DNA of 55,362 bases from Lachnospiraceae bacterium. GTDB taxonomy: Bacteria; Bacillota; Clostridia; Lachnospirales; Lachnospiraceae. Position 1 is the stretch's first letter, and each line of letters starts with the position of its first letter. This document shows, piece after piece, positions 1 to 55,362 of the stretch. The DNA is taken from positions 1-55,362 of the forward strand of contig JAFSKG010000045.1 of assembly GCA_017449075.1 (NCBI GenBank), given 5' to 3'. The position numbers and the translations under genes are program-made. The notes under the pieces are model-generated. The model did no database searches and was not told the DNA's origin. It was given only the letters and a program-made list of their open reading frames with translations.

Positions 1-1
1 G

Positions 2-106
2 ATAGAATATATAAATTATTATAACAACGATAGAATTAGTAAAAAAAGAAAAGGATTGAGTCCTATAGAGTATAGGGAACAATACTTTTCTTTAATAAAC
101 AAATAA
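2..106 (+). CDS. IS3-family transposase OrfB, C-terminal end (partial)
   Basis: The open frame runs in from the left edge of the window and ends at TAA 104-106. The 34 visible residues carry the typical IS3-group OrfB tail: an N-Y-Y-N-N-D-R-I stretch, then a K-G-L-S-P-I-E-Y-R motif, which is the conserved end of the rve integrase domain. The stop is followed by a 28-bp sequence at 111-138 that recurs at the right end of the window next to an orfA start. This is therefore the right end of an insertion sequence whose body lies outside the window. Only the tail is visible, so completeness of the element cannot be judged. Confidence 0.85.
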   Translation: MEYINYYNNDRISKKRKGLSPIEYREQYFSLINK

Positions 107-110
107 TAAC

Positions 111-138
111 TTTGGTCTAAATTTATGGTTTAACTATA
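111..138 (+). repeat. Right terminal inverted repeat of the left IS3-type element
   Basis: Read on the minus strand this segment is TATAGTTAAACC, five variable bases, then TTTAGACCAAA. The same 12-base and 11-base blocks occur in plus orientation at 55226-55253, giving 25 of 28 matches. It begins a few bases after the orfB stop, as expected for an IS right end. Exact outer boundary and target duplication were not determined. Confidence 0.75.
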
Positions 139-161
139 TATCTAGGTCGTTTTTTTATACT

Positions 162-1286
162 TTATTTTAATGTGCTTCTATATTTTTCAAGTGCGTTTTT
201 TTGCTCTTTACTTAAATTGGTTGGGACATTGACAACTATAGTTACATAGTGGTCACCCCTTGATTTTGGATTTCTAAGAAGTGGCACTCCTTTTCCTTTA
301 AGTCTCATCTTTGTATCACTCTGAGTACCTGGTTTTATAGTGAGCAAAACATCTCCATCTGCTGTCTTCACTTTTGTCTCACCACCTAAAACTGCTGTAG
401 GATAATCTATTGATACTGTCGAGAAAATATTTACTCCCTGTCTCTTCAAAATTGGATGTTGTGCTACTGTCACACTTACGAGCAAATCTCCTCTTGGTCC
501 TCCATTCTCACCAGGGTTTCCTGCACCAGTCAATTTTACTGATTGACCATTATCAATGCCAGCAGGAATATTTACTTCAAAAGTTTTTTGCACTCTATTA
601 TACCCTGTACCATTACAGCTTGGACATTTATCTTTTATAACTTTTCCTGTACCATTACACTCTGGGCAAGTTGACACAGATTGCATCACACCAAATGGTG
701 TTCTCTGCTGTACAGTAACTTGACCTCTACCTCCACATTTACTACAAGTCACAGGACTAGTTCCTGCCTTCGCTCCACTTCCATGACATGACGGACACTC
801 TTCTTGGTACGGAATAGTAATTTGTTTTTTTGTTCCCTTCATCGCTTCATCAAATGTAATGGTAACACGAGTTCTTAAACTCTCACCTTGTCTTGGTCTA
901 TTACTTCTTCTACCAGTTGAATAGCCGCCGCCAAAAATATTTCCAAATATGTCACCACCTGCACCACCGCCAAACAAATCAGAAAAAATATCCGAGAAAT
1001 CCATTGAGCCAAAATCAAATCCACCGAAACCTGATGCAGCACCTGCTGCAGAGTTTGGATCAAATGCGGCATGGCCATAAGTGTCGTACGCCTTCTTCTT
1101 ATCTGGATCAGAAAGAACGGCATAAGCCTCTGATGCCTCTTTAAACTTTGCCTCAGCTGTCTTATCCCCTGGATTTGCATCTGGGTGATATTTTTTTGCC
1201 AAAGCTCTATATGCTTTTTTAATTTCATCCGCACTTGCTGATTTGCTTACACCAAGCACTTCATAATAATCTCTTTTTCCTGCCAT
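162..1286 (-). CDS. dnaJ: Molecular chaperone DnaJ (Hsp40)
   Basis: DnaJ is the cytoplasmic co-chaperone that delivers unfolded proteins to DnaK and stimulates its ATPase. The protein has 374 residues, normal for the family. The J domain covers about residues 5-70 with the HPD motif at 34-36. A Gly/Phe-rich linker follows to about 130. Four CxxCxGxG zinc repeats ([32 protein letters not shown]) lie at roughly 165-225, then the C-terminal substrate-binding domain. A GAGG ribosome site precedes the ATG. The gene stands alone without grpE or dnaK beside it. It has its own TTGACA-N17-TAAAAT promoter and a CIRCE operator, so HrcA heat-shock control is expected. The IS end lies only about 23 bp beyond its stop codon. 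Confidence 0.98.
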
Positions 1287-1324
1287 ATATCCTCATTTCG
1301 AGCAAATAGCTCTTTACAAATAAA

Positions 1325-1351
1325 ATAGCACTCATCTACTACGAGTGCTAA
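1325..1351 (-). promoter_or_regulatory. CIRCE operator (HrcA binding site) of dnaJ
   Basis: The inverted repeat reads ATAGCACTC, nine bases, GAGTGCTAA. It matches the CIRCE consensus TTAGCACTC-N9-GAGTGCTAA with one mismatch in the outer left arm. It sits directly downstream of the dnaJ -10 element, the usual place for HrcA repression of class I heat-shock genes. Confidence 0.93.
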
Positions 1352-1352
1352 T

Positions 1353-1381
1353 ATTTTACACCTTTATAGATATTTTGTCAA
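1353..1381 (-). promoter_or_regulatory. Sigma-A promoter of dnaJ
   Basis: On the minus strand TTGACA (1376-1381) is followed by a 17-bp spacer and TAAAAT (1353-1358). The CIRCE element begins at the expected start of transcription. Confidence 0.85.
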
Positions 1382-1386
1382 GTCAA

Positions 1387-2181
1387 CTATTTCTTAATTC
1401 TAATTATTGGTCTTATGCCAATATAGTTAGTATTTGCATCATTTAATGCTATATAGCCTGTTGATGTGACATTTAGTGAATAGCCTGTCTCATCATCCAC
1501 ATTTAAAACCCAATATGGCACACTTCCGTTTGCAAACTCATATCTATCATCGACCTCTGTCTGCAAAATCTCAGCAAATACTTCATTGTCAAATACATCT
1601 ATATCATTGTCAACTGCTACCTGAGTTGGCTTTGCAATAATTTTCTGATTTGCTGCAAAAAAATCCTTTGCGCCATAATATCCATCTTTAACATAATTCA
1701 TGTCGCCGTACAAATCAAGTAAGTTATCAAGAGATGGTAATGTGACCATACAATTATCTTCGTCATTAACAAATACTATTTTCTGTTTATCTTCACTTGA
1801 AAATGTTTCATTTACAAAATCTGTATTGAGATAATCAAATAATTCTGATTTAGTGTAAGATGGAACTTTTTCTTTAGAGTCCATTTTTTTAACATCTAAA
1901 ACTTTCTCACTCATTAGAACTAGGTGATCTCCATCATCTGCAACAATAAACCAAGAGATTGGTTTACCATTTTGAGTACCAAAGTCCATTCTACTATATT
2001 CTGATGTATTTATATCTACAGAAAATAAATTTGGATCTTCTGTATCAAACCCAGACTTAGCATCTATAACATTTTTACCGTTTACATTGACGCTTACTTT
2101 GCTTGTAGATGAAACTTGACAAGCTGCCAATACAAATGAGGCTACTACTAATAAAGACAAACATTTAACTAACTTTTTCAT
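1387..2181 (-). CDS. Lipoprotein with DUF6273-like domain
   Basis: The start is taken at the ATG after AAAGGGG rather than at the longer frame start at 2211, because it begins a proper lipoprotein signal peptide (MKKLVK, hydrophobic core, VLAAC lipobox). After cleavage the protein should be tethered to the outer face of the membrane. The mature part resembles DUF6273 domains: a P-I-S-W-F-I-V-A-D-D-G-D segment, a central L-N-T-D-F-V-N-E-T-F segment, and a C-terminal G-I-R-P-I-I-R-I end. These domains are common in Clostridia surface proteins and have no known enzymatic role. It lies 17 bp downstream of the desulfoferrodoxin gene and may be co-transcribed with it. Confidence 0.75.
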   Translation of the reverse strand: MKKLVKCLSLLVVASFVLAACQVSSTSKVSVNVNGKNVIDAKSGFDTEDPNLFSVDINTSEYSRMDFGTQNGKPISWFIVADDGDHLVLMSEKVLDVKKMDSKEKVPSYTKSELFDYLNTDFVNETFSSEDKQKIVFVNDEDNCMVTLPSLDNLLDLYGDMNYVKDGYYGAKDFFAANQKIIAKPTQVAVDNDIDVFDNEVFAEILQTEVDDRYEFANGSVPYWVLNVDDETGYSLNVTSTGYIALNDANTNYIGIRPIIRIKK

Positions 2182-2198
2182 TACAACCCCTTTAAATT

Positions 2199-2567
2199 TT
2201 AAGCTTTCCAAAGACCGTGTAAATTACAATATGCAAATACTGCTTTTACTTTATCCCCTGGACATAATGCAAAGCATACTTTTGGTTCTTGTCCAGCTTT
2301 TATTACTTTTCTTTGGTTACCTTGCTCTGTTTGTAAAGAAACCCATTCGATAAGATGCTCTTCTGTCATTGGGTGAGCTACTGAACCTACAGTAACCTCA
2401 ACTACATTTCCATCTACCTTATATACAGGTACATGTTTCTCTTGAGCAGCATCAGTAGTATTTGCTACTAACTCTTTCATTTCCTCTCCACAGCACATAG
2501 TTGGGCATGGTTTCTCATTAACGAGTGCAACTATCTTTCCACATTTCTCACATTTAAAAAATCTCAT
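2199..2567 (-). CDS. dfx: Desulfoferrodoxin (2Fe superoxide reductase)
   Basis: The enzyme reduces superoxide to hydrogen peroxide in the cytoplasm of anaerobes without making oxygen. The 122-residue protein has the two-domain form. An N-terminal desulforedoxin-like rubredoxin site has Cys6, Cys9, Cys25 and Cys26. The C-terminal neelaredoxin domain has the catalytic iron ligands His45, His65, His71, Cys114 and His117. The Glu-Lys pair just before His45, implicated in catalysis in the family, is kept. An AGGAGG ribosome site lies at ideal distance. It fits the strictly anaerobic lifestyle inferred for this organism. Confidence 0.95.
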   Translation of the reverse strand: MRFFKCEKCGKIVALVNEKPCPTMCCGEEMKELVANTTDAAQEKHVPVYKVDGNVVEVTVGSVAHPMTEEHLIEWVSLQTEQGNQRKVIKAGQEPKVCFALCPGDKVKAVFAYCNLHGLWKA

Positions 2568-2638
2568 AGCTTTCCTCCTTTTATATTTTATTATGTATAT
2601 AGTGCAATTATATTATCAAATATGTATAAATAAATCAA

Positions 2639-3925
2639 TTAAATTATAACCTTTGTTCCCGAATTTCTTATCTCTACAGGCATAATCGAATCTTTTCCAA
2701 ATATTTCTTCCATATTAGCTATAAATTTACTCACCATGTCATTTTCCAATATTACTTGTATGGTGCCTGCAAATCCGCCACCTTGGACTCTGCAAATGCC
2801 ATTATCTCCAATGAATTTATTGCTCATAGCAATCGCGATTGCTACCCCTTGATTCTTTGTAGAACTTGCAGCATAGACATTTTGTAAAAACTTATAACTT
2901 GAATTTCCTGACTTTTTCATAATTGCAAGCACTGTATCAATGTCTCTCTCTTTAAGTGCTTTGTTGAGTTCTTTTGCTCTGTTATTTTCATTAAAATAAT
3001 GATATGCTCTTAATATTGCTCTATCATTCTTTATTGCCAATCTCAATTTATTTATGTCTTTAAAAAACTCATTTTCATCAACTTGGGACAAAACTTCAAC
3101 ACCATAGTATTTTGCAACCTCCTTCATCTCCGCAGGAATTGCTGCATACTCATCTGTCAAATCCGCATGGCCGTCCCTTGTGTTAATGACTAAAAGTTGA
3201 TATCCATAATCTCCAAATGAGAAACTTTGCTTTTCTATTTTTGGCTTATCCTTATCATAGAAATCAATACTAACAAAACTTCCTACAGATATAGCCATCT
3301 GATCCATAAGTCCACAAGGCTTACCAAAGAAATTATTTTCAACCCATTGTGAAATCATAGCTCTCTCTACTGCATCTATCTTATTATCATTATAGAAATA
3401 ATTGTAAATTTCTGTAATAAGTATCTCAAAACAAGCACTTGACGAAAGTCCAGAACCAACTAAAACTCTCATATCCTGATATGCTCTAAACCCACCTATA
3501 CCATATCCAAGTTCCTTATATCTTGCTGCCGTTCCTCTAAGGATTGACTTTGTATTACTCTTCTCTTCTTCATGAACTGAGAGATTGCTTATATCAATTT
3601 CATTTTTGCCAAATACTTTATCTGCAAATGAAACTTTCATGTCATCTGTTTTTTTGACAAAGCAAAGATTGTCTATGTTTATACTTGCCGCTACAACATT
3701 TCCTCTCTGGTGATCGGTATGATTTCCAGAAATCTCAACTCGACCAGGCGAAGATATGATATGGTAATCTCCATCACCATAAAGTTCAACCGCCTCATCA
3801 AGAGTTTTTAAATATCTTTGTCTCTCATCCTCTATATCTTCTTTTTTCGCACTACAATAGATATCTTGAACTACTTTTTCAAATTCACTTGAATTGATAA
3901 ACTTTTTTAATTCACTACTAATCAT
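2639..3925 (-). CDS. galK: Galactokinase
   Basis: GalK phosphorylates alpha-D-galactose to galactose-1-phosphate in the Leloir pathway. Family motifs are visible: the substrate signature around S-S-P-G-R-V-E-I-S-G-N-H-T-D-H near the N-terminus, the GHMP-kinase loop V-G-S-G-L-S-S-S-A, and the C-terminal V-Q-G-G-G-F-A-G-T motif. The start at 3925 is preferred to 3955 because GGAG lies four bases upstream of it. The neighbour galM supplies the alpha anomer, so the two genes form a galactose-use unit; galT and galE are not in the window. A GTAGGGG palindrome remnant lies in the short gap to galM. Confidence 0.95.
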   Translation of the reverse strand: MISSELKKFINSSEFEKVVQDIYCSAKKEDIEDERQRYLKTLDEAVELYGDGDYHIISSPGRVEISGNHTDHQRGNVVAASINIDNLCFVKKTDDMKVSFADKVFGKNEIDISNLSVHEEEKSNTKSILRGTAARYKELGYGIGGFRAYQDMRVLVGSGLSSSACFEILITEIYNYFYNDNKIDAVERAMISQWVENNFFGKPCGLMDQMAISVGSFVSIDFYDKDKPKIEKQSFSFGDYGYQLLVINTRDGHADLTDEYAAIPAEMKEVAKYYGVEVLSQVDENEFFKDINKLRLAIKNDRAILRAYHYFNENNRAKELNKALKERDIDTVLAIMKKSGNSSYKFLQNVYAASSTKNQGVAIAIAMSNKFIGDNGICRVQGGGFAGTIQVILENDMVSKFIANMEEIFGKDSIMPVEIRNSGTKVII

Positions 3926-3950
3926 TATTCTCCATTCAAGATGACTAAAC

Positions 3951-3968
3951 TTCATCCCCTACGTTATA
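3951..3968 (-). repeat. GTAGG-type palindromic repeat remnant before galK
   Basis: The minus strand reads AACGTAGGGGATGAA. The first ten bases are identical to the start of the repeat at 43531-43562. It is a short, probably decayed member of the family. Confidence 0.4.
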
Positions 3969-3977
3969 TTAATCCAT

Positions 3978-5003
3978 CTAAACTTTGTCAATAATATATT
4001 TTATAGTATGCGACACCTTCTCGTTTGCTTTTAAAACTGGCTTCATAAAATCATTGTAGTTTATGGCATTTGGACAAAACTGTGGTTCCATCGCTATACC
4101 AGCATAAGCACCATAATGTCCATCTCTTCCATCTACGTCAAGAGTTTTTCCGGTATAAACTTGTACACCAGGCAAGTCACTCTTTATCTCAAGTTTTAGT
4201 ACAGAGTTTTTTAATACACAAAGTGTCTTATCTATTTTATTTTCATATATGTAATTAGTGTCAAGATTATCTATAAGTCGCTTGTCACTTCCATCAGTTG
4301 CAACAATGCCATCAATTATTCCTTTACAATATTGGTTTAAAACTACACCATTTGCAGACACTGCATCACCAATTTGCTTAAAGTCTCTAAAATCAAATGG
4401 AGTGCCATTAACATCAATAGTCTTTTCCATCGCCATACCATTTTCATCATTGAGATTAATTTTATAAGCTGGTATTTTTAATTCATGATAGAGAATATTT
4501 GTTTTAGACTTATCAAGATTAAAGTAAGCATGATTTGTCATATTAAAAATAGTATCCTTGTCTGACAATCCTGTATATGTCACTATCAATTCATTGTCGA
4601 TAACTTCGTACGAAGCCTCAACGTGAAGATTGCCAGGGAATCCAGACTCCATGTCAGGACTATCATAAGAAAAAACTGCTTTTGTAATAGTATGTTCTTT
4701 TAGATCCCACTCTTTATCTCCAAATCTCACTTCACCACCATGCAGACAATTCGGTCCATTATTCGCAAGCAAATGATATTCTTTCCCATTCAAAATAAAT
4801 TTTGCATTGCCGATTCTATTGGCGCAGCGACCAACAGATTTTCCCATAGATGCATTACCATTTGCAAGATACTTTTCCGGGTCATCAAAACCAAGTACGA
4901 TATCAGTGTCAAGTGATTTAACATAAAATGACATTAGAGTTGCGCCTGTTGACAATAACTTTACTATAATCTTTTCGTTTTCTATTGCAATAATTTTACT
5001 CAT
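3978..5003 (-). CDS. galM: Aldose 1-epimerase (galactose mutarotase)
   Basis: GalM interconverts beta- and alpha-anomers of galactose ahead of galactokinase. The start at 5003 follows an AGGGGA ribosome site; the longer frame to 5033 runs through a palindromic repeat and is unlikely. Motifs typical of the family are visible: N-R-I-G-N-A-K-F, the N-G-P-N-C-L-H-G-G segment with the substrate-binding His, the T-N-H-A-Y-F-N-L segment with the catalytic His, and a late M-E-P-Q-F-C-P-N-A segment with the region of the catalytic Glu. At about 341 residues it is of normal size. It is immediately upstream of galK in the same direction. Confidence 0.95.
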   Translation of the reverse strand: MSKIIAIENEKIIVKLLSTGATLMSFYVKSLDTDIVLGFDDPEKYLANGNASMGKSVGRCANRIGNAKFILNGKEYHLLANNGPNCLHGGEVRFGDKEWDLKEHTITKAVFSYDSPDMESGFPGNLHVEASYEVIDNELIVTYTGLSDKDTIFNMTNHAYFNLDKSKTNILYHELKIPAYKINLNDENGMAMEKTIDVNGTPFDFRDFKQIGDAVSANGVVLNQYCKGIIDGIVATDGSDKRLIDNLDTNYIYENKIDKTLCVLKNSVLKLEIKSDLPGVQVYTGKTLDVDGRDGHYGAYAGIAMEPQFCPNAINYNDFMKPVLKANEKVSHTIKYIIDKV

Positions 5004-5008
5004 AAATT

Positions 5009-5043
5009 TCCCCTGCGAGGGCTCTACAAGCATTCGACCCTAC
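5009..5043 (-). repeat. GTAGGG palindromic repeat at the galM ribosome site
   Basis: The minus strand starts GTAGGGTCGAATGC and ends GAGCCCTCGCAGGGG just before galM. It shares the GTAGGG-CGAAT start and the GCCC element with the repeat at 43531-43562. The AGGGG at its end doubles as the galM ribosome binding site. Confidence 0.5.
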
Positions 5044-5045
5044 AA

Positions 5046-5873
5046 TTAACGAATGAGTCCCCACTCTGCAAGTTTTTCGAATCCGCCAATTTTATTTTTT
5101 ATGTAGTCAAATGCCTCATCAGTAATTTGTTTATAACTAACTTCTTTTCCATTGATAATTAAATTCTTATCACCAATTGCGCACTTGCAAGTCACTTCAC
5201 TTAAACCTTCTTCATTTGCAATTTTATGTAAATACACATTTACAGATACATCTGACTTACTTATATCTTTAAAATGAAGACCTCCACCAGTAACTGCTCT
5301 TCCCATATCTGAACCAAGTTTTCTATTTGTAGCGCCAGTGTCTACATTGATGCCTCCGGTCCAATCACCAAGAGGATTAACAATAATATTTTTAATACCT
5401 GTCTTCAAAAGTTCTTCCTTTAACTTTTCACTTTTAATATTGCTTTGACATGCGATAAATGTATCTGTGGCATCATCATAAATAAACTTACCATCAGTTG
5501 GATTTTCAGTATAAAGTTTTTTTACTATATTAGTAAGTTTTATTTCTTCATCACTTACTTTGCAAGCTTTGAAAATTCCATTGTCTCCACATTTGATTTC
5601 GTCGTTTTGATTTGTAGCAAGATAAATATCTTGTGGTACTACTTTCAAATCTAGTTCAATCTTGCTATCAGAAATCCTATCCACAATTTCTTTTATGTCC
5701 TTTTCTTTATAGTCAACTGAAGTTTCAATGATGATATGACAGATGCCATGGCCTATGAGACATTCACCTGCAATTTTTGGGTTCTTTTGCATCTTGTAGC
5801 CTAAGTCGACTATTGCCCCACCTATTCTATCTGCCAACTTATCTGGATGGCTTGGATTCACTTTTTCAAACAT
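5046..5873 (-). CDS. Divergent short S-adenosylmethionine synthetase homologue
   Basis: The protein looks like methionine adenosyltransferase but has only 275 residues, against roughly 380-400 for standard MetK. Preserved signatures are S-H-P-D-K at residues 8-12 with the catalytic-type His9, G-D-N-G at 96-99 corresponding to GDQG, and a glycine-rich G-D-W-T-G-G segment at 169-174. A second G-G-G-L-H-F-K-D segment with a following Lys-x-Asp at about 197-208 corresponds to the HGGGAFSGKDxxKVD region. The N-terminal and loop segments are shortened. An AAGGAG ribosome site precedes it. It could make SAM, or it could have a changed substrate; neither is shown. It is unlikely to be the sole MetK of the cell. 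Confidence 0.75.
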   Translation of the reverse strand: MFEKVNPSHPDKLADRIGGAIVDLGYKMQKNPKIAGECLIGHGICHIIIETSVDYKEKDIKEIVDRISDSKIELDLKVVPQDIYLATNQNDEIKCGDNGIFKACKVSDEEIKLTNIVKKLYTENPTDGKFIYDDATDTFIACQSNIKSEKLKEELLKTGIKNIIVNPLGDWTGGINVDTGATNRKLGSDMGRAVTGGGLHFKDISKSDVSVNVYLHKIANEEGLSEVTCKCAIGDKNLIINGKEVSYKQITDEAFDYIKNKIGGFEKLAEWGLIR

Positions 5874-5930
5874 TTCTAAAAATACTCCTTATTAATTTAT
5901 AACCTAGATGTTAAAAATATTATTTGCTAA

Positions 5931-6197
5931 TTATTGTTTATCGTCTTTCAACTCTATAATTCTTTCATAATTAATCTCATTATCATCAAACACTTGCATG
6001 ATGTTATCAAAACCACCAAATGTATTTTTATAAGACAGCACATAAACCAAATGCTCTTTATCAATTTCCGATAGACAATCGTTTAAGGCATCTAGGTTCT
6101 CACCATAATAATCCGGGAAATTGAGAGATGCTTTTAATTCTTTGTGTGCTTCTGCTATACTATTTACTTTTCTAAAATCTACTATATACTTTTTCAT
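5931..6197 (-). CDS. Barstar-family ribonuclease inhibitor (immunity protein)
   Basis: The 88-residue protein matches barstar: an N-terminal beta strand (KKYIVDF), then the S-I-A-E-A-H-K-E-L helix and the F-P-D-Y-Y-G-E-N-L-D-A-L-N-D segment. In barstar this Tyr-Tyr-Gly-x-Asn-Leu-Asp-Ala-Leu region inserts into the barnase active site. It is encoded six bases downstream of the barnase gene, so it should protect the cell from its own enzyme. No signal peptide is present, as expected for a cytoplasmic inhibitor. Confidence 0.93.
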   Translation of the reverse strand: MKKYIVDFRKVNSIAEAHKELKASLNFPDYYGENLDALNDCLSEIDKEHLVYVLSYKNTFGGFDNIMQVFDDNEINYERIIELKDDKQ

Positions 6198-6203
6198 AAA
6201 ATT

Positions 6204-6686
6204 TTAATAGAGTTTAGTAAATGTTTTGTAGTGGTCCTCAGTATAAAATACTATACCATATTCTTCGTTAAAATCATCTGCATATACTATTCGTTTCGCA
6301 TTTCTCTTGCCACCTTTATAATCTATATCGCACTCATAATATGTCCGACCATCAACCACTGGCAATATCTTTTCATAATTTCCAAACTTATCGCCACCTA
6401 TACTACATCCACCTGTCACTTCGTATAAATTGTTCTTTTTTTTGTTCCATCCTAGTTTTTCGGCATCTTTTTTCTTTATGAAATTTCGGGGAAGTTTTTT
6501 ATATGTGTAAATATATAGTGCTACCTCGTCTTTACTTGTATATGAACCATTTTCGTCTATTGCTACAACTTCGTTTACTGATGTCGTGTTACTCTTGGCC
6601 TTACATGAATATAGCCCAATCGATATAGTAGCAAATGCCACAAATAGCAATATACTTTTATATATTTTTTTTAGCATGTCTTTCAT
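6204..6686 (-). CDS. Barnase-type guanyl-preferring ribonuclease, probable lipoprotein
   Basis: The mature region from about residue 48 aligns over its length with barnase, a secreted RNase. Catalytic residues are kept: Glu118 in Y-E-C-D-I-D, Arg128 and Arg132 in K-R-N-A-K-R-I, and His152 in E-D-H-Y-K-T-F. The N-terminus is a hydrophobic signal ending in L-Y-S-C (Cys28). This resembles a lipobox and suggests membrane anchoring rather than free secretion. The gene is directly followed by a barstar gene. It probably acts on competitors or environmental RNA. The start could also be Met4. Confidence 0.93.
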   Translation of the reverse strand: MKDMLKKIYKSILLFVAFATISIGLYSCKAKSNTTSVNEVVAIDENGSYTSKDEVALYIYTYKKLPRNFIKKKDAEKLGWNKKKNNLYEVTGGCSIGGDKFGNYEKILPVVDGRTYYECDIDYKGGKRNAKRIVYADDFNEEYGIVFYTEDHYKTFTKLY

Positions 6687-6699
6687 TTATATAAAAACT

Positions 6700-7374
6700 T
6701 TATCTTACAATTATGATACGATCATCATGGTAATAATCATCATAATATTCGTCATCATCATACACATTACTTTCTTCATAATCACCTGATAAGAAAGTAG
6801 ATGAATTTACATCTGCCCTTACCCAATGGTACCTATTTCTTGATATATCGACATTTACTCTAAAATTTGTACTTCCGTATAAAATTCCCGCTCTTTTATG
6901 TGCGCAGTTCACATTTAAAACTATCCTTGATGCGTTTTCACCCACAATAGTTGCATAGTTTAAAAAATAATCTTGTATTCCCTCTTTTGTCAATATATTT
7001 TCATTACACCATTTAGATATTGACAAATATGCATTGTGAATAATACCATTTGCTACACTTGTAGGAAAATAGTTATTGCCACCAAAAATTGGAATTCTAG
7101 TTGCCATAGGTTCGCCGTTACAATAGTTTTGTGTTTCCCTATTATAACCTGCTATGTAATAATAACTATTGGATGGTATAGTTTTTGCTCCATTATATCC
7201 ATACATATTATAGTTTGGGTAATACTGATAGTTTGGATAGTATTGGTAATTTGGATAATATTGATATTGGGGATTATAATAATTATTATAGCCTGTAGCA
7301 TAATTTATTATGTTGCAAACTAAGATAAACACAACTGATACAATTATCATTTTGATGCGTTTAATTCTTTTCAT
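6700..7374 (-). CDS. Secreted Tyr/Asn/Pro-rich protein of unknown function
   Basis: I do not recognise this family. The N-terminus is a basic segment plus hydrophobic core (about residues 9-26), a likely signal peptide or anchor. Then comes a low-complexity region with three exact QYYPNY hexapeptides (38-55). A globular middle follows with Cys, Trp and His residues, including a N-C-A-H-K-R-A-G-I-L-Y-G stretch, and then an acidic Asp/Tyr-rich tail. It is 13 bp upstream of the barnase gene in the same direction. It may therefore be co-expressed with the nuclease, for example as a surface partner, but nothing in the sequence proves this. Confidence 0.65.
   Translation of the reverse strand: MKRIKRIKMIIVSVVFILVCNIINYATGYNNYYNPQYQYYPNYQYYPNYQYYPNYNMYGYNGAKTIPSNSYYYIAGYNRETQNYCNGEPMATRIPIFGGNNYFPTSVANGIIHNAYLSISKWCNENILTKEGIQDYFLNYATIVGENASRIVLNVNCAHKRAGILYGSTNFRVNVDISRNRYHWVRADVNSSTFLSGDYEESNVYDDDEYYDDYYHDDRIIIVR
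7210..7263 (-). repeat. Three tandem 18-bp QYYPNY-coding repeats
   Basis: Residues 38-55 of the secreted protein are three copies of QYYPNY, encoded by nearly identical 18-bp units. Copy-number change by slippage would keep the frame. Confidence 0.7.
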
Positions 7375-7401
7375 AATACATCCCCTTTTTTAAGATAAAT
7401 A

Positions 7402-8724
7402 TCACTTTTGTTTAAATATTTTCTTAATAATCTCTCTACGTTTTGCTGCTTTCAATTTTTTGCTTCTCCTATTTACAACTTCTTTTGGTTTTTCTTTTAT
7501 TTCGCCCGCTTCAGTCAGTGCCATCTTTGTAAGAGTTGGTCCAATCAATTCATATATAAGTACTCCAAAAAGAGTTATATTTCTTATAAGTGTGCCATTG
7601 CTGCCTAGAGATCTCGCAACAATTGCACTCATTCCTAATGCTACACCCGCTTGTGGCAAAAGAGTGATTCCAAGATATTTTTTTATGACATCTTTACTTC
7701 CTACCATATCAGCACTAATTCTTGCTCCGATATACTTTCCAAATGACCTTGCTAATATGTAGATTATACCTACCAGTATAACTATTGAATTATTAAAAAC
7801 ATGTAAATCAAGTTCAGCTCCGCTTAAAACAAAAAACAAAACAAGAATAGGCTGCGACCACTTATCAGATATATCCATAAGCTCATCCGACAATGGACAA
7901 ATATTGCAAAATACTGTACCAAGCATCATACATACAAGTAATGGTGAAAATGAACCACCAAATCTTCCAAATTGAAAACTCGCTTTAGCAAAAGCTACAG
8001 TAAGTACTATAGCCCCTATGATTAAAATCAATCGATTTGTATTTGAATGGAATTTACTCTCTATATATGTAAGTATTATTGCAACTACACTACCTAACAA
8101 TAATGACATTACTATTTCAATAATTGGTTCAACTATTAAGTTTAATAGATTAGCACTGCCACTTATCATTGCCGAAGCTGTACCAAATGATGCTGCAAAT
8201 ATAACAAGCCCTACTGCATCATCAAGTGCAACAACTGGAAGTAGTATATCAGTAACTGGACCCTTTGCTTTATATTGTTTTATAACCATAATGGTTGCTG
8301 CTGGTGCTGTGGCTGCAGCTATGGCGCCAAGAGTTATAGCCATTGGCACAGTAACTATATTTGGCATCAGAGTGTGTACTATTAAAAGCGCTACATCCAC
8401 GCATAAAGTTGCCACAACTGCTTGAAACACACCAATGACAAATGCCTGTTTGCCAATATGTTTTAATTCACTAAGTTTAAACTCATTTCCTATAGCAAAT
8501 GCAATGAATCCAAGTGCTACATCAGAAATAATTGATAAACTTTCTACTTCTTCAAAACTTGTAAAACCTATTCTGTTTATACCAAGTTTCCCTAAAATAG
8601 ATGGACCAATTATCACCCCAACTATCAAGTATGCTGTAACATCTGGGAGTTTAAATATGTTAGTAATTCTAGTCATAAGTAGTCCTGCGAATAGCGCCCA
8701 CGAAATTAACAACAAATACAACAT
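7402..8724 (-). CDS. Cation/proton antiporter, CPA2 (Kef/NapA-like) family
   Basis: This is an integral membrane exchanger of about 440 residues with some 12-13 hydrophobic segments. The conserved core includes K-L-P-D-V-T-A-Y-L-I-V-G-V-I-I-G-P in the first helices and the P-V-V-A-L-D-D-A-V-G-L motif, whose paired acidic residues carry ions in CPA2 transporters. The C-terminus is a short basic cytoplasmic tail without RCK/TrkA-N domains, so ligand gating as in KefC is unlikely. Specificity for Na+ or K+ cannot be told from the sequence. It lies 12 bp downstream of the GT2 gene. Confidence 0.9.
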   Translation of the reverse strand: MLYLLLISWALFAGLLMTRITNIFKLPDVTAYLIVGVIIGPSILGKLGINRIGFTSFEEVESLSIISDVALGFIAFAIGNEFKLSELKHIGKQAFVIGVFQAVVATLCVDVALLIVHTLMPNIVTVPMAITLGAIAAATAPAATIMVIKQYKAKGPVTDILLPVVALDDAVGLVIFAASFGTASAMISGSANLLNLIVEPIIEIVMSLLLGSVVAIILTYIESKFHSNTNRLILIIGAIVLTVAFAKASFQFGRFGGSFSPLLVCMMLGTVFCNICPLSDELMDISDKWSQPILVLFFVLSGAELDLHVFNNSIVILVGIIYILARSFGKYIGARISADMVGSKDVIKKYLGITLLPQAGVALGMSAIVARSLGSNGTLIRNITLFGVLIYELIGPTLTKMALTEAGEIKEKPKEVVNRRSKKLKAAKRREIIKKIFKQK

Positions 8725-8736
8725 TATAAACCTTCT

Positions 8737-9513
8737 TTACCTATAAAAACTTTTTTTCTTATCTATAGTATAGACTGGATTGTCTTTAGTAACTTTGTTT
8801 ATATCCCTTAAAAACTTAGAGCGAGATAGTTCTGATGTTATGGCAAGCTTTGTTAGTTTTAAATAATTATATCTTGATGCTCCACTATGTCGCTCTCTAT
8901 TTTTATAATTTACAAATTTTATGTTTTTTGATTCTTTTTGAACAAAACTTCTTATGAATCTTAAAGTAGTCTGATATTTTGCTTTCACATTTTTTGCCAC
9001 CGACTTATCTATGGCAAAAAAATCAGATACATCTCTTGCATTTTTATTTCTCAAAATATATTTTGAAAACCAGTAGTATGCTCTTGAAGTAAATTTCTTC
9101 ATAAAACTAGCAGATTTATATTCTACTCTTCTAAGGAGTACACAGTCTGCACCGCCTTCAAATTTTTTCATAATCTCTGGTATCTTTGACGGTGGATTTT
9201 GTAAATCAACATCTATAAAAATCATATAGTCTGCCTTAGAAGTCTCAAGTCCTGCACACATCGCTGCTTCGTGACCAAAGTTATGGACGAAACTTAGGCA
9301 CGACACTTTAGCAATTTTATTCTTTACCTTATCTACTTTCTTTTTTAGTTCCAAAACTTTTTCGTAAGTCTTATCCGTACTTCCATCATTTATATAATAA
9401 ATGTTGTAATCATAGTTTTTGTCTTTCAAATATTTTTTTGCATCATCATAAAAAGCGAAGATATTATCTTCTTCATTATAACATGATACAATTATATCAA
9501 CCTTTTTCTTCAC
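8737..9513 (-). CDS. Glycosyltransferase family 2, polyprenyl-phosphate sugar transferase type
   Basis: The GT-A fold is clear: D-I-I-V-S-C-Y-N-E-E-D-N at the N-terminus, Y-I-N-D-G-S-T-D-K-T, and the D-x-D-like metal site F-I-D-V-D-L-Q-N-P-P. The order resembles dolichyl-phosphate mannose synthase and bactoprenol glucosyltransferases, but the two C-terminal membrane helices found in GtrB are missing (258 residues in all). It is ten bases downstream of an RfbH homologue, which points to surface polysaccharide or glycolipid decoration. Donor and acceptor are not predictable. Confidence 0.88.
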   Translation of the reverse strand: MKKKVDIIVSCYNEEDNIFAFYDDAKKYLKDKNYDYNIYYINDGSTDKTYEKVLELKKKVDKVKNKIAKVSCLSFVHNFGHEAAMCAGLETSKADYMIFIDVDLQNPPSKIPEIMKKFEGGADCVLLRRVEYKSASFMKKFTSRAYYWFSKYILRNKNARDVSDFFAIDKSVAKNVKAKYQTTLRFIRSFVQKESKNIKFVNYKNRERHSGASRYNYLKLTKLAITSELSRSKFLRDINKVTKDNPVYTIDKKKSFYR

Positions 9514-9523
9514 TATGCGAGCC

Positions 9524-10852
9524 CTATTGTGACACAGATTCGATTATTGTTTTTGCCATATATTTTATGCGGTCTTCATCAAGCCCCGGATACACTCCAA
9601 CTAAAAATGTGTCATTCATTATTTTATCTGTATTTTTTAAATCACCTATCACACGGTATTTACTGCCATCATTTCTTATGTCATCAAAACATGGTTGCTT
9701 AATTATATTTCCTGCAAATAACATTCTTGTCTGTACATTTTTACTTTCTATGTAACGAACAACTTTCTCTCTATCAATTCCATCCTTAACTGTGAGTATA
9801 AATGCAAACCAAGATGGTTTAGTTCCCTTTGTTGCCTTTGGCAACACAAAATATTCTTCCATTCCAGCATCTTCTAAAAGCTTATACAATAAATCAAAAT
9901 TGCTTCTTCTCTTTTCTACAAACGAATCAATCTTATCAAGTTGAGTCACACCTATAGCAGCTTGAAGATCTGTCGCCTTTAGATTATAACCAAAGTGACT
10001 GTACACATATTTGTGATCATAACCTTTTGGAAGTTCGCCATAAGTGCCATCATATCTATGATTGCAAGTGTTGTCAACACCGCTTGGGCATACACAATCT
10101 CTGCCCCAATCACGGAGCGAATTAATTATTTTGTGTAAAAGTGAATCATCAGTATATACTGCTCCACCCTCACCAGTAGTCATATGATGTGGTGGGTAAA
10201 AAGATGATGTGCCGATATGTCCTATGGTGCCAGTCTTTTTATAATGACCATCAATCTGAACTTCACATCCAAGTGCATCGCAGTTATCTTCTACAAGCCA
10301 TAAATTATATTTATCACAAAATTCTTTTACTTTCACTATGTCAAATGCATTTCCAAGAGTATGTGCAATAAACACAGCCTTCGTCTTATCTGATTTTGCC
10401 TTTTCCAAATCATCTACTTTTATATTATATGTAGGGATATCTACATCAATAAATACTGGCACTGCTCCAAATTGAATTATAGGTGCCACCGTAGTCGGAA
10501 AACCGCAAGCAACTGTTATTACTTCATCACCTTTTTTAATTCTTCTATCTTTTAAAAGTGGTGACGTCAAAGTTTCAAATGCCAAGAGGTTTGCTGATGA
10601 ACCCGAATTGACATAAGAAACATATTTTACACCAAGGTACTTTGCAAGTTTCTTTTCAAACTCATCATAATAATGACCTTGTGTAAGCCAAAACTCAAGT
10701 GCAGAGTCGACAAGATTTACAACTTCTTCTTCATCAAAAACTTTTGCACTATAAGGAATGCGGTCACCATCTTTAAATGGCTTCGCATTGATATTTGATA
10801 GATTTTCTTTCGCATAGTCGCGAACCAATTTTAGTATTTCTTCTTTACTCAT
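9524..10852 (-). CDS. rfbH: RfbH-type CDP-4-keto-6-deoxyglucose-3-dehydrase
   Basis: The protein (442 residues) is a DegT/DnrJ/EryC1/StrS fold enzyme of the RfbH/AscC/DdhC branch, which removes the C3 hydroxyl of a CDP-sugar using PMP and a [2Fe-2S] cluster. The usual PLP lysine is replaced by His, as expected, in F-Y-P-P-H-H-M-T-T-G-E-G-G (His222-His223). Cluster-type cysteines are visible at Cys191, Cys253, Cys255 and Cys263, with the C-x-C-x7-C spacing of the family. None of the partner genes for CDP-glucose synthesis (rfbF, rfbG) or the E3 reductase is in the window. The ribosome site AAAGG belongs to a palindromic repeat that also supplies the plsY stop codon. Confidence 0.92.
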   Translation of the reverse strand: MSKEEILKLVRDYAKENLSNINAKPFKDGDRIPYSAKVFDEEEVVNLVDSALEFWLTQGHYYDEFEKKLAKYLGVKYVSYVNSGSSANLLAFETLTSPLLKDRRIKKGDEVITVACGFPTTVAPIIQFGAVPVFIDVDIPTYNIKVDDLEKAKSDKTKAVFIAHTLGNAFDIVKVKEFCDKYNLWLVEDNCDALGCEVQIDGHYKKTGTIGHIGTSSFYPPHHMTTGEGGAVYTDDSLLHKIINSLRDWGRDCVCPSGVDNTCNHRYDGTYGELPKGYDHKYVYSHFGYNLKATDLQAAIGVTQLDKIDSFVEKRRSNFDLLYKLLEDAGMEEYFVLPKATKGTKPSWFAFILTVKDGIDREKVVRYIESKNVQTRMLFAGNIIKQPCFDDIRNDGSKYRVIGDLKNTDKIMNDTFLVGVYPGLDEDRIKYMAKTIIESVSQ

Positions 10853-10856
10853 TTTA

Positions 10857-10876
10857 ACCTTTCGGGCTCATCCTAC
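10857..10876 (-). repeat. GTAGG palindromic repeat between plsY and rfbH
   Basis: The minus strand reads TGTAGGATGAGCCCGAAAGG. Its TAG is the plsY stop and its AAAGG is the rfbH ribosome site. GCCCGAAAGG is identical to the end of the repeat at 43531-43562. Confidence 0.55.
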
Positions 10877-11589
10877 ATCTTATTTTCGGTGCCATGCTCT
10901 AGGCGAACTATATTTTCTTTGTGGCGGGCAATTCCAAGAATCATCATGATAAATATCTCTGGAAGCACAGCATATGCATAGTCAAAATTAAATGGATATA
11001 TTTTAAATATTGACATTACAAGTGATGATAAAAACATAATTATAAGTGCAAGTATAGATGCAAGGCTCACATAGCCAGTGAGTTTGCCTATTATTTTATG
11101 GATTAAGAATAACACTACTGCAAATGCCACATTGAAATATGCAACTACTGCAACTGTACAAGTTATCCCTTTGCCACCTTTAAATCCTGTAGTAAATGGG
11201 AAGTTATGTCCAAGTATTGCTCCAAGACCTGTAGTAAAAATTACAAATGGATCTCGAAGTGAATTATAATGTAGAACATTTAAATTTAAAGAAAAACCTT
11301 TAACAAGCATTGATGAAAAACCAACACTATTTCTTGCAAAGTTCAACTTTATAATTACATAGTGTGCAATTAATATAGGCAGTAATGTCTTAACAATATC
11401 AAGCACAAAAACTATTCTTCCATGAGTTTTACCAAGTATCCTACCTACATTGGTACTGCCTGGATTTCCTGAACCTATGTCAAAAATATTTACCCCATGG
11501 GCTTTACAATATAGATATCCAATTGGGATTGAACCAAATAGGTATCCGATTATTAACATTAATACTACATTAAATTCTAAACTATACAT
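10873..11589 (-). CDS. plsY: Acyl-phosphate:glycerol-3-phosphate acyltransferase PlsY
   Basis: PlsY transfers the acyl chain from acyl-phosphate to glycerol-3-phosphate in the membrane, the first committed step of phospholipid synthesis. The start at 11589 is chosen because it begins one base after the fba stop codon; the upstream extension to 11658 would overlap fba. Motifs are typical: a G-S-I-P-I-G-Y-L segment, then S-G-N-P-G-S-T-N-V-G-R, then G-H-N-F-P-F-T-T-G-F-K-G-G-K-G, with several hydrophobic segments. The C-terminus ends with a short hydrophilic tail. Translation is probably coupled to fba. Confidence 0.94.
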   Translation of the reverse strand: MYSLEFNVVLMLIIGYLFGSIPIGYLYCKAHGVNIFDIGSGNPGSTNVGRILGKTHGRIVFVLDIVKTLLPILIAHYVIIKLNFARNSVGFSSMLVKGFSLNLNVLHYNSLRDPFVIFTTGLGAILGHNFPFTTGFKGGKGITCTVAVVAYFNVAFAVVLFLIHKIIGKLTGYVSLASILALIIMFLSSLVMSIFKIYPFNFDYAYAVLPEIFIMMILGIARHKENIVRLEHGTENKM

Positions 11590-11590
11590 A

Positions 11591-12526
11591 CTAAATCTTA
11601 CCAGCACTGCCGAGCACATCTTTAATTTTGTGTGCAACCATATCTTTAACTGCTGCACGAGCTGGTTTTAAATATTGTCTTGGATCAAAATGGTCTGGAT
11701 GCTCTGCAAAATATTTTCTTATATTTCCTGTCATAGCAAGTCTTATGTCACTATCAATATTTATTTTACATACTGATAATTCTGCTGCATGACGAAGTTG
11801 GTCTTCAGGGATACCGATAGCATCTGGCATATGACCACCAAATTCATTTACCATCTTTACAAATTCTTGTGGCACACTTGATGCACCATGAAGAACTATT
11901 GGGAAACCTGGGATTCTTTTTGAGACTTCTTCAAGTATATCAAATCTAAGTTGTGGCTTTGTGCCTGGTTTAAATTTATATGCACCATGTGATGTGCCAA
12001 TCGCAATTGCAAGTGAATCACAATTTGTCTTACTTACAAATTCTTCAACCATACTTGGGTCGGTGTAAGACTGCTTTCCCTCTTCAACCACCACTTCATC
12101 TTCTATACCTGCAAGAGTTCCAAGTTCTGCTTCAACTACAACTCCATGAGCATGTGCATACTCTACAACTTTTTTTGTTCCTTCAACATTTTCTTCAAAG
12201 CTCTTTGAAGATAAATCTATCATTACAGAAGTAAATCCACCATCGATACAACTTTTACAAAGTTCAAAACTATCACCATGGTCAAGATGAAGTGCTATAG
12301 GCATGTCAGGGTAAAGCTTAACTGCTGCCTCTACAAGTTTTACAAGATAGGTATGATTTGCATACTCTCTTGCACCTTTTGAAACTTGAAGTATAACAGG
12401 GCTTTTGAGTTCTGAAGCTGCCTCTGTGATACCTTGAATTATTTCCATGTTATTGACATTGAAAGCGCCAATTGCATAACCTCCATCATAGGCTTTTTTA
12501 AACATTTCTTTTGTTGTAACTAACAT
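11591..12526 (-). CDS. fba: Class II fructose-1,6-bisphosphate aldolase
   Basis: The enzyme cleaves fructose-1,6-bisphosphate to the two triose phosphates in glycolysis. The zinc and active-site motifs are visible: the I-A-L-H-L-D-H-G-D segment, V-V-E-A-E-L-G-T-L-A-G, I-G-T-S-H-G-A-Y and I-V-L-H-G-A-S-S-V-P. The start at 12526 has GGAGG at correct spacing, whereas the longer frame start at 12538 would put the ribosome site inside the gene. Length of 311 residues is normal. A promoter and a hairpin followed by five T lie in its leader. plsY follows one base later. Confidence 0.96.
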   Translation of the reverse strand: MLVTTKEMFKKAYDGGYAIGAFNVNNMEIIQGITEAASELKSPVILQVSKGAREYANHTYLVKLVEAAVKLYPDMPIALHLDHGDSFELCKSCIDGGFTSVMIDLSSKSFEENVEGTKKVVEYAHAHGVVVEAELGTLAGIEDEVVVEEGKQSYTDPSMVEEFVSKTNCDSLAIAIGTSHGAYKFKPGTKPQLRFDILEEVSKRIPGFPIVLHGASSVPQEFVKMVNEFGGHMPDAIGIPEDQLRHAAELSVCKINIDSDIRLAMTGNIRKYFAEHPDHFDPRQYLKPARAAVKDMVAHKIKDVLGSAGKI

Positions 12527-12552
12527 ATTTACCTCCACATATATTTTTCATA

Positions 12553-12584
12553 CCAAAAACCAGCATCCCCTATCTGGGAAATGC
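12553..12584 (-). terminator. Hairpin with T-run between rarA and fba
   Basis: On the minus strand a GCATTTCCC/GGGGATGC stem with a small bulge and AGATA loop is followed by TGGTTTTTGG. It may end rarA transcripts. It also lies downstream of the putative fba promoter, so it could act as an attenuator in the fba leader. Confidence 0.45.
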
Positions 12585-12603
12585 CTACATAATATATACT
12601 ATT

Positions 12604-12631
12604 ATTATAGCATAAAATACTATAAACTCAA
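12604..12631 (-). promoter_or_regulatory. Putative sigma-A promoter of fba-plsY
   Basis: On the minus strand TTGAGT (12626-12631), a 16-bp spacer and TATAAT (12604-12609) precede fba, giving a leader of about 70 bases that includes the hairpin at 12553-12584. Confidence 0.6.
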
Positions 12632-12642
12632 CACTTTACTAT

Positions 12643-13959
12643 CTATTTCTTTCTGCCAATCTTCTTAAAATACTCTCTTATCTTTTCTTCATAACCTATA
12701 TCTGTAGGCTCATAAAATTTCACATCTTTAATCTCATCAGGCAAATACTGTTGGTCCACATAGTGATTTGGATAGTCGTGAGCATATTTATATCCAATGC
12801 CTCTACCAAGATTTTCTGCACCCTTATGCGTACCTCTTAGATAACTTGGTATAGTTAAATTTCCTTTTTCATTCACTATCTCCATCGCCTTTTCTAAGCC
12901 AAGATAAGAAGCATTTGACTTTGGAGATGAGGCGATATAAGTTGCGGCTTGTGCTAAGATGATTCTCGCTTCAGGAAGCCCAACTCTTTCTACCGCTTGA
13001 GCCGCTGATGTAGCGACACATATTGCCATAGGATTTGCATTTCCAACATCTTCTGATGCAGATATCATCATTCGTCTTGCGATAAATTTTATATCTTCAC
13101 CAGCAGCAAGCATCTTCGCAAGATAGTAGAGTGCAGCATCAGGGTCTGATCCTCGAAGTGATTTTATAAATGCACTTATAGTATCGTAGTGATTGTCGCC
13201 ATCTTTATCATATTTTATTGCTCTCTTCTGTATACACTGTTCTGCGACATTTAAGTCTATGTTGATAATACCATCTTTTCCTTTTTCGGTTGTAAGAACT
13301 GCAAGCTCAATCGCATTTAATGCTGCTCTAGCATCACCATCTGAAACTCTAGCCAAAAAATCTGCTGCATCGTCAGTTATTTTTGCATTAAATGATTTTA
13401 CTCCCTTGTCAGATTCAAATGTCCTATGTATCAAAGTTAAAATATTTTCTTTGCTGAGTGGCTTTAACTCAAATATTCTTGAACGAGATAAGAGCGCACT
13501 ATTAACTTCAAAATATGGATTCTCTGTAGTGGCACCAATTAGAATTATCGTTCCATCTTCCACATAAGGAAGTAAATAATCTTGTTGCGATTTATTGAAT
13601 CTGTGTATCTCATCTATAAATAAAATAGACTTACTTCCTTTGGTAGCGATATTTTGTTTAGCCTCTTCAACAACTGCTTCCATATCTTTCTTACCTGCAG
13701 TTGTAGCATTAACTTGATAGAAGTTTGCCTTAGTAGTATTTGCAATTACTTTTGCAAGTGTAGTCTTCCCAACTCCAGGCGGCCCATACAGTATTATAGA
13801 ACTTAATTTATCAGCTTTTATCGCACGATAAAGAAGTTTGCCCTCGCCAATTATTTCTTCTTGACCTACAACCTCTTCAAGTGTAGTTGGCCTCATACGA
13901 GATGCAAGCGGTGCTTCGTTCTCTTTCCACTTTTCTTCCATGTAATCGAATACGTTCAT
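12643..13959 (-). CDS. rarA: Replication-associated recombination protein A (RarA/MgsA), AAA+ ATPase
   Basis: RarA is a clamp-loader-like ATPase that acts at stalled replication forks. The protein has 438 residues. It shows the R-P-T-T-L-E-E-V-V-G-Q-E sequence at the start, Walker A in L-Y-G-P-P-G-V-G-K-T-T, Walker B in I-L-F-I-D-E-I-H-R-F-N, and sensor 1 in G-A-T-T-E-N-P. Its C-terminal tetramerisation region includes the typical R-G-S-D-P-D-A-A-L-Y-Y-L-A and K-G-A-E-N-L-G-R-G-I-G-Y-K-Y-A-H-D-Y-P segments. It is divergent from the liv operon. Confidence 0.96.
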   Translation of the reverse strand: MNVFDYMEEKWKENEAPLASRMRPTTLEEVVGQEEIIGEGKLLYRAIKADKLSSIILYGPPGVGKTTLAKVIANTTKANFYQVNATTAGKKDMEAVVEEAKQNIATKGSKSILFIDEIHRFNKSQQDYLLPYVEDGTIILIGATTENPYFEVNSALLSRSRIFELKPLSKENILTLIHRTFESDKGVKSFNAKITDDAADFLARVSDGDARAALNAIELAVLTTEKGKDGIINIDLNVAEQCIQKRAIKYDKDGDNHYDTISAFIKSLRGSDPDAALYYLAKMLAAGEDIKFIARRMMISASEDVGNANPMAICVATSAAQAVERVGLPEARIILAQAATYIASSPKSNASYLGLEKAMEIVNEKGNLTIPSYLRGTHKGAENLGRGIGYKYAHDYPNHYVDQQYLPDEIKDVKFYEPTDIGYEEKIREYFKKIGRKK

Positions 13960-14173
13960 AGGTTTATTATTATAGCAAATATTTCAATATTTATATAGGT
14001 TAAGAGCATATAACTTTTTATAACCGCTTGCTAATACTACACATTAGCATTTAGGCATATAACTTTTAGTTATACCTATATGATATATTTGAACAAAAAG
14101 TTATATCAAGTATTGTTTTTTATGCCATTTTTTAGTATATTTATTCTACAACTTTTTAGGAGGATTTTATCAT
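13960..14173. promoter_or_regulatory. Divergent rarA/liv control region with repeated ATATAACTTTT sites
   Basis: This 214-bp gap holds GCATATAACTTTT twice in direct orientation (14006-14018 and 14055-14067) and ATATAACTTTT once inverted (14096-14106). A seven-base-pair hairpin TGCTAAT/ATTAGCA lies at 14029-14049. I saw no T-box or other known riboswitch. The repeats are candidate binding sites for a regulator of the amino acid transporter. Confidence 0.45.
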
Positions 14174-15358
14174 ATGAAAAAACTTTTATCTGTACTTCTT
14201 GCTTTAACACTTGCTACTACACTTTTCGCATGTGGACAAAAGCAAGCTACAAACACTACTGCAGAGACTACTGCTGCAGCAACAGAGGCACCACAAGTAT
14301 TCAAAGTTGGTGGTATTGGACCTATAACTGGAGGTGCAGCCGTATATGGACAAGCTGTACAAAATGGAATTAAAATAGCTATAGATGAAATCAATGCAAA
14401 TGGCGGTTTTAATGGTTATCAAGTTGAATATCATTTTGCCGACGACGAACACGATGCTGAGAAAGCTGTCAATGCTTACAACTCACTTAAAGACTGGGGT
14501 ATGCAATTATTAATTGGAACTACTACTTCTTCACCTTGTCTTGCAGTTGCAGACAAGACAGTTGCAGACAACATGTTCCAAATTACTCCATCTGGTTCTG
14601 CAGTTGATTGTACTGCAAACCCAAATGTATTCAGAATGTGTTTCTCAGATCCTGACCAAGGTATTGCATCAGCTCAATACATCGACAGCCACAACCTTGC
14701 AAAGAAAGTAGGAATCATCTACGATGCGTCTGATGTATACTCTACAGGTATCTATGAGAAATTCGTACAAGAAGCAGCTGGAAAGAATTTTGAAGTAGTT
14801 GCTGAAGAGCAATTCACTGCAGATTCTAAGACTGACTTCACTACTCAACTTACAAAACTTAAAGCAGCAAATGCTGACCTCGTATTCTTACCATTCTATT
14901 ATTCAGAGGCTGCACTTGTTCTTAATCAAGCAAAGCAAATGGGATATGCACCAACATTCTTTGGATGTGATGGTATGGATGGTATCCTTACACTTGAGAA
15001 CTTTGACAAATCTCTTGCAGAAGGACTTATGCTCCTTACTCCATTCTCAGCAGATGCTACTGACGATTTAACAGTAAACTTTGTTGGTGAATATCAAAAG
15101 AGACATGGCGAGATTCCTAACCAATTCGCAGCTGACTCTTATGACTGTGCATATGCACTTAAGCTTGCAATTGAGAAGGCAAATGTAACACCAGCAAGTT
15201 CTGTTTCAGACATTTGCAATGCTGTAAAATCAGCTATGACTTCTATCACACTTAAAGGTCTAACTGGTGATAGCATTAGCTGGAAATCAAACGGAGAACC
15301 AAATAAGACACCAAAAGCAGTTGTAATCAAAGATGGTGCTTATGTATTAGCAAATTAA
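14174..15358 (+). CDS. livK: Branched-chain amino acid ABC transporter, substrate-binding lipoprotein
   Basis: The product is the extracellular lipoprotein that captures leucine, isoleucine or valine (or a related ligand) for the LivHMGF permease. It has a lipoprotein signal ending in L-F-A-C (Cys16), then a low-complexity Thr/Ala/Glu linker, then a type I periplasmic-binding fold starting K-V-G-G-I-G-P-I-T-G-G. An AGGAGG ribosome site precedes the ATG by about nine bases. It is the first gene of a five-gene operon with gaps of one or two bases between later genes. Confidence 0.94.
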   Translation: MKKLLSVLLALTLATTLFACGQKQATNTTAETTAAATEAPQVFKVGGIGPITGGAAVYGQAVQNGIKIAIDEINANGGFNGYQVEYHFADDEHDAEKAVNAYNSLKDWGMQLLIGTTTSSPCLAVADKTVADNMFQITPSGSAVDCTANPNVFRMCFSDPDQGIASAQYIDSHNLAKKVGIIYDASDVYSTGIYEKFVQEAAGKNFEVVAEEQFTADSKTDFTTQLTKLKAANADLVFLPFYYSEAALVLNQAKQMGYAPTFFGCDGMDGILTLENFDKSLAEGLMLLTPFSADATDDLTVNFVGEYQKRHGEIPNQFAADSYDCAYALKLAIEKANVTPASSVSDICNAVKSAMTSITLKGLTGDSISWKSNGEPNKTPKAVVIKDGAYVLAN

Positions 15359-15360
15359 TT

Positions 15361-16242
15361 ATGGATTTTTTAACATATTTTGTAAACGGGCTTAGTCTCG
15401 GATCAATATATGCAATTATAGCACTTGGCTATACCATGGTTTATGGTATAGCCAAAATGCTTAATTTTGCACATGGTGATGTGTTAATGATTGGATCATA
15501 CATCACTTTTGTTTTTATGAGTCAAATGGGTATTAATCCAATTATAAGTGTATTGCTTGCAGCTATTTGTTGCACATTTATAGGTGTTATTATAGAAAGA
15601 ATTGCCTATAAACCACTAAGAGGAGCAAACTCACTCGCAGTTCTTATAACTGCAATTGGCGTCTCTTATTTTTTGCAAAATATTGCACTACTTATATTTG
15701 GAGCAAATACTAAAAGTTTCAAGAGTATTGTTACTATTCCTCCACTAAAACTCTTTGGTGGACAACTAATAATTTCTAGTGAAAGTATAGTAACCATAAC
15801 TCTTTGTATAGTTATAATGCTTGCACTCACAACATTTATCAATAAAACAAAAATGGGTCAAGCGATGCTTGCAGTTTCTGAAGATAGAAGTGCAAGTACT
15901 CTTATGGGTATAAATGTAAATGGAACTATTGCAATGACATTTGCCATAGGATCATTTTTAGCTGCCTTTGCTGGAGTTTTACTTTGTTCTGCTTACCCAA
16001 CTCTAACTCCTACAACAGGTGCTATGCCTGGTATCAAAGCATTCGTTGCAGCCGTTATCGGTGGCATCGGTTCTATACCTGGTGCATTTATTGGAGGACT
16101 TATTCTCGGAGTCCTTGAAAATTTATCTAAGGCATATATTTCTGCCCAGTTATCTGATGCGATAGTATTTTCAGTTTTGATTATAATGCTTCTTGTAAAA
16201 CCATCAGGAATACTTGGCAAATCAAATATAGAGAAAGTATAG
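15361..16242 (+). CDS. livH: Branched-chain amino acid ABC transporter permease LivH
   Basis: This is an integral membrane permease of 293 residues, with the family opening N-G-L-S-L-G-S-I-Y-A-I-I-A-L-G-Y-T-M-V-Y-G and the L-N-F-A-H-G-D motif. About eight hydrophobic segments are present. The late G-G-I-G-S-I-P-G-A-F-I-G-G motif is the loop that contacts the ATPase in LivH/LivM proteins. It begins two bases after the livK stop. Confidence 0.95.
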   Translation: MDFLTYFVNGLSLGSIYAIIALGYTMVYGIAKMLNFAHGDVLMIGSYITFVFMSQMGINPIISVLLAAICCTFIGVIIERIAYKPLRGANSLAVLITAIGVSYFLQNIALLIFGANTKSFKSIVTIPPLKLFGGQLIISSESIVTITLCIVIMLALTTFINKTKMGQAMLAVSEDRSASTLMGINVNGTIAMTFAIGSFLAAFAGVLLCSAYPTLTPTTGAMPGIKAFVAAVIGGIGSIPGAFIGGLILGVLENLSKAYISAQLSDAIVFSVLIIMLLVKPSGILGKSNIEKV

Positions 16243-16243
16243 T

Positions 16244-17347
16244 ATGGATTATTTCAAATTAAAAAGGCAAAAGAAAGCAAGATATAATTTAAGCATTTAT
16301 CTCATGATAGTCATTGCTTATGCTATTGTCATGTTTCTTTCTTATCAAGGAAAGATATCTTCACTTTTAAATGGCTTACTTGTTCCATTTTGCACATATT
16401 CAATACTTGCAGTTTCACTTAACTTAGTCGTAGGAATAAGTGGCGAGTTAAGTCTTGGTCATGCAGGATTTATGTGTGTGGGAGCATTTACTAGTGCAGT
16501 ATTTACACGATACATGAAATTTCTTGGTGTCGAAGGATTATATTTATTTATCATAGCAATACTTATCGGAGCAGTCACTGCAGGTTTTGCAGGTCTTTTA
16601 ATCGGTATTCCTGTTTTAAGACTTAAAGGCGACTACCTTGCTATTGTCACTCTTGCTTTCGGTGAAATTATAAAAAATATTGCAAATGCAATTTATCTTG
16701 GCTTTGACGAGAACGGAGCCCACTTTTCACTAAAAAATACAATGGCACTTGGTTTATCAGATAAAGGATTTGTAGTTATAAAAGGTGCGCAAGGTATCAC
16801 AGGCACACCACACTACTCTTCATTTACTGCAGGTGTAATACTACTTATTATAGTAGTAACGATAATTTTAAACTTAGTAAATTCAAGAACTGGTAGAAAT
16901 ATAAAAGCACTTCGCGACAATCTTATCGCAGCCGAATCAGTTGGAATAAGCGCCACAAAATATAAACTCATAGCATTTACCATAGCAAGCAGTATGGCTG
17001 GTGTAGCTGGAGTTCTATATGCGCACAACTTAACCACTCTCACTGCTCTTCCAAAAAACTTTGGATACAATATGTCTATTACAATTCTTGTATTCGTTGT
17101 TCTTGGTGGAATGGGAAGAATCAGAGGCTCTATAATTGCTGCAGTAGTTTTGACTCTTCTACCTGAGATGCTCAGAGGTCTTTCAGACTTTAGAATGCTT
17201 ATCTATTCTATCGTATTGATAGTTGTTATGATATTTACATCAGCTCCAGCGATGAAACAATATATGGAAGTTTTAAAAAATAAATTTCCAATAATTAAAA
17301 ATCTAAAGGCTGTAACACTAAAGAAATTCAGCAAGGAGGGCGAATAG
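16244..17347 (+). CDS. livM: Branched-chain amino acid ABC transporter permease LivM
   Basis: This is the second membrane permease, 367 residues, with a hydrophilic N-terminus before the first helix. Family motifs include G-E-L-S-L-G-H-A-G-F-M-C-V-G-A and, near the end, G-G-M-G-R-I-R-G-S-I-I. It starts one base after the livH stop. Together with LivH it forms the channel through the membrane. Confidence 0.95.
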   Translation: MDYFKLKRQKKARYNLSIYLMIVIAYAIVMFLSYQGKISSLLNGLLVPFCTYSILAVSLNLVVGISGELSLGHAGFMCVGAFTSAVFTRYMKFLGVEGLYLFIIAILIGAVTAGFAGLLIGIPVLRLKGDYLAIVTLAFGEIIKNIANAIYLGFDENGAHFSLKNTMALGLSDKGFVVIKGAQGITGTPHYSSFTAGVILLIIVVTIILNLVNSRTGRNIKALRDNLIAAESVGISATKYKLIAFTIASSMAGVAGVLYAHNLTTLTALPKNFGYNMSITILVFVVLGGMGRIRGSIIAAVVLTLLPEMLRGLSDFRMLIYSIVLIVVMIFTSAPAMKQYMEVLKNKFPIIKNLKAVTLKKFSKEGE

Positions 17348-18118
17348 ATGAAAGAAAATATTATGCTCTCTGTGAAAAACCTCTCAATTCAGTTTGGTGG
17401 TCTTCATGCAGTTGAAAACTTTAACTTATCAATAAGAGAAAACGAACTCTATGGTCTCATTGGACCAAATGGTGCTGGTAAAACTACTATATTTAATCTA
17501 TTAACTGGCGTATATAAACCAACTTCTGGCACTATCATGTTAAACGGTGTAAATAAAATCAATGGAAAAAATACTATTGAAATCAATAAGATGGGAATTG
17601 CAAGAACTTTTCAAAACATAAGACTTTTCCATAAACTTACAGTTCACGACAATGTAAAAATAGCACTGCAAAATAAATATAGATATTCTACAATTTCAGG
17701 AATACTTAGACTTCCAAGATACCATAGGTATGAAGCACTTATGGACGAAGAGGCAATGGCACTACTTAAAGTATTTAATCTTGAAAATGACGCTATGATG
17801 AAGTCAGCTAACCTTCCATACGGCAAACAGAGAAAACTTGAAATAGCTCGTGCCATAGCAACTAATCCTAAAGTTTTATTACTTGATGAGCCTGCTGCTG
17901 GTATGAATGAAAATGAAACTAAAGAACTTATGAATACTATCAGACTTATAAGAGATAAGTTCAATATGACAGTGCTACTTATAGAACACGATATGAAACT
18001 CGTAAAAGGAATATGCGAAGAACTCACTGTTCTAAACTTCGGAAAAGTTTTGGCTCAAGGTGAAACAAATGAAGTTTTAAAGAATAAGGAAGTTATCAAA
18101 GCATATCTCGGAGAATAA
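17348..18118 (+). CDS. livG: Branched-chain amino acid ABC transporter ATPase LivG
   Basis: This cytoplasmic ABC ATPase of 256 residues has Walker A G-P-N-G-A-G-K-T-T, a Q-loop region F-Q-N-I-R-L-F, and Walker B L-L-L-D-E-P-A-A-G-M. The signature motif is the weak L-P-Y-G-K-Q-R-K-L-E-I-A form usual in LivG, and the H-loop lies in L-L-I-E-H-D-M. It begins directly after livM, preceded by GGAGGG inside the end of livM. Confidence 0.96.
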   Translation: MKENIMLSVKNLSIQFGGLHAVENFNLSIRENELYGLIGPNGAGKTTIFNLLTGVYKPTSGTIMLNGVNKINGKNTIEINKMGIARTFQNIRLFHKLTVHDNVKIALQNKYRYSTISGILRLPRYHRYEALMDEEAMALLKVFNLENDAMMKSANLPYGKQRKLEIARAIATNPKVLLLDEPAAGMNENETKELMNTIRLIRDKFNMTVLLIEHDMKLVKGICEELTVLNFGKVLAQGETNEVLKNKEVIKAYLGE

Positions 18119-18119
18119 A

Positions 18120-18830
18120 ATGGCTTTATTAGATGTAAAAAAAATGAATGTATACTACGGTATGATACATGCAGTAAAAGATATTAGTTTCACAGTAGAC
18201 GAAGGTGATATAGTCACTTTGATTGGAGCAAATGGTGCAGGTAAAACAACCATCCTTCAAACTTTAACTGGCATAGTTCCACTTAAGACTGGTAAAGTAA
18301 AATACGATGGCAAAGATATCTCACATCACTTGAATCACAAATTAGTATATAGTGGCATCGCACATGTGCCTGAGGGAAGAAGAATATTTGCAAAACTATC
18401 AGTCCTTCAAAATCTAAAACTCGGAGCATTTACAAGAAATTCAAAAGATGAGATTGATGAGAGTTTAGAAAATGTTTATAAGAAATTCCCTATACTAAAA
18501 GAGAGATCTAAACAACTTGCAGGAACTCTATCAGGTGGCGAGCAACAAATGCTTGCAGTTGGAAGAGCACTTATGTCAAAACCAAAACTTCTCTTCCTCG
18601 ACGAGCCATCTATGGGACTCTCTCCTATCTACGTAAATACAATATTTGATATAATTGAAGAAGTTCATAAAGAAGGCGTGTCAATCTTACTTGTAGAGCA
18701 AAATGCCAAAAAGGTTCTATCAATAGCAAGTAAGGCATATGTTCTTGAGACAGGTAAGATAGTTAAAGAAGGAAATCCAAAAGAATTATTAAATGACCCG
18801 GTTATAAAATCTTCTTATCTAGGAGAATAA
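18120..18830 (+). CDS. livF: Branched-chain amino acid ABC transporter ATPase LivF
   Basis: This second ABC ATPase of 236 residues has Walker A G-A-N-G-A-G-K-T-T, signature L-S-G-G-E-Q-Q-M-L-A, Walker B L-L-F-L-D-E-P-S-M-G-L-S-P, and the H-loop position occupied by Gln in L-V-E-Q-N-A as is usual for LivF. It starts one base after livG and ends the operon. A strong terminator begins immediately after the stop codon. Confidence 0.96.
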   Translation: MALLDVKKMNVYYGMIHAVKDISFTVDEGDIVTLIGANGAGKTTILQTLTGIVPLKTGKVKYDGKDISHHLNHKLVYSGIAHVPEGRRIFAKLSVLQNLKLGAFTRNSKDEIDESLENVYKKFPILKERSKQLAGTLSGGEQQMLAVGRALMSKPKLLFLDEPSMGLSPIYVNTIFDIIEEVHKEGVSILLVEQNAKKVLSIASKAYVLETGKIVKEGNPKELLNDPVIKSSYLGE

Positions 18831-18857
18831 AAAAGAAGCCACAATTGGCTTCTTTTT
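18831..18857 (+). terminator. Rho-independent terminator of the liv operon
   Basis: An AAAAGAAGCCA / TGGCTTCTTTTT stem of eleven pairs with loop CAAT is followed by T residues. It is A-rich before the stem, so it could also work for the convergent minus-strand gene. Confidence 0.92.
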
Positions 18858-18895
18858 AATTATAAATTAAATGTTCTATCAATTTGTCTGTGAAT

Positions 18896-20806
18896 TTACT
18901 TACAAATCTTGTTTACCCAATCAATAAAAGTCCCAGTTGTTGTTCCTTCATTTGATCCGTGGGTCATATTCCATACTAGGCTATAATCAACATCTATTCC
19001 TTTCATTCTCGCTGCTGTAAGTATGTTAAATCCTATTCCAAATGATGTATGTTGATCTGCTGTGCCACTTCTATTTCTAAAATATTTCACAGGATTGACT
19101 GCTTTTAATCCATCTGTGCCAAGTAGGATGTGTGTTGCATTTAAAAGTGCTGTCTGATTGCTTATTAGGCTTGCATCATTTCCATCAATAGCATCTTCTA
19201 TGTATGCATCAACTTGTTCTTTATCAAATCCATCAAGTTTTGACAACTCTTCATAATTATTTTTCATAATAGTTGCAACAGATTTAGAAAAATGCACTGT
19301 ATCAACTTCTGCTCTTCCAAATGCATTGTTTTCTGCCGACTTATCTTTAGCATCAAATCCTGGAATTGCTTTATTTCTGCTATTTACAAGTCCTGTTCCA
19401 ATCATAAATCCCTTCATATCAGTCACTTGATAATTTCCATCTTTGTCTTTTGTAAGCCAATTACTATAATCTCCATAAGTGGCTTCAACATCAAGCTCCC
19501 CATTAGCCACATATTGATTTAATGCTTCCGAAATATTATTTAAAATTGCATCATAGTAACTTCCACTTCTAAGTCCAGTCAAAGTTAAGTCATTTCCAGC
19601 TTCATCTTTTAGTTTCAGAGAATTTAAATATTCTATGTATGCATTTGCTTCCAACTCTTGAAGCCTTTTCTCAAAATCAGTAATGTTTCCATTGTAAATG
19701 CCGCCATCGTCAACCAAATCTACCCACCACCAAGCATAAGCTAAATCTGCATTTTCAATGTCAGCTATCGGGCAATAATTTTGAGCTGCAAATATGTTAT
19801 CCTTAAATACACTGTCATAAGTTCCATCTGAATTTTTTGTAACACCAAGTGTGCCAGCATCATACATATATGGATAATATTCTTTCATATCTCCAGATGC
19901 TCCAAAAATAGAACTCATTTGTCCACCACCAGAAGTACCGATAGAAATTATTTTATTTTTATCACCCGGTATAACTTTATCATTTGCTCTAAGTTCTATA
20001 ACTCCTGATTTTAAATCTGCCATTTGCATAGGAGCTTTTCCTGTGTGAAGAGTGTTGTCATCATTCATCGCATCTCTACTTCTTGCTCCGCATGTCACAT
20101 ACACAAAACCTTCATCAATGTAAGAAGTCTCACATGATCTTGGAGAACTTGACCTCCAACCACCGCATTCATTTAGAAATACTATCGGAGCAGTTTTTGC
20201 AGTGTAACCATTTTTAGTATTTTCATAATTTATGCCTTTGACATTTCCTTCATCATCTACATCAAAATATTCAGATGGTGCATAGATAAGCATTGTTTGA
20301 TTATTTAAATTAGTAATATTTGCATTGATGTATACACCTCTTAACACCTCTGCATTTTTTCTCATCATTTCCATCATGCCACCCGGCATAGCATTTGGCA
20401 TACCGCCTTCGGCTCTTCCACCTTGTGATCCGTTGCCACTCTTACCATTATCAATACTTTCTTTATTGTTTGCACCGACATTGATAGCAGCTTCAGCTGA
20501 TTTTACAGGCTCACCGCTCTCATCAATATATGCAAATGTATAATATTTGCCATCGTCACTTTTAATCCATTTATAAACTTTTGCATTTATTCCAGCCTCA
20601 TAATCAAGGTAAATTTTTGGGTCAATGTTTTTATTCGCAATACCTTCAACATAGTCTAAAGCCTTTAATGCTTCAACATTTTCATTTTTCTCTTCTTTTT
20701 TTGTTTCTCCAACATTTTGATCAGTGTTAGCAACTTTTGAACTTGCACAAGATGCAAGTAGGGACATGGCAACTAGTATTAAAATGCCACTAATTTTTCT
20801 TTTCAT
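18896..20806 (-). CDS. Tannase-like alpha/beta-hydrolase lipoprotein
   Basis: The protein (636 residues) has a lipoprotein signal ending L-L-A-S-C (Cys20) and an Asn/Gly-rich linker. Its hydrolase domain resembles bacterial subtype B tannases and related feruloyl-type esterases. The nucleophile elbow is G-T-S-G-G-G-Q-M-S. Upstream is a G-G-W-R-S-S-S-P-R-S-C segment, and near the end a W-N-M-T-H-G-S-N-E-G segment with a likely catalytic His. A long insertion lies between nucleophile and His. It would act at the cell surface on plant-type aromatic esters, but the substrate is inferred from family resemblance only. Its leader contains a hairpin and a possible nine-codon upstream frame. Confidence 0.75.
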   Translation of the reverse strand: MKRKISGILILVAMSLLASCASSKVANTDQNVGETKKEEKNENVEALKALDYVEGIANKNIDPKIYLDYEAGINAKVYKWIKSDDGKYYTFAYIDESGEPVKSAEAAINVGANNKESIDNGKSGNGSQGGRAEGGMPNAMPGGMMEMMRKNAEVLRGVYINANITNLNNQTMLIYAPSEYFDVDDEGNVKGINYENTKNGYTAKTAPIVFLNECGGWRSSSPRSCETSYIDEGFVYVTCGARSRDAMNDDNTLHTGKAPMQMADLKSGVIELRANDKVIPGDKNKIISIGTSGGGQMSSIFGASGDMKEYYPYMYDAGTLGVTKNSDGTYDSVFKDNIFAAQNYCPIADIENADLAYAWWWVDLVDDGGIYNGNITDFEKRLQELEANAYIEYLNSLKLKDEAGNDLTLTGLRSGSYYDAILNNISEALNQYVANGELDVEATYGDYSNWLTKDKDGNYQVTDMKGFMIGTGLVNSRNKAIPGFDAKDKSAENNAFGRAEVDTVHFSKSVATIMKNNYEELSKLDGFDKEQVDAYIEDAIDGNDASLISNQTALLNATHILLGTDGLKAVNPVKYFRNRSGTADQHTSFGIGFNILTAARMKGIDVDYSLVWNMTHGSNEGTTTGTFIDWVNKICK

Positions 20807-20814
20807 ATCAATTT

Positions 20815-20882
20815 CTATCTGTTGTTAAATCTTAGATTTGACAACTAACTAAATCTCCTTTCTAAAATATACCACCATTATA
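20815..20882 (-). promoter_or_regulatory. Leader of the tannase-like gene with hairpin and possible upstream mini-ORF
   Basis: A TATAAT lies at 20877-20882 (minus). A strong AGGAGA ribosome site (20854-20859) is far from the tannase ATG but about ten bases from a TTG that opens a nine-codon frame (20844-20815). A TTGTCAAATC/GATTTAACAA inverted repeat overlaps that frame. The gene's own ATG has only a poor ribosome site. The arrangement is compatible with leader-controlled translation. Confidence 0.35.
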
Positions 20883-20980
20883 ACAAATTAAAATTTTTTG
20901 TGTAAGTGAAAATTTAATGAAATCTTCTCGTCTCTCACACCCATTTTTCCACCTTCAAATGCTAATTTTTTTAACTATTA

Positions 20981-21002
20981 AAAAGAGCGGTCACACGCCC
21001 TT
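20981..21002 (-). terminator. Terminator of the relB-PIN operon
   Basis: On the minus strand AGGGCG and CGCTCT form a six-pair stem with a G-U wobble and are followed by TTTTT. The wobble is a mismatch on the other strand, so the element works for minus-strand transcripts. It closely resembles the terminator at 21832-21856. Confidence 0.8.
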
Positions 21003-21005
21003 ATT

Positions 21006-21407
21006 TTACTTAGTCCAATCTTCGATTTGAATGTCTTTTATTCTTTCAAACTCATTAACATTATGAGTTACGAGTACACCTTTATTTGCTACAACTATAG
21101 ATGCAATTATCAAGTCATTTGGTCCAATTAACTTCCCTTCTCTTTCCAATTGACTTCTTATCACCCCATAAGCCTCTGCCGCTTTTTTATCAAAACAAGC
21201 CACATCGAAATTGCAAGTAAAATCATTATATTTTTTTATAGTTTTTTCATAATTCGAACTTTTTTGTGCACCATATTCAATCTCTGCAATCACGATTTGT
21301 GGGATAACGATTGATTCTTTTGGTGTCATCTTAAAATGTTCTACTATGTTAGGGTAAGTTCCTTTAATGGCATATATAATTGTATTTGTATCTAAATAAT
21401 ATTTCAT
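21006..21407 (-). CDS. PIN-domain ribonuclease toxin (VapC family)
   Basis: PIN toxins are Mg2+-dependent RNases, often cutting initiator tRNA or rRNA. The 133-residue protein has the expected acidic residues: Asp6 in Y-L-D-T-N-T, Glu42 in I-A-E-I-E-Y-G, Asp98 in G-P-N-D-L-I-I-A, and the C-terminal L-V-T-H-N-V-N-E-F segment. It shares one base with the end of the antitoxin gene (stop/start overlap), a typical translationally coupled toxin-antitoxin arrangement. The target RNA is unknown. Confidence 0.93.
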   Translation of the reverse strand: MKYYLDTNTIIYAIKGTYPNIVEHFKMTPKESIVIPQIVIAEIEYGAQKSSNYEKTIKKYNDFTCNFDVACFDKKAAEAYGVIRSQLEREGKLIGPNDLIIASIVVANKGVLVTHNVNEFERIKDIQIEDWTK

Positions 21408-21691
21408 TACACATCTTCTCTCTTGTCAAATTTAAATTGTAATTCCTTAGGCTCTTCTATGTCTAAATCTTTACCTGACCCAAATAACTCAAAGAAACCT
21501 TTTGGATAGGTTTTCTTATAGTCATCCATAACTTCTAAGTCTATAGAGCATGGGAATCGCTTTTTTAACACTGATTGTTTCAAAAAAATATTAATTGCTG
21601 ACGACAAGCTCATCCCAAGACTTTCATATAAGCTTGTCGCTTCTCGCTTCAGCTTTTCATCTATTCTAAATGTAAAAGTACCGCTATTCAT
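21407..21691 (-). CDS. RelB/DinJ-type antitoxin
   Basis: The 94-residue protein begins with a ribbon-helix-helix DNA-binding motif: F-T-F-R-I-D-E-K-L-K-R-E-A strand and helix, then L-G-M-S-L-S-S-A-I-N-I-F. This is the RelB/DinJ signature. The C-terminal half is acidic and should wrap the toxin. RelB/DinJ proteins usually pair with RelE/YafQ toxins, while here the partner is a PIN-domain toxin. A strong ribosome site and a TTGACA-N17-TACAAT promoter precede it, with ACATAT repeats overlapping the -10 box as a candidate autoregulatory operator. Confidence 0.9.
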   Translation of the reverse strand: MNSGTFTFRIDEKLKREATSLYESLGMSLSSAINIFLKQSVLKKRFPCSIDLEVMDDYKKTYPKGFFELFGSGKDLDIEEPKELQFKFDKREDV

Positions 21692-21715
21692 ACACCTATC
21701 CTCCTATGTACATAT

Positions 21716-21744
21716 ATTGTAACATATGTGTTATTCATTGTCAA
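21716..21744 (-). promoter_or_regulatory. Promoter and candidate operator of the toxin-antitoxin operon
   Basis: TTGACA (21739-21744), 17 bp and TACAAT (21716-21721) are near-consensus. ACATAT/ATATGT inverted arms flank and overlap the -10 element, fitting binding of a ribbon-helix-helix antitoxin. Confidence 0.8.
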
Positions 21745-21831
21745 TGCTTATTTTACCTTTGTGATAGTAATTCCATATTTTACTAGCGACTTTTTGGCAA
21801 ATTTTCATATTTTTACACTCACTTTATGTCA

Positions 21832-21856
21832 TAAAAAGAGCGGTTCACCCGCCCTC
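21832..21856 (-). terminator. Terminator after the wall-binding gene at 21869
   Basis: On the minus strand AGGGCGG-GTGAA-CCGCTCT forms a seven-pair stem with a G-U wobble, followed by TTTTTAT. It shares AGGGCG, GTGA and CCGCTCTTTTT with the terminator at 20981-21002. Confidence 0.82.
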
Positions 21857-21868
21857 ATCACAATCATT

Positions 21869-22405
21869 TTATTCTATTACCGAGCACCAGCCATTGCCAT
21901 CTATATTGATTTTGTATCCTGCAATCTCAATTACCGTATTTGCCATCATCTGACCATAGTTATTAAAATAATAAACTTTGCCATCTATATCTTTAAGTGC
22001 AGTAGTCACAAGTGCTAAGTCAGTAGGGTCAAAATAATACCAATACCCGCCTTCTTCTTTCCATCCTCTATGAAATGAACCATCATTATTTTTATAATAT
22101 ACTTTGCCATTTGCAGTTACAGCACCAATAACTCTAAATTGTCGAGTTCGAATATCCTGCATATTTCGTATAAAATCATCATTTAAATCAAAATTGCTAT
22201 TATACTGCTTTTTACTTGAAGAACTATCAGTAACTTCTTCATCAGATGTATCATCTTCATGATATCTATATGTCTCAGATTCAGTTTCTTCCACCCAATA
22301 ATACCAATCCATAATGGGATTGTATTCTAATCTGGCTTTTGCGACAGTTACGGAGCAAAGGCAAAATATAAATACTATAATAAACTTTTTGATACTATCA
22401 TACAT
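21869..22405 (-). CDS. Small secreted protein with choline-binding-type wall repeats
   Basis: The start at 22405 (MYDSIKKF) overlaps the stop of the upstream gene by eight bases; 22417 is an alternative. A hydrophobic signal peptide ends around K-A-R. After an acidic Ser-rich linker come wall-binding repeats of the CW_binding_1 type: G-K-V-Y-Y-K-N-N-D-G-S, G-Y-W-Y-Y-F-D-P and D-G-K-V-Y-Y-F-N-N-Y-G-Q-M. No enzymatic domain is seen, so it may be a surface adaptor. Three other proteins in the window carry similar repeats (43765, 45501 region; 50730 gene). Confidence 0.7.
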   Translation of the reverse strand: MYDSIKKFIIVFIFCLCSVTVAKARLEYNPIMDWYYWVEETESETYRYHEDDTSDEEVTDSSSSKKQYNSNFDLNDDFIRNMQDIRTRQFRVIGAVTANGKVYYKNNDGSFHRGWKEEGGYWYYFDPTDLALVTTALKDIDGKVYYFNNYGQMMANTVIEIAGYKINIDGNGWCSVIE

Positions 22406-22745
22406 CAGCTCGTTCAATAAATCTATTTATAACCTCTTCTTCGTGCTTTTCATTAACATAGAATGCAAATTTATCTTTTGCATTGTTTTCATCAGCTGTA
22501 TCGTGCTGATATACCTTGCCCTCGCTCAACAACTTACTATAAAAATCCAAATTATTATTATTCTTATTAATATATATTCTAATTTCTGACGCCCTAAAAT
22601 ATATAGTTAAAAGCACTCTATCATAATATTTAATAGCGATATATTTTGATTTGGCAGAACTAACATAACTTATACCATCGTTATTTGATATAAGTTCTCT
22701 TAATTTAACTTCAAATTCATTTTGGTGTTCTAATACTTTACCCAT
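22398..22745 (-). CDS. Hypothetical protein, 115 residues
   Basis: I do not recognise this protein. It is hydrophilic, with no signal peptide or cysteines. Alternating strands such as K-Y-I-A-I-K-Y-Y-D-R-V-L-L-T-I-Y-F suggest a small alpha/beta domain. A GGA ribosome site is five to ten bases upstream. It lies 40 bp downstream of the PC4-like gene at the tail of the BREX operon and overlaps the next gene by eight bases, so it may belong to the operon read-through. The upstream gap contains a GTAGGATGAG repeat fragment. Confidence 0.6.
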   Translation of the reverse strand: MGKVLEHQNEFEVKLRELISNNDGISYVSSAKSKYIAIKYYDRVLLTIYFRASEIRIYINKNNNNLDFYSKLLSEGKVYQHDTADENNAKDKFAFYVNEKHEEEVINRFIERADV

Positions 22746-22750
22746 AAAAT

Positions 22751-22772
22751 TTCCATCCTCATCCTACTTATA
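22751..22772 (-). repeat. GTAGGATGAG repeat fragment before the 115-residue gene
   Basis: The minus strand reads AAGTAGGATGAGGATGGAAA. GTAGGATGAG is identical to the repeat between plsY and rfbH and again sits just upstream of a start codon. Confidence 0.35.
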
Positions 22773-22785
22773 TTATTGATTGTTT

Positions 22786-23070
22786 TTACGTCTCATCAAA
22801 GATACCATCAACTTCATCGTTTTCTTCTGTTTTATCATCACTATAGACTTCATCAATATTAATACTGTTTAACAATTCTTTTAAATTGATAAGTTCAGTT
22901 TTTGTTAAAGTTATGCCTTTTGACATTTTTATGTGATTGTTATCCCACTTTCTTATGTCAAACTTCTTATCTTGTTTATTCCAAGAAATTATATTTAATT
23001 CCAATTTCCACTCGCCTTTATTTCCAATTTGACCAATTTTTCTAATTATTTTGTATTCTATTTCTTTCAT
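22786..23070 (-). CDS. YdbC-family PC4-like single-stranded DNA-binding protein
   Basis: The 94-residue protein matches the bacterial YdbC branch of the PC4/p15 coactivator family: a strand-rich N-terminal half (W-K-L-E-L-N-I-I-S-W-N then K-F-D-I-R-K-W) and M-S-K-G-I-T-L-T-K-T-E-L-I-N-L-K-E-L-L leading into the C-terminal helix. PC4-like domains dimerise and bind single-stranded DNA. The tail is acidic. It starts nine bases after the cysteine desulfurase stop, so it is part of, or co-expressed with, the BREX-like operon and may handle exposed DNA strands. That role is inferred from position. Confidence 0.8.
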   Translation of the reverse strand: MKEIEYKIIRKIGQIGNKGEWKLELNIISWNKQDKKFDIRKWDNNHIKMSKGITLTKTELINLKELLNSINIDEVYSDDKTEENDEVDGIFDET

Positions 23071-23079
23071 ATACTTGTA

Positions 23080-24264
23080 TCATCTCCTTTGATTGATTTT
23101 TTTTATTATATTATATAATTCTTTTACAAATATATCTATTTCTTTTTTTGTATTATACTTACTTAAAGTAATTCTAATGGCACCATTAATATATTCTTTA
23201 GGACATTTAATTGCCTTTAAAACATGCGACACAACTCGTGATTTTGAATTACAAGCAGATCCACTTGAAATACATATATTATGTAAATTCAATATATTTA
23301 CAACATTCTCTGCTTCTAAACATTTAAATGAAATATTTAAATGACTATAAAAACTATTTTCTATTTTACAATTATACCTGTAATCAAAATCTTTATCACT
23401 TTCCCGTAACCTCTCTAATTCAAAAATCAAATGATTTCTTAGTTTTGTAATATAATTTTCATTTTTGTTTATATTGCCTATATTTTCTTCCAATGCTGTA
23501 GCCATTCCAACTATTCCTGCAACATTTTCAGTTCCAGCACGTAAGCCATACTCTTGACTTCCTCCACTTATTAATGATGCTATCTTTATTCCTTTTCTTT
23601 TATATATGAAGCCAATACCTTTAGGACCATTAAATTTATGAGCTGATGCTGACAATAAATCTATTCCTATTTTTTTTACATTAATATTCAAGTGACCAAT
23701 TGCCTGCACAGCATCAGTATGAAATAATATTTTTTTACTTTTACATATTTTTACAATATTATTTAATGGTTCTAATGTTCCAAGCTCATTATTTATAGTC
23801 ATAATACTACACAATATTGTATTTTTATCAATCAAATTAGATAACTCATTTATATTTATTATGCCATTACTATCATTAGAAACATATCTAACTTCACAAC
23901 CTAATTTTTTTACAATTTCACATGAATTCAATATTGCTTTATGCTCTATTTTAGAGGTTACAATATTATATTTAGCATTTTTATTCTCTGTCAGTTTACT
24001 TAAATATATCCCTTTTATGGCTAAATTATCACTCTCACTTCCACCTGAAGTAAATATTATTTCTTCTGCACTTGCTCCAATTATTTTAGCAATTGCTCTT
24101 CTGCACTCTTCAATTTTACTTCTGTTCTTTTTAGCTAAATCATATAAAGCAGAAGGATTACCATAATCACTATATATGTAAGATTTCATCTCATTTAATG
24201 CGAATGTACTTATTTTTGTTGTAGCCGCATTATCAAAATATATAATTTTTTTATTTCTATTCAT
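23080..24264 (-). CDS. Cysteine desulfurase (NifS/IscS/DndA family) in the BREX-like operon
   Basis: PLP-dependent enzymes of this family take sulfur from L-cysteine as an enzyme persulfide. The 394-residue protein begins I-Y-F-D-N-A-A-T-T, has the PLP lysine Lys210 in S-A-S-A-H-K-F-N-G-P-K-G, and the persulfide cysteine Cys338 in S-S-G-S-A-C-N-S. H-T-D-A-V-Q-A around 182-188 is the cofactor-contact segment. The start codon overlaps the upstream small-protein stop by one base. No iscU or isc regulator lies nearby, while a PAPS-reductase-like protein is in the same operon. The best inference is sulfur supply for that enzyme, as DndA does for DndC. Confidence 0.94.
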   Translation of the reverse strand: MNRNKKIIYFDNAATTKISTFALNEMKSYIYSDYGNPSALYDLAKKNRSKIEECRRAIAKIIGASAEEIIFTSGGSESDNLAIKGIYLSKLTENKNAKYNIVTSKIEHKAILNSCEIVKKLGCEVRYVSNDSNGIININELSNLIDKNTILCSIMTINNELGTLEPLNNIVKICKSKKILFHTDAVQAIGHLNINVKKIGIDLLSASAHKFNGPKGIGFIYKRKGIKIASLISGGSQEYGLRAGTENVAGIVGMATALEENIGNINKNENYITKLRNHLIFELERLRESDKDFDYRYNCKIENSFYSHLNISFKCLEAENVVNILNLHNICISSGSACNSKSRVVSHVLKAIKCPKEYINGAIRITLSKYNTKKEIDIFVKELYNIIKKINQRR

Positions 24265-24467
24265 TAGCTAAATAACTTACACCCATCTTCCTTATATTCT
24301 TCTATTTTATACAACATATCTTCTTCGGTTACTTCCAATTCCTCTGCTAAGCATTTTAAGCAAAGATAATAACTAATTTTTTCCCCAAGCAATTTTTTAT
24401 TTAGCCCAATTTCATCTTTTGATAATTTTTTCTTATTACAATATTTACAATCAATTTGTTTTTTCAT
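24264..24467 (-). CDS. Small two-CxxC protein, putative zinc or Fe-S binding
   Basis: The 67-residue protein has Cys7-x-x-Cys10 and Cys36-x-x-Cys39, a likely single metal site, plus Cys63 near the C-terminus (D-G-C-K-L-F). The region between the Cys pairs is K-L-S-K-D-E-I-G-L-N-K-K-L-L. Similar small proteins are widespread in Clostridia without a known function. It overlaps brxL by 17 bases and the desulfurase by one. It could pass sulfur or metal between the desulfurase and the PAPS-reductase-like protein, but this is only a positional guess. Confidence 0.75.
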   Translation of the reverse strand: MKKQIDCKYCNKKKLSKDEIGLNKKLLGEKISYYLCLKCLAEELEVTEEDMLYKIEEYKEDGCKLFS

Positions 24468-26166
24468 TTATAAGTTCACCACTTTCATAAAAACTTAATC
24501 CTTCTTTATCTTTAAACTTAAAATTATCTTTTTCATATTTTTCTTTAATTTCATCATCATATTCACATAAACTATAATTTGCCATTATTTTATCTTTAAA
24601 TTCTGTATCAATAAAACCATTTTGTTTATTTATTATTCCTCTCATTCTAATTGCTGGTTCCAAGCAATATTTATTAAACATTTCTCTATTAACATATTTT
24701 GAATCCGTAGAATTTGGAAATAACAGTTTTAAAAATGCTGTTGCAACTCTTTTTACTGATTCTGTATCTCTTGTATCGGCATTTGTTGGTACCACAATCA
24801 ATTCATCAACTATTTTCCTGTAATTCGCATCAGATCTCATTTCGTGCATTATACAAGTAAAGTATTCACTATTTAATGCCACACCTTCAACCTTCAAATC
24901 TTCATGCATTCTAGGGATAAGCCAACCTTCAATAAATCCATGAAAACGATCTAATAATGCACTTGACTTGAATGCTTCTGGGAGTTGAATAAACATATTT
25001 TTATTTATATCCCAAACACTTTGATCAATATTACCAAGTATAATTACTCCTGCATCAGCAATGATTGTATGGCCATCAATACCAACTTGCCCCTGCTCCA
25101 TATACCCTTGTAAAGCTTGTCTCATTTCATCAACATTAGTAAAACCTGTATATTGTATTTCATCAAGTGCCACAAAGTCACTATTAATAATATATCCATC
25201 TCGTTTTTTGCTTCTATCATAAAACATTTTTGTTCTTGATAATGTTCCTCCTGAATTAAGATGTCCGTATTTACTTAACGAACCAAATAAATATGATTTT
25301 CCTGTTCCTTTTGGAGCAAGTTCAACAATATTCAATCTCTTTTCTACAAATGTCAAAAGTCTTTTTATTACCGTTAGTTTGTTTATATCGTTTTCATAAC
25401 CTTCGGGATTATAATCAATTGCACTAATTATCACATCAATCCACTCATTTATAGTAAATTCTTTTCTATATTCTTTAAAATCTTCTAAATCAACACTATA
25501 TTTATTAAATAACTTAAAATCTTCTAATGTTATTGCACCTTTAATTTTAGGTTTAGCATTCTCATCTGGTTGTCGATAACCAAGCGTAGCCATCCCCCAA
25601 ACTTCTTTACCAGATATAAACGAATCTTTAATATTATTCCATACATGCTCATTAATATTTGTTTCATTCTCAGATATTCCGTATTCTGGCATTGAAAACC
25701 TATTTTTATTTGTCAAGACATCTAAATCAACTCCAACACGTGTAAGAATTTTTGCAAGTTCTGCTGACTTCATTATTTTATCTTTAATAACAAAAAATCC
25801 TTCTTTATTCGGAATGTGACTTTTAATATATTCTTTTATTCCATCACTATCAAAATCATCTCCATCTCTAAACTTTTCAAGAAGCCAGTCTCTTAAAAAT
25901 GATGGGATGTTGTAGGACTTAAAAAAACTAGTTTTCTTCAAATTTTTGTGCACCGTCATTTCAGTACCAAAAACTTTCAATAGTTTATCTTCTCTCTCTT
26001 TTCTTTTTAATTTGTCTTCTTTATATTGTTTATCTTGATTGTCTTCTGCATTATCGACATTATCAGAAGAAATGTCCTCAGTATTTAAATCATCTTTAGT
26101 ATCATTATTAGATACAACATCAATATCTTCATCAAATAAACCATCGTACTCTTTATCATTATTCAT
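24451..26166 (-). CDS. brxL: BrxL-like AAA+ protein lacking a Lon domain
   Basis: BrxL is the AAA+ component of BREX systems, normally with a C-terminal Lon-protease-like domain. The 571-residue protein has an acidic low-complexity N-terminus (1-65) and a conserved middle with R-V-G-V-D-L-D-V-L-T and L-G-Y-R-Q-P-D-E. Walker A is A-P-K-G-T-G-K-S (284-291) and Walker B F-V-A-L-D-E (331-336). L-L-D-R-F-H-G-F-I-E-G-W follows, and later R-D-T-E-S-V-K-R-V-A. It ends soon after the helical lid, so the usual Lon-like domain is absent. It follows pglZ by 12 bases with a clear ribosome site. Confidence 0.88.
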   Translation of the reverse strand: MNNDKEYDGLFDEDIDVVSNNDTKDDLNTEDISSDNVDNAEDNQDKQYKEDKLKRKEREDKLLKVFGTEMTVHKNLKKTSFFKSYNIPSFLRDWLLEKFRDGDDFDSDGIKEYIKSHIPNKEGFFVIKDKIMKSAELAKILTRVGVDLDVLTNKNRFSMPEYGISENETNINEHVWNNIKDSFISGKEVWGMATLGYRQPDENAKPKIKGAITLEDFKLFNKYSVDLEDFKEYRKEFTINEWIDVIISAIDYNPEGYENDINKLTVIKRLLTFVEKRLNIVELAPKGTGKSYLFGSLSKYGHLNSGGTLSRTKMFYDRSKKRDGYIINSDFVALDEIQYTGFTNVDEMRQALQGYMEQGQVGIDGHTIIADAGVIILGNIDQSVWDINKNMFIQLPEAFKSSALLDRFHGFIEGWLIPRMHEDLKVEGVALNSEYFTCIMHEMRSDANYRKIVDELIVVPTNADTRDTESVKRVATAFLKLLFPNSTDSKYVNREMFNKYCLEPAIRMRGIINKQNGFIDTEFKDKIMANYSLCEYDDEIKEKYEKDNFKFKDKEGLSFYESGELINEKTN

Positions 26167-26178
26167 ATAATTTCTCCT

Positions 26179-28533
26179 TTAAAAATCTTCATCTTCATTT
26201 TTTGTAATTCCAGCTCTTGTAAATATGATTTGAATACTATCAATTATTTTTGATTTTTCATACACTTGTAAATCAAAAGTTCCTGTCTCACTATATTTAA
26301 ACTCATTAAAATGTAAAATGTATTTATAAAAGTCATTTGTATTTTCTATACTCACAGTATTAGGTTCATAAGCACTTTTATTTGTTATTAGTTTAAAACT
26401 AGAGTCATTAATTTTATTATCTGCACATACTACTATGTCAAATTTTTTATTATTTCTTATCTTAACAGTCCTTTCCGTGGTCAATTTTATTTTAGCATCA
26501 TCTTTACTTAATGATAGTTTAATGATAGGAACTAGGGTTTCTTCAAGTGTTGCTCCACCATGAACTTCATTTCCAATAAGTCTACCACCTTTAAATCTGT
26601 CATAATTGGAAAGTACCGCATATTCTATCCCATCTTGCTCGACTCTACATATTGCTTTAATATCTTTTAGCGATTCCTCATATTTTGTATATCTTCCACC
26701 TGATTCCCCAATAAATTCCCCCTCATAAGTTTTTTTATTATCAAATATTTTAGGAATTCTTGTTGCTCCATGGTCTGCAACTATATACACGTTTTTATAT
26801 TTGCCACTGCTTAAATAATTTTTCTTAATTTGATTTATTGATTTTTTGATAGAATCTAACTGTTTTATTATGTAATATGGTTTTTTTGTTTTTGTATCCA
26901 TACTATCTTGTGATTCTTCATGAACAATTTTATCAATATCACTATACTTAGTATAATTATTTGCAAAATCTAAAAAATCTTTATTATATTTAGTTTCAGT
27001 TGGCAAACTAGCTCTTCCTATATATGCCTTGCTATATATTTGTTTATCCTCACTCAAACACAAAATATAATTAATAAATTCAATGCCCAATGCATCATAA
27101 AATACAATGATATCTCTTTCTTTATCGATGTTTAAAGATAAAAGGATAGTTTTTCTCGGGTCTATATTTCTAATCATGTCATATTTCATTGAGATATTAT
27201 CTACCATGGAAATAAAACCTTCATTTGTTTTATTTATAACTTTCTGCTCCTTATATAACTTTAAATACTTATTTATAAAGTCTTTCTCAATCCCACTAAC
27301 AATATATTCTTTATCAATAGTTAAGTAATAATACAATTCATAATAATTATTCTTAAGTACATTTAGCAAATTCTTATCAATTTCATCAATGCAATTTTCG
27401 CAAATACAATCTATTAATTTTTCTTTTTCAAGAATTGTCAAATCTGACAAATAGTAAATTAAATTTTTGTCTTTATCTATCAAACTATTATAATAGTTGA
27501 AAGATATGCTATCTAAATATTCAGTATCAACTTTCTTAAATATTTTATATCTCTCATTATAGTATTTTGCAAATGAATCCTCTTTAATGTCTATATTTTT
27601 TATATAACAATATATGTTGTCAACCACAGAAGTTGTGCAGAATACATCTTTTAAAGCCAAGTCTAAATATGTATTTTTATTTTGTAAATTAAAATATTCT
27701 TTGACTATAATCAAAAACAAATAGCTTTGTACACCATCATACTCTAACAACAAATTAATGATGTTATCAGTATTTATATTTTCTATAATATCTTTTTTAA
27801 ATATGTCTAATTCATTTTTTGAATAACTTTTGATTATGCTTGTTAATATTTCTTCTTGATTAAATCGTTTGTCTACTTTTATAGCAAACTTATCATAAAA
27901 CTCTTTATATATATCTTGTTTATATATCTCATATTTAATTAATGAAAAATCATCATTAAGTGTATCAATATTATTTGACACACATACACAGTCATTATCT
28001 ATAACTTCAAATTCGCCAATATTATTTAAACCGGCTATTTCCACAAAAGATGTATTTAAAATCTTTTGTTTAGAAAAAAATAATCTATTTTCTATATATC
28101 TGTCATTAACAAAAACAATATTGTTAATTACCCTTTGATTTTTTCTTATCAAATATTCTAATTGTGTTTCAAAATCATAAACTACGAATATTATTTTCCC
28201 ATTAATTTGATACACCCTATCTTCTGCCAAATCTGTTATTATCCTATTTAATGCTTCTTTACCTTGTAATTTAAAATGAGTGGAAAAACCATATATAATA
28301 CTATTATTATGAATATTTTGTATATAATTAACAAAACTATAAACATTTAATAAATAGTCTTCATTACATTTGTCAGATAGGTTGCTGATATTAATGTTTA
28401 TGTTTTTATAGTAATCAATAATTTCTTTTATGTGCTTTTTATCATTAAAATTCATTATGACAATCTTTTTAACATTGTCATTAAATACATTAGATATAAA
28501 TTCTCTCACCTTTTCAAAATTTAATTTTTCCAT
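26179..28533 (-). CDS. pglZ: PglZ-domain protein (BREX alkaline-phosphatase-superfamily component)
   Basis: PglZ proteins are the hallmark BREX component; the domain has an alkaline-phosphatase-like metal site. In this 784-residue protein the first 460 residues are helical with no known motif. The PglZ domain then shows I-I-V-F-Y-D-A-L-G-I-E-F (Asp480, nucleophile region), V-Y-I-V-A-D-H-G-A-T-R (metal ligands at 587-588) and E-V-H-G-G-A-T-L-E-E-T-L-V-P (His658). A beta-rich C-terminal domain follows. The start codon abuts the brxC stop with no gap, so translation is coupled. Confidence 0.93.
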   Translation of the reverse strand: MEKLNFEKVREFISNVFNDNVKKIVIMNFNDKKHIKEIIDYYKNININISNLSDKCNEDYLLNVYSFVNYIQNIHNNSIIYGFSTHFKLQGKEALNRIITDLAEDRVYQINGKIIFVVYDFETQLEYLIRKNQRVINNIVFVNDRYIENRLFFSKQKILNTSFVEIAGLNNIGEFEVIDNDCVCVSNNIDTLNDDFSLIKYEIYKQDIYKEFYDKFAIKVDKRFNQEEILTSIIKSYSKNELDIFKKDIIENINTDNIINLLLEYDGVQSYLFLIIVKEYFNLQNKNTYLDLALKDVFCTTSVVDNIYCYIKNIDIKEDSFAKYYNERYKIFKKVDTEYLDSISFNYYNSLIDKDKNLIYYLSDLTILEKEKLIDCICENCIDEIDKNLLNVLKNNYYELYYYLTIDKEYIVSGIEKDFINKYLKLYKEQKVINKTNEGFISMVDNISMKYDMIRNIDPRKTILLSLNIDKERDIIVFYDALGIEFINYILCLSEDKQIYSKAYIGRASLPTETKYNKDFLDFANNYTKYSDIDKIVHEESQDSMDTKTKKPYYIIKQLDSIKKSINQIKKNYLSSGKYKNVYIVADHGATRIPKIFDNKKTYEGEFIGESGGRYTKYEESLKDIKAICRVEQDGIEYAVLSNYDRFKGGRLIGNEVHGGATLEETLVPIIKLSLSKDDAKIKLTTERTVKIRNNKKFDIVVCADNKINDSSFKLITNKSAYEPNTVSIENTNDFYKYILHFNEFKYSETGTFDLQVYEKSKIIDSIQIIFTRAGITKNEDEDF

Positions 28534-31500
28534 TTATTTATTATGCTGCATTATACTAATACCTACTTCCATTTTATCTTGTATAAGCTCCTTTAAATAT
28601 TTTTTTGCATCAGCATCTGACATTTTATCTATTTTTTCATAAACTTTCTTATAATCTTTTTCTATATACTTTGTTTCTGCCATTTGTCTTATTTTATTTA
28701 ATGTTGAATGATAATCAGAATACCAAGTTGCTACATTAGGATTGTTATTATATAAGTAAGCACGAACTTCATCAACATTGTCAAGTATTAAAGAATATTC
28801 ACTTAAAAACTTATTCTTAAAAATTTGATTTATATAATCATCATCGTTAAGTTTAAGCAAAAATTCTTCTTTTTCAATATATTTTATATATTTTTCAATT
28901 TCTTCGTCACTTGCATCTCCATTGCCGTTAATAATATCAAGTGCCTTTTTAGCAATATCTTTATCATCATCTTTTGCAAATATTAAAATAGGTGTCTTTT
29001 TGCTAATTTCAAATGTTTTAGGGTTTTCATATTTAGTAATTTCTTTAAACTTACTTATTAGTTGTAGCTTCTTTTTATTAGCTTTATACTCATTGATTCT
29101 ATTAATTGTATTTTGACTCCAGTCTGATTTATTCATTGCAAAGCCTTTCTGCAACAATGCAAATATCTCTTTTTTATCATCACATGAAAAATCAGACAAT
29201 TTGCTATCAAATATTTTATTAAATATCTCTATGGCATTTTCATTTGTTCTATATTTCTCATAAGCACCCTTTGCTTTACAAAACTTTTCATAAAATGGTT
29301 TAATTTGTGGCATTTTTAATTCTCTATTTTTGTATAAAGAATATAACTCATCTAAAAATTCATAAAGATTTTGGTTTTCATTTTTTATTTGGTCTTTAAT
29401 TAAATCAAAAGGTATCGCCAAATTACTAATTTCTTTTAGCCAAGAATCTGTAGTACCTTTCAATGAATTATTTCTTAAAGACAATAATTCATTGCTTTCA
29501 TCAATTATTTTTAATTCTATAAGGGTAAGTTTTATCTGTTCGTCTGCTGTTTCTTTAAGCCAAAGCCAGTTTCCGTCCTCAGTAAATTTGTTCTTTAACA
29601 ATTCAAGGTAAAGCCCTTCGTCTTGTATTTTTTTAGACAAATCAATAATCTTTGTTTCATTTTCTTTTATATATTCTTGTATGCCATTGACAACATTCTC
29701 TTTTTCAAATAGTTTAATAAACTCATCTACTAATTTTTCATCTCTTACAAGCTTTGCACCTATTTCAATACCAATAGAATTTTCGGATTTTTTATCATTA
29801 TTGTTTAACAATGACATCAAATCTTTAATTATTTCTACTAATTCTTCTTTTTTATTTAACTTTTCGAATGTCTTAGAGTATTCAACATAGCATAATGGAT
29901 AGTTATATTCCCTCATTTTATTTCTAAGGCCATCTCTTAAATCACCAATATTATTGCATTTTGATAAGTTAAATGTCCTTTTTACAACTTCGAATAGCTT
30001 TTTCAATTCATCAGGTTCTGCAACAATTTTAGCATTTTCATAATTTCCTCTTTCTTGTATAACATCAATAAAGCTTGTAGCAAATGCGCCAGCATTTTCA
30101 TCGCATAATTCAAAATATTGATTGGCGCTGTCTGTAAATTTATATTCATTTGATTTAACATATTCTTTTAATAAAAATCCTATATAAAAACCGTATGCCC
30201 CCTCATTTCTAAATCCAAATGGTTTGTCATATAAAAATCTATAAATTTCAGACAATGTGACTTCCTTACTTCCATCACTTAACTTAGCAATAATAAATTC
30301 GTCAATCTTGATTTTTATTTTTGATACAATAAAATCAGGTTTATTAATAAAGTATCTTTCATCATCTTTTACTTTTGCAATGTCACCAACAGCTTGTAGC
30401 GATCCTCTAAAATCACCATTAATGCCTTGAACTATAGATGCTTGTTTTATATTTTTATGTATATCACCACCTTGGAACTTATCAATTTCTTGTATTTTTT
30501 CAAGCCCCAATGGATACATATTTACGACTAATTCATTTATACTTTTTAATAAATTTTTAAATGAATTGATTTTTTGCATTTCAATACCATTGTCTTCACT
30601 ATAATAATATAAAATAAAATCGCCATTCTCAATTTTATTTATCCATGTTTTAAGATTATTGGTATAATTTGCTTTATATATTCGGCTTTGATCTTTGTCT
30701 TTATTTAACTGATATACATGTCTAGTCCAGTTATCAATAAATTTGCCTTTTTCTTCTTCAGTTGCAAAATTTTTTGTAGCATCAATGATTATAGTTGATT
30801 TATAATTTTCTAATAATTTTTCTATTGAATTATCATTTAATAATTTTTTATGCTCGTCTTCATTATATGCCAATACTAGCAAAACATTATCTTTTCCATC
30901 ATTTGATTGCAACTGTTGTTTAAATTTACTTACATCAGTTATTATTAGATTGTATTTAGAATTTAAAAATGAAGATGCATCAAATTTAAAGTTTTTATCC
31001 TCATCTTGTATTATAGATAAAACTTCATTTGTATATTTAAATTTGTTTATACTTTTTTCTTTTTCTTTTTCAATTTCTGTTTCACTTCCTGTTCCAATCA
31101 TAGCACTATATCTATCTACTCCATTTACAGGAATTTTGTTTATTATATTGTCTTTAATAAGTTTATTGATTGATATTTCTACTTCGTCTTCTACATTTGT
31201 TCCAACAAAAGCGTTTTTAATATTTTTCATATTTGCTGTATAATAGTTTTCTTGTTGCCCCATTTTATTTTGTATTACATTTAATAAAAGAATGGTTTTT
31301 AATATTCTTCTTTGATATTTATCAATTTTATCATTTTTGTTATCTGGATTTACACTATCATAATAACTTAATATGTTTTTTGTATCATCATCCAATTTAT
31401 CTTTTCCTGTTGTGTAAAAATAATCCCATATTAAATCAACTGTCAAAAATGGATTTTCATTATCCATAGGACCAAAGTTTTCGATAAACCACACAAATCC

Positions 31501-32724
31501 TTTTTTATTTTCTTTATCAGAACTTGCTTTCATAAAATCAAGCATAGATCTTTGATTTGAACCAAAATTTTCACTTATAACTCTTATCACAAGTATTGCA
31601 TAAGGATGAAGTGGCAAAACCTTTCTATATTCTTCCTCAGATATTTTTACATGTTGTGATAATTCATAGCATAGATTTTTAACACGATTTAACAAAGATT
31701 CTGAATATGCTTCCCACTCTTTTTTATATTTATTATCTTCTACAACATTAATTGCCGATGCCATTAATTTTATTCCCTGTTCTTCTGGCAACTGTATTAT
31801 ACAATCTGTATTAAATCTATCAGATATTTTCTTTCCCGTATCATTATCTGATACAATTTGAGTTGGCGATTTATGTGTTATGACCATAATAGCAAAATTT
31901 ATACGAGATATGAGTTCTCCAATACTTTGAAATCCTGACAGTCTCGTTGAGTTATTTATAACATATTCTGTAAATTCATCCCAAATAAATAAAATTGAAA
32001 TTTTATTATCTTCAATAACTTTTGCTAGCCAATTTTTCAACAAATCTACATCAATATAAATAACATTTAATCCTTTATCTTTTGCTATTCTTAATATATT
32101 TGATATAATTATTTCTACTGATTTGTCTTCATCATTTTTTAATTTTTCAAGTAATTCTTTTACCTTATCTCCACCGAATAATTTTTTATATTCTTTTTCT
32201 ATATAACTATCAAATGAATTTGCAAATATCTCATCTTTTTCAAACTTATTTATTATCAAATCTTTTAAACTATTCTCATATTTTAAACCTTTTTCTTTTA
32301 ATGCTTTTGCAACACTTTCTTGTATTCCATAACATAGTGCACTATCACTATCAATGTTCGAAGTTCCTGTCCTTGTAATAACTATAACATTCTTATCTCT
32401 TAAAAATTTAATTTTATCTTTTATATTATTATCTATTAAATTTTTATATTTATCATAATAAGTATTTAGTATATTCTCGTCAACTTCAAGCAACCTCTTT
32501 AGTGTCCAGCTAGCATATGATTTTCCTGTTCCATAACTTCCAGACACCCAAATAGATTTTGAGCGATTTACAAAACTTTCATAAACTCTTTTAATCATAT
32601 CTATAAACGACTTATGTGGATAAAATTCAATAATCTCATCATCGCTATGCATTGCATCCGGTTTAAAAACTGGGTCAAAATTTTTGTTTACTTTTAAATA
32701 CTGATTATAATTCACATCTGACAT
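28534..32724 (-). CDS. brxC: BrxC/PglY-like large ATPase of the BREX system
   Basis: The 1396-residue protein is the large P-loop ATPase of the cluster. Walker A is G-S-Y-G-T-G-K-S (62-69), preceded by I-W-V-S. Walker B is I-L-F-I-W-D-E-F (DE at 249-250), and a sensor-type V-I-T-H-K-S-P-T follows. The remaining thousand residues are mainly helical and highly charged, as in BrxC/PglY. BrxC is thought to be an AAA+ machine that acts with PglZ on DNA. It starts one base after the brxP stop. It is the longest gene in the window and strongly A+T-rich. Confidence 0.92.
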   Translation of the reverse strand: MSDVNYNQYLKVNKNFDPVFKPDAMHSDDEIIEFYPHKSFIDMIKRVYESFVNRSKSIWVSGSYGTGKSYASWTLKRLLEVDENILNTYYDKYKNLIDNNIKDKIKFLRDKNVIVITRTGTSNIDSDSALCYGIQESVAKALKEKGLKYENSLKDLIINKFEKDEIFANSFDSYIEKEYKKLFGGDKVKELLEKLKNDEDKSVEIIISNILRIAKDKGLNVIYIDVDLLKNWLAKVIEDNKISILFIWDEFTEYVINNSTRLSGFQSIGELISRINFAIMVITHKSPTQIVSDNDTGKKISDRFNTDCIIQLPEEQGIKLMASAINVVEDNKYKKEWEAYSESLLNRVKNLCYELSQHVKISEEEYRKVLPLHPYAILVIRVISENFGSNQRSMLDFMKASSDKENKKGFVWFIENFGPMDNENPFLTVDLIWDYFYTTGKDKLDDDTKNILSYYDSVNPDNKNDKIDKYQRRILKTILLLNVIQNKMGQQENYYTANMKNIKNAFVGTNVEDEVEISINKLIKDNIINKIPVNGVDRYSAMIGTGSETEIEKEKEKSINKFKYTNEVLSIIQDEDKNFKFDASSFLNSKYNLIITDVSKFKQQLQSNDGKDNVLLVLAYNEDEHKKLLNDNSIEKLLENYKSTIIIDATKNFATEEEKGKFIDNWTRHVYQLNKDKDQSRIYKANYTNNLKTWINKIENGDFILYYYSEDNGIEMQKINSFKNLLKSINELVVNMYPLGLEKIQEIDKFQGGDIHKNIKQASIVQGINGDFRGSLQAVGDIAKVKDDERYFINKPDFIVSKIKIKIDEFIIAKLSDGSKEVTLSEIYRFLYDKPFGFRNEGAYGFYIGFLLKEYVKSNEYKFTDSANQYFELCDENAGAFATSFIDVIQERGNYENAKIVAEPDELKKLFEVVKRTFNLSKCNNIGDLRDGLRNKMREYNYPLCYVEYSKTFEKLNKKEELVEIIKDLMSLLNNNDKKSENSIGIEIGAKLVRDEKLVDEFIKLFEKENVVNGIQEYIKENETKIIDLSKKIQDEGLYLELLKNKFTEDGNWLWLKETADEQIKLTLIELKIIDESNELLSLRNNSLKGTTDSWLKEISNLAIPFDLIKDQIKNENQNLYEFLDELYSLYKNRELKMPQIKPFYEKFCKAKGAYEKYRTNENAIEIFNKIFDSKLSDFSCDDKKEIFALLQKGFAMNKSDWSQNTINRINEYKANKKKLQLISKFKEITKYENPKTFEISKKTPILIFAKDDDKDIAKKALDIINGNGDASDEEIEKYIKYIEKEEFLLKLNDDDYINQIFKNKFLSEYSLILDNVDEVRAYLYNNNPNVATWYSDYHSTLNKIRQMAETKYIEKDYKKVYEKIDKMSDADAKKYLKELIQDKMEVGISIMQHNK

Positions 32725-32725
32725 A

Positions 32726-35131
32726 CTATTCCCCCATAATCATATCTAATACATTGTTAGACCTCATCTCTTTATTTAAATTAATATTATCCAAATCAAA
32801 AGTAAATGAGCAATTAATATAATCTGGATACTTAATAGACAAACCATTTATTATAGCTTTCATATCTTCTTTTTCTACTCCAAATATTTTATAAGGACTA
32901 ATTCCTTCTTGCTCTAACTCTTCATCGTAAAGTCTTGATAGAGTAAACTCACTAAATAAATTACTACATGCATTTGTTTTCTCATCATAATCACCACAAT
33001 GCTCAGCATATTTATATAGCGAAAATAAAATTACTTCTGGGATGGGATTCTCCCATTTGCAACGGACAATACTAATTTCATTATCTTTTTCATCATCACA
33101 TATAACTGTTGCTAAACCTAAATTTGAGAACGGCAATTTGAAAATTCTTATCAAGTCTCTTACCGCATCTTTAGGCACTCTATTATCTTTTGATGTATCA
33201 TCTGTAACATAAATTATTTCATTTGTAATACTATCTTTTGTAGTCAAAGAATTGTACTTATAATTATTTATAAACCATTTCACTGGTTCTGAATTATATA
33301 CACAATTAATATATAATATTCCCCATAAAAGTAAATCTGTTAAATCATAATCCTTAAATGCCTTATAGAGTTTCAATTCTATATTTTTTACATTTACAAC
33401 TTGACAGTCACGTAAAAATTTTATAAAGTTAGATTTTTGCTTAATTCCCAACTCTGTATTATTTAAAAATGTATCTAAATTATCATACTTTTTCAAATCT
33501 TCAAACCATTTTAATAATGGCCCATGCGTGTTATAACGATTTAACGATTTAATATTTGACACTTTTCCATCTCCTTTTACTTCTTTTAATGAATTATATA
33601 TTAAACATCCACTTTGAATATCATCATTACATTTCATACAATGAATGCACAATTTTGAATCTATTATTATTCTATTATCAACACTTTCTATTGCCCCATA
33701 TTCACAATTAGATGCACACACTCCACAACTTATACACATTGCAGTTTTGCGAAAAATGTTCTTCAATTTTTTATTATATGCTTTAAACTCTAAATCCAAT
33801 TTATTAGCATATTTAATAGAATAATTGTTATCGTTTTTTACAATAGTCAACTCTAATTTAAATTTATTATCCCAAGATGTTATCATTGCTATATTATTTT
33901 GTTCGTATTCTATTATTCCAAATGTTTTAATCCATTCTCCTAAATCATTTTTTGAATTAGTTATTTCAATAATTGTATCTTTTTTAACATCTTTTTCAAC
34001 ATAATTTGGTTTTAATTTTATATCTCTTGAACTCCTTCTCAACTTCCAACCTTTATGTTTAATAAAATCTATCAATTTACCATCATTGTATTTTTCACTA
34101 TACTGATTTTTAATTTTATCCAACAATTCACTAACATTATTTTTATAAGATTTAAGTCGTACATATTCATGATGTTCTGTAGAAAAAGGGCATAAAAGAC
34201 AACCAGCTCTTGAATTTCCTATTTTATACGAATTGTTAAAATTCAAATTAAATTTATAAATATATAAAAAGATTTCAGCAGAACTAAACACTAATATTGG
34301 ATAACAATTATATTGTCCAATATGTTTTTCTTCATATGAAACATATTTATATTTACTTCGTTTCTCGCTCTCATCAGATCTTGCTCCAATAAAGGCAAAC
34401 CCATTAAAATGTCTTTTATTAGCAATTTTTCTCAATAAATTTATTTGTGGTGCCGACTTATGTACAGAGCAACACCACCTAATATCATTTGCTGGCGGTC
34501 CGAAAATGTCCCAGCTCTCACTTGGTTTTAAATGCGAACTTGCTCTATAAAACTCAATTCCTAATTCTTTGCATTCTTTTTCTACTTTATCAACTACAAC
34601 ATAGGTGTCAGGGAACTCCATACCAGTATCACCAAATAATACTTTAAATTCATTATATGGCAGAGCTCTTTTTACGATATCAAGACATACTATAGAATCT
34701 TTTCCACCACTAAAAGCAACATAAAATACATCTACTTTATTTTTATATTTAATATATGTGTTATAAACTTTCTTTATTGTTTCATTAATAAATGGTTCTA
34801 AAATGTCATCATTTTTTTTAACCATTAGATTAATATCAATAAATTTTAGTTTATCTTTTATTTCCTTTCCTTCTTCTGTAATTATTAGTGTAGGAGCTTC
34901 ATATATATTCCCACCTTTGGTACTAGCTACATGTACTCCTCTATAATAGTAATTTGTCATTTCAGCAATCATATAAGGCTTTTCATCATTTTTTTCATAA
35001 TCAAAATAATTGTCAAAACCCAGCAAATCAAGTTCCTTATAATAAACAGGTCTTGGCTCTTTACTCATTTTAGAATGTTCTGGTGTAAGCAAGATACCAC
35101 CAGTTTCTTTATCAAATATATAACTATACAT
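32726..35131 (-). CDS. brxP: BrxP-like PAPS-reductase-family protein with 2x[4Fe-4S] ferredoxin domain
   Basis: This 801-residue protein takes the place of a DNA methyltransferase in BREX type 4. The N-terminal domain (about 1-100) contains K-E-P-R-P-V-Y-Y-K-E-L-D-L-L-G and Y-Y-Y-R-G-V-H-V-A. The PP-loop ATP pyrophosphatase domain has S-G-G-K-D-S at 141-146 and G-D-T-G-M-E-F-P at 167-174. It also has Cys220-Cys221 and C-L-L-C at 311-314, which may hold an Fe-S cluster as in DndC. A ferredoxin-like segment has Cys466/469/472/476 and Cys495/498/501/509. A C-terminal helical region is unassigned. It resembles the DndC family that inserts sulfur into the DNA backbone; reaction here is inferred. 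Confidence 0.9.
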   Translation of the reverse strand: MYSYIFDKETGGILLTPEHSKMSKEPRPVYYKELDLLGFDNYFDYEKNDEKPYMIAEMTNYYYRGVHVASTKGGNIYEAPTLIITEEGKEIKDKLKFIDINLMVKKNDDILEPFINETIKKVYNTYIKYKNKVDVFYVAFSGGKDSIVCLDIVKRALPYNEFKVLFGDTGMEFPDTYVVVDKVEKECKELGIEFYRASSHLKPSESWDIFGPPANDIRWCCSVHKSAPQINLLRKIANKRHFNGFAFIGARSDESEKRSKYKYVSYEEKHIGQYNCYPILVFSSAEIFLYIYKFNLNFNNSYKIGNSRAGCLLCPFSTEHHEYVRLKSYKNNVSELLDKIKNQYSEKYNDGKLIDFIKHKGWKLRRSSRDIKLKPNYVEKDVKKDTIIEITNSKNDLGEWIKTFGIIEYEQNNIAMITSWDNKFKLELTIVKNDNNYSIKYANKLDLEFKAYNKKLKNIFRKTAMCISCGVCASNCEYGAIESVDNRIIIDSKLCIHCMKCNDDIQSGCLIYNSLKEVKGDGKVSNIKSLNRYNTHGPLLKWFEDLKKYDNLDTFLNNTELGIKQKSNFIKFLRDCQVVNVKNIELKLYKAFKDYDLTDLLLWGILYINCVYNSEPVKWFINNYKYNSLTTKDSITNEIIYVTDDTSKDNRVPKDAVRDLIRIFKLPFSNLGLATVICDDEKDNEISIVRCKWENPIPEVILFSLYKYAEHCGDYDEKTNACSNLFSEFTLSRLYDEELEQEGISPYKIFGVEKEDMKAIINGLSIKYPDYINCSFTFDLDNINLNKEMRSNNVLDMIMGE

Positions 35132-37609
35132 TTATGACTTTATACCTTTGAATAAAATTTTTAAAGCATCATTTATATTATTTACTTTAATATTTTTTAT
35201 CTCGTCATATTCATATTCTTTATCATTATTATCATAATTAATATTACTTGGTCTCTTTTTCACAACTTTCCGAGCAAAATTATCAATACTATTATTTACA
35301 CTATTATCTTCACCGCACTCATCATTATCATCATAATCATTATCAATGTCATAGTTATCATTTTCATCATCAGCTTTATTGATTAATATATCTATACATC
35401 TTTCAATTGCATAGTTATGAAAATTTTCATCATCTAAATACTGGGTTTCATTTGGGAAATGCTTTTTAATAATTTTCTTTAAATCAACAGGTTTCCAACC
35501 TTCGTCTTCTTTTTCTTTTAACATTTCTTTAATTTTTTCACAATCTTCAGGTTTAATAGGGAAAGAATCTATATAAAAAAAACTTTTTAAATCATCTGGA
35601 GTATTTGTACCATTATCATCATAAATTACTTCCTTGCTTCTTATATCGCGATTACTATGATAATATCTACTCTTTGCTACACTTTTTATATCTTCACTAT
35701 GTAAATAACTCAATTTATTATAAATATCTTTCAATTGAACACAAGAACCATCAAGCTTAAGAAAATTTGCTATTATTCCATCAATAAAACTATATAAGGC
35801 ATTTCTTCCATACCAATATAATCTTGATACATCTTCATCGTTACTATTAAACAATATTGATATATATATATTAGAATCACCTTTACTCATTTTATTTAAA
35901 GAATAATCGTCTGTGTCAAGTAACTCATTATATATACAACTTATAAGTTTTTCATTTGATATATCTAGTTCTATATTGCATTGTTTAGAAAAATACTCTA
36001 TCGTCATTAAATATTCGTTAGTATTTTTTATTGATGGTAATATGTTATCGTTTTCTTTTATATTATTGATAAAATTCTCTATCTTGTTGTTTACCTCTTC
36101 AGTAATTAAACACTCTTTTACATAAATCTTGTCATCAATTTCTACAAAATTATTTCTTAAAAAATCATAGAAATCTTCAGTATTTTCATCACTAATTATA
36201 TCATCATTAAAATTTTCTTTATATTTTAATTTAAATGTATTTAATTCTAAATTATCATCTAACCTAAATCCATTTTTAAAGCATTCTATTAAAACACATT
36301 TGACATTATCAAAATGTCCATCATATTCTGACATTTCTAAGTCTTTCTTATTTATATAGTAATATTCTTTATATAAACCCTTTATATAACTTTCAAATTC
36401 TTCATTGTCTATATTTACTTCTATTTCATCATAACCTTTCTCATAATATATTATTAGTTTTTTTATTACATTTTTTTTATTTATTATTTCTATAAATCGC
36501 TCTACTGTATCTTTATCATTATTATATTTAATTTCTTCAGTTCCTGTATATCCATCAATTCTATATTTAAACTCTGTATTATATTCGGTTCTTATATTAT
36601 AAAACACATCACCATCGTCAAACACTAACTCAATTATTGGTTCTATTAAGTCATTATATCTTGATGAGATATTTTTAAAATTACTTTTTCTTTTTTCATT
36701 GCTTTCATAACTATACAGCTCAATGCAATTATTGCCTTCCTCATATTCATCGCAATGATTAACCTCATTCAAGCGCAATTTATCTTCTCCAGTATTCAGA
36801 TAGTATATTTCTATATATTCCTTTTCCATTCCCAATAATTCTATAATGCGTAGAATTCTTGATAATATATTTTCTGCACTCAATTTATTATATAAATATA
36901 AATCTTCGCTTAAAAAAGTATACTCATCGTTTATATCTTTATCATCTTGTGTAAGATTTTGCAGTGCTACTGCTTTTGAATTAAACAGATCTCTTTTAGC
37001 ACCAAAAAATTTTTTATCTCTATATTGCAAAAGTTGATATTTATAATTTTCTTGTTTCAATAAAAATTCAATTATTGATATATATAGCGACCTCCAACTA
37101 TAATTAAAAGCCAAATCAATGCCATTGATTTTTGCTCTTATTGGTTTTGACCATGGAATATCAAAATTTGCTTTATCCCAATTTATTTTATTTTCTTTTT
37201 CATTCAACTGCATTTTTTTATTCTCAACATATTTGTATAATAAATCAATGCTTTTATTTAATTCATCTTTGTTATAACCTATAGAAGAATAATCATATTT
37301 ATAAAACTCTCTTAAACGTTTTATAAACTCTTCAGTATCATCAAATAATAGATCTTGCTTGTATTCTATAATTTTGCTTGACTTAAATCCATCTCTATCC
37401 AGTACCCTGCTTTGTAATATCATTCCATTTACATTTCTATACTTGCCATCAAATTCCCTATTTGGATATTTTTGTCTACCATACAAATTTAATTTTTTTG
37501 ATAATATATCTAAATTATGAAATTTTTGATTTTTATCACTGACAAAACTGTTTACAACATAAGTTTCAACTAAAGCTGTAGCTTCTAAATCATCAAATTT
37601 ATACTTCAC
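35132..37609 (-). CDS. Unrecognised 825-residue protein, second gene of the BREX-like operon
   Basis: I do not recognise the family. I favour the GTG at 37609 (GGAGAG just upstream, 11-base overlap with the first gene); a longer TTG start at 37648 is possible. The N-terminus (F-D-D-L-E-A-T-A-L-V-E-T-Y-V, then K-Y-R-N-V-N-G-M-I-L-Q) resembles a small domain found before HNH and other restriction-type domains. A K-P-I-R-A-K-I-N-G segment with W-R-S-L-Y follows. The middle has wing-like segments, and the tail is Asp/Asn-rich and disordered. No nuclease, helicase or methylase motif is visible. Its end directly abuts brxP. A recognition or adaptor role is a guess from position. Confidence 0.75.
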   Translation of the reverse strand: MKYKFDDLEATALVETYVVNSFVSDKNQKFHNLDILSKKLNLYGRQKYPNREFDGKYRNVNGMILQSRVLDRDGFKSSKIIEYKQDLLFDDTEEFIKRLREFYKYDYSSIGYNKDELNKSIDLLYKYVENKKMQLNEKENKINWDKANFDIPWSKPIRAKINGIDLAFNYSWRSLYISIIEFLLKQENYKYQLLQYRDKKFFGAKRDLFNSKAVALQNLTQDDKDINDEYTFLSEDLYLYNKLSAENILSRILRIIELLGMEKEYIEIYYLNTGEDKLRLNEVNHCDEYEEGNNCIELYSYESNEKRKSNFKNISSRYNDLIEPIIELVFDDGDVFYNIRTEYNTEFKYRIDGYTGTEEIKYNNDKDTVERFIEIINKKNVIKKLIIYYEKGYDEIEVNIDNEEFESYIKGLYKEYYYINKKDLEMSEYDGHFDNVKCVLIECFKNGFRLDDNLELNTFKLKYKENFNDDIISDENTEDFYDFLRNNFVEIDDKIYVKECLITEEVNNKIENFINNIKENDNILPSIKNTNEYLMTIEYFSKQCNIELDISNEKLISCIYNELLDTDDYSLNKMSKGDSNIYISILFNSNDEDVSRLYWYGRNALYSFIDGIIANFLKLDGSCVQLKDIYNKLSYLHSEDIKSVAKSRYYHSNRDIRSKEVIYDDNGTNTPDDLKSFFYIDSFPIKPEDCEKIKEMLKEKEDEGWKPVDLKKIIKKHFPNETQYLDDENFHNYAIERCIDILINKADDENDNYDIDNDYDDNDECGEDNSVNNSIDNFARKVVKKRPSNINYDNNDKEYEYDEIKNIKVNNINDALKILFKGIKS

Positions 37610-37871
37610 TTTTCTCTCCACTATGACTAAATAATACCCTTTCAGCAACTTCCAATAACAATCTTTCTTCTGGAAACACTGGTCTCACGTCAGTACCAAT
37701 TCTTTCACATTCACTTCCGCAAATACTGCATTTTTCCTCATACACTGGTGTATTGCAAATTTTACAATAATAGACATCACTACTAAATAATTCAGCCCTT
37801 CCTTCGCAAATTGGGCATTTTGAGGTTTCGCATATGTGATTATCACAGTTTTTACAAATATACTTAATCAT
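37599..37871 (-). CDS. Cys-rich multi-zinc-ribbon protein, first gene of the BREX-like operon
   Basis: The 90-residue protein has ten cysteines, mostly in CxxC-type knuckles: Cys6/9, Cys14, Cys19/22, Cys36/39, Cys48/51 and Cys55. The C-terminal part has G-T-D-V-R-P-V-F-P-E-E-R-L-L-L-E. That motif resembles the N-terminal part of many PAPS-reductase-family proteins, which often carry such zinc ribbons fused in front; here it is a separate gene. It could bind metal or nucleic acid and may be a detached domain of the BrxP machinery. It is the promoter-proximal gene, 44 bp from a palindromic candidate operator. Confidence 0.8.
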   Translation of the reverse strand: MIKYICKNCDNHICETSKCPICEGRAELFSSDVYYCKICNTPVYEEKCSICGSECERIGTDVRPVFPEERLLLEVAERVLFSHSGEKSEV

Positions 37872-37914
37872 ATAAACTTCTTGCTATCATGTTAGTTCTC
37901 ATAAAAAACACATT

Positions 37915-37935
37915 ATATATGATTATATCATATAT
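37915..37935. promoter_or_regulatory. Perfect palindrome, candidate operator of the BREX-like operon
   Basis: ATATATGAT-TAT-ATCATATAT is a perfect 9-3-9 inverted repeat. A minus-strand TATAAT (37922-37927) lies in its centre and a second TATAAT at 37912-37917 overlaps its edge. The adjacent XRE gene is the obvious candidate for a protein that binds here. Confidence 0.6.
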
Positions 37936-38011
37936 TTTTCGTTTTGTATATTATTAAATCTAATATAACCTCATATTTTATTAGATATACTATATAATTA
38001 AGCTATAGATT

Positions 38012-38020
38012 TGCTATATT
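38012..38020 (+). promoter_or_regulatory. Extended -10 promoter of the XRE gene
   Basis: TGCTATATT fits the extended -10 form TGnTATAAT with one mismatch. No good -35 was found. AGGAG follows before the ATG at 38042. Confidence 0.5.
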
Positions 38021-38041
38021 ATTATCCATTCAGGAGAACAC

Positions 38042-38356
38042 ATGATTAATTATGAAAATTTCGCCCTTCGCCTATCAAAACTTCGCGAAGAAAAAGATGT
38101 TTCAGCCCGTGATATGAGCATAAAACTAGGGCAAAATCCAGCCTATATTAACAACATAGAAACAAACAAGGCATTGCCCTCAATGTCTATGTTTTTTAAT
38201 ATTTGCAACTTTTTAGAAATTACCCCTGCAGATTTCTTTAATGATGATGTAGAAAACCCTTCTGCTTTAAACAAATTAATTAAGCAATTATCACTTTTAT
38301 CATCAAATCAGCTAAATACGCTGACAAATCTAATTAATTCATTCACAACTAGATAA
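38042..38356 (+). CDS. XRE-family transcriptional regulator
   Basis: This 104-residue protein is a cytoplasmic DNA-binding regulator. The helix-turn-helix occupies about residues 10-65: L-R-E-E-K-D-V-S-A-R-D-M-S-I-K-L-G-Q-N-P-A-Y-I-N-N-I-E-T-N-K-A-L-P-S, read here in separate helices, followed by I-T-P-A-D-F-F. The C-terminal forty residues are a short helical tail, probably for dimerisation. It is divergent from the BREX-like operon and separated from it by 170 bp that contain a perfect palindrome. Control of that operon is the simplest reading. An AGGAG ribosome site precedes it. Confidence 0.9.
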   Translation: MINYENFALRLSKLREEKDVSARDMSIKLGQNPAYINNIETNKALPSMSMFFNICNFLEITPADFFNDDVENPSALNKLIKQLSLLSSNQLNTLTNLINSFTTR

Positions 38357-38374
38357 ATATCTATTTTTCAAGCA

Positions 38375-38402
38375 AACAAAAAGACGAACCTCACGATTCG
38401 TC
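38375..38402 (-). terminator. Terminator of the HNH-methyltransferase operon
   Basis: On the minus strand GACGAATC-GTGA-GGTTCGTC forms an eight-pair stem with one G-U wobble, followed by TTTTTGTTT. The wobble indicates function for minus-strand transcripts. Confidence 0.82.
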
Positions 38403-38437
38403 TCTCATCAAATTCATCCATATTTATAAAGCAAAAA

Positions 38438-39028
38438 TTATTTCTTTATATAATACTCATTCAACCACTTCTCACTATCTCTCCCAGGTCTCACATCAGT
38501 GGTTATCTCTTCTTCTATTTTTGATAAGTTTATAAATTCTTTAAATATCTCGTTTACACTCTCTTCTGTCATATCTATAAAAAATCTATCATTTCTATTA
38601 CCACTATAATCACCATATTTATATGACATATAAAGTATACAGTTATCATTCATATATAGCAATAATCTCTTTATTACTTTTTTAATCTCATCTTTTGGAA
38701 TATGAAGAAGTGAGGAACAAGCCCAGATGCCATCGTATTTTTCATTTGGTTCAAAATCTTCAAATGTACTGCATATTACTTCTTGTCCTATGAGTTTTGT
38801 AGCCAGTTTACAAAGTTCACTTGACCCATCAACAGCAACTACTTTATATCCTGCATCTTTAAATGCTTTACTATCTCGTCCAGTACCACATCCTAAGTCA
38901 AGTATAGTTCCGCCCGGCTTTACTTTACTTAAAAATTTGTCGCGGAAATAACTCATATCAGCATTTACAGTGTCTTCATAATACTTTTTTGCATTCTTAT
39001 TATAATACTCTATTGTTTTGTTTATCAT
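38438..39028 (-). CDS. Class I SAM-dependent methyltransferase (small-molecule type)
   Basis: This 196-residue Rossmann methyltransferase has motif I I-L-D-L-G-C-G-T-G-R-D-S, an acidic V-V-A-V-D-G-S end of strand 2, and F-E-P-N-E-K-Y-D-G-I-W-A-C-S-S-L-L-H-I around motif IV. It has no N/D-P-P-Y/F motif and no target-recognition domain, so it is not a DNA adenine or cytosine methylase. The substrate is unknown; TehB-like or UbiE-like small-molecule methylation is possible. It follows the HNH gene by six bases and is closed by the terminator at 38375. Confidence 0.88.
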   Translation of the reverse strand: MINKTIEYYNKNAKKYYEDTVNADMSYFRDKFLSKVKPGGTILDLGCGTGRDSKAFKDAGYKVVAVDGSSELCKLATKLIGQEVICSTFEDFEPNEKYDGIWACSSLLHIPKDEIKKVIKRLLLYMNDNCILYMSYKYGDYSGNRNDRFFIDMTEESVNEIFKEFINLSKIEEEITTDVRPGRDSEKWLNEYYIKK

Positions 39029-39034
39029 AATATG

Positions 39035-40198
39035 CTATTTATACTCCCAGCCTGCTTTAAATCCATTTCTTTCTGCTGCTTCGTAAATGGTTTTTATATT
39101 CTTTTCATAGCAGCTCATAAATCTATTCTTATCTACCTTAGATTGATTATACATTTCTGCTATTTCGCTAACATTGAGATATTTATTTTTGATTTTATTA
39201 AACCGATCTTTGATTTTGTCATTTGCAGTGATAATCGTGTATATGTTCCATTTCTGATTTACAAACCTATCAAAATATTTATTCCACTTAGGAAGACTAT
39301 TACTTTTACTTCTATTTACTGAATTAGATGTAGGTGTTAAATTCCATATTTCATCATTTGCCACATAAGACCAAGGAATAAAATGGTCGATACTTAAATC
39401 ATTATTATTTACAATTTCTTTTAGCGGAACATCAGAGTAAATATCTCTCATATTACCTTTATCCACAGTAATTGCTTCTTTATAGAATTTTTTAATACTA
39501 CTGTCTATATTTCTGTCTAATTGTGGCAAAAGCTTATTGATTATACCTGGAACATTTGGATTTCTTCGCTGTAAATAGTATATAAGATTATATGTGCAAA
39601 AGTCATATATTATTTTTGATTCATTTACTATATAGTCTGTAAAATATTCATCAAGTACAATTTCTGTCTTTATGCCATTTGCTTCTCCAAAATGATAAGG
39701 TAATAAATCTTCACTATCTTTCTTGCTTTTGTCATATAAATCATTAAATATTTTAATGTTCTTTGGAGAATATTTTTTTACTTCGCCACCCACAGATACA
39801 AATGGAGATAATAAGCAAAATGGCACAAGTGTTTTCATCTTGTTTATAACATCTTTTACATATTCATCTTCAAAGACACCTTCATTTCTAAACCTTATAA
39901 GCAACCCTTGGCTATCTACATTAGTTGGTATTCTATAATTTTCAAATATGTATTTTGACACTTCTTCAAGTTTGTCATTTGGGCCGAGAGATAAATTGCA
40001 CTCATTTACCATATAATAAGTTTGTGTAATCATATCGCAAACTATATTTTCAATAGTATCTATGGGCTTACTATCCGCCCTCTTAATTATGGCTTTAAGC
40101 CAAAAAAACTTATAACTATTAGAAGTATCATCAAATACTCTTGATAGTTTGTTGGTATTTATTAAGTTCGAATAAGGTAGGTGGTTGTCTCTTGGCAT
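39035..40198 (-). CDS. HNH endonuclease-domain protein
   Basis: The protein has 387 residues. The N-terminal half carries L-P-Y-S-N-L and S-N-S-Y-K-F-F-W-L-K-A-I, a feature of a group of HNH proteins in defence regions. Near residue 275 lies the HNH core: S-I-D-H-F-I-P-W-S-Y, then E-I-W-N-L-T-P-T-S and N-S-V-N-R-S-K. The Asp-His pair and the later Asn residues are those expected for metal-dependent cutting of DNA. It is in the middle of the accessory island and is likely a defence nuclease, with target and trigger unknown. The overlapping frame at 40162-40479 may be its leader region. Confidence 0.82.
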   Translation of the reverse strand: MPRDNHLPYSNLINTNKLSRVFDDTSNSYKFFWLKAIIKRADSKPIDTIENIVCDMITQTYYMVNECNLSLGPNDKLEEVSKYIFENYRIPTNVDSQGLLIRFRNEGVFEDEYVKDVINKMKTLVPFCLLSPFVSVGGEVKKYSPKNIKIFNDLYDKSKKDSEDLLPYHFGEANGIKTEIVLDEYFTDYIVNESKIIYDFCTYNLIYYLQRRNPNVPGIINKLLPQLDRNIDSSIKKFYKEAITVDKGNMRDIYSDVPLKEIVNNNDLSIDHFIPWSYVANDEIWNLTPTSNSVNRSKSNSLPKWNKYFDRFVNQKWNIYTIITANDKIKDRFNKIKNKYLNVSEIAEMYNQSKVDKNRFMSCYEKNIKTIYEAAERNGFKAGWEYK

Positions 40199-40223
40199 AT
40201 TAGTTGTCTTTTAATATTTTCTT

Positions 40224-40402
40224 GGGTAGTATTATTGCCTAAAGTCTGGGTAGTAGTCTGGGTAGTATCCCGGGTAGTAGTCTTGTTTTTTTGGGTTAGA
40301 TTGGGGATAGTCTTTGGGGTAGTCTTTGGGGTAGTTAAATCGGTCATTATATTGATCATATCGGTCATTTTATCGGTCATATCAGTCATTTTATCGGTCA
40401 TT
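40224..40402. repeat. Tandem-repeat tract upstream of the HNH gene
   Basis: Two blocks are present. Block one (about 40224-40335) repeats GGGTAGT-containing units of 12-15 bp. Block two (40340-40402) repeats TTATCGGTCATATCGGTCAT-like 21-bp units, about three copies. The tract fills most of the 307-bp gap between the ATPase and HNH genes. Confidence 0.7.
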
Positions 40403-40440
40403 GGAAAAGCAACTGCAATCAAATGATTATGCTTTCTTAA

Positions 40441-40475
40441 GCGAACTAGTAAGGAATACTTACTAGTTCGCCTTT
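40441..40475 (+). terminator. Perfect 13-bp hairpin followed by CTTTT
   Basis: GCGAACTAGTAAG, loop GAATA, CTTACTAGTTCGC, then CTTTT on the plus strand. No plus-strand gene precedes it. On the minus strand it lies 35 bp after the ATPase stop but lacks a T-run, so its role is uncertain. Confidence 0.5.
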
Positions 40476-40505
40476 TCACACAGGTTTATTTGTTTTGTTA
40501 TATAC

Positions 40506-41480
40506 CTATAGTCCTATAACCGATGCTATTTTTTTCATATTTTCTTCATTAAGATAATATGCTGTTATCTTCTTTTTATCATATTTTGTTAGTTTTTTGT
40601 CTTTTGTTATATCTTCTAAGAAGTATGTAAAAAACTTTTCCCAGCTAAAATACTTTGTTATATCAATTATTTTGGAAGTATTATTTAAAGCTTCATCTAT
40701 TTGTTTACCTTTTAAGACTCCAGATTTTAAAATCATCCATTCAAATGATTCAGGCAGGCATATATTTAAATTCTTATTATACTTGCATATTTTATGTACC
40801 TTATCAATATATGGTGAAAATGATGCGCCATCTACCACCACCATCATACTTGATTTTTCATTTTCATTTATCATCCCTATTATATTTGAATTACCATTTG
40901 ACGATTCCACTTTAATGCTTGATTCTTTATAATACTCTTTAAAAAATTGTTTTCCTGATTTAGAATCTTCTATTATCAGTAATACAAAATTATCTTTTTT
41001 ACTAATATTTACATTAAGTCTATGGTTTTTATTTATTTCATAAAACTTCTTTAATGTATGTTTGCTCTTATTTGTTTTAAGTTCATATATTTCTTCAACG
41101 CTTGATGGTATCTTGTCAAAGCTTTCTCTACTAAATATCACATAGTAGTTATCAGTCTTCTTTATTCTTCGTATGAAATCATTGACACTTTCAGGATTTT
41201 TAAAACCATTAAAACCTTCATCAATAAATATTACTGAATTTTTTGTTTTTTTGATTTGATTATCAAAATCTGTATCATTAAGCGCTATGCAAGAATCGCC
41301 GCTGCTCATTATTATTTTTACGCCACTACCTTTATTGTCCTTCATATAGTCAGAAACCAATTTATACAAAGTGGTTTTGCCTGTTCCGCTTTTGCCACGA
41401 ACTATCGTAATGTTTCTTTTTAAAGTAAATTCATAAGTAACTTTATTATTGCGAATGCTTATTTTGACTTCACCTTTCAA
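40506..41480 (-). CDS. P-loop ATPase paired with a DUF4869 protein
   Basis: The 324-residue protein has an ABC/AAA-like N-terminal domain with Walker A V-R-G-K-S-G-T-G-K-T-T (about 27-37) and a possible Walker B S-V-I-F-I-D-E-G. Later segments include I-V-D-like strands (M-M-V-V-V-D-G-A-S-F-S-P) and L-L-I-I-E-D-S-K-S-G-K-Q-F-F, which resemble an OLD/TOPRIM-like core without a clear signature. It starts ten bases after the DUF4869 gene, so the two are an operon. I know of no tested function for such pairs; defence or phage-related roles are likely from the location. Confidence 0.75.
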   Translation of the reverse strand: MKGEVKISIRNNKVTYEFTLKRNITIVRGKSGTGKTTLYKLVSDYMKDNKGSGVKIIMSSGDSCIALNDTDFDNQIKKTKNSVIFIDEGFNGFKNPESVNDFIRRIKKTDNYYVIFSRESFDKIPSSVEEIYELKTNKSKHTLKKFYEINKNHRLNVNISKKDNFVLLIIEDSKSGKQFFKEYYKESSIKVESSNGNSNIIGMINENEKSSMMVVVDGASFSPYIDKVHKICKYNKNLNICLPESFEWMILKSGVLKGKQIDEALNNTSKIIDITKYFSWEKFFTYFLEDITKDKKLTKYDKKKITAYYLNEENMKKIASVIGL

Positions 41481-41490
41481 GGCACACCTC

Positions 41491-41928
41491 CTATATGAAC
41501 TTTGTTGCTTCTTCTAAAAGCTCTTTCATATTCTTTACAATCTTACCATTGTTTTTAACCTTTATTTTAAACTCACCTTCACCAAAGTCCATTATATATC
41601 TCAAGTTTATAGTTACATCTCTATTTTTTGCTAATTCTAATAATAAGTTTGCACAGTTTTCACCGCAAGTTGTAGCATTAAAAATATTTTTTTTGTCATG
41701 AGCTATAAGTATTAGTGTTTTAGCTCCCCCTGATAAATCATTTGGAGTTATGCTTCCTAAAACTGGACTCATTATTACGTTTCTATCTATTACTTTTGAA
41801 TTGTCAATTTCTTTTATTATTCTTTTAGAGATTTCATCAGTTATCCACTTTTCCTCATATTGATTTCTAAAATACATTGAAGGATCATATATTGCTTCTT
41901 CCATATTTCCAAAATAGATATTTAACAT
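41491..41928 (-). CDS. DUF4869-family protein
   Basis: The 145-residue protein matches DUF4869: M-L-N-I-Y-F-G-N-M-E-E-A-I-Y at the start, S-P-V-L-G-S-I-T-P-N-D-L-S-G-G-A-K-T-L-I-L in the middle, N-A-T-T-C-G-E-N-C-A with two cysteines, and L-R-Y-I-M-D-F-G. The family is common in Lachnospiraceae and has no known activity. A GAGGTGAG ribosome site precedes the ATG. It is the first gene of the pair with the P-loop ATPase. Confidence 0.85.
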   Translation of the reverse strand: MLNIYFGNMEEAIYDPSMYFRNQYEEKWITDEISKRIIKEIDNSKVIDRNVIMSPVLGSITPNDLSGGAKTLILIAHDKKNIFNATTCGENCANLLLELAKNRDVTINLRYIMDFGEGEFKIKVKNNGKIVKNMKELLEEATKFI

Positions 41929-42070
41929 GTTCTCACCTCTTTCATTTAATCTATCACATTTATAATTACAGCCTTGCCTTGTCTATGTAGCCTGAGTGTT
42001 TAAATCGTTCGATTTCTTGATTTATATCATTTCACCTTGACAGATATCACTATAAATATTAAAATATCCC

Positions 42071-42185
42071 CAAAAGTAGGCAGATATCACATGTAACATC
42101 ATTTTGGGTTGCCCACTTTTTATACCAAGAGACAAAAATTACACGTTTTGCAAGTTTTTTCAAGGCAAATTATACACGTTTTGCA
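42071..42185. repeat. Inverted and direct repeats at the right edge of the accessory island
   Basis: AAAAGTAGGCA (42071-42081) and TGCCCACTTTT (42109-42119) form an eleven-base inverted repeat with one mismatch. ACACGTTTTGCA occurs twice in direct orientation (42141-42152 and 42174-42185). CAGATATCAC also occurs twice nearby. This fills the 270-bp gap between the DUF4869 gene and the cysteine desulfidase gene. It could be a cyuA terminator or scar DNA. Confidence 0.5.
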
Positions 42186-42198
42186 CTTTTTCCATAAC

Positions 42199-43524
42199 CT
42201 ACTTATTTATCATCATCCCCAGCACTATATCATCCACCTCAGAGGAGCATTTTACTGACACCTCTGCCACATTGTCTATAGTCTTCTCTACATCTTCACA
42301 TACTATGCCATCATCCTTACTTACTCTCTTGCCTTTCATAGCAAGTCTTGATGAAAATATTGCTGTCTCAAGTCCGCTATATATCTTTAGTGCACAATCA
42401 GGTTTTGCGCCGTCGCAAATCATACCAGTGAGAGAGCCTACCATATTGTGAATGACTGCAGCTATGTCATTATAATCACCATCATAGAGATAGCAAATGC
42501 CGCATCCTGCACCAATTGATGCAACCATAGCACCGCAAAATGCTGAGAGTGTTCCAAACTTACTCTTTATGTAAATAGATATAAGATTTGAAACTGCAAG
42601 CGCTTTATACTTTTTCTCATCACTAACCTTCATATCTTTTGCATAAGAAATTATTGGCACGCTAAGTGTAATACCTTGGTTACCGCTTCCACTATTTGCA
42701 ACTACTGGAAATGGTGCTCCTGCCATACGCGCATCTGCCGCAGCTGTAGTTCTCATTATCGCTCTAGTTCTATTGGCATTGTGCATATTACCTGCTTCAA
42801 GAAGCCCTCGAATATTCTTACCAATAGATAATCCATAGTTACGAGAGAGACCTTCTTTACTAATTGCCATATTTAACTCTTCGGCTTTCTTAAGTATCTC
42901 TATATCATCATGCTCTACATCAAGATATTTGTCACAGAACACAACTATATCTTCTATGCTAAGTAACTCTGCAATCTCATGAGCTGGTATATGCTCCTCT
43001 TTGTTATTGGCATTGCCTTTATTTTCAAATGTCACTTTGTTATCAACTGTTATCTCAACAACATTTGTATGGGCATCTGCTATAGTGCAGCTTGCTTCGT
43101 GGCTCTTACCTTTTACAGTTACTTTTATATACAAAAGATTTGGCTCTTTCGATATGCCTACTTTTATCTTTCCATCCTTTATCATCTGCTCAGCTATAGT
43201 ATAATCTTCTTCTTTTACATCATTATTTACATTCAAAACATTTTTAGGGTCTCCGTGAGTAGCTCCTATGCCTGCAGCATAATTTACTCCCACCTTAGTG
43301 GTATTTGGAAGACCTGCCGACATGGCATTCTTAAGTATGTTCTTACTAGCTATGACGTCGATAGACTGAATCTCATCGCCAAGTTTTTTAATCTCGTTTG
43401 CAGCTACACTTGAGCAATATGACACGGCAGCTGGTTCGGTGCAGCCTGTGGCTACATACATATTCTCTCTTAAAATTCTTAAAATCTTTGGTTTCTTTTC
43501 ACTAATGTTTTGATCGTTAATCAT
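42199..43524 (-). CDS. cyuA: L-cysteine desulfidase family protein (CyuA/YhaM, UPF0597)
   Basis: Members break L-cysteine to pyruvate, ammonia and sulfide using an Fe-S centre related to serine dehydratase alpha. The 441-residue protein has the N-terminal V-A-T-G-C-T-E-P-A-A-V-S-Y-C segment, a central M-A-G-A-P-F-P-V-V-A-N-S-G-S-G-N-Q-G segment, and late cysteines in F-C-G-A-M-V-A-S-I-G-A-G-C-G-I-C and M-I-C-D-G-A-K-P-D-C. These are the conserved cluster-binding type residues. It stands alone, and its ribosome site AAAGGA belongs to a palindromic repeat. The sulfide it makes need not be linked to the BREX-like operon. Confidence 0.9.
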   Translation of the reverse strand: MINDQNISEKKPKILRILRENMYVATGCTEPAAVSYCSSVAANEIKKLGDEIQSIDVIASKNILKNAMSAGLPNTTKVGVNYAAGIGATHGDPKNVLNVNNDVKEEDYTIAEQMIKDGKIKVGISKEPNLLYIKVTVKGKSHEASCTIADAHTNVVEITVDNKVTFENKGNANNKEEHIPAHEIAELLSIEDIVVFCDKYLDVEHDDIEILKKAEELNMAISKEGLSRNYGLSIGKNIRGLLEAGNMHNANRTRAIMRTTAAADARMAGAPFPVVANSGSGNQGITLSVPIISYAKDMKVSDEKKYKALAVSNLISIYIKSKFGTLSAFCGAMVASIGAGCGICYLYDGDYNDIAAVIHNMVGSLTGMICDGAKPDCALKIYSGLETAIFSSRLAMKGKRVSKDDGIVCEDVEKTIDNVAEVSVKCSSEVDDIVLGMMINK

Positions 43525-43530
43525 ATTAGT

Positions 43531-43562
43531 CCTTTCGGGCGGATGATATTCGCCCCTACGTT
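43531..43562 (-). repeat. GTAGGGG palindromic repeat at the cyuA ribosome site
   Basis: The minus strand reads AACGTAGGGGCGAATATCATCCGCCCGAAAGG. GGGCG/CGCCC can pair around a nine-base loop. The AAAGG end is the cyuA ribosome site. It is the best-preserved copy of the family in this window. Confidence 0.65.
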
Positions 43563-43564
43563 AA

Positions 43565-43682
43565 CTCGCAAGTACAACATCGTGTGCCGATTTCCGAAAA
43601 ACGTTCAGATGCTTCGCATCTTCACGGAAATCTGGCATAGTGTTGTACTAAGCTCGTAAAACACACTCGCAAGTACAACATC
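43565..43682. repeat. Palindromic MITE-like element
   Basis: A 32-base arm (43565-43596) pairs imperfectly with 43625-43656, and the loop holds a nested GATGC-TTC-GCATC hairpin. The first 17 bases of the left arm, CTCGCAAGTACAACATC, recur in direct orientation at 43666-43682. No open frame covers it. It has the look of a small non-autonomous mobile palindrome. Confidence 0.7.
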
Positions 43683-43752
43683 TAATTATACCACAAAACT
43701 GCTAGATATAACATACCACAATATTGCCACATTTTATATAACGAAAATTGAG

Positions 43753-43758
43753 TATAAT
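43753..43758 (+). promoter_or_regulatory. -10 element only six bases before a start codon
   Basis: TATAAT ends six bases before the ATG at 43765, preceded by TTGAG. No convincing -35 at 17 bp is seen. Transcription would begin at or next to the start codon. Confidence 0.55.
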
Positions 43759-43764
43759 AAGAGT

Positions 43765-45501
43765 ATGAAAATTTTAAATATTAAAAAATTGAATATCGTT
43801 ATTCTTGCTACGGTGGTGGGATTTGCAAATATTGCGACATTTGCTGAGTCGAATATAATATATGCTCCAACTAGAGAGCAAACTGTAGCAGCAAATGCAC
43901 CTACCAAAGAAGTTTATAGCCCTTCGGCTCAGTCAAGTATCGTGACATCAGAGTCTATATCAGCGGCATCATATCCTCAAGATAGTATAGACTACGTAAA
44001 TATTCATAACCTTACTGAGAAAAATAACAACTTATATTGTTATGAAAATGGCGAGCCCGTTAGAAATGGCTGGCGTAAAATAAATCGTTTGTCATTTGCA
44101 CTATATGCTCCAGTAGATAATTTTAGTTATAGTTATATATGGGCTTACTTTGGTTCAAATGGAGCAGCATTAAAAGGAAGCAGCGGTTCAATCAAAAAGG
44201 CAAGAATCGGAAACTATACTTATTCGTTTAATGAATATGGTCAGCTCCTAACTGGTTTCTTTAACGAAAACGGCGAAATGTGGAATGAACTTATGGGAGA
44301 AGACCCATTTGATTTATTATATGATGGCGGAACATTATATCATTCATCAGACTTAAGTGGTGCAATGACATCAGGTTGGTATAAATTAAATTCAACTACT
44401 TCAAGATATCCAAATAAAACTTCTATATGGATGTATTTTAGTCCTAGCAACTTTAAAATCACCAGAGCAACTGGCGATAACTACAAGAGTTTAAATGTAG
44501 ATGGAAAAACTTATGCATTTGATGACAACGGCGTCATGCTCACAGGATTTGAAGCAACTCAGTATAACGAAGAGCACGGTGGCTCGTCAAAAGTTGTTTA
44601 CTTTGGAGAAGATGGTGCAGAAGTTAAAAATGGTTTCTACTATGTTGACTTATCAGATGACACAAATGCAGAAAGATTTGAAGACTATGAAGATTATGAT
44701 GAAGATATAACTATTTACCTTTCTAAAAATGGAATGGTATATAAAAACACAATTAAGAAAATCGGATCATCTTACTATGGTTTCGACTACAATGGTGTAG
44801 TATTAAAAGGCTTGACAGTGTGGAATGGTGGCGACTATGTCACTACGATAGATGTAGAAAATACTGATGCTAAAGATTTTATAATGAGTGGCAACTACTC
44901 TTCAAAATATAGTGGCTCAGGTTCTTTATCATCCGGCGACATACTACACTACTTTGATTCAAGAGGAAGAAGAGTTACTACTTCGGCAAGATTGGATTTT
45001 TCTGATGCTGCATATACCTACTCAGCAACAAATGGTGGTGCTTTAGAAGGCTCTCACAATGGTAAATACTACATCCACGGGCTAATGCTAAAACCTGTAA
45101 GTGGTGTAAAATATGGTGTATATATAGTTTCTCCTAACAAAACTGATTATAGTATGTCAGAATTAGTTAAGACTACCAATGTAGTAATAACTAATAGTGG
45201 CTCCGTAATATCATCTAAATCAGCACAAAAAGATGAAGATGATAATTATTGGTTGATATCTAGTAAGTCATTAATCAATATATACACTGTGCCTATAAAA
45301 GTTTCAGGCAGCACTTATTACTTTAAGAGCGAGAACTCAAATGGCAGAGAAGACTGGATAAAATTTGGAGAAAAGGATGCATATGGAAAGACCTGCGTAA
45401 CTGAAGTTCTCTCAAACGGCACAAGGGTTTCAGGTGGCGCTATAAGTGCTTATCAGACTACACTCAACTCAGAATCCGCAATGAATTTCAATATACACTA
45501 A
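43765..45501 (+). CDS. Secreted wall-binding-repeat protein, 578 residues
   Basis: A signal peptide (M-K-I-L-N-I-K-K, hydrophobic core, cleavage near F-A-E-S) directs export. The rest is a long array of wall-binding-type repeats. Examples are Y-C-Y-E-N-G-E-P-V-R-N-G-W, Y-I-W-A-Y-F-G-S-N-G, Y-S-F-N-E-Y-G-Q-L-L-T-G-F, Y-A-F-D-D-N-G-V-M-L-T-G-F and Y-G-F-D-Y-N-G-V-V-L-K-G-L. No catalytic domain is visible; the C-terminal 130 residues are a beta-rich region of unknown type. It is probably a structural or adhesive surface protein. It has no ribosome site and seems to be read from a leaderless transcript. The bidirectional terminator at 45514 closes it. Confidence 0.82.
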   Translation: MKILNIKKLNIVILATVVGFANIATFAESNIIYAPTREQTVAANAPTKEVYSPSAQSSIVTSESISAASYPQDSIDYVNIHNLTEKNNNLYCYENGEPVRNGWRKINRLSFALYAPVDNFSYSYIWAYFGSNGAALKGSSGSIKKARIGNYTYSFNEYGQLLTGFFNENGEMWNELMGEDPFDLLYDGGTLYHSSDLSGAMTSGWYKLNSTTSRYPNKTSIWMYFSPSNFKITRATGDNYKSLNVDGKTYAFDDNGVMLTGFEATQYNEEHGGSSKVVYFGEDGAEVKNGFYYVDLSDDTNAERFEDYEDYDEDITIYLSKNGMVYKNTIKKIGSSYYGFDYNGVVLKGLTVWNGGDYVTTIDVENTDAKDFIMSGNYSSKYSGSGSLSSGDILHYFDSRGRRVTTSARLDFSDAAYTYSATNGGALEGSHNGKYYIHGLMLKPVSGVKYGVYIVSPNKTDYSMSELVKTTNVVITNSGSVISSKSAQKDEDDNYWLISSKSLINIYTVPIKVSGSTYYFKSENSNGREDWIKFGEKDAYGKTCVTEVLSNGTRVSGGAISAYQTTLNSESAMNFNIH

Positions 45502-45513
45502 TATAAAATTTGC

Positions 45514-45552
45514 AAATAAATAGGGACGACTGATTCGTCCCTATTTTTATTT
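45514..45552. terminator. Bidirectional terminator
   Basis: AAATAGGGACGA, loop CTGAT, TCGTCCCTATTT with A-rich and T-rich flanks on both sides. It lies between two convergent genes and can serve both strands. Confidence 0.93.
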
Positions 45553-45567
45553 GTACTTTTTTATAAA

Positions 45568-46026
45568 TTAATCAGAGAATGTTGGATTTGGGAAGTAAGA
45601 TAATTCTTTATCAGAATCAACACTTCCTTTCATCTTGCTAAGGCAACTTATGTTTAAGTCCTTATCTACAGATAACTCATAAACTACATCATAAGCTATA
45701 TCTCCACCTTCCCAAGGTCTTCTGTAGGTAAATCTCAGATTTCGGTTTCCTTCTTTTGCGGCTTTGAAATAATAAGTAACTTTGTGTGGTGATCCAACTA
45801 AATCTTGATTATCGTTGAGTTTGTTCTCTTCTCTGTCAAAAACCACTTCGCCTTCACCATTTTCAAACTTGTACTCCCATGTATAACCTGTACTTGGATT
45901 AGTCTCAAATTCAAGTGCCATTACTTTTCCTTTTCCGAAACTTGCGTTTTGATTAGACTTTGTGCCACATGCAAATATCATAACTGCAATTGATAAAGCA
46001 AGTAACACTGATAAAAATTTTTTCAT
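45568..46026 (-). CDS. Chagasin-type (I42) cysteine-protease inhibitor, lipoprotein
   Basis: The 152-residue protein has a lipoprotein signal ending I-F-A-C (Cys20). Its mature domain matches the I42 family: E-T-N-P-S-T-G-Y-T-W (the NPTTGY loop), a central P-H-K-V-T-Y-Y-F-K-A loop, and F-T-Y-R-R-P-W-E (the RPW loop). These three loops wedge into papain-family active sites. It should be displayed on the cell surface, protecting the cell from host or own cysteine proteases. An AGGAG ribosome site precedes it. No cysteine protease gene is adjacent. Confidence 0.88.
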   Translation of the reverse strand: MKKFLSVLLALSIAVMIFACGTKSNQNASFGKGKVMALEFETNPSTGYTWEYKFENGEGEVVFDREENKLNDNQDLVGSPHKVTYYFKAAKEGNRNLRFTYRRPWEGGDIAYDVVYELSVDKDLNISCLSKMKGSVDSDKELSYFPNPTFSD

Positions 46027-46081
46027 ATTTTTTCTCCTCGTATAATATTTTGTAAACTAATTTATAATTAATAAACTAAAA

Positions 46082-47014
46082 TCAATCCTCATCCTTTTTC
46101 TTTTTCTTTACGGATTTTGCTTTCATCGGGTCCATTGGATCATTTACTACCACTTTTTTCTTTAAATAATCCACCTTAGTGTCTTCAACCTTTGCCTCCT
46201 CTGGTTTTCTTTTTGTTACAACCTTCACAGTACCATCTTCATTCATTCCAGTAGAAAAACTCTTTAATCCTACACCAGGCCCTGTGTATAATAGTTCTCT
46301 CTCTTCTTCTGAAAGTGGTCTATGTCTCCACAATATGTTGAATGGAACTTCTTTTCTAAATAACAATTTAGTATCTTCGTAGTTACCAATCCTTTCACCA
46401 TCATAATCTCTGTGGTTACTTAATACCCACTCTCTTCTATATGCCACCATAAAACCATCTTCATCAACTTCATATGTTTTGCCTTTGTATATATAGTCAT
46501 CGATCCCAGCTATCTTTTGGTATCTATCAATTGAGTACTCTTTTCCATTTACACTAACTTTAGTATAAAAACCTGTGTCATCTCTACCACTAACCACATA
46601 GGTGTCATTTCCATATTTGATAACTAGATTATCTCCCGAATAATTATACTTAGCTTTCTTATAATCAACCTTATCATAATCAATAGTTTCATCTGGGTAA
46701 GGCAAAAAAATCTCTTTCTTATTTCCTTCACTATCTACTTCAACTATATATAAAGGATCTTCTTCACTTGTGTATCTGACAGTTGTTTGTGGTACTACAT
46801 TTGTTTCTTCTTCAACAACATCATCTTCATGATCTTCTAAATCTTCAGGGTTTATAGTACTTCCTCCACCGCAACCTACCAAATTTGGTGTTACACTTTG
46901 TACATTTGCATCTGGGAGTGGGAGCACATAGTCAAAACTAGTAGCAAATGACATAAAACTCAAAAAACTAAATACTGCGCATACGATTAAAAGTAAAAAA
47001 ACACTTTTTTTCAT
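46082..47014 (-). CDS. Secreted protein of unknown function with lysine-rich tail
   Basis: I do not recognise this 310-residue protein. It has a signal peptide (hydrophobic residues 4-24, possible cleavage at S-F-A-T-S). A Glu/Asp/Val-rich linker follows and then a beta-rich region with repeated Y-x-V-x-G and D-D-G-F patterns, such as I-K-Y-G-N-D-T-Y-V-V-S-G and K-T-Y-E-V-D-E-D-G-F. The last 40 residues are Lys-rich and end K-K-K-K-K-D-E-D. The repeats recall degenerate wall-binding units but lack the aromatic pairs. TATAAT and AGGAG lie upstream of its ATG. Confidence 0.65.
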   Translation of the reverse strand: MKKSVFLLLIVCAVFSFLSFMSFATSFDYVLPLPDANVQSVTPNLVGCGGGSTINPEDLEDHEDDVVEEETNVVPQTTVRYTSEEDPLYIVEVDSEGNKKEIFLPYPDETIDYDKVDYKKAKYNYSGDNLVIKYGNDTYVVSGRDDTGFYTKVSVNGKEYSIDRYQKIAGIDDYIYKGKTYEVDEDGFMVAYRREWVLSNHRDYDGERIGNYEDTKLLFRKEVPFNILWRHRPLSEEERELLYTGPGVGLKSFSTGMNEDGTVKVVTKRKPEEAKVEDTKVDYLKKKVVVNDPMDPMKAKSVKKKKKDED

Positions 47015-47077
47015 AAACTTATTACTAACTCCTATAACATATTACAAATATATTATAGCATTTTATTATATAAAATG

Positions 47078-48385
47078 CTACTCTTCGCTAGCTTTTTTCT
47101 TCTGCATCTGGAATATAAACTCATCATTTGAGCCAGTTCTATCAAACATATCAAGTATCATCTCAATCGCATCTTCTTTTTTCTGGTCATTTACAAGTTT
47201 ATGGATATAATTTGCAACTTCTAATTCATTTGGTTTAAGAAGCAAATCATCTCTTCTAGTTCCACTCTTCTGTATATCTATGGCAGGGAATATTCTTCTC
47301 TCCTGAAGTTTTCTATCAAGCACTAATTCCATATTACCTGTACCCTTAAACTCTTCATAAATTACATCATCCATTCTTGAACCTGTATCTACAAGAGCAG
47401 TTGCAAGAATTGTAAGAGAGCCTCCTTCTTTCATATTTCTTGCAGCTCCAAAAAATTTTTTTGGCATATGAAGTGATGCAGGGTCAAGTCCGCCAGATAA
47501 GGTTCTTCCGCTTGCAGTGCAAGTCAAATTATATGCACGAGTTAACCTTGTAAGTGAGTCAAGTAGTATGACTACATCTTGCTTTTGTTCTACAAGTCTT
47601 TTCGCTCTCTCAACTACCATCTCAGCAACTCTCTTATGTCTCTCAGGCAACTCATCAAAAGTAGAATAAATTATCTCTACATTATCGCCCTTCACTTCAT
47701 CTTTCATATCAGTTACTTCTTCTGGTCTCTCATCGACTAATAATATCAACAAGTGTAAATCATTATTATACTTTAGTATAGATTTTGCTACTTGCTTAAG
47801 TAAAGTTGTCTTTCCTGCTTTTGGTGGTGAAACAATCAGTCCTCTTTGTCCTTTTCCTATAGGAGAAAGTAAATCTATAACTCTCATCGCAACTGTACTC
47901 TTATCACTGCTGTCAAGAAGTTTTAATTTTTTATCAGGGAAAACTGGTGTCAATTTTTCAAAACGAACTCTATTTTTAACTTTCTCAGCATCTACACCAT
48001 TAATCTCAAGTAAAGTTGTGAGAGCTGCATACTTCTCTCCTTCTCTCTGATGCTTCTTTATGCCCTTTAGAATATCTCCTGTACGAAGATCAAATCTATA
48101 TATCTGTTGATTTGACACATATACATCATCAACACCAGGTAAGAAGTTTTCACATCTTATAAAACCTACAGTCCTTTTAGAGTGCTCGCTCTCAAGTTCT
48201 ACGATTTCAAAAATACCTTCGCAGATTTCTCCTGCGTTGTCTGACGATTGCTTTGGCTCACTTTCATATGCCTCTATTAGCAAGTCAATGATTTCTCCTT
48301 TGGTCTTACTGCTAACTTTGAGGCCTTTTTCTTTTGCCATTTCTCTCAACTGGTCGACAGTTAGTGTTTCTAATTTTTCTCTCAT
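47078..48385 (-). CDS. rho: Transcription termination factor Rho
   Basis: Rho is the hexameric RNA-dependent ATPase that releases transcripts. This 435-residue protein has an N-terminal Rho-N/SAP-like helical domain ([15 protein letters not shown]) and a cold-shock-like RNA-binding domain with [12 protein letters not shown]. The RecA-type core has Walker [10 protein letters not shown], then [11 protein letters not shown], the Walker B region [15 protein letters not shown], and G-G-L-D-P-A-S-L. An AAGGAA ribosome site precedes it. It is divergent from the gene at 48443. Confidence 0.97.
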
Positions 48386-48424
48386 GATATTCCTTTCTAA
48401 TTACTTTACTTAATTTATATAAAT

Positions 48425-48433
48425 TGATATAAT
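48425..48433 (+). promoter_or_regulatory. Extended -10 promoter nine bases before a start codon
   Basis: TGATATAAT is a perfect extended -10 element. The expected start of transcription is within about three bases of the ATG at 48443, leaving almost no leader. Confidence 0.65.
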
Positions 48434-48442
48434 ATATGGGTT

Positions 48443-49072
48443 ATGAGTAATAAAAGATTAAAATATAAAAGAAAAATGTCAATCGGTGAAATTATCCTTA
48501 GATTCTTTTTCTGTTTTTTAATACCATATATATTGTTAAATGGAATTATTTTCTTCTTGTTTATTCAAACTCCTAAGATACAAGTAGTCGAGCAAGATTC
48601 AAAAGACTATGAAGAAAATAAAATTAAATTCTCTGTCAATTGTCTCCTACCAGTGACTGATGTAAAAACTTATTATCAGGAGTCTGAGATAGCATACTCT
48701 AAACTAGGAAGCGTATATATAATAAATGCGGACAACAATGGCGCTTACAAAATCAATGTAACAGCACTTAATAATTCAACTGCTAATTCCATCATTGAGA
48801 TAGACACTCAAGATAGTGTGCCACCTACTATAGACCTTGACAGTGCGGTAATCACCGGCAACACTTTAATAATATCTGTTCACGACAATCAATCTGGAAT
48901 AAATTATGATAATCTCTACGCTACTCTTGAAAATGGTACAAGATTAAATCCGACATATATAGACAAATCTTCAGGCACAGTTCAGTTTCAAATTACAGAA
49001 GGAAAAAAAGTAGTTGTGCATGTCGAAGACGATTTCGGAAATCACTCAGATACATCTTTTACAATCAGTTAA
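48443..49072 (+). CDS. Membrane-anchored protein with an Ig-like extracellular part
   Basis: The 209-residue protein has a short basic N-terminus, then one hydrophobic segment (about residues 14-42, I-G-E-I-I-L-R-F-F-F and onward), then a beta-rich extracellular region. That region contains D-S-V-P-P-T-I-D-L-D-S, V-H-D-N-Q-S-G-I and V-E-D-D-F-G-N-H-S-D-T, the spacing seen in bacterial Ig-like domains. No enzymatic motif is seen. It has no ribosome site and seems to come from a near-leaderless transcript. A strong terminator follows. Confidence 0.7.
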   Translation: MSNKRLKYKRKMSIGEIILRFFFCFLIPYILLNGIIFFLFIQTPKIQVVEQDSKDYEENKIKFSVNCLLPVTDVKTYYQESEIAYSKLGSVYIINADNNGAYKINVTALNNSTANSIIEIDTQDSVPPTIDLDSAVITGNTLIISVHDNQSGINYDNLYATLENGTRLNPTYIDKSSGTVQFQITEGKKVVVHVEDDFGNHSDTSFTIS

Positions 49073-49094
49073 TTTTAAGATTTTTTATAACAAT

Positions 49095-49121
49095 GGCTGC
49101 CTATCACTAGGCAGCCTTTTT
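49095..49121 (+). terminator. Rho-independent terminator of the 48443 gene
   Basis: GGCTGCCTA, loop TCAC, TAGGCAGCC form a nine-pair stem followed by TTTTTATA on the plus strand. Confidence 0.94.
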
Positions 49122-49126
49122 ATATA

Positions 49127-50701
49127 TTAAGCTTTTGGTCCAGCATTCTTAATCTCTGCTGGCATATTTGGATATTTCTTATCGAAATTATCTTTAAACA
49201 TCTTTGCAAGTTTCTTTGCTTGCTCATCATAAGCATTTTTATCCTTCCAAGTATCCTTTGGATTTAAAATGTCAGATGGGCAATCAGCTATCTCTTTTGG
49301 AATGTCAACATTAAATATATCATCATGCATAAATTCTGCCTTCTCTATGCTTCCATTTAAAGCAGCAGTAACCATAGCACGAGTATATTTAAGTTTCATA
49401 CGGCTACCTACACCATATGGACCGCCAGTCCAACCAGTATTTACAAGATAAACTTTTGTGTTGTACTTATCAAGTCTCTCTCCAAGCATTTCTGCATATT
49501 TCTCTGCTGGAAGTGGCATAAATGGCTCACCAAACAAAGTTGAGAATGTAGGTTGTGGTTCTGTAACTCCTCTCTCAGTTCCTGCAAGTTTTGAAGTAAA
49601 TCCTGTTACGAAATGATACATAGCTGCATTTTTATCAAGTCTTGATATAGGAGGTAATACTCCAAATGCATCAGCAGTTAAGAATATAACAACCTTTGGT
49701 ATGCCACCAACGCCAGGTATTTGTGAATTTGAAATATATTCTACAGGATAACCTACTCTTGTATTCTCTGTGATGCTTCCATCTGAATAATCACACTTAC
49801 GAGTCTTCTCATCCATCACAACATTTTCTACGAGTGATCCAAATTTAATCGCGTGATAAATTTCTGGTTCGTTCTCTTCTTTCAAATCTATACATTTAGC
49901 ATAGCATCCGCCTTCAAAGTTAAATACTCCATCAGCTGACCAACCGTGCTCATCATCTCCTATAAGTTTTCTATTTGGGTCTGCTGATAAAGTTGTCTTT
50001 CCAGTTCCAGAAAGTCCAAAGAACACTGCTGTCTCATGTGTTTGTGGATCCATATTTGAAGAACAGTGCATAGGAAGTATGTTGTCTTCAACTGGCATTA
50101 CATAATTCATTATGCTAAATACTGACTTCTTTATCTCACCAGAATAAGCAGAACCTGCAATCACTGCAGTACTCTTTTCATAGTCAATCATAATTGCTGC
50201 TTCAGAATTGATTCCAAGTGCCTTAGCATCAAGTTTAAGACCTGGTGCAACTAAGATAGTCCAATCTGGATTTCCATAATTCTTAAATTCGTCATCACTT
50301 GGACGAACAAGAAGTTGATGAATGAACAAATTTTGGCAAGCGAGTTCATTTATAATTCTAAATTTTCTTCTATGCTTTGTATCAGCACCAGCAAATCCAT
50401 CAAATACAAATACATCTTTGCCATTCAAAAACTCTATGATTTGATCTCTAATCTTATCAAATGTCTCTCTTGTTGTTGGGACATTTACTGAGCCCCATGC
50501 TATCTTTCCATGAACTCCTTCAGAATCAACTATATATTTATCTTTTGGAGAACGACCAGTATACTTACCAGTCTTTATAAGGAGTGCTCCTGTCTCAGTT
50601 AATACTCCTTCTCCTCTCTTCACAGCCTCTTCTACAAGAACAGCTGGAGCTAAATTCTTATAAACATTTTTCGCTTTAATTTTGCTTAAAAAATCTTCCA
50701 T
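49127..50701 (-). CDS. pckA: Phosphoenolpyruvate carboxykinase (ATP)
   Basis: PckA interconverts oxaloacetate and PEP with ATP/ADP. In anaerobes it often runs toward oxaloacetate. The start at 50701 has GGAGGG upstream; the longer frame to 50719 includes that ribosome site. The 524-residue protein has the kinase-1a loop G-L-S-G-T-G-K-T-T-L-S-A-D-P, the metal site L-I-G-D-D-E-H-G-W, the T-G-R-S-P-K-D-K substrate segment near the N-terminus, and F-T-S-K-L-A-G-T-E-R-G near the middle. It is 28 bp downstream of the carboxypeptidase-like gene. Confidence 0.97.
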   Translation of the reverse strand: MEDFLSKIKAKNVYKNLAPAVLVEEAVKRGEGVLTETGALLIKTGKYTGRSPKDKYIVDSEGVHGKIAWGSVNVPTTRETFDKIRDQIIEFLNGKDVFVFDGFAGADTKHRRKFRIINELACQNLFIHQLLVRPSDDEFKNYGNPDWTILVAPGLKLDAKALGINSEAAIMIDYEKSTAVIAGSAYSGEIKKSVFSIMNYVMPVEDNILPMHCSSNMDPQTHETAVFFGLSGTGKTTLSADPNRKLIGDDEHGWSADGVFNFEGGCYAKCIDLKEENEPEIYHAIKFGSLVENVVMDEKTRKCDYSDGSITENTRVGYPVEYISNSQIPGVGGIPKVVIFLTADAFGVLPPISRLDKNAAMYHFVTGFTSKLAGTERGVTEPQPTFSTLFGEPFMPLPAEKYAEMLGERLDKYNTKVYLVNTGWTGGPYGVGSRMKLKYTRAMVTAALNGSIEKAEFMHDDIFNVDIPKEIADCPSDILNPKDTWKDKNAYDEQAKKLAKMFKDNFDKKYPNMPAEIKNAGPKA

Positions 50702-50729
50702 AATTTTATCCCTCCACATTAATTATATA

Positions 50730-52667
50730 CTATGCTACTTTTGCAAGTGCTTTTCCGTTTTCATCTATTGTATAAGTTCCTACAGATGTAACTATATTTT
50801 TTGTAGATCCCTTATCTGCTTTTGCAAGTGTTCCATCAGCTTGAAGATAATATGCTCCAGTTGATACATTTACCCAAGTATTATGTCTCAATTCTCCACT
50901 ATTTGGATCAAAGTAGTACATTGCACCATTTGACATCTGTCTCCATCCAGTAATCATATAACCTGTAGAATCTACACAATATACTTTTCCATTTTGTTTA
51001 ATCCACTCATTTGAAGCGCTTTGGCCATTTGCTTTCAAGAAGAACCATCCCTTAGCATCTTTTTGCCAAGTTCCTGCAGTATCACCAGTAGAAACAAGTA
51101 ATGAATTTGTTCCAGAACCTGCTGCTGAAGTTGCAGCTGTAGTTGGTGCATTATATACTCCTGCAGTTGCTGCCATATTTGTTGCTGCCATAGCCTGAGT
51201 TGATACATTATTTGCTACATTTAAAACTGTATTATATGTGGCACCTGCTGCCGCTGCTTCAAGAGATGCAACTTTAGCATAGTTTAAAAGTTTAGTAGTA
51301 TCTGTAAATTGTGAACCATTTGCCTTAAGCACAATTGCTATAAGTCTTTGTCCATTGTAATCTATTTCTGAAGCTACAGTATACTTTGCCTTGCTTGTGT
51401 ATCCCATCTTACTAGTAATTCCTGCGTAGTAATTTTTATTTCCTTTAATTAATAATTGGTTTGTAGTTGTGAGTGCCTTAGCAGCTCTATGAGCAGTTGC
51501 TGGAAGAGTGTAAGCTTGTTGTTGAAGCATTAGCTTAAGTGTTGGGTCCGCTGAAACTTTATCCATAATTATAGCTGCATCATATGTATTTGTAATTTGT
51601 GCATCATTGTTAAGTCCAGTTGGGTTTGTAAAATTAGTAGCCACACATCCCCAATTCTTAGCTGTCTGATTCATAAGAGCAACAAAGTTTGGAACGCTTC
51701 CTGCCACATTTTCAGCAACGACATTTGCTACATCACAACATGAACGAACAAACATTGCTCCCAAAGCATCTCTAACAGTTATCACATCACCAGCTTTAAG
51801 TCCTGCCGTAGATGCTCCTGATTCAAGTCCAGTAACTGCAGTATGAGATACCGCAAGTACATCATCCAATCTCTTATATGATAAAAGAAGTGAAGCAGTA
51901 ACTAAAGTTGTAAGTGCTGCAGGGTGGAATGGATTTAAACCACCCTTTGAGAAATAAATCTGTCTTGTTGTAGCATTGACTACGAGAGCACCCGGTGCAG
52001 TTACGCTTGGCTTAACTGCTTGTATTCCATTATTAACTGTATAAATTATAACTCCATTATTTGCTGCTGCAAATGTATCTACTTGAGCAGCTTGAGTCAC
52101 AGTTGTAGCTTGATTATTTTGTGTAGTATATGATGGTATAGCTGCTGGTTGTTGAGGATTGTTATTCACAACTCCCGGACCTGTATTATCACTAATAAGT
52201 AATTCGTTATTGGCAGATGGTGAACTAATCTCATGGAAAGTTGGTCCCTTATCTGCAGACCTGTCATCACCAGAACTAAACTGAACGCCATTTGCTATTA
52301 CTTTTGAACTTCCTGTAACAGTTGCAAGTTCTTTATTATGAGCTCCTGGAGAAACAATTGTGGTAACCGTTGGTCCTTTATTCTCAGTACCATTTTGATC
52401 TACATTAGAAAGACTTTGTCCCACTGAGTAATCATAACTTACTCCCTGTATAGGAGAATAATTTGTAGTAGAACTATTTGGCAAAAGTCCTGGTCCGGTA
52501 AACTGATTTTGCAAATATGTAGTTGATGATGCATTAGATGTCATATTCTTTGTACCTGTACCAGGTGCTACACCAACCACAACAGTATCAGCATAAACTA
52601 AATTTGTAAGTAATAGTGCCAAACAAACCACTATTGAAAAAATTCTTTTAGACAATGACTTAAACAT
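50730..52667 (-). CDS. Inactive peptidase-S11 (D-Ala-D-Ala carboxypeptidase)-like wall protein
   Basis: The start at 52667 has AGGAGG nine bases upstream and overlaps the ftsH stop by eight bases. A signal peptide is followed by a 190-residue Ser/Asn/Gly/Thr-rich linker with repeated K-G-P and S-P-x-A-x-N elements, an S11-like domain (about 215-470), and C-terminal wall-binding repeats such as A-M-Y-Y-F-D-P-N-S-G. The S11 catalytic motifs are altered: SxxK becomes P-A-A-L-T-T (249-254), SGN becomes S-C-C (309-311), and KTG becomes K-M-G (420-422). The fold is recognisable, but peptidase activity is unlikely. It probably binds peptidoglycan or has a structural role. Confidence 0.85.
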   Translation of the reverse strand: MFKSLSKRIFSIVVCLALLLTNLVYADTVVVGVAPGTGTKNMTSNASSTTYLQNQFTGPGLLPNSSTTNYSPIQGVSYDYSVGQSLSNVDQNGTENKGPTVTTIVSPGAHNKELATVTGSSKVIANGVQFSSGDDRSADKGPTFHEISSPSANNELLISDNTGPGVVNNNPQQPAAIPSYTTQNNQATTVTQAAQVDTFAAANNGVIIYTVNNGIQAVKPSVTAPGALVVNATTRQIYFSKGGLNPFHPAALTTLVTASLLLSYKRLDDVLAVSHTAVTGLESGASTAGLKAGDVITVRDALGAMFVRSCCDVANVVAENVAGSVPNFVALMNQTAKNWGCVATNFTNPTGLNNDAQITNTYDAAIIMDKVSADPTLKLMLQQQAYTLPATAHRAAKALTTTNQLLIKGNKNYYAGITSKMGYTSKAKYTVASEIDYNGQRLIAIVLKANGSQFTDTTKLLNYAKVASLEAAAAGATYNTVLNVANNVSTQAMAATNMAATAGVYNAPTTAATSAAGSGTNSLLVSTGDTAGTWQKDAKGWFFLKANGQSASNEWIKQNGKVYCVDSTGYMITGWRQMSNGAMYYFDPNSGELRHNTWVNVSTGAYYLQADGTLAKADKGSTKNIVTSVGTYTIDENGKALAKVA

Positions 52668-54657
52668 TATCACCATCCTCCTTTTCAGATACTCTCTCAT
52701 TTTTCACTTCTGCTATACCTGTAATCTCAGTAAAGAGTTTCATAAACTCCTTCCCTGTAATTGTTTCTTTCTCTATCAAATATTCTGCTATCTTATCAAG
52801 TGCCTCTCTATGTTCTTTGAGCATGGCTTTTGCTTTTTCAAAAGCATCCTTAAGCATCTTTTGAACTTCTTCATCTACTTGAGTTGCAGTTTCATCACCA
52901 CAGTTCATATCTACACCATTTTCAAGATACATACTATGATTTGTAGCAAGACCCATAAGCCCAAACTTCTCACTCATACCATATTGAGTAACCATTGCGC
53001 GAGCAAGTTTTGTTGCCTGCTCTATATCATTTGCTGCGCCTGTAGTTATAGTATCAAATACTATATCTTCTGCTGCACGGCCTGATAAAAATACTACGAG
53101 TTTTTCCTCAAGTTCTTTCTTTGTATTTAAATATTTTTCTTCTTCTGGAGTTTGAAGTACATAACCAAGTGCTCCCATAGTTCTTGGAACTATAGTTATC
53201 TTTTGCACTGGTTCTGTGTGTTTTTGAAGTGCTGTCACAAGTGCATGACCCACTTCATGATAAGAAACTATTTTCCTCTCTTCTTTAGAAAGGATTCTGT
53301 CTTTCTTTTCTTTTCCGACAAGTACAACTTCAACTGCATCTTTCAAATCCTGTTGACAAACTTTGTCTCTCTTTGCTTTTGCTGCAGTTATGGCTGCTTC
53401 ATTTATCATATTAGCAAGATCCGCGCCTACTGCTCCTGATGTAGAAAGTGCTATCTCTTCAAAATCAACTGTGTCGTCAAGTTTTACATCTTTAGCATGA
53501 ACTTTTAATATATTGATACGTCCTTTTAAATCTGGTTTTTCAACTACTATTCTTCTATCAAATCTACCCGGTCTAAGAAGTGCTTGATCAAGTATCTCAG
53601 GTCTATTTGTAGCAGCCATTACCATGATACCATTATTTATTTCAAAGCCATCCATCTCAGATAAGAGTTGGTTAAGAGTCTGTTCTCTTTCACTATCAGC
53701 ACCTGAGCCAGCACGAGTATCTCTTGATCTACCAATAGCATCTATCTCATCTATAAATACTATACAAGGCGCTGCTGCTTTTGCCTGCTTAAATAAATCA
53801 CGAACACGAGATGCACCAACTCCTGCAAACATTTCTACAAAGTCAGAACCAGTCATTGAGAAGAAAGGTACCTTTGCTTCACCAGCTACTGCTTTAGCAA
53901 GTAAAGTCTTTCCTGTTCCAGGAGGTCCTACGAGAAGTGCACCTTTTGGGAGTTTTGCACCAACATAAGTATATTTTTTTGGATTGTGAAGGAAGTCAAC
54001 TATTTCTTGCAGAGATTCTTTCGCTTCATCTTCACCTGCTACATCTTTAAATGTAACGCCCGTTTCTCTTTGCATATATCTTTTTGCTTTACTTTGGCCA
54101 ACACTAAATATGCCTCCAATTCCACCGCCCATACCACCAGACATTCTTCTTGCAAACATACCTATCAAAAGCCAAAGTATGATAAATGGTGCGAGTGAAA
54201 TTATCAAATCCATAATAATACTTGCTTTCACACCGATTATCTCTATATTTCCTTTTTCTATAAGTCTATTTACTAAATCTTTATCATCACCAACTTTAAC
54301 TATATGATAAATTTTATCTTGAGACTTTTGAAAATTCTCTAATACATTTTTAATATCTTGCTCATTTTTTATTTCAACTTCCTCATCTTTATTAAATGTC
54401 TCACCTTTTTCATAAGCATATATATCTTCCGAAGAAATTCTAACTCTATATATCTTCCCTTCATTTACTTTTTGTATAAATTCTGAATATGAAATCTCAG
54501 CTTGATTATTTGAAAGATATCTTCCTGCAGTTCCAGAAAAAATCATAGAATATATAAACGAAATTGCAACCAGTGCGATTAACGCACCAAAAATAGATTG
54601 TGGAATCCCTCCACCTGGTTTCTTGTCTTTATTGTTGTTTTGTCTATTATTATCCAT
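52660..54657 (-). CDS. ftsH: ATP-dependent zinc metalloprotease FtsH
   Basis: FtsH is the membrane-bound AAA+ protease for quality control of membrane and regulatory proteins. The start at 54657 follows AGGAG by six bases. Two membrane segments lie near residues 20-42 and 148-168, with the extracellular domain between. The AAA domain has Walker A G-P-P-G-T-G-K-T (244-251) and Walker B C-I-V-F-I-D-E-I-D, and the second-region-of-homology motif R-P-G-R-F-D-R is clear. The zinc site is H-E-V-G-H at 467-471. Total length of 665 residues is normal. Its stop overlaps the next gene, so the two are translationally coupled. Confidence 0.97.
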   Translation of the reverse strand: MDNNRQNNNKDKKPGGGIPQSIFGALIALVAISFIYSMIFSGTAGRYLSNNQAEISYSEFIQKVNEGKIYRVRISSEDIYAYEKGETFNKDEEVEIKNEQDIKNVLENFQKSQDKIYHIVKVGDDKDLVNRLIEKGNIEIIGVKASIIMDLIISLAPFIILWLLIGMFARRMSGGMGGGIGGIFSVGQSKAKRYMQRETGVTFKDVAGEDEAKESLQEIVDFLHNPKKYTYVGAKLPKGALLVGPPGTGKTLLAKAVAGEAKVPFFSMTGSDFVEMFAGVGASRVRDLFKQAKAAAPCIVFIDEIDAIGRSRDTRAGSGADSEREQTLNQLLSEMDGFEINNGIMVMAATNRPEILDQALLRPGRFDRRIVVEKPDLKGRINILKVHAKDVKLDDTVDFEEIALSTSGAVGADLANMINEAAITAAKAKRDKVCQQDLKDAVEVVLVGKEKKDRILSKEERKIVSYHEVGHALVTALQKHTEPVQKITIVPRTMGALGYVLQTPEEEKYLNTKKELEEKLVVFLSGRAAEDIVFDTITTGAANDIEQATKLARAMVTQYGMSEKFGLMGLATNHSMYLENGVDMNCGDETATQVDEEVQKMLKDAFEKAKAMLKEHREALDKIAEYLIEKETITGKEFMKLFTEITGIAEVKNERVSEKEDGDNV

Positions 54658-54767
54658 TAATTCTCCTATTTTCAACCAAAAAATTACTGACCGTAATAAA
54701 TACAGTCAATCACGCATAATTATACACATATATTATAGCCGGAAAATAGCATAAAATCAAGATAATA

Positions 54768-54796
54768 TTGAAAATATATGCCTTGTGGGCTATAAT
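54768..54796 (+). promoter_or_regulatory. Consensus promoter giving a leaderless transcript
   Basis: TTGAAA (54768-54773), 17 bp, TATAAT (54791-54796) is near-perfect. The ATG at 54804 is seven bases after the -10 box, so transcription should start at or next to the start codon. Confidence 0.85.
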
Positions 54797-54803
54797 AAAT
54801 ACT

Positions 54804-55196
54804 ATGTTAATTGGTAAAAGAGTCAAAATCTCAGAAGAACAGAATAAAAAACTTGAGCTCATAGCAATAATTTGTCTAATTGCATTTGCATTAACAACTT
54901 ATATTTTAACTCATTTTGTTTTTAAAAAAGACACTAGAAATATTTCTATTTTCGTGGATGGCGCTAGAATAACACAGGTTGACGGTCGCAGGATTGATTT
55001 AAACACCCCTGGAAGCTATACAATCGGTGACCCAAATGGTGACTTCAACATCATAGAAATAAAAGACCATAAAGTGAGATGTATTGATGCCAACTGCCCA
55101 GATAAAATATGTGTCTCTCACGGTTATTTAAATCCTGAAATAGACAATGACATAATAGTCTGCGCGCCACACAGACTAACTATTCAATATCAATAA
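54804..55196 (+). CDS. NusG domain II-containing membrane-anchored protein
   Basis: The start at ATG 54804 is chosen because the longer TTG frame start at 54768 is the promoter -35 box. The 130-residue protein has one hydrophobic segment (about 18-40) and an outside domain of the NusG_II type. That domain shows F-N-I-I-E-I-K-D-H-K-V-R, C-P-D-K-I-C-V-S-H-G and I-I-V-C-A-P-H-R-L. In Clostridia such proteins often accompany electron-transport or thiamine-type genes, but here it stands alone, divergent from ftsH. Function is unknown; the Cys residues of C-P-D-K-I-C are conserved in the family. Confidence 0.88.
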   Translation: MLIGKRVKISEEQNKKLELIAIICLIAFALTTYILTHFVFKKDTRNISIFVDGARITQVDGRRIDLNTPGSYTIGDPNGDFNIIEIKDHKVRCIDANCPDKICVSHGYLNPEIDNDIIVCAPHRLTIQYQ

Positions 55197-55225
55197 TATT
55201 TTTTAAAACAAAAAAGCACTCATAT

Positions 55226-55253
55226 TATAGTTAAACCCAATATTTAGACCAAA
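55226..55253 (+). repeat. Left terminal inverted repeat of the right IS3-type element
   Basis: TATAGTTAAACC, CAATA, TTTAGACCAAA. It matches the inverted end of the left element (111-138) at 25 of 28 positions and lies 36 bp before the orfA start. Confidence 0.75.
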
Positions 55254-55289
55254 TTAGTTAAATAAAATAACTAAGGAGGTCTATTTTTT

Positions 55290-55362
55290 ATGAAGTATAG
55301 TTTGAAATTTAAATTAAAGATGATTAGTTTAAAGAAAGAAGGTAAGCCACTTGAATATCCTA
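55290..55362 (+). CDS. IS3-family transposase OrfA, N-terminal start (partial)
   Basis: ATG at 55290 is preceded by AAGGAGG. The 24 visible residues, starting M-K-Y-S-L-K-F-K-L-K and containing K-K-E-G-K-P-L-E-Y-P, resemble the start of IS3-group OrfA helix-turn-helix proteins. The gene runs off the right edge. Its position after a terminal repeat shared with the left element supports the call. Confidence 0.75.
   Translation, partial: MKYSLKFKLKMISLKKEGKPLEYP

What the first reader, a model, noticed from the sequence alone, without database searches (positions are those of the whole stretch)
22786..37871. BREX type 4-like operon that carries its own sulfur supply
The core order brxP, brxC, pglZ, brxL is that of BREX type 4, with no PglX methyltransferase. 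The same tightly packed operon adds a complete cysteine desulfurase with both catalytic residues, two Cys-rich small proteins and a PC4-like ssDNA-binding protein. BrxP has a PP-loop, DndC-like cysteines and eight ferredoxin cysteines. This set looks like a fusion of Dnd-type sulfur chemistry with BREX effectors, so the self-mark may be a phosphorothioate or another sulfur change in DNA.
Basis: partly seen in the sequence, partly recalled or inferred. Interest (0 to 1): 0.88.

Follow-up and report, generated by a model that had tools for sequence, protein, structure and literature searches.

The report
Sulfur-marking BREX type 4 defence operon
This is a bacterial anti-phage operon of a known kind (BREX type 4), thought to mark its own DNA with sulfur; its sulfur-supply gene is a common part of such operons, while the fast-changing large gene at its front belongs to a family that looks like an overlooked regular part of many of them.

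Summary
A tightly packed nine-gene operon on the minus strand (37871 to 22786) has the type 4 core brxP-brxC-pglZ-brxL, no methyltransferase, a cysteine desulfurase with its catalytic residues, two small Cys-rich proteins and a PC4 protein. The headline interpretation is right but known: phosphorothioation by BREX type 4 is in print, and a 2026 survey reports the desulfurase in 255 of 457 type 4 taxa. In my survey the desulfurase lies after brxL in 42 of 61 usable loci and the 67-aa zinc-finger gene in 57 of 61. PC4 (1 of 95 other loci) and the 90-aa zinc ribbon (0 of 95) are peculiar to this operon. Its slot, 5' of brxP, holds one protein family in 82 of 90 usable loci, in 16 phyla; these loci lean towards BrxPs like the window's, and in an evenly drawn phylum sample 8 of 15 genomes with a near-full-length BrxP have it. 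The library scans I ran found no model for its core; it looks like tandem repeats, and its N-terminal part is exchanged between close relatives. I propose, unproven, that it recognises DNA.

The parts
37599..37871 (-). orfA, 90 aa, free-standing zinc ribbon, first gene of the operon
   Evidence: phmmer 2.1e-19 to the N-terminal zinc ribbon of a PAPS-reductase-like protein in L020, 2.7e-17 in L017; NCBIfam PRK13795 N-terminus 1.6e-4, far below its whole-protein cut-off; 0 of 95 type 4 loci have it
35132..37648 (-). orfB, 838 aa from TTG (825 aa if GTG 37609, preceded by GGAGAG, is the start): divergent, C-terminally short member of the protein family found 5' of brxP in many type 4 loci
   Evidence: hhalign of orfB 448-756 with family core columns 3-260: probability 97.5, E 5.6e-12; profile A3 finds it in the whole genome at 1.7e-11; no Pfam, PADLOC, NCBIfam, PDB or PHROG match; start codon read
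32726..35131 (-). BrxP, 801 aa: PP-loop PAPS-reductase domain, 8-Cys ferredoxin part, C-terminal region (DUF4007-like in one distant relative)
   Evidence: PADLOC PDLC02510 1.6e-218; PF01507 4.8e-26; 12 invariant Cys in A1; DUF4007 3.8e-6, just below cut-off, at 657-760 of L009's BrxP
28534..32724 (-). BrxC ATPase, 1396 aa
   Evidence: PADLOC BrxC 1.2e-131, also SspC 2.2e-23
26179..28533 (-). PglZ of BREX-4 type, 784 aa
   Evidence: NCBIfam NF033445 259.9 bits against cut-off 140
24451..26166 (-). BrxL, 571 aa
   Evidence: TIGR02688 388.6 bits against 329.3; PF13337 and PF20442 over cut-off
24264..24467 (-). 67-aa zinc-finger-like protein, CxxC...CxxC plus C-terminal GCxLF
   Evidence: C7, C10, C36, C63, G62, F66 at 100% and C39 at 99% of 69 rows; 57 of 61 usable loci
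23080..24264 (-). cysteine desulfurase, 394 aa, K210 and C338
   Evidence: SspA 8.8e-126, DndA 6e-123; conserved residues; 42 of 61 usable loci
22786..23070 (-). PC4-like ssDNA-binding protein, 94 aa
   Evidence: PF02229 5.5e-8, over cut-off; only PF02229 match in the 76%-complete genome; one relative among the 95 loci, in L057
38042..38356 (+). divergent Xre-type regulator beside the operon start; possible regulator, not shown
   Evidence: HTH_19 and HTH_3 over cut-off

Best explanation
This is a BREX type 4 phosphorothioation defence operon with its own sulfur feed. Proposed working: the desulfurase takes sulfur from cysteine onto C338; the 67-aa protein, with its invariant C-terminal cysteine, docks or relays it; BrxP uses its PP-loop to activate a DNA phosphate and places the sulfur, with iron-sulfur clusters held by the eight cysteines; BrxC powers and assembles the complex; the protein of the slot before brxP (orfB here) brings it to its DNA sites; PglZ with BrxL and BrxC then blocks unmarked invading DNA. 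Shown here: gene content, order, packing, conserved residues and the survey. From print: phosphorothioation by type 4 and the desulfurase link. Inferred: the enzymatic steps in this operon, the relay role of the 67-aa protein, the recognition role of orfB, any role of orfA and PC4, and that this host's DNA carries sulfur.
For: Family models and order. Conserved catalytic-type and cluster-type residues. Desulfurase after brxL in 42 of 61 and never without the 67-aa gene. The genome has two other desulfurase relatives (42% and 28% identical), so the operon copy looks dedicated. Literature: PMC11931770 passages, PMC12839542 sections 34 and 39 read whole.
Against: No measurement of sulfur in this organism's DNA. 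The window's BrxP is a long branch (1.19 changes per column), and orfB lacks the best-conserved C-terminal part of its family, so this copy may be altered. 19 of 61 usable loci have no linked desulfurase in the count (one of them, L089, has it and was miscounted because its brxL reads broken; one counted as having it, L059, has it on the opposite strand). 7 of 15 genomes of an even sample have a near-full-length BrxP without a slot protein, so that protein cannot be needed in all type 4 systems.
Confidence: 0.85

Rival explanations
1. The desulfurase and the Cys-rich proteins serve iron-sulfur cluster assembly on BrxP (eight ferredoxin cysteines) rather than being the direct sulfur donor for DNA.
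For: BrxP has eight invariant cluster-type cysteines; the same 12 cysteines occur in 11 PAPS-reductase-like proteins with no clear BREX gene in the 1.5 kb of flank held on each side (a weak BrxC match of 3.9e-4 in one, L026); NifS is the desulfurase's best NCBIfam model, below its cut-off.
Against: The PADLOC SspA and DndA models match about as strongly as NifS; DndA and SspA are described as sulfur donors for DNA phosphorothioation (starts of abstracts seen in the listing). The two roles do not exclude each other.
Confidence: 0.3
2. The slot protein (orfB family) is an invader sensor or regulator that controls the BREX effectors, not the site-recognition part of the marking machine.
For: Fast change and exchanged N-terminal modules also fit a sensor in an arms race; DUF4007 on BrxP is already proposed as the DNA-binding counterpart of SspB and BrxA (PMC12839542); 7 of 15 evenly drawn genomes with a near-full-length BrxP do without a slot protein.
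Against: Close coupling to brxP rather than to pglZ or brxL; DNA-binding-type domains and no known effector or enzyme domain over cut-off in 16 members scanned.
Confidence: 0.4
3. orfA and PC4 are passengers without a part in the system.
For: orfA has no match in 95 loci and PC4 one.
Against: Both lie inside the packed operon; the PC4 relative in L057 also follows the 67-aa gene, about 310 nt on.
Confidence: 0.5

Closest known systems
BREX type 4 (brxPCZL), as in PMC12839542 section 34 and PMC11931770
   Same: Same four core genes, no methyltransferase, desulfurase and small zinc-finger protein
   Different: Here there is also a free-standing zinc ribbon, a PC4 gene, and a short and divergent slot protein before brxP; the slot-protein family is not mentioned in the sections and passages of PMC12839542 that I saw
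SspABCD-SspE
   Same: Desulfurase (SspA), PAPS-reductase (SspD) and BrxC-like ATPase (SspC) have counterparts here
   Different: No SspE model matched the nine proteins; effectors are PglZ and BrxL instead
DndABCDE-FGH
   Same: Desulfurase of DndA type, PP-loop enzyme
   Different: No DndD, DndE or DndFGH model matched the nine proteins; DndC match weak (1.2e-5, residues 112-261)
PRK13795-type PAPS-reductase and ferredoxin proteins
   Same: Same 12 cysteines as BrxP in 11 of 11; their N-terminal zinc ribbon resembles orfA
   Different: Zinc ribbon fused there, separate gene here; they match BrxP only within residues 22-546 (L017-L022 and L024-L028). The name comes from the NCBIfam matches of BrxP and orfA; these proteins themselves were not scanned

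Membership tests
BREX type 4 | BrxP, BrxC, PglZ (BREX-4 type) and BrxL in one operon | tested here: met
   75 of 93 de-duplicated survey loci also hold all four; by the coordinates, 14 of the other 18 are cut by contig ends and 4 (L039, L041, L068, L083) are not
BREX type 4 | no adenine methyltransferase in the operon | tested here: met
   None matched among the nine proteins; the MTase at 38438-39028 lies outside the operon and matches generic methyltransferase models
BREX type 4 | DUF4007 part on or beside BrxP | tested here: inconclusive
   PADLOC BrxP covers residues 1-798, but Pfam DUF4007 is not matched in the window protein; it is matched, just below cut-off, in 1 of 3 other BrxPs scanned (L009)
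BREX type 4 | DNA phosphorothioation and phage protection | not testable with these tools
   Needs mass spectrometry and phage assays
Dnd system | DndD, DndE and DndFGH partners | tested here: not met
   No such model matched the nine proteins; the rest of the genome was not searched for them
Dnd system | DndC-specific cysteine dyad in the PAPS-reductase | not tested
   No DndC was aligned here; the 2026 survey says type 4 BrxP lacks the dyad
slot-protein family before brxP (for orfB) | position directly 5' of brxP, same strand | tested here: met
   orfB stop 35132, brxP start 35131
slot-protein family before brxP (for orfB) | about 470-residue C-terminal core | tested here: inconclusive
   First 258 core columns matched with probability 97.5; the last about 215, with the FPxxGxxWNxFLLESY stretch, not matched; default hmmsearch with the full core finds nothing

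The most novel reading that the evidence does not exclude
The large gene before brxP is an unrecognised regular component of one large clade of BREX type 4: a modular DNA-recognition subunit, built of tandem (perhaps winged-helix) repeats with exchangeable N-terminal modules, that sets where phosphorothioates are placed or which DNA is attacked, much as HsdS does in type I restriction; and the 67-aa protein is a dedicated persulfide relay between any desulfurase and BrxP.
Probability: 0.3. Interest if true: 0.65.

Novelty: new member of a known kind. Interest (0 to 1): 0.4.

Why it matters
How BREX type 4 chooses its DNA sites, with no methyltransferase to carry a target-recognition domain, is as far as I know open. 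A family that sits in front of brxP throughout one large clade, and whose front part is exchanged while the rest is kept, is a concrete candidate that a domain swap can test. The survey also shows the 67-aa zinc-finger gene to be more constant than the desulfurase (57 against 42 of 61), which points to it as part of the core sulfur path.

Tried and rejected
Rejected: that desulfurase linkage is a chance feature of this locus (42 of 61). Rejected: that BrxP's cysteines identify it as DndC-like (shared with 11 of 11 relatives outside the survey). Rejected: that orfB is unrelated filler. Against it stood these: phmmer with orfB alone found nothing in the 95 loci, a search with orfB found nothing in the other 397 genomes, the full-core profile with default filters missed it, and profiles of its regions 1-130 and 140-300 gave no hit. 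For it: blastp, profiles of its later regions against 500 shuffles (region 430-620: orfB 2.1e-13, best shuffle 0.0039; the columns had been aligned with orfB present, though its row was left out), the genome search and hhalign. No similarity of the family core to BrxP, BrxC, PglZ or BrxL profiles (probability 4.5 or less). No solved structure convincingly resembles orfB, the core or the 67-aa protein (none for orfB; best E 0.029 and 0.32 for the others). The single-linkage grouping of upstream proteins was not used for counts, because it swept in an ordinary sigma factor (L038). Plasmid searches with orfB and with a family member (L107) found nothing.

Limits: the 80 named loci are the best 80 of at least 304 confirmed relatives, so they lean towards BrxPs near the window's. 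The profile used for the 82-of-90 count was built from 75 of the upstream proteins themselves. The genome search is the fairer test, though four of its seven strong hits were also rows of its profile.
Full report
What is there. The window is contig 40 of a draft genome of 1.64 Mb, 76% complete. On its minus strand nine genes run from 37871 to 22786: a 90-aa zinc ribbon (orfA), an 838-aa protein (orfB), BrxP, BrxC, PglZ, BrxL, a 67-aa Cys-rich protein, a cysteine desulfurase and a PC4-like protein. From orfB to PC4 neighbouring genes overlap or are at most 12 nt apart. orfA and orfB overlap by 50 nt if orfB starts at TTG 37648; a GTG at 37609 behind GGAGAG looks a better start and would shorten orfB to 825 aa. 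The four core proteins match BREX models strongly, BrxP and PglZ those of type 4. No terminator-like site lies inside the operon on its own strand; promoter-like sites are too many in this AT-rich DNA to single any out (165 found, 133.3 with sd 9.4 in shuffles).

Sulfur chemistry. The desulfurase keeps K210 and C338. BrxP keeps the PP-loop SGGKDS and twelve cysteines that are invariant in 13 of 13 aligned BrxPs. All twelve are also cysteine in 11 of 11 PAPS-reductase-like proteins that match BrxP only within residues 22-546. The 12th row, L023, is a BrxP broken across frames and is left out. The 11 have no BREX gene match in the 1.5 kb of flank held on each side, save a weak BrxC match (3.9e-4) in L026. 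So the cysteines mark the wider enzyme family and not DndC. The genome holds two further desulfurase relatives, 42% and 28% identical.

Known or not. PMC11931770 (passages) states that phosphorothioates are made by dnd, ssp and brxPCZL genes. PMC12839542 (sections 34 and 39 read whole) treats type 4 as a phosphorothioation-based BREX, reports a desulfurase in 255 of 457 taxa, and notes a small zinc-finger protein often with it. PMC12707154 (passages) also speaks of BREX phosphorothioate systems (brxPCZL). The primary report (Yuan et al. 2024) is not held; from recall only, its abstract says that the activity was validated genetically in Bacteroides salyersiae.

Survey. BrxP was searched in 398 genomes of the phylum: 27 have a match at E 1e-30 or better, in 15 of them near-full-length (579 or more of 801 residues). 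Fifteen regions of up to 20 kb were taken, and 80 further loci came from named genomes: 95 loci, two of them the same contig seen twice (L101 as L032, L114 as L034). By phmmer with the window's proteins, 91 of 95 have BrxC, 78 BrxL, 77 PglZ, 70 the 67-aa protein, 49 the desulfurase, 1 PC4, and none orfA or orfB. Among 61 de-duplicated loci with BrxP, BrxL and at least 1,700 nt after brxL, 42 have the desulfurase, 57 the 67-aa gene, 42 both and none the desulfurase alone. Two blemishes: L089 is counted as lacking both because its brxL reads broken (one search shows both downstream), and L059's desulfurase lies on the opposite strand. On the BrxP tree the desulfurase needs at least 10 gains or losses (quick tree; presence list made by hand).

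The 67-aa protein. C7, C10, C36, C63, G62 and F66 are kept in all of 69 rows and C39 in 99%. GC.LF or GC.IF lies at the end of 65 of 68, and the 15 loci without a desulfurase that I printed all keep the GC. An invariant fifth cysteine near the C-terminus, kept whether or not a desulfurase is linked, suggests a sulfur relay or docking role; this is inference. Pfam shows only weak DUF2197 and NirdL-like HTH matches, below cut-off in the window's copy; the published survey likens it to HTH regulators.

The slot before brxP. In most loci a large same-strand gene ends within a few bases of brxP. A profile of the C-terminal 470 residues of 75 of them finds a member in 85 of the 95 loci. Counted by position, 82 of 90 de-duplicated loci with at least 600 nt before brxP have it 5' of brxP on the same strand. 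The gap is at most 136 nt in all but three: L105, where the gene is split; L035 (720 nt, with a 238-aa ORF between); and L054, which has a second copy in between. At E below 1e-20 the named loci with a member span 16 phyla by their record titles. The eight without it (L036-L041, L043, L044) have BrxPs 31-34% identical to the window's, and seven of them form one branch with SH-aLRT 99. Since the profile was made from these same proteins, a second test was run with profile A3 on 398 whole genomes. It gave seven matches with E below 1e-50, all 5' of a brxP on the same strand: six within 50 nt, G173's 720 nt away. Three of the seven (G011, G173, G265) were not in the profile; in G265 the contig ends inside the brxP start.

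Against a universal role: of the 15 genomes in that even sample with a near-full-length BrxP, 8 have a slot-family match 5' of it (6 strong, and the window and G279 weak, 1.7e-11 and 5.8e-7) and 7 have none (G050, G211, G212, G237, G252, G300, G308). The slot protein is thus regular in one large clade, not in all of type 4. A type 4 operon on a Methanosphaera plasmid (BrxP 30% identical) has no such gene annotated either. Other weak matches are not beside a brxP: G003, G321, G395 and a second place in G173. G321's and G395's carry a sigma-70 region 4 domain over the cut-off and lie beside helicase genes; G003's is below the cut-off. So a wider superfamily exists.

What the slot protein looks like. 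Seventeen upstream proteins were scanned against Pfam (one, L038, is a plain sigma factor and not a member). Over the cut-off are HARE-HTH in two, an integrase SAM-like domain in one and sigma-70 region 4 in one; HARE-HTH is below the cut-off in a third; none covers the core. PADLOC (the first ten; only sigma-part matches to MzaA, in L034 and L038) and NCBIfam (seven members; only weak recombinase matches in L046) have no model for it. The core profile matches itself out of register by about 130 columns (170-444 with 40-308, probability 95), so it holds repeats, perhaps three; that these are winged helices is inference. Before the core lie 4 to 892 residues. Among 24 pairs with BrxPs at least 70% identical and both N-terminal parts at least 60 aa, all 24 cores but only 15 N-terminal parts still match; median bit-score ratios are 0.80 for BrxP, 0.61 for the core and 0.18 for the N-terminal part. 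L085 and L092, for example, have BrxPs 81% and cores 74% identical and no N-terminal match. That is the pattern of an exchangeable recognition or sensing module.

orfB in the window. It occupies this slot and matches the first 258 columns of the core (probability 97.5, E 5.6e-12), but ends in a low-complexity tail where relatives have their best-conserved part. BrxP here is also on a long branch. This operon is thus an outlying member. orfA resembles the zinc ribbon that opens other PAPS-reductase-like proteins; a free-standing version serving BrxP is possible. PC4 has a single relative in the survey, in L057 about 310 nt after the 67-aa gene, where no desulfurase was found.

Verdict. The gene before brxP is the point worth following. 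I found no mention of it in what I saw of PMC12839542 (passages; sections 34 and 39 whole; part 1 of 2 of section 35). Searches for BREX type 4 terms listed no paper that, by title or abstract start, deals with it; the key preprint and the supplements were out of reach.

Noticed in passing
window 21006-21691: RelB-like antitoxin and PIN-domain toxin pair just beyond the operon.
   Followed up: no
window 38438-41928: Generic methyltransferase, HNH_4 endonuclease, AAA/nSTAND-like ATPase and DUF4869 protein in a row beyond the operon; possibly another defence cluster.
   Followed up: no
window 22398-22745: 115-aa ORF starting 40 nt after the PC4 gene on the same strand, no Pfam match; may be a tenth gene.
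   Followed up: no
L054 4173-9968: Two slot-family proteins in tandem before brxP.
   Followed up: no
L138 (G395) 6490-10452 and L139 (G321) 7531-11001: Large proteins with sigma-70 region 4, distantly like the slot-protein core, next to helicase genes (in L138 also PLD-like and AAA proteins); maybe an unlabelled defence system.
   Followed up: partly
L143, Methanosphaera plasmid pNP174: Type 4 operon with a distant BrxP on an archaeal plasmid, with an HTH and an ImmA/IrrE gene before brxP and a DUF262 gene after brxL; no slot protein or desulfurase annotated in the stretch.
   Followed up: partly
phage records MT835511.1 16015-18291 and MT835963.1 1359-3734: BrxP relatives (39% and 29%) in records labelled as phage from human faeces.
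   Followed up: no
L036, L037, L038: In loci of the distant clade about 670-700 nt separate brxP and brxC, room for a further gene that the main clade lacks (coordinates).
   Followed up: no
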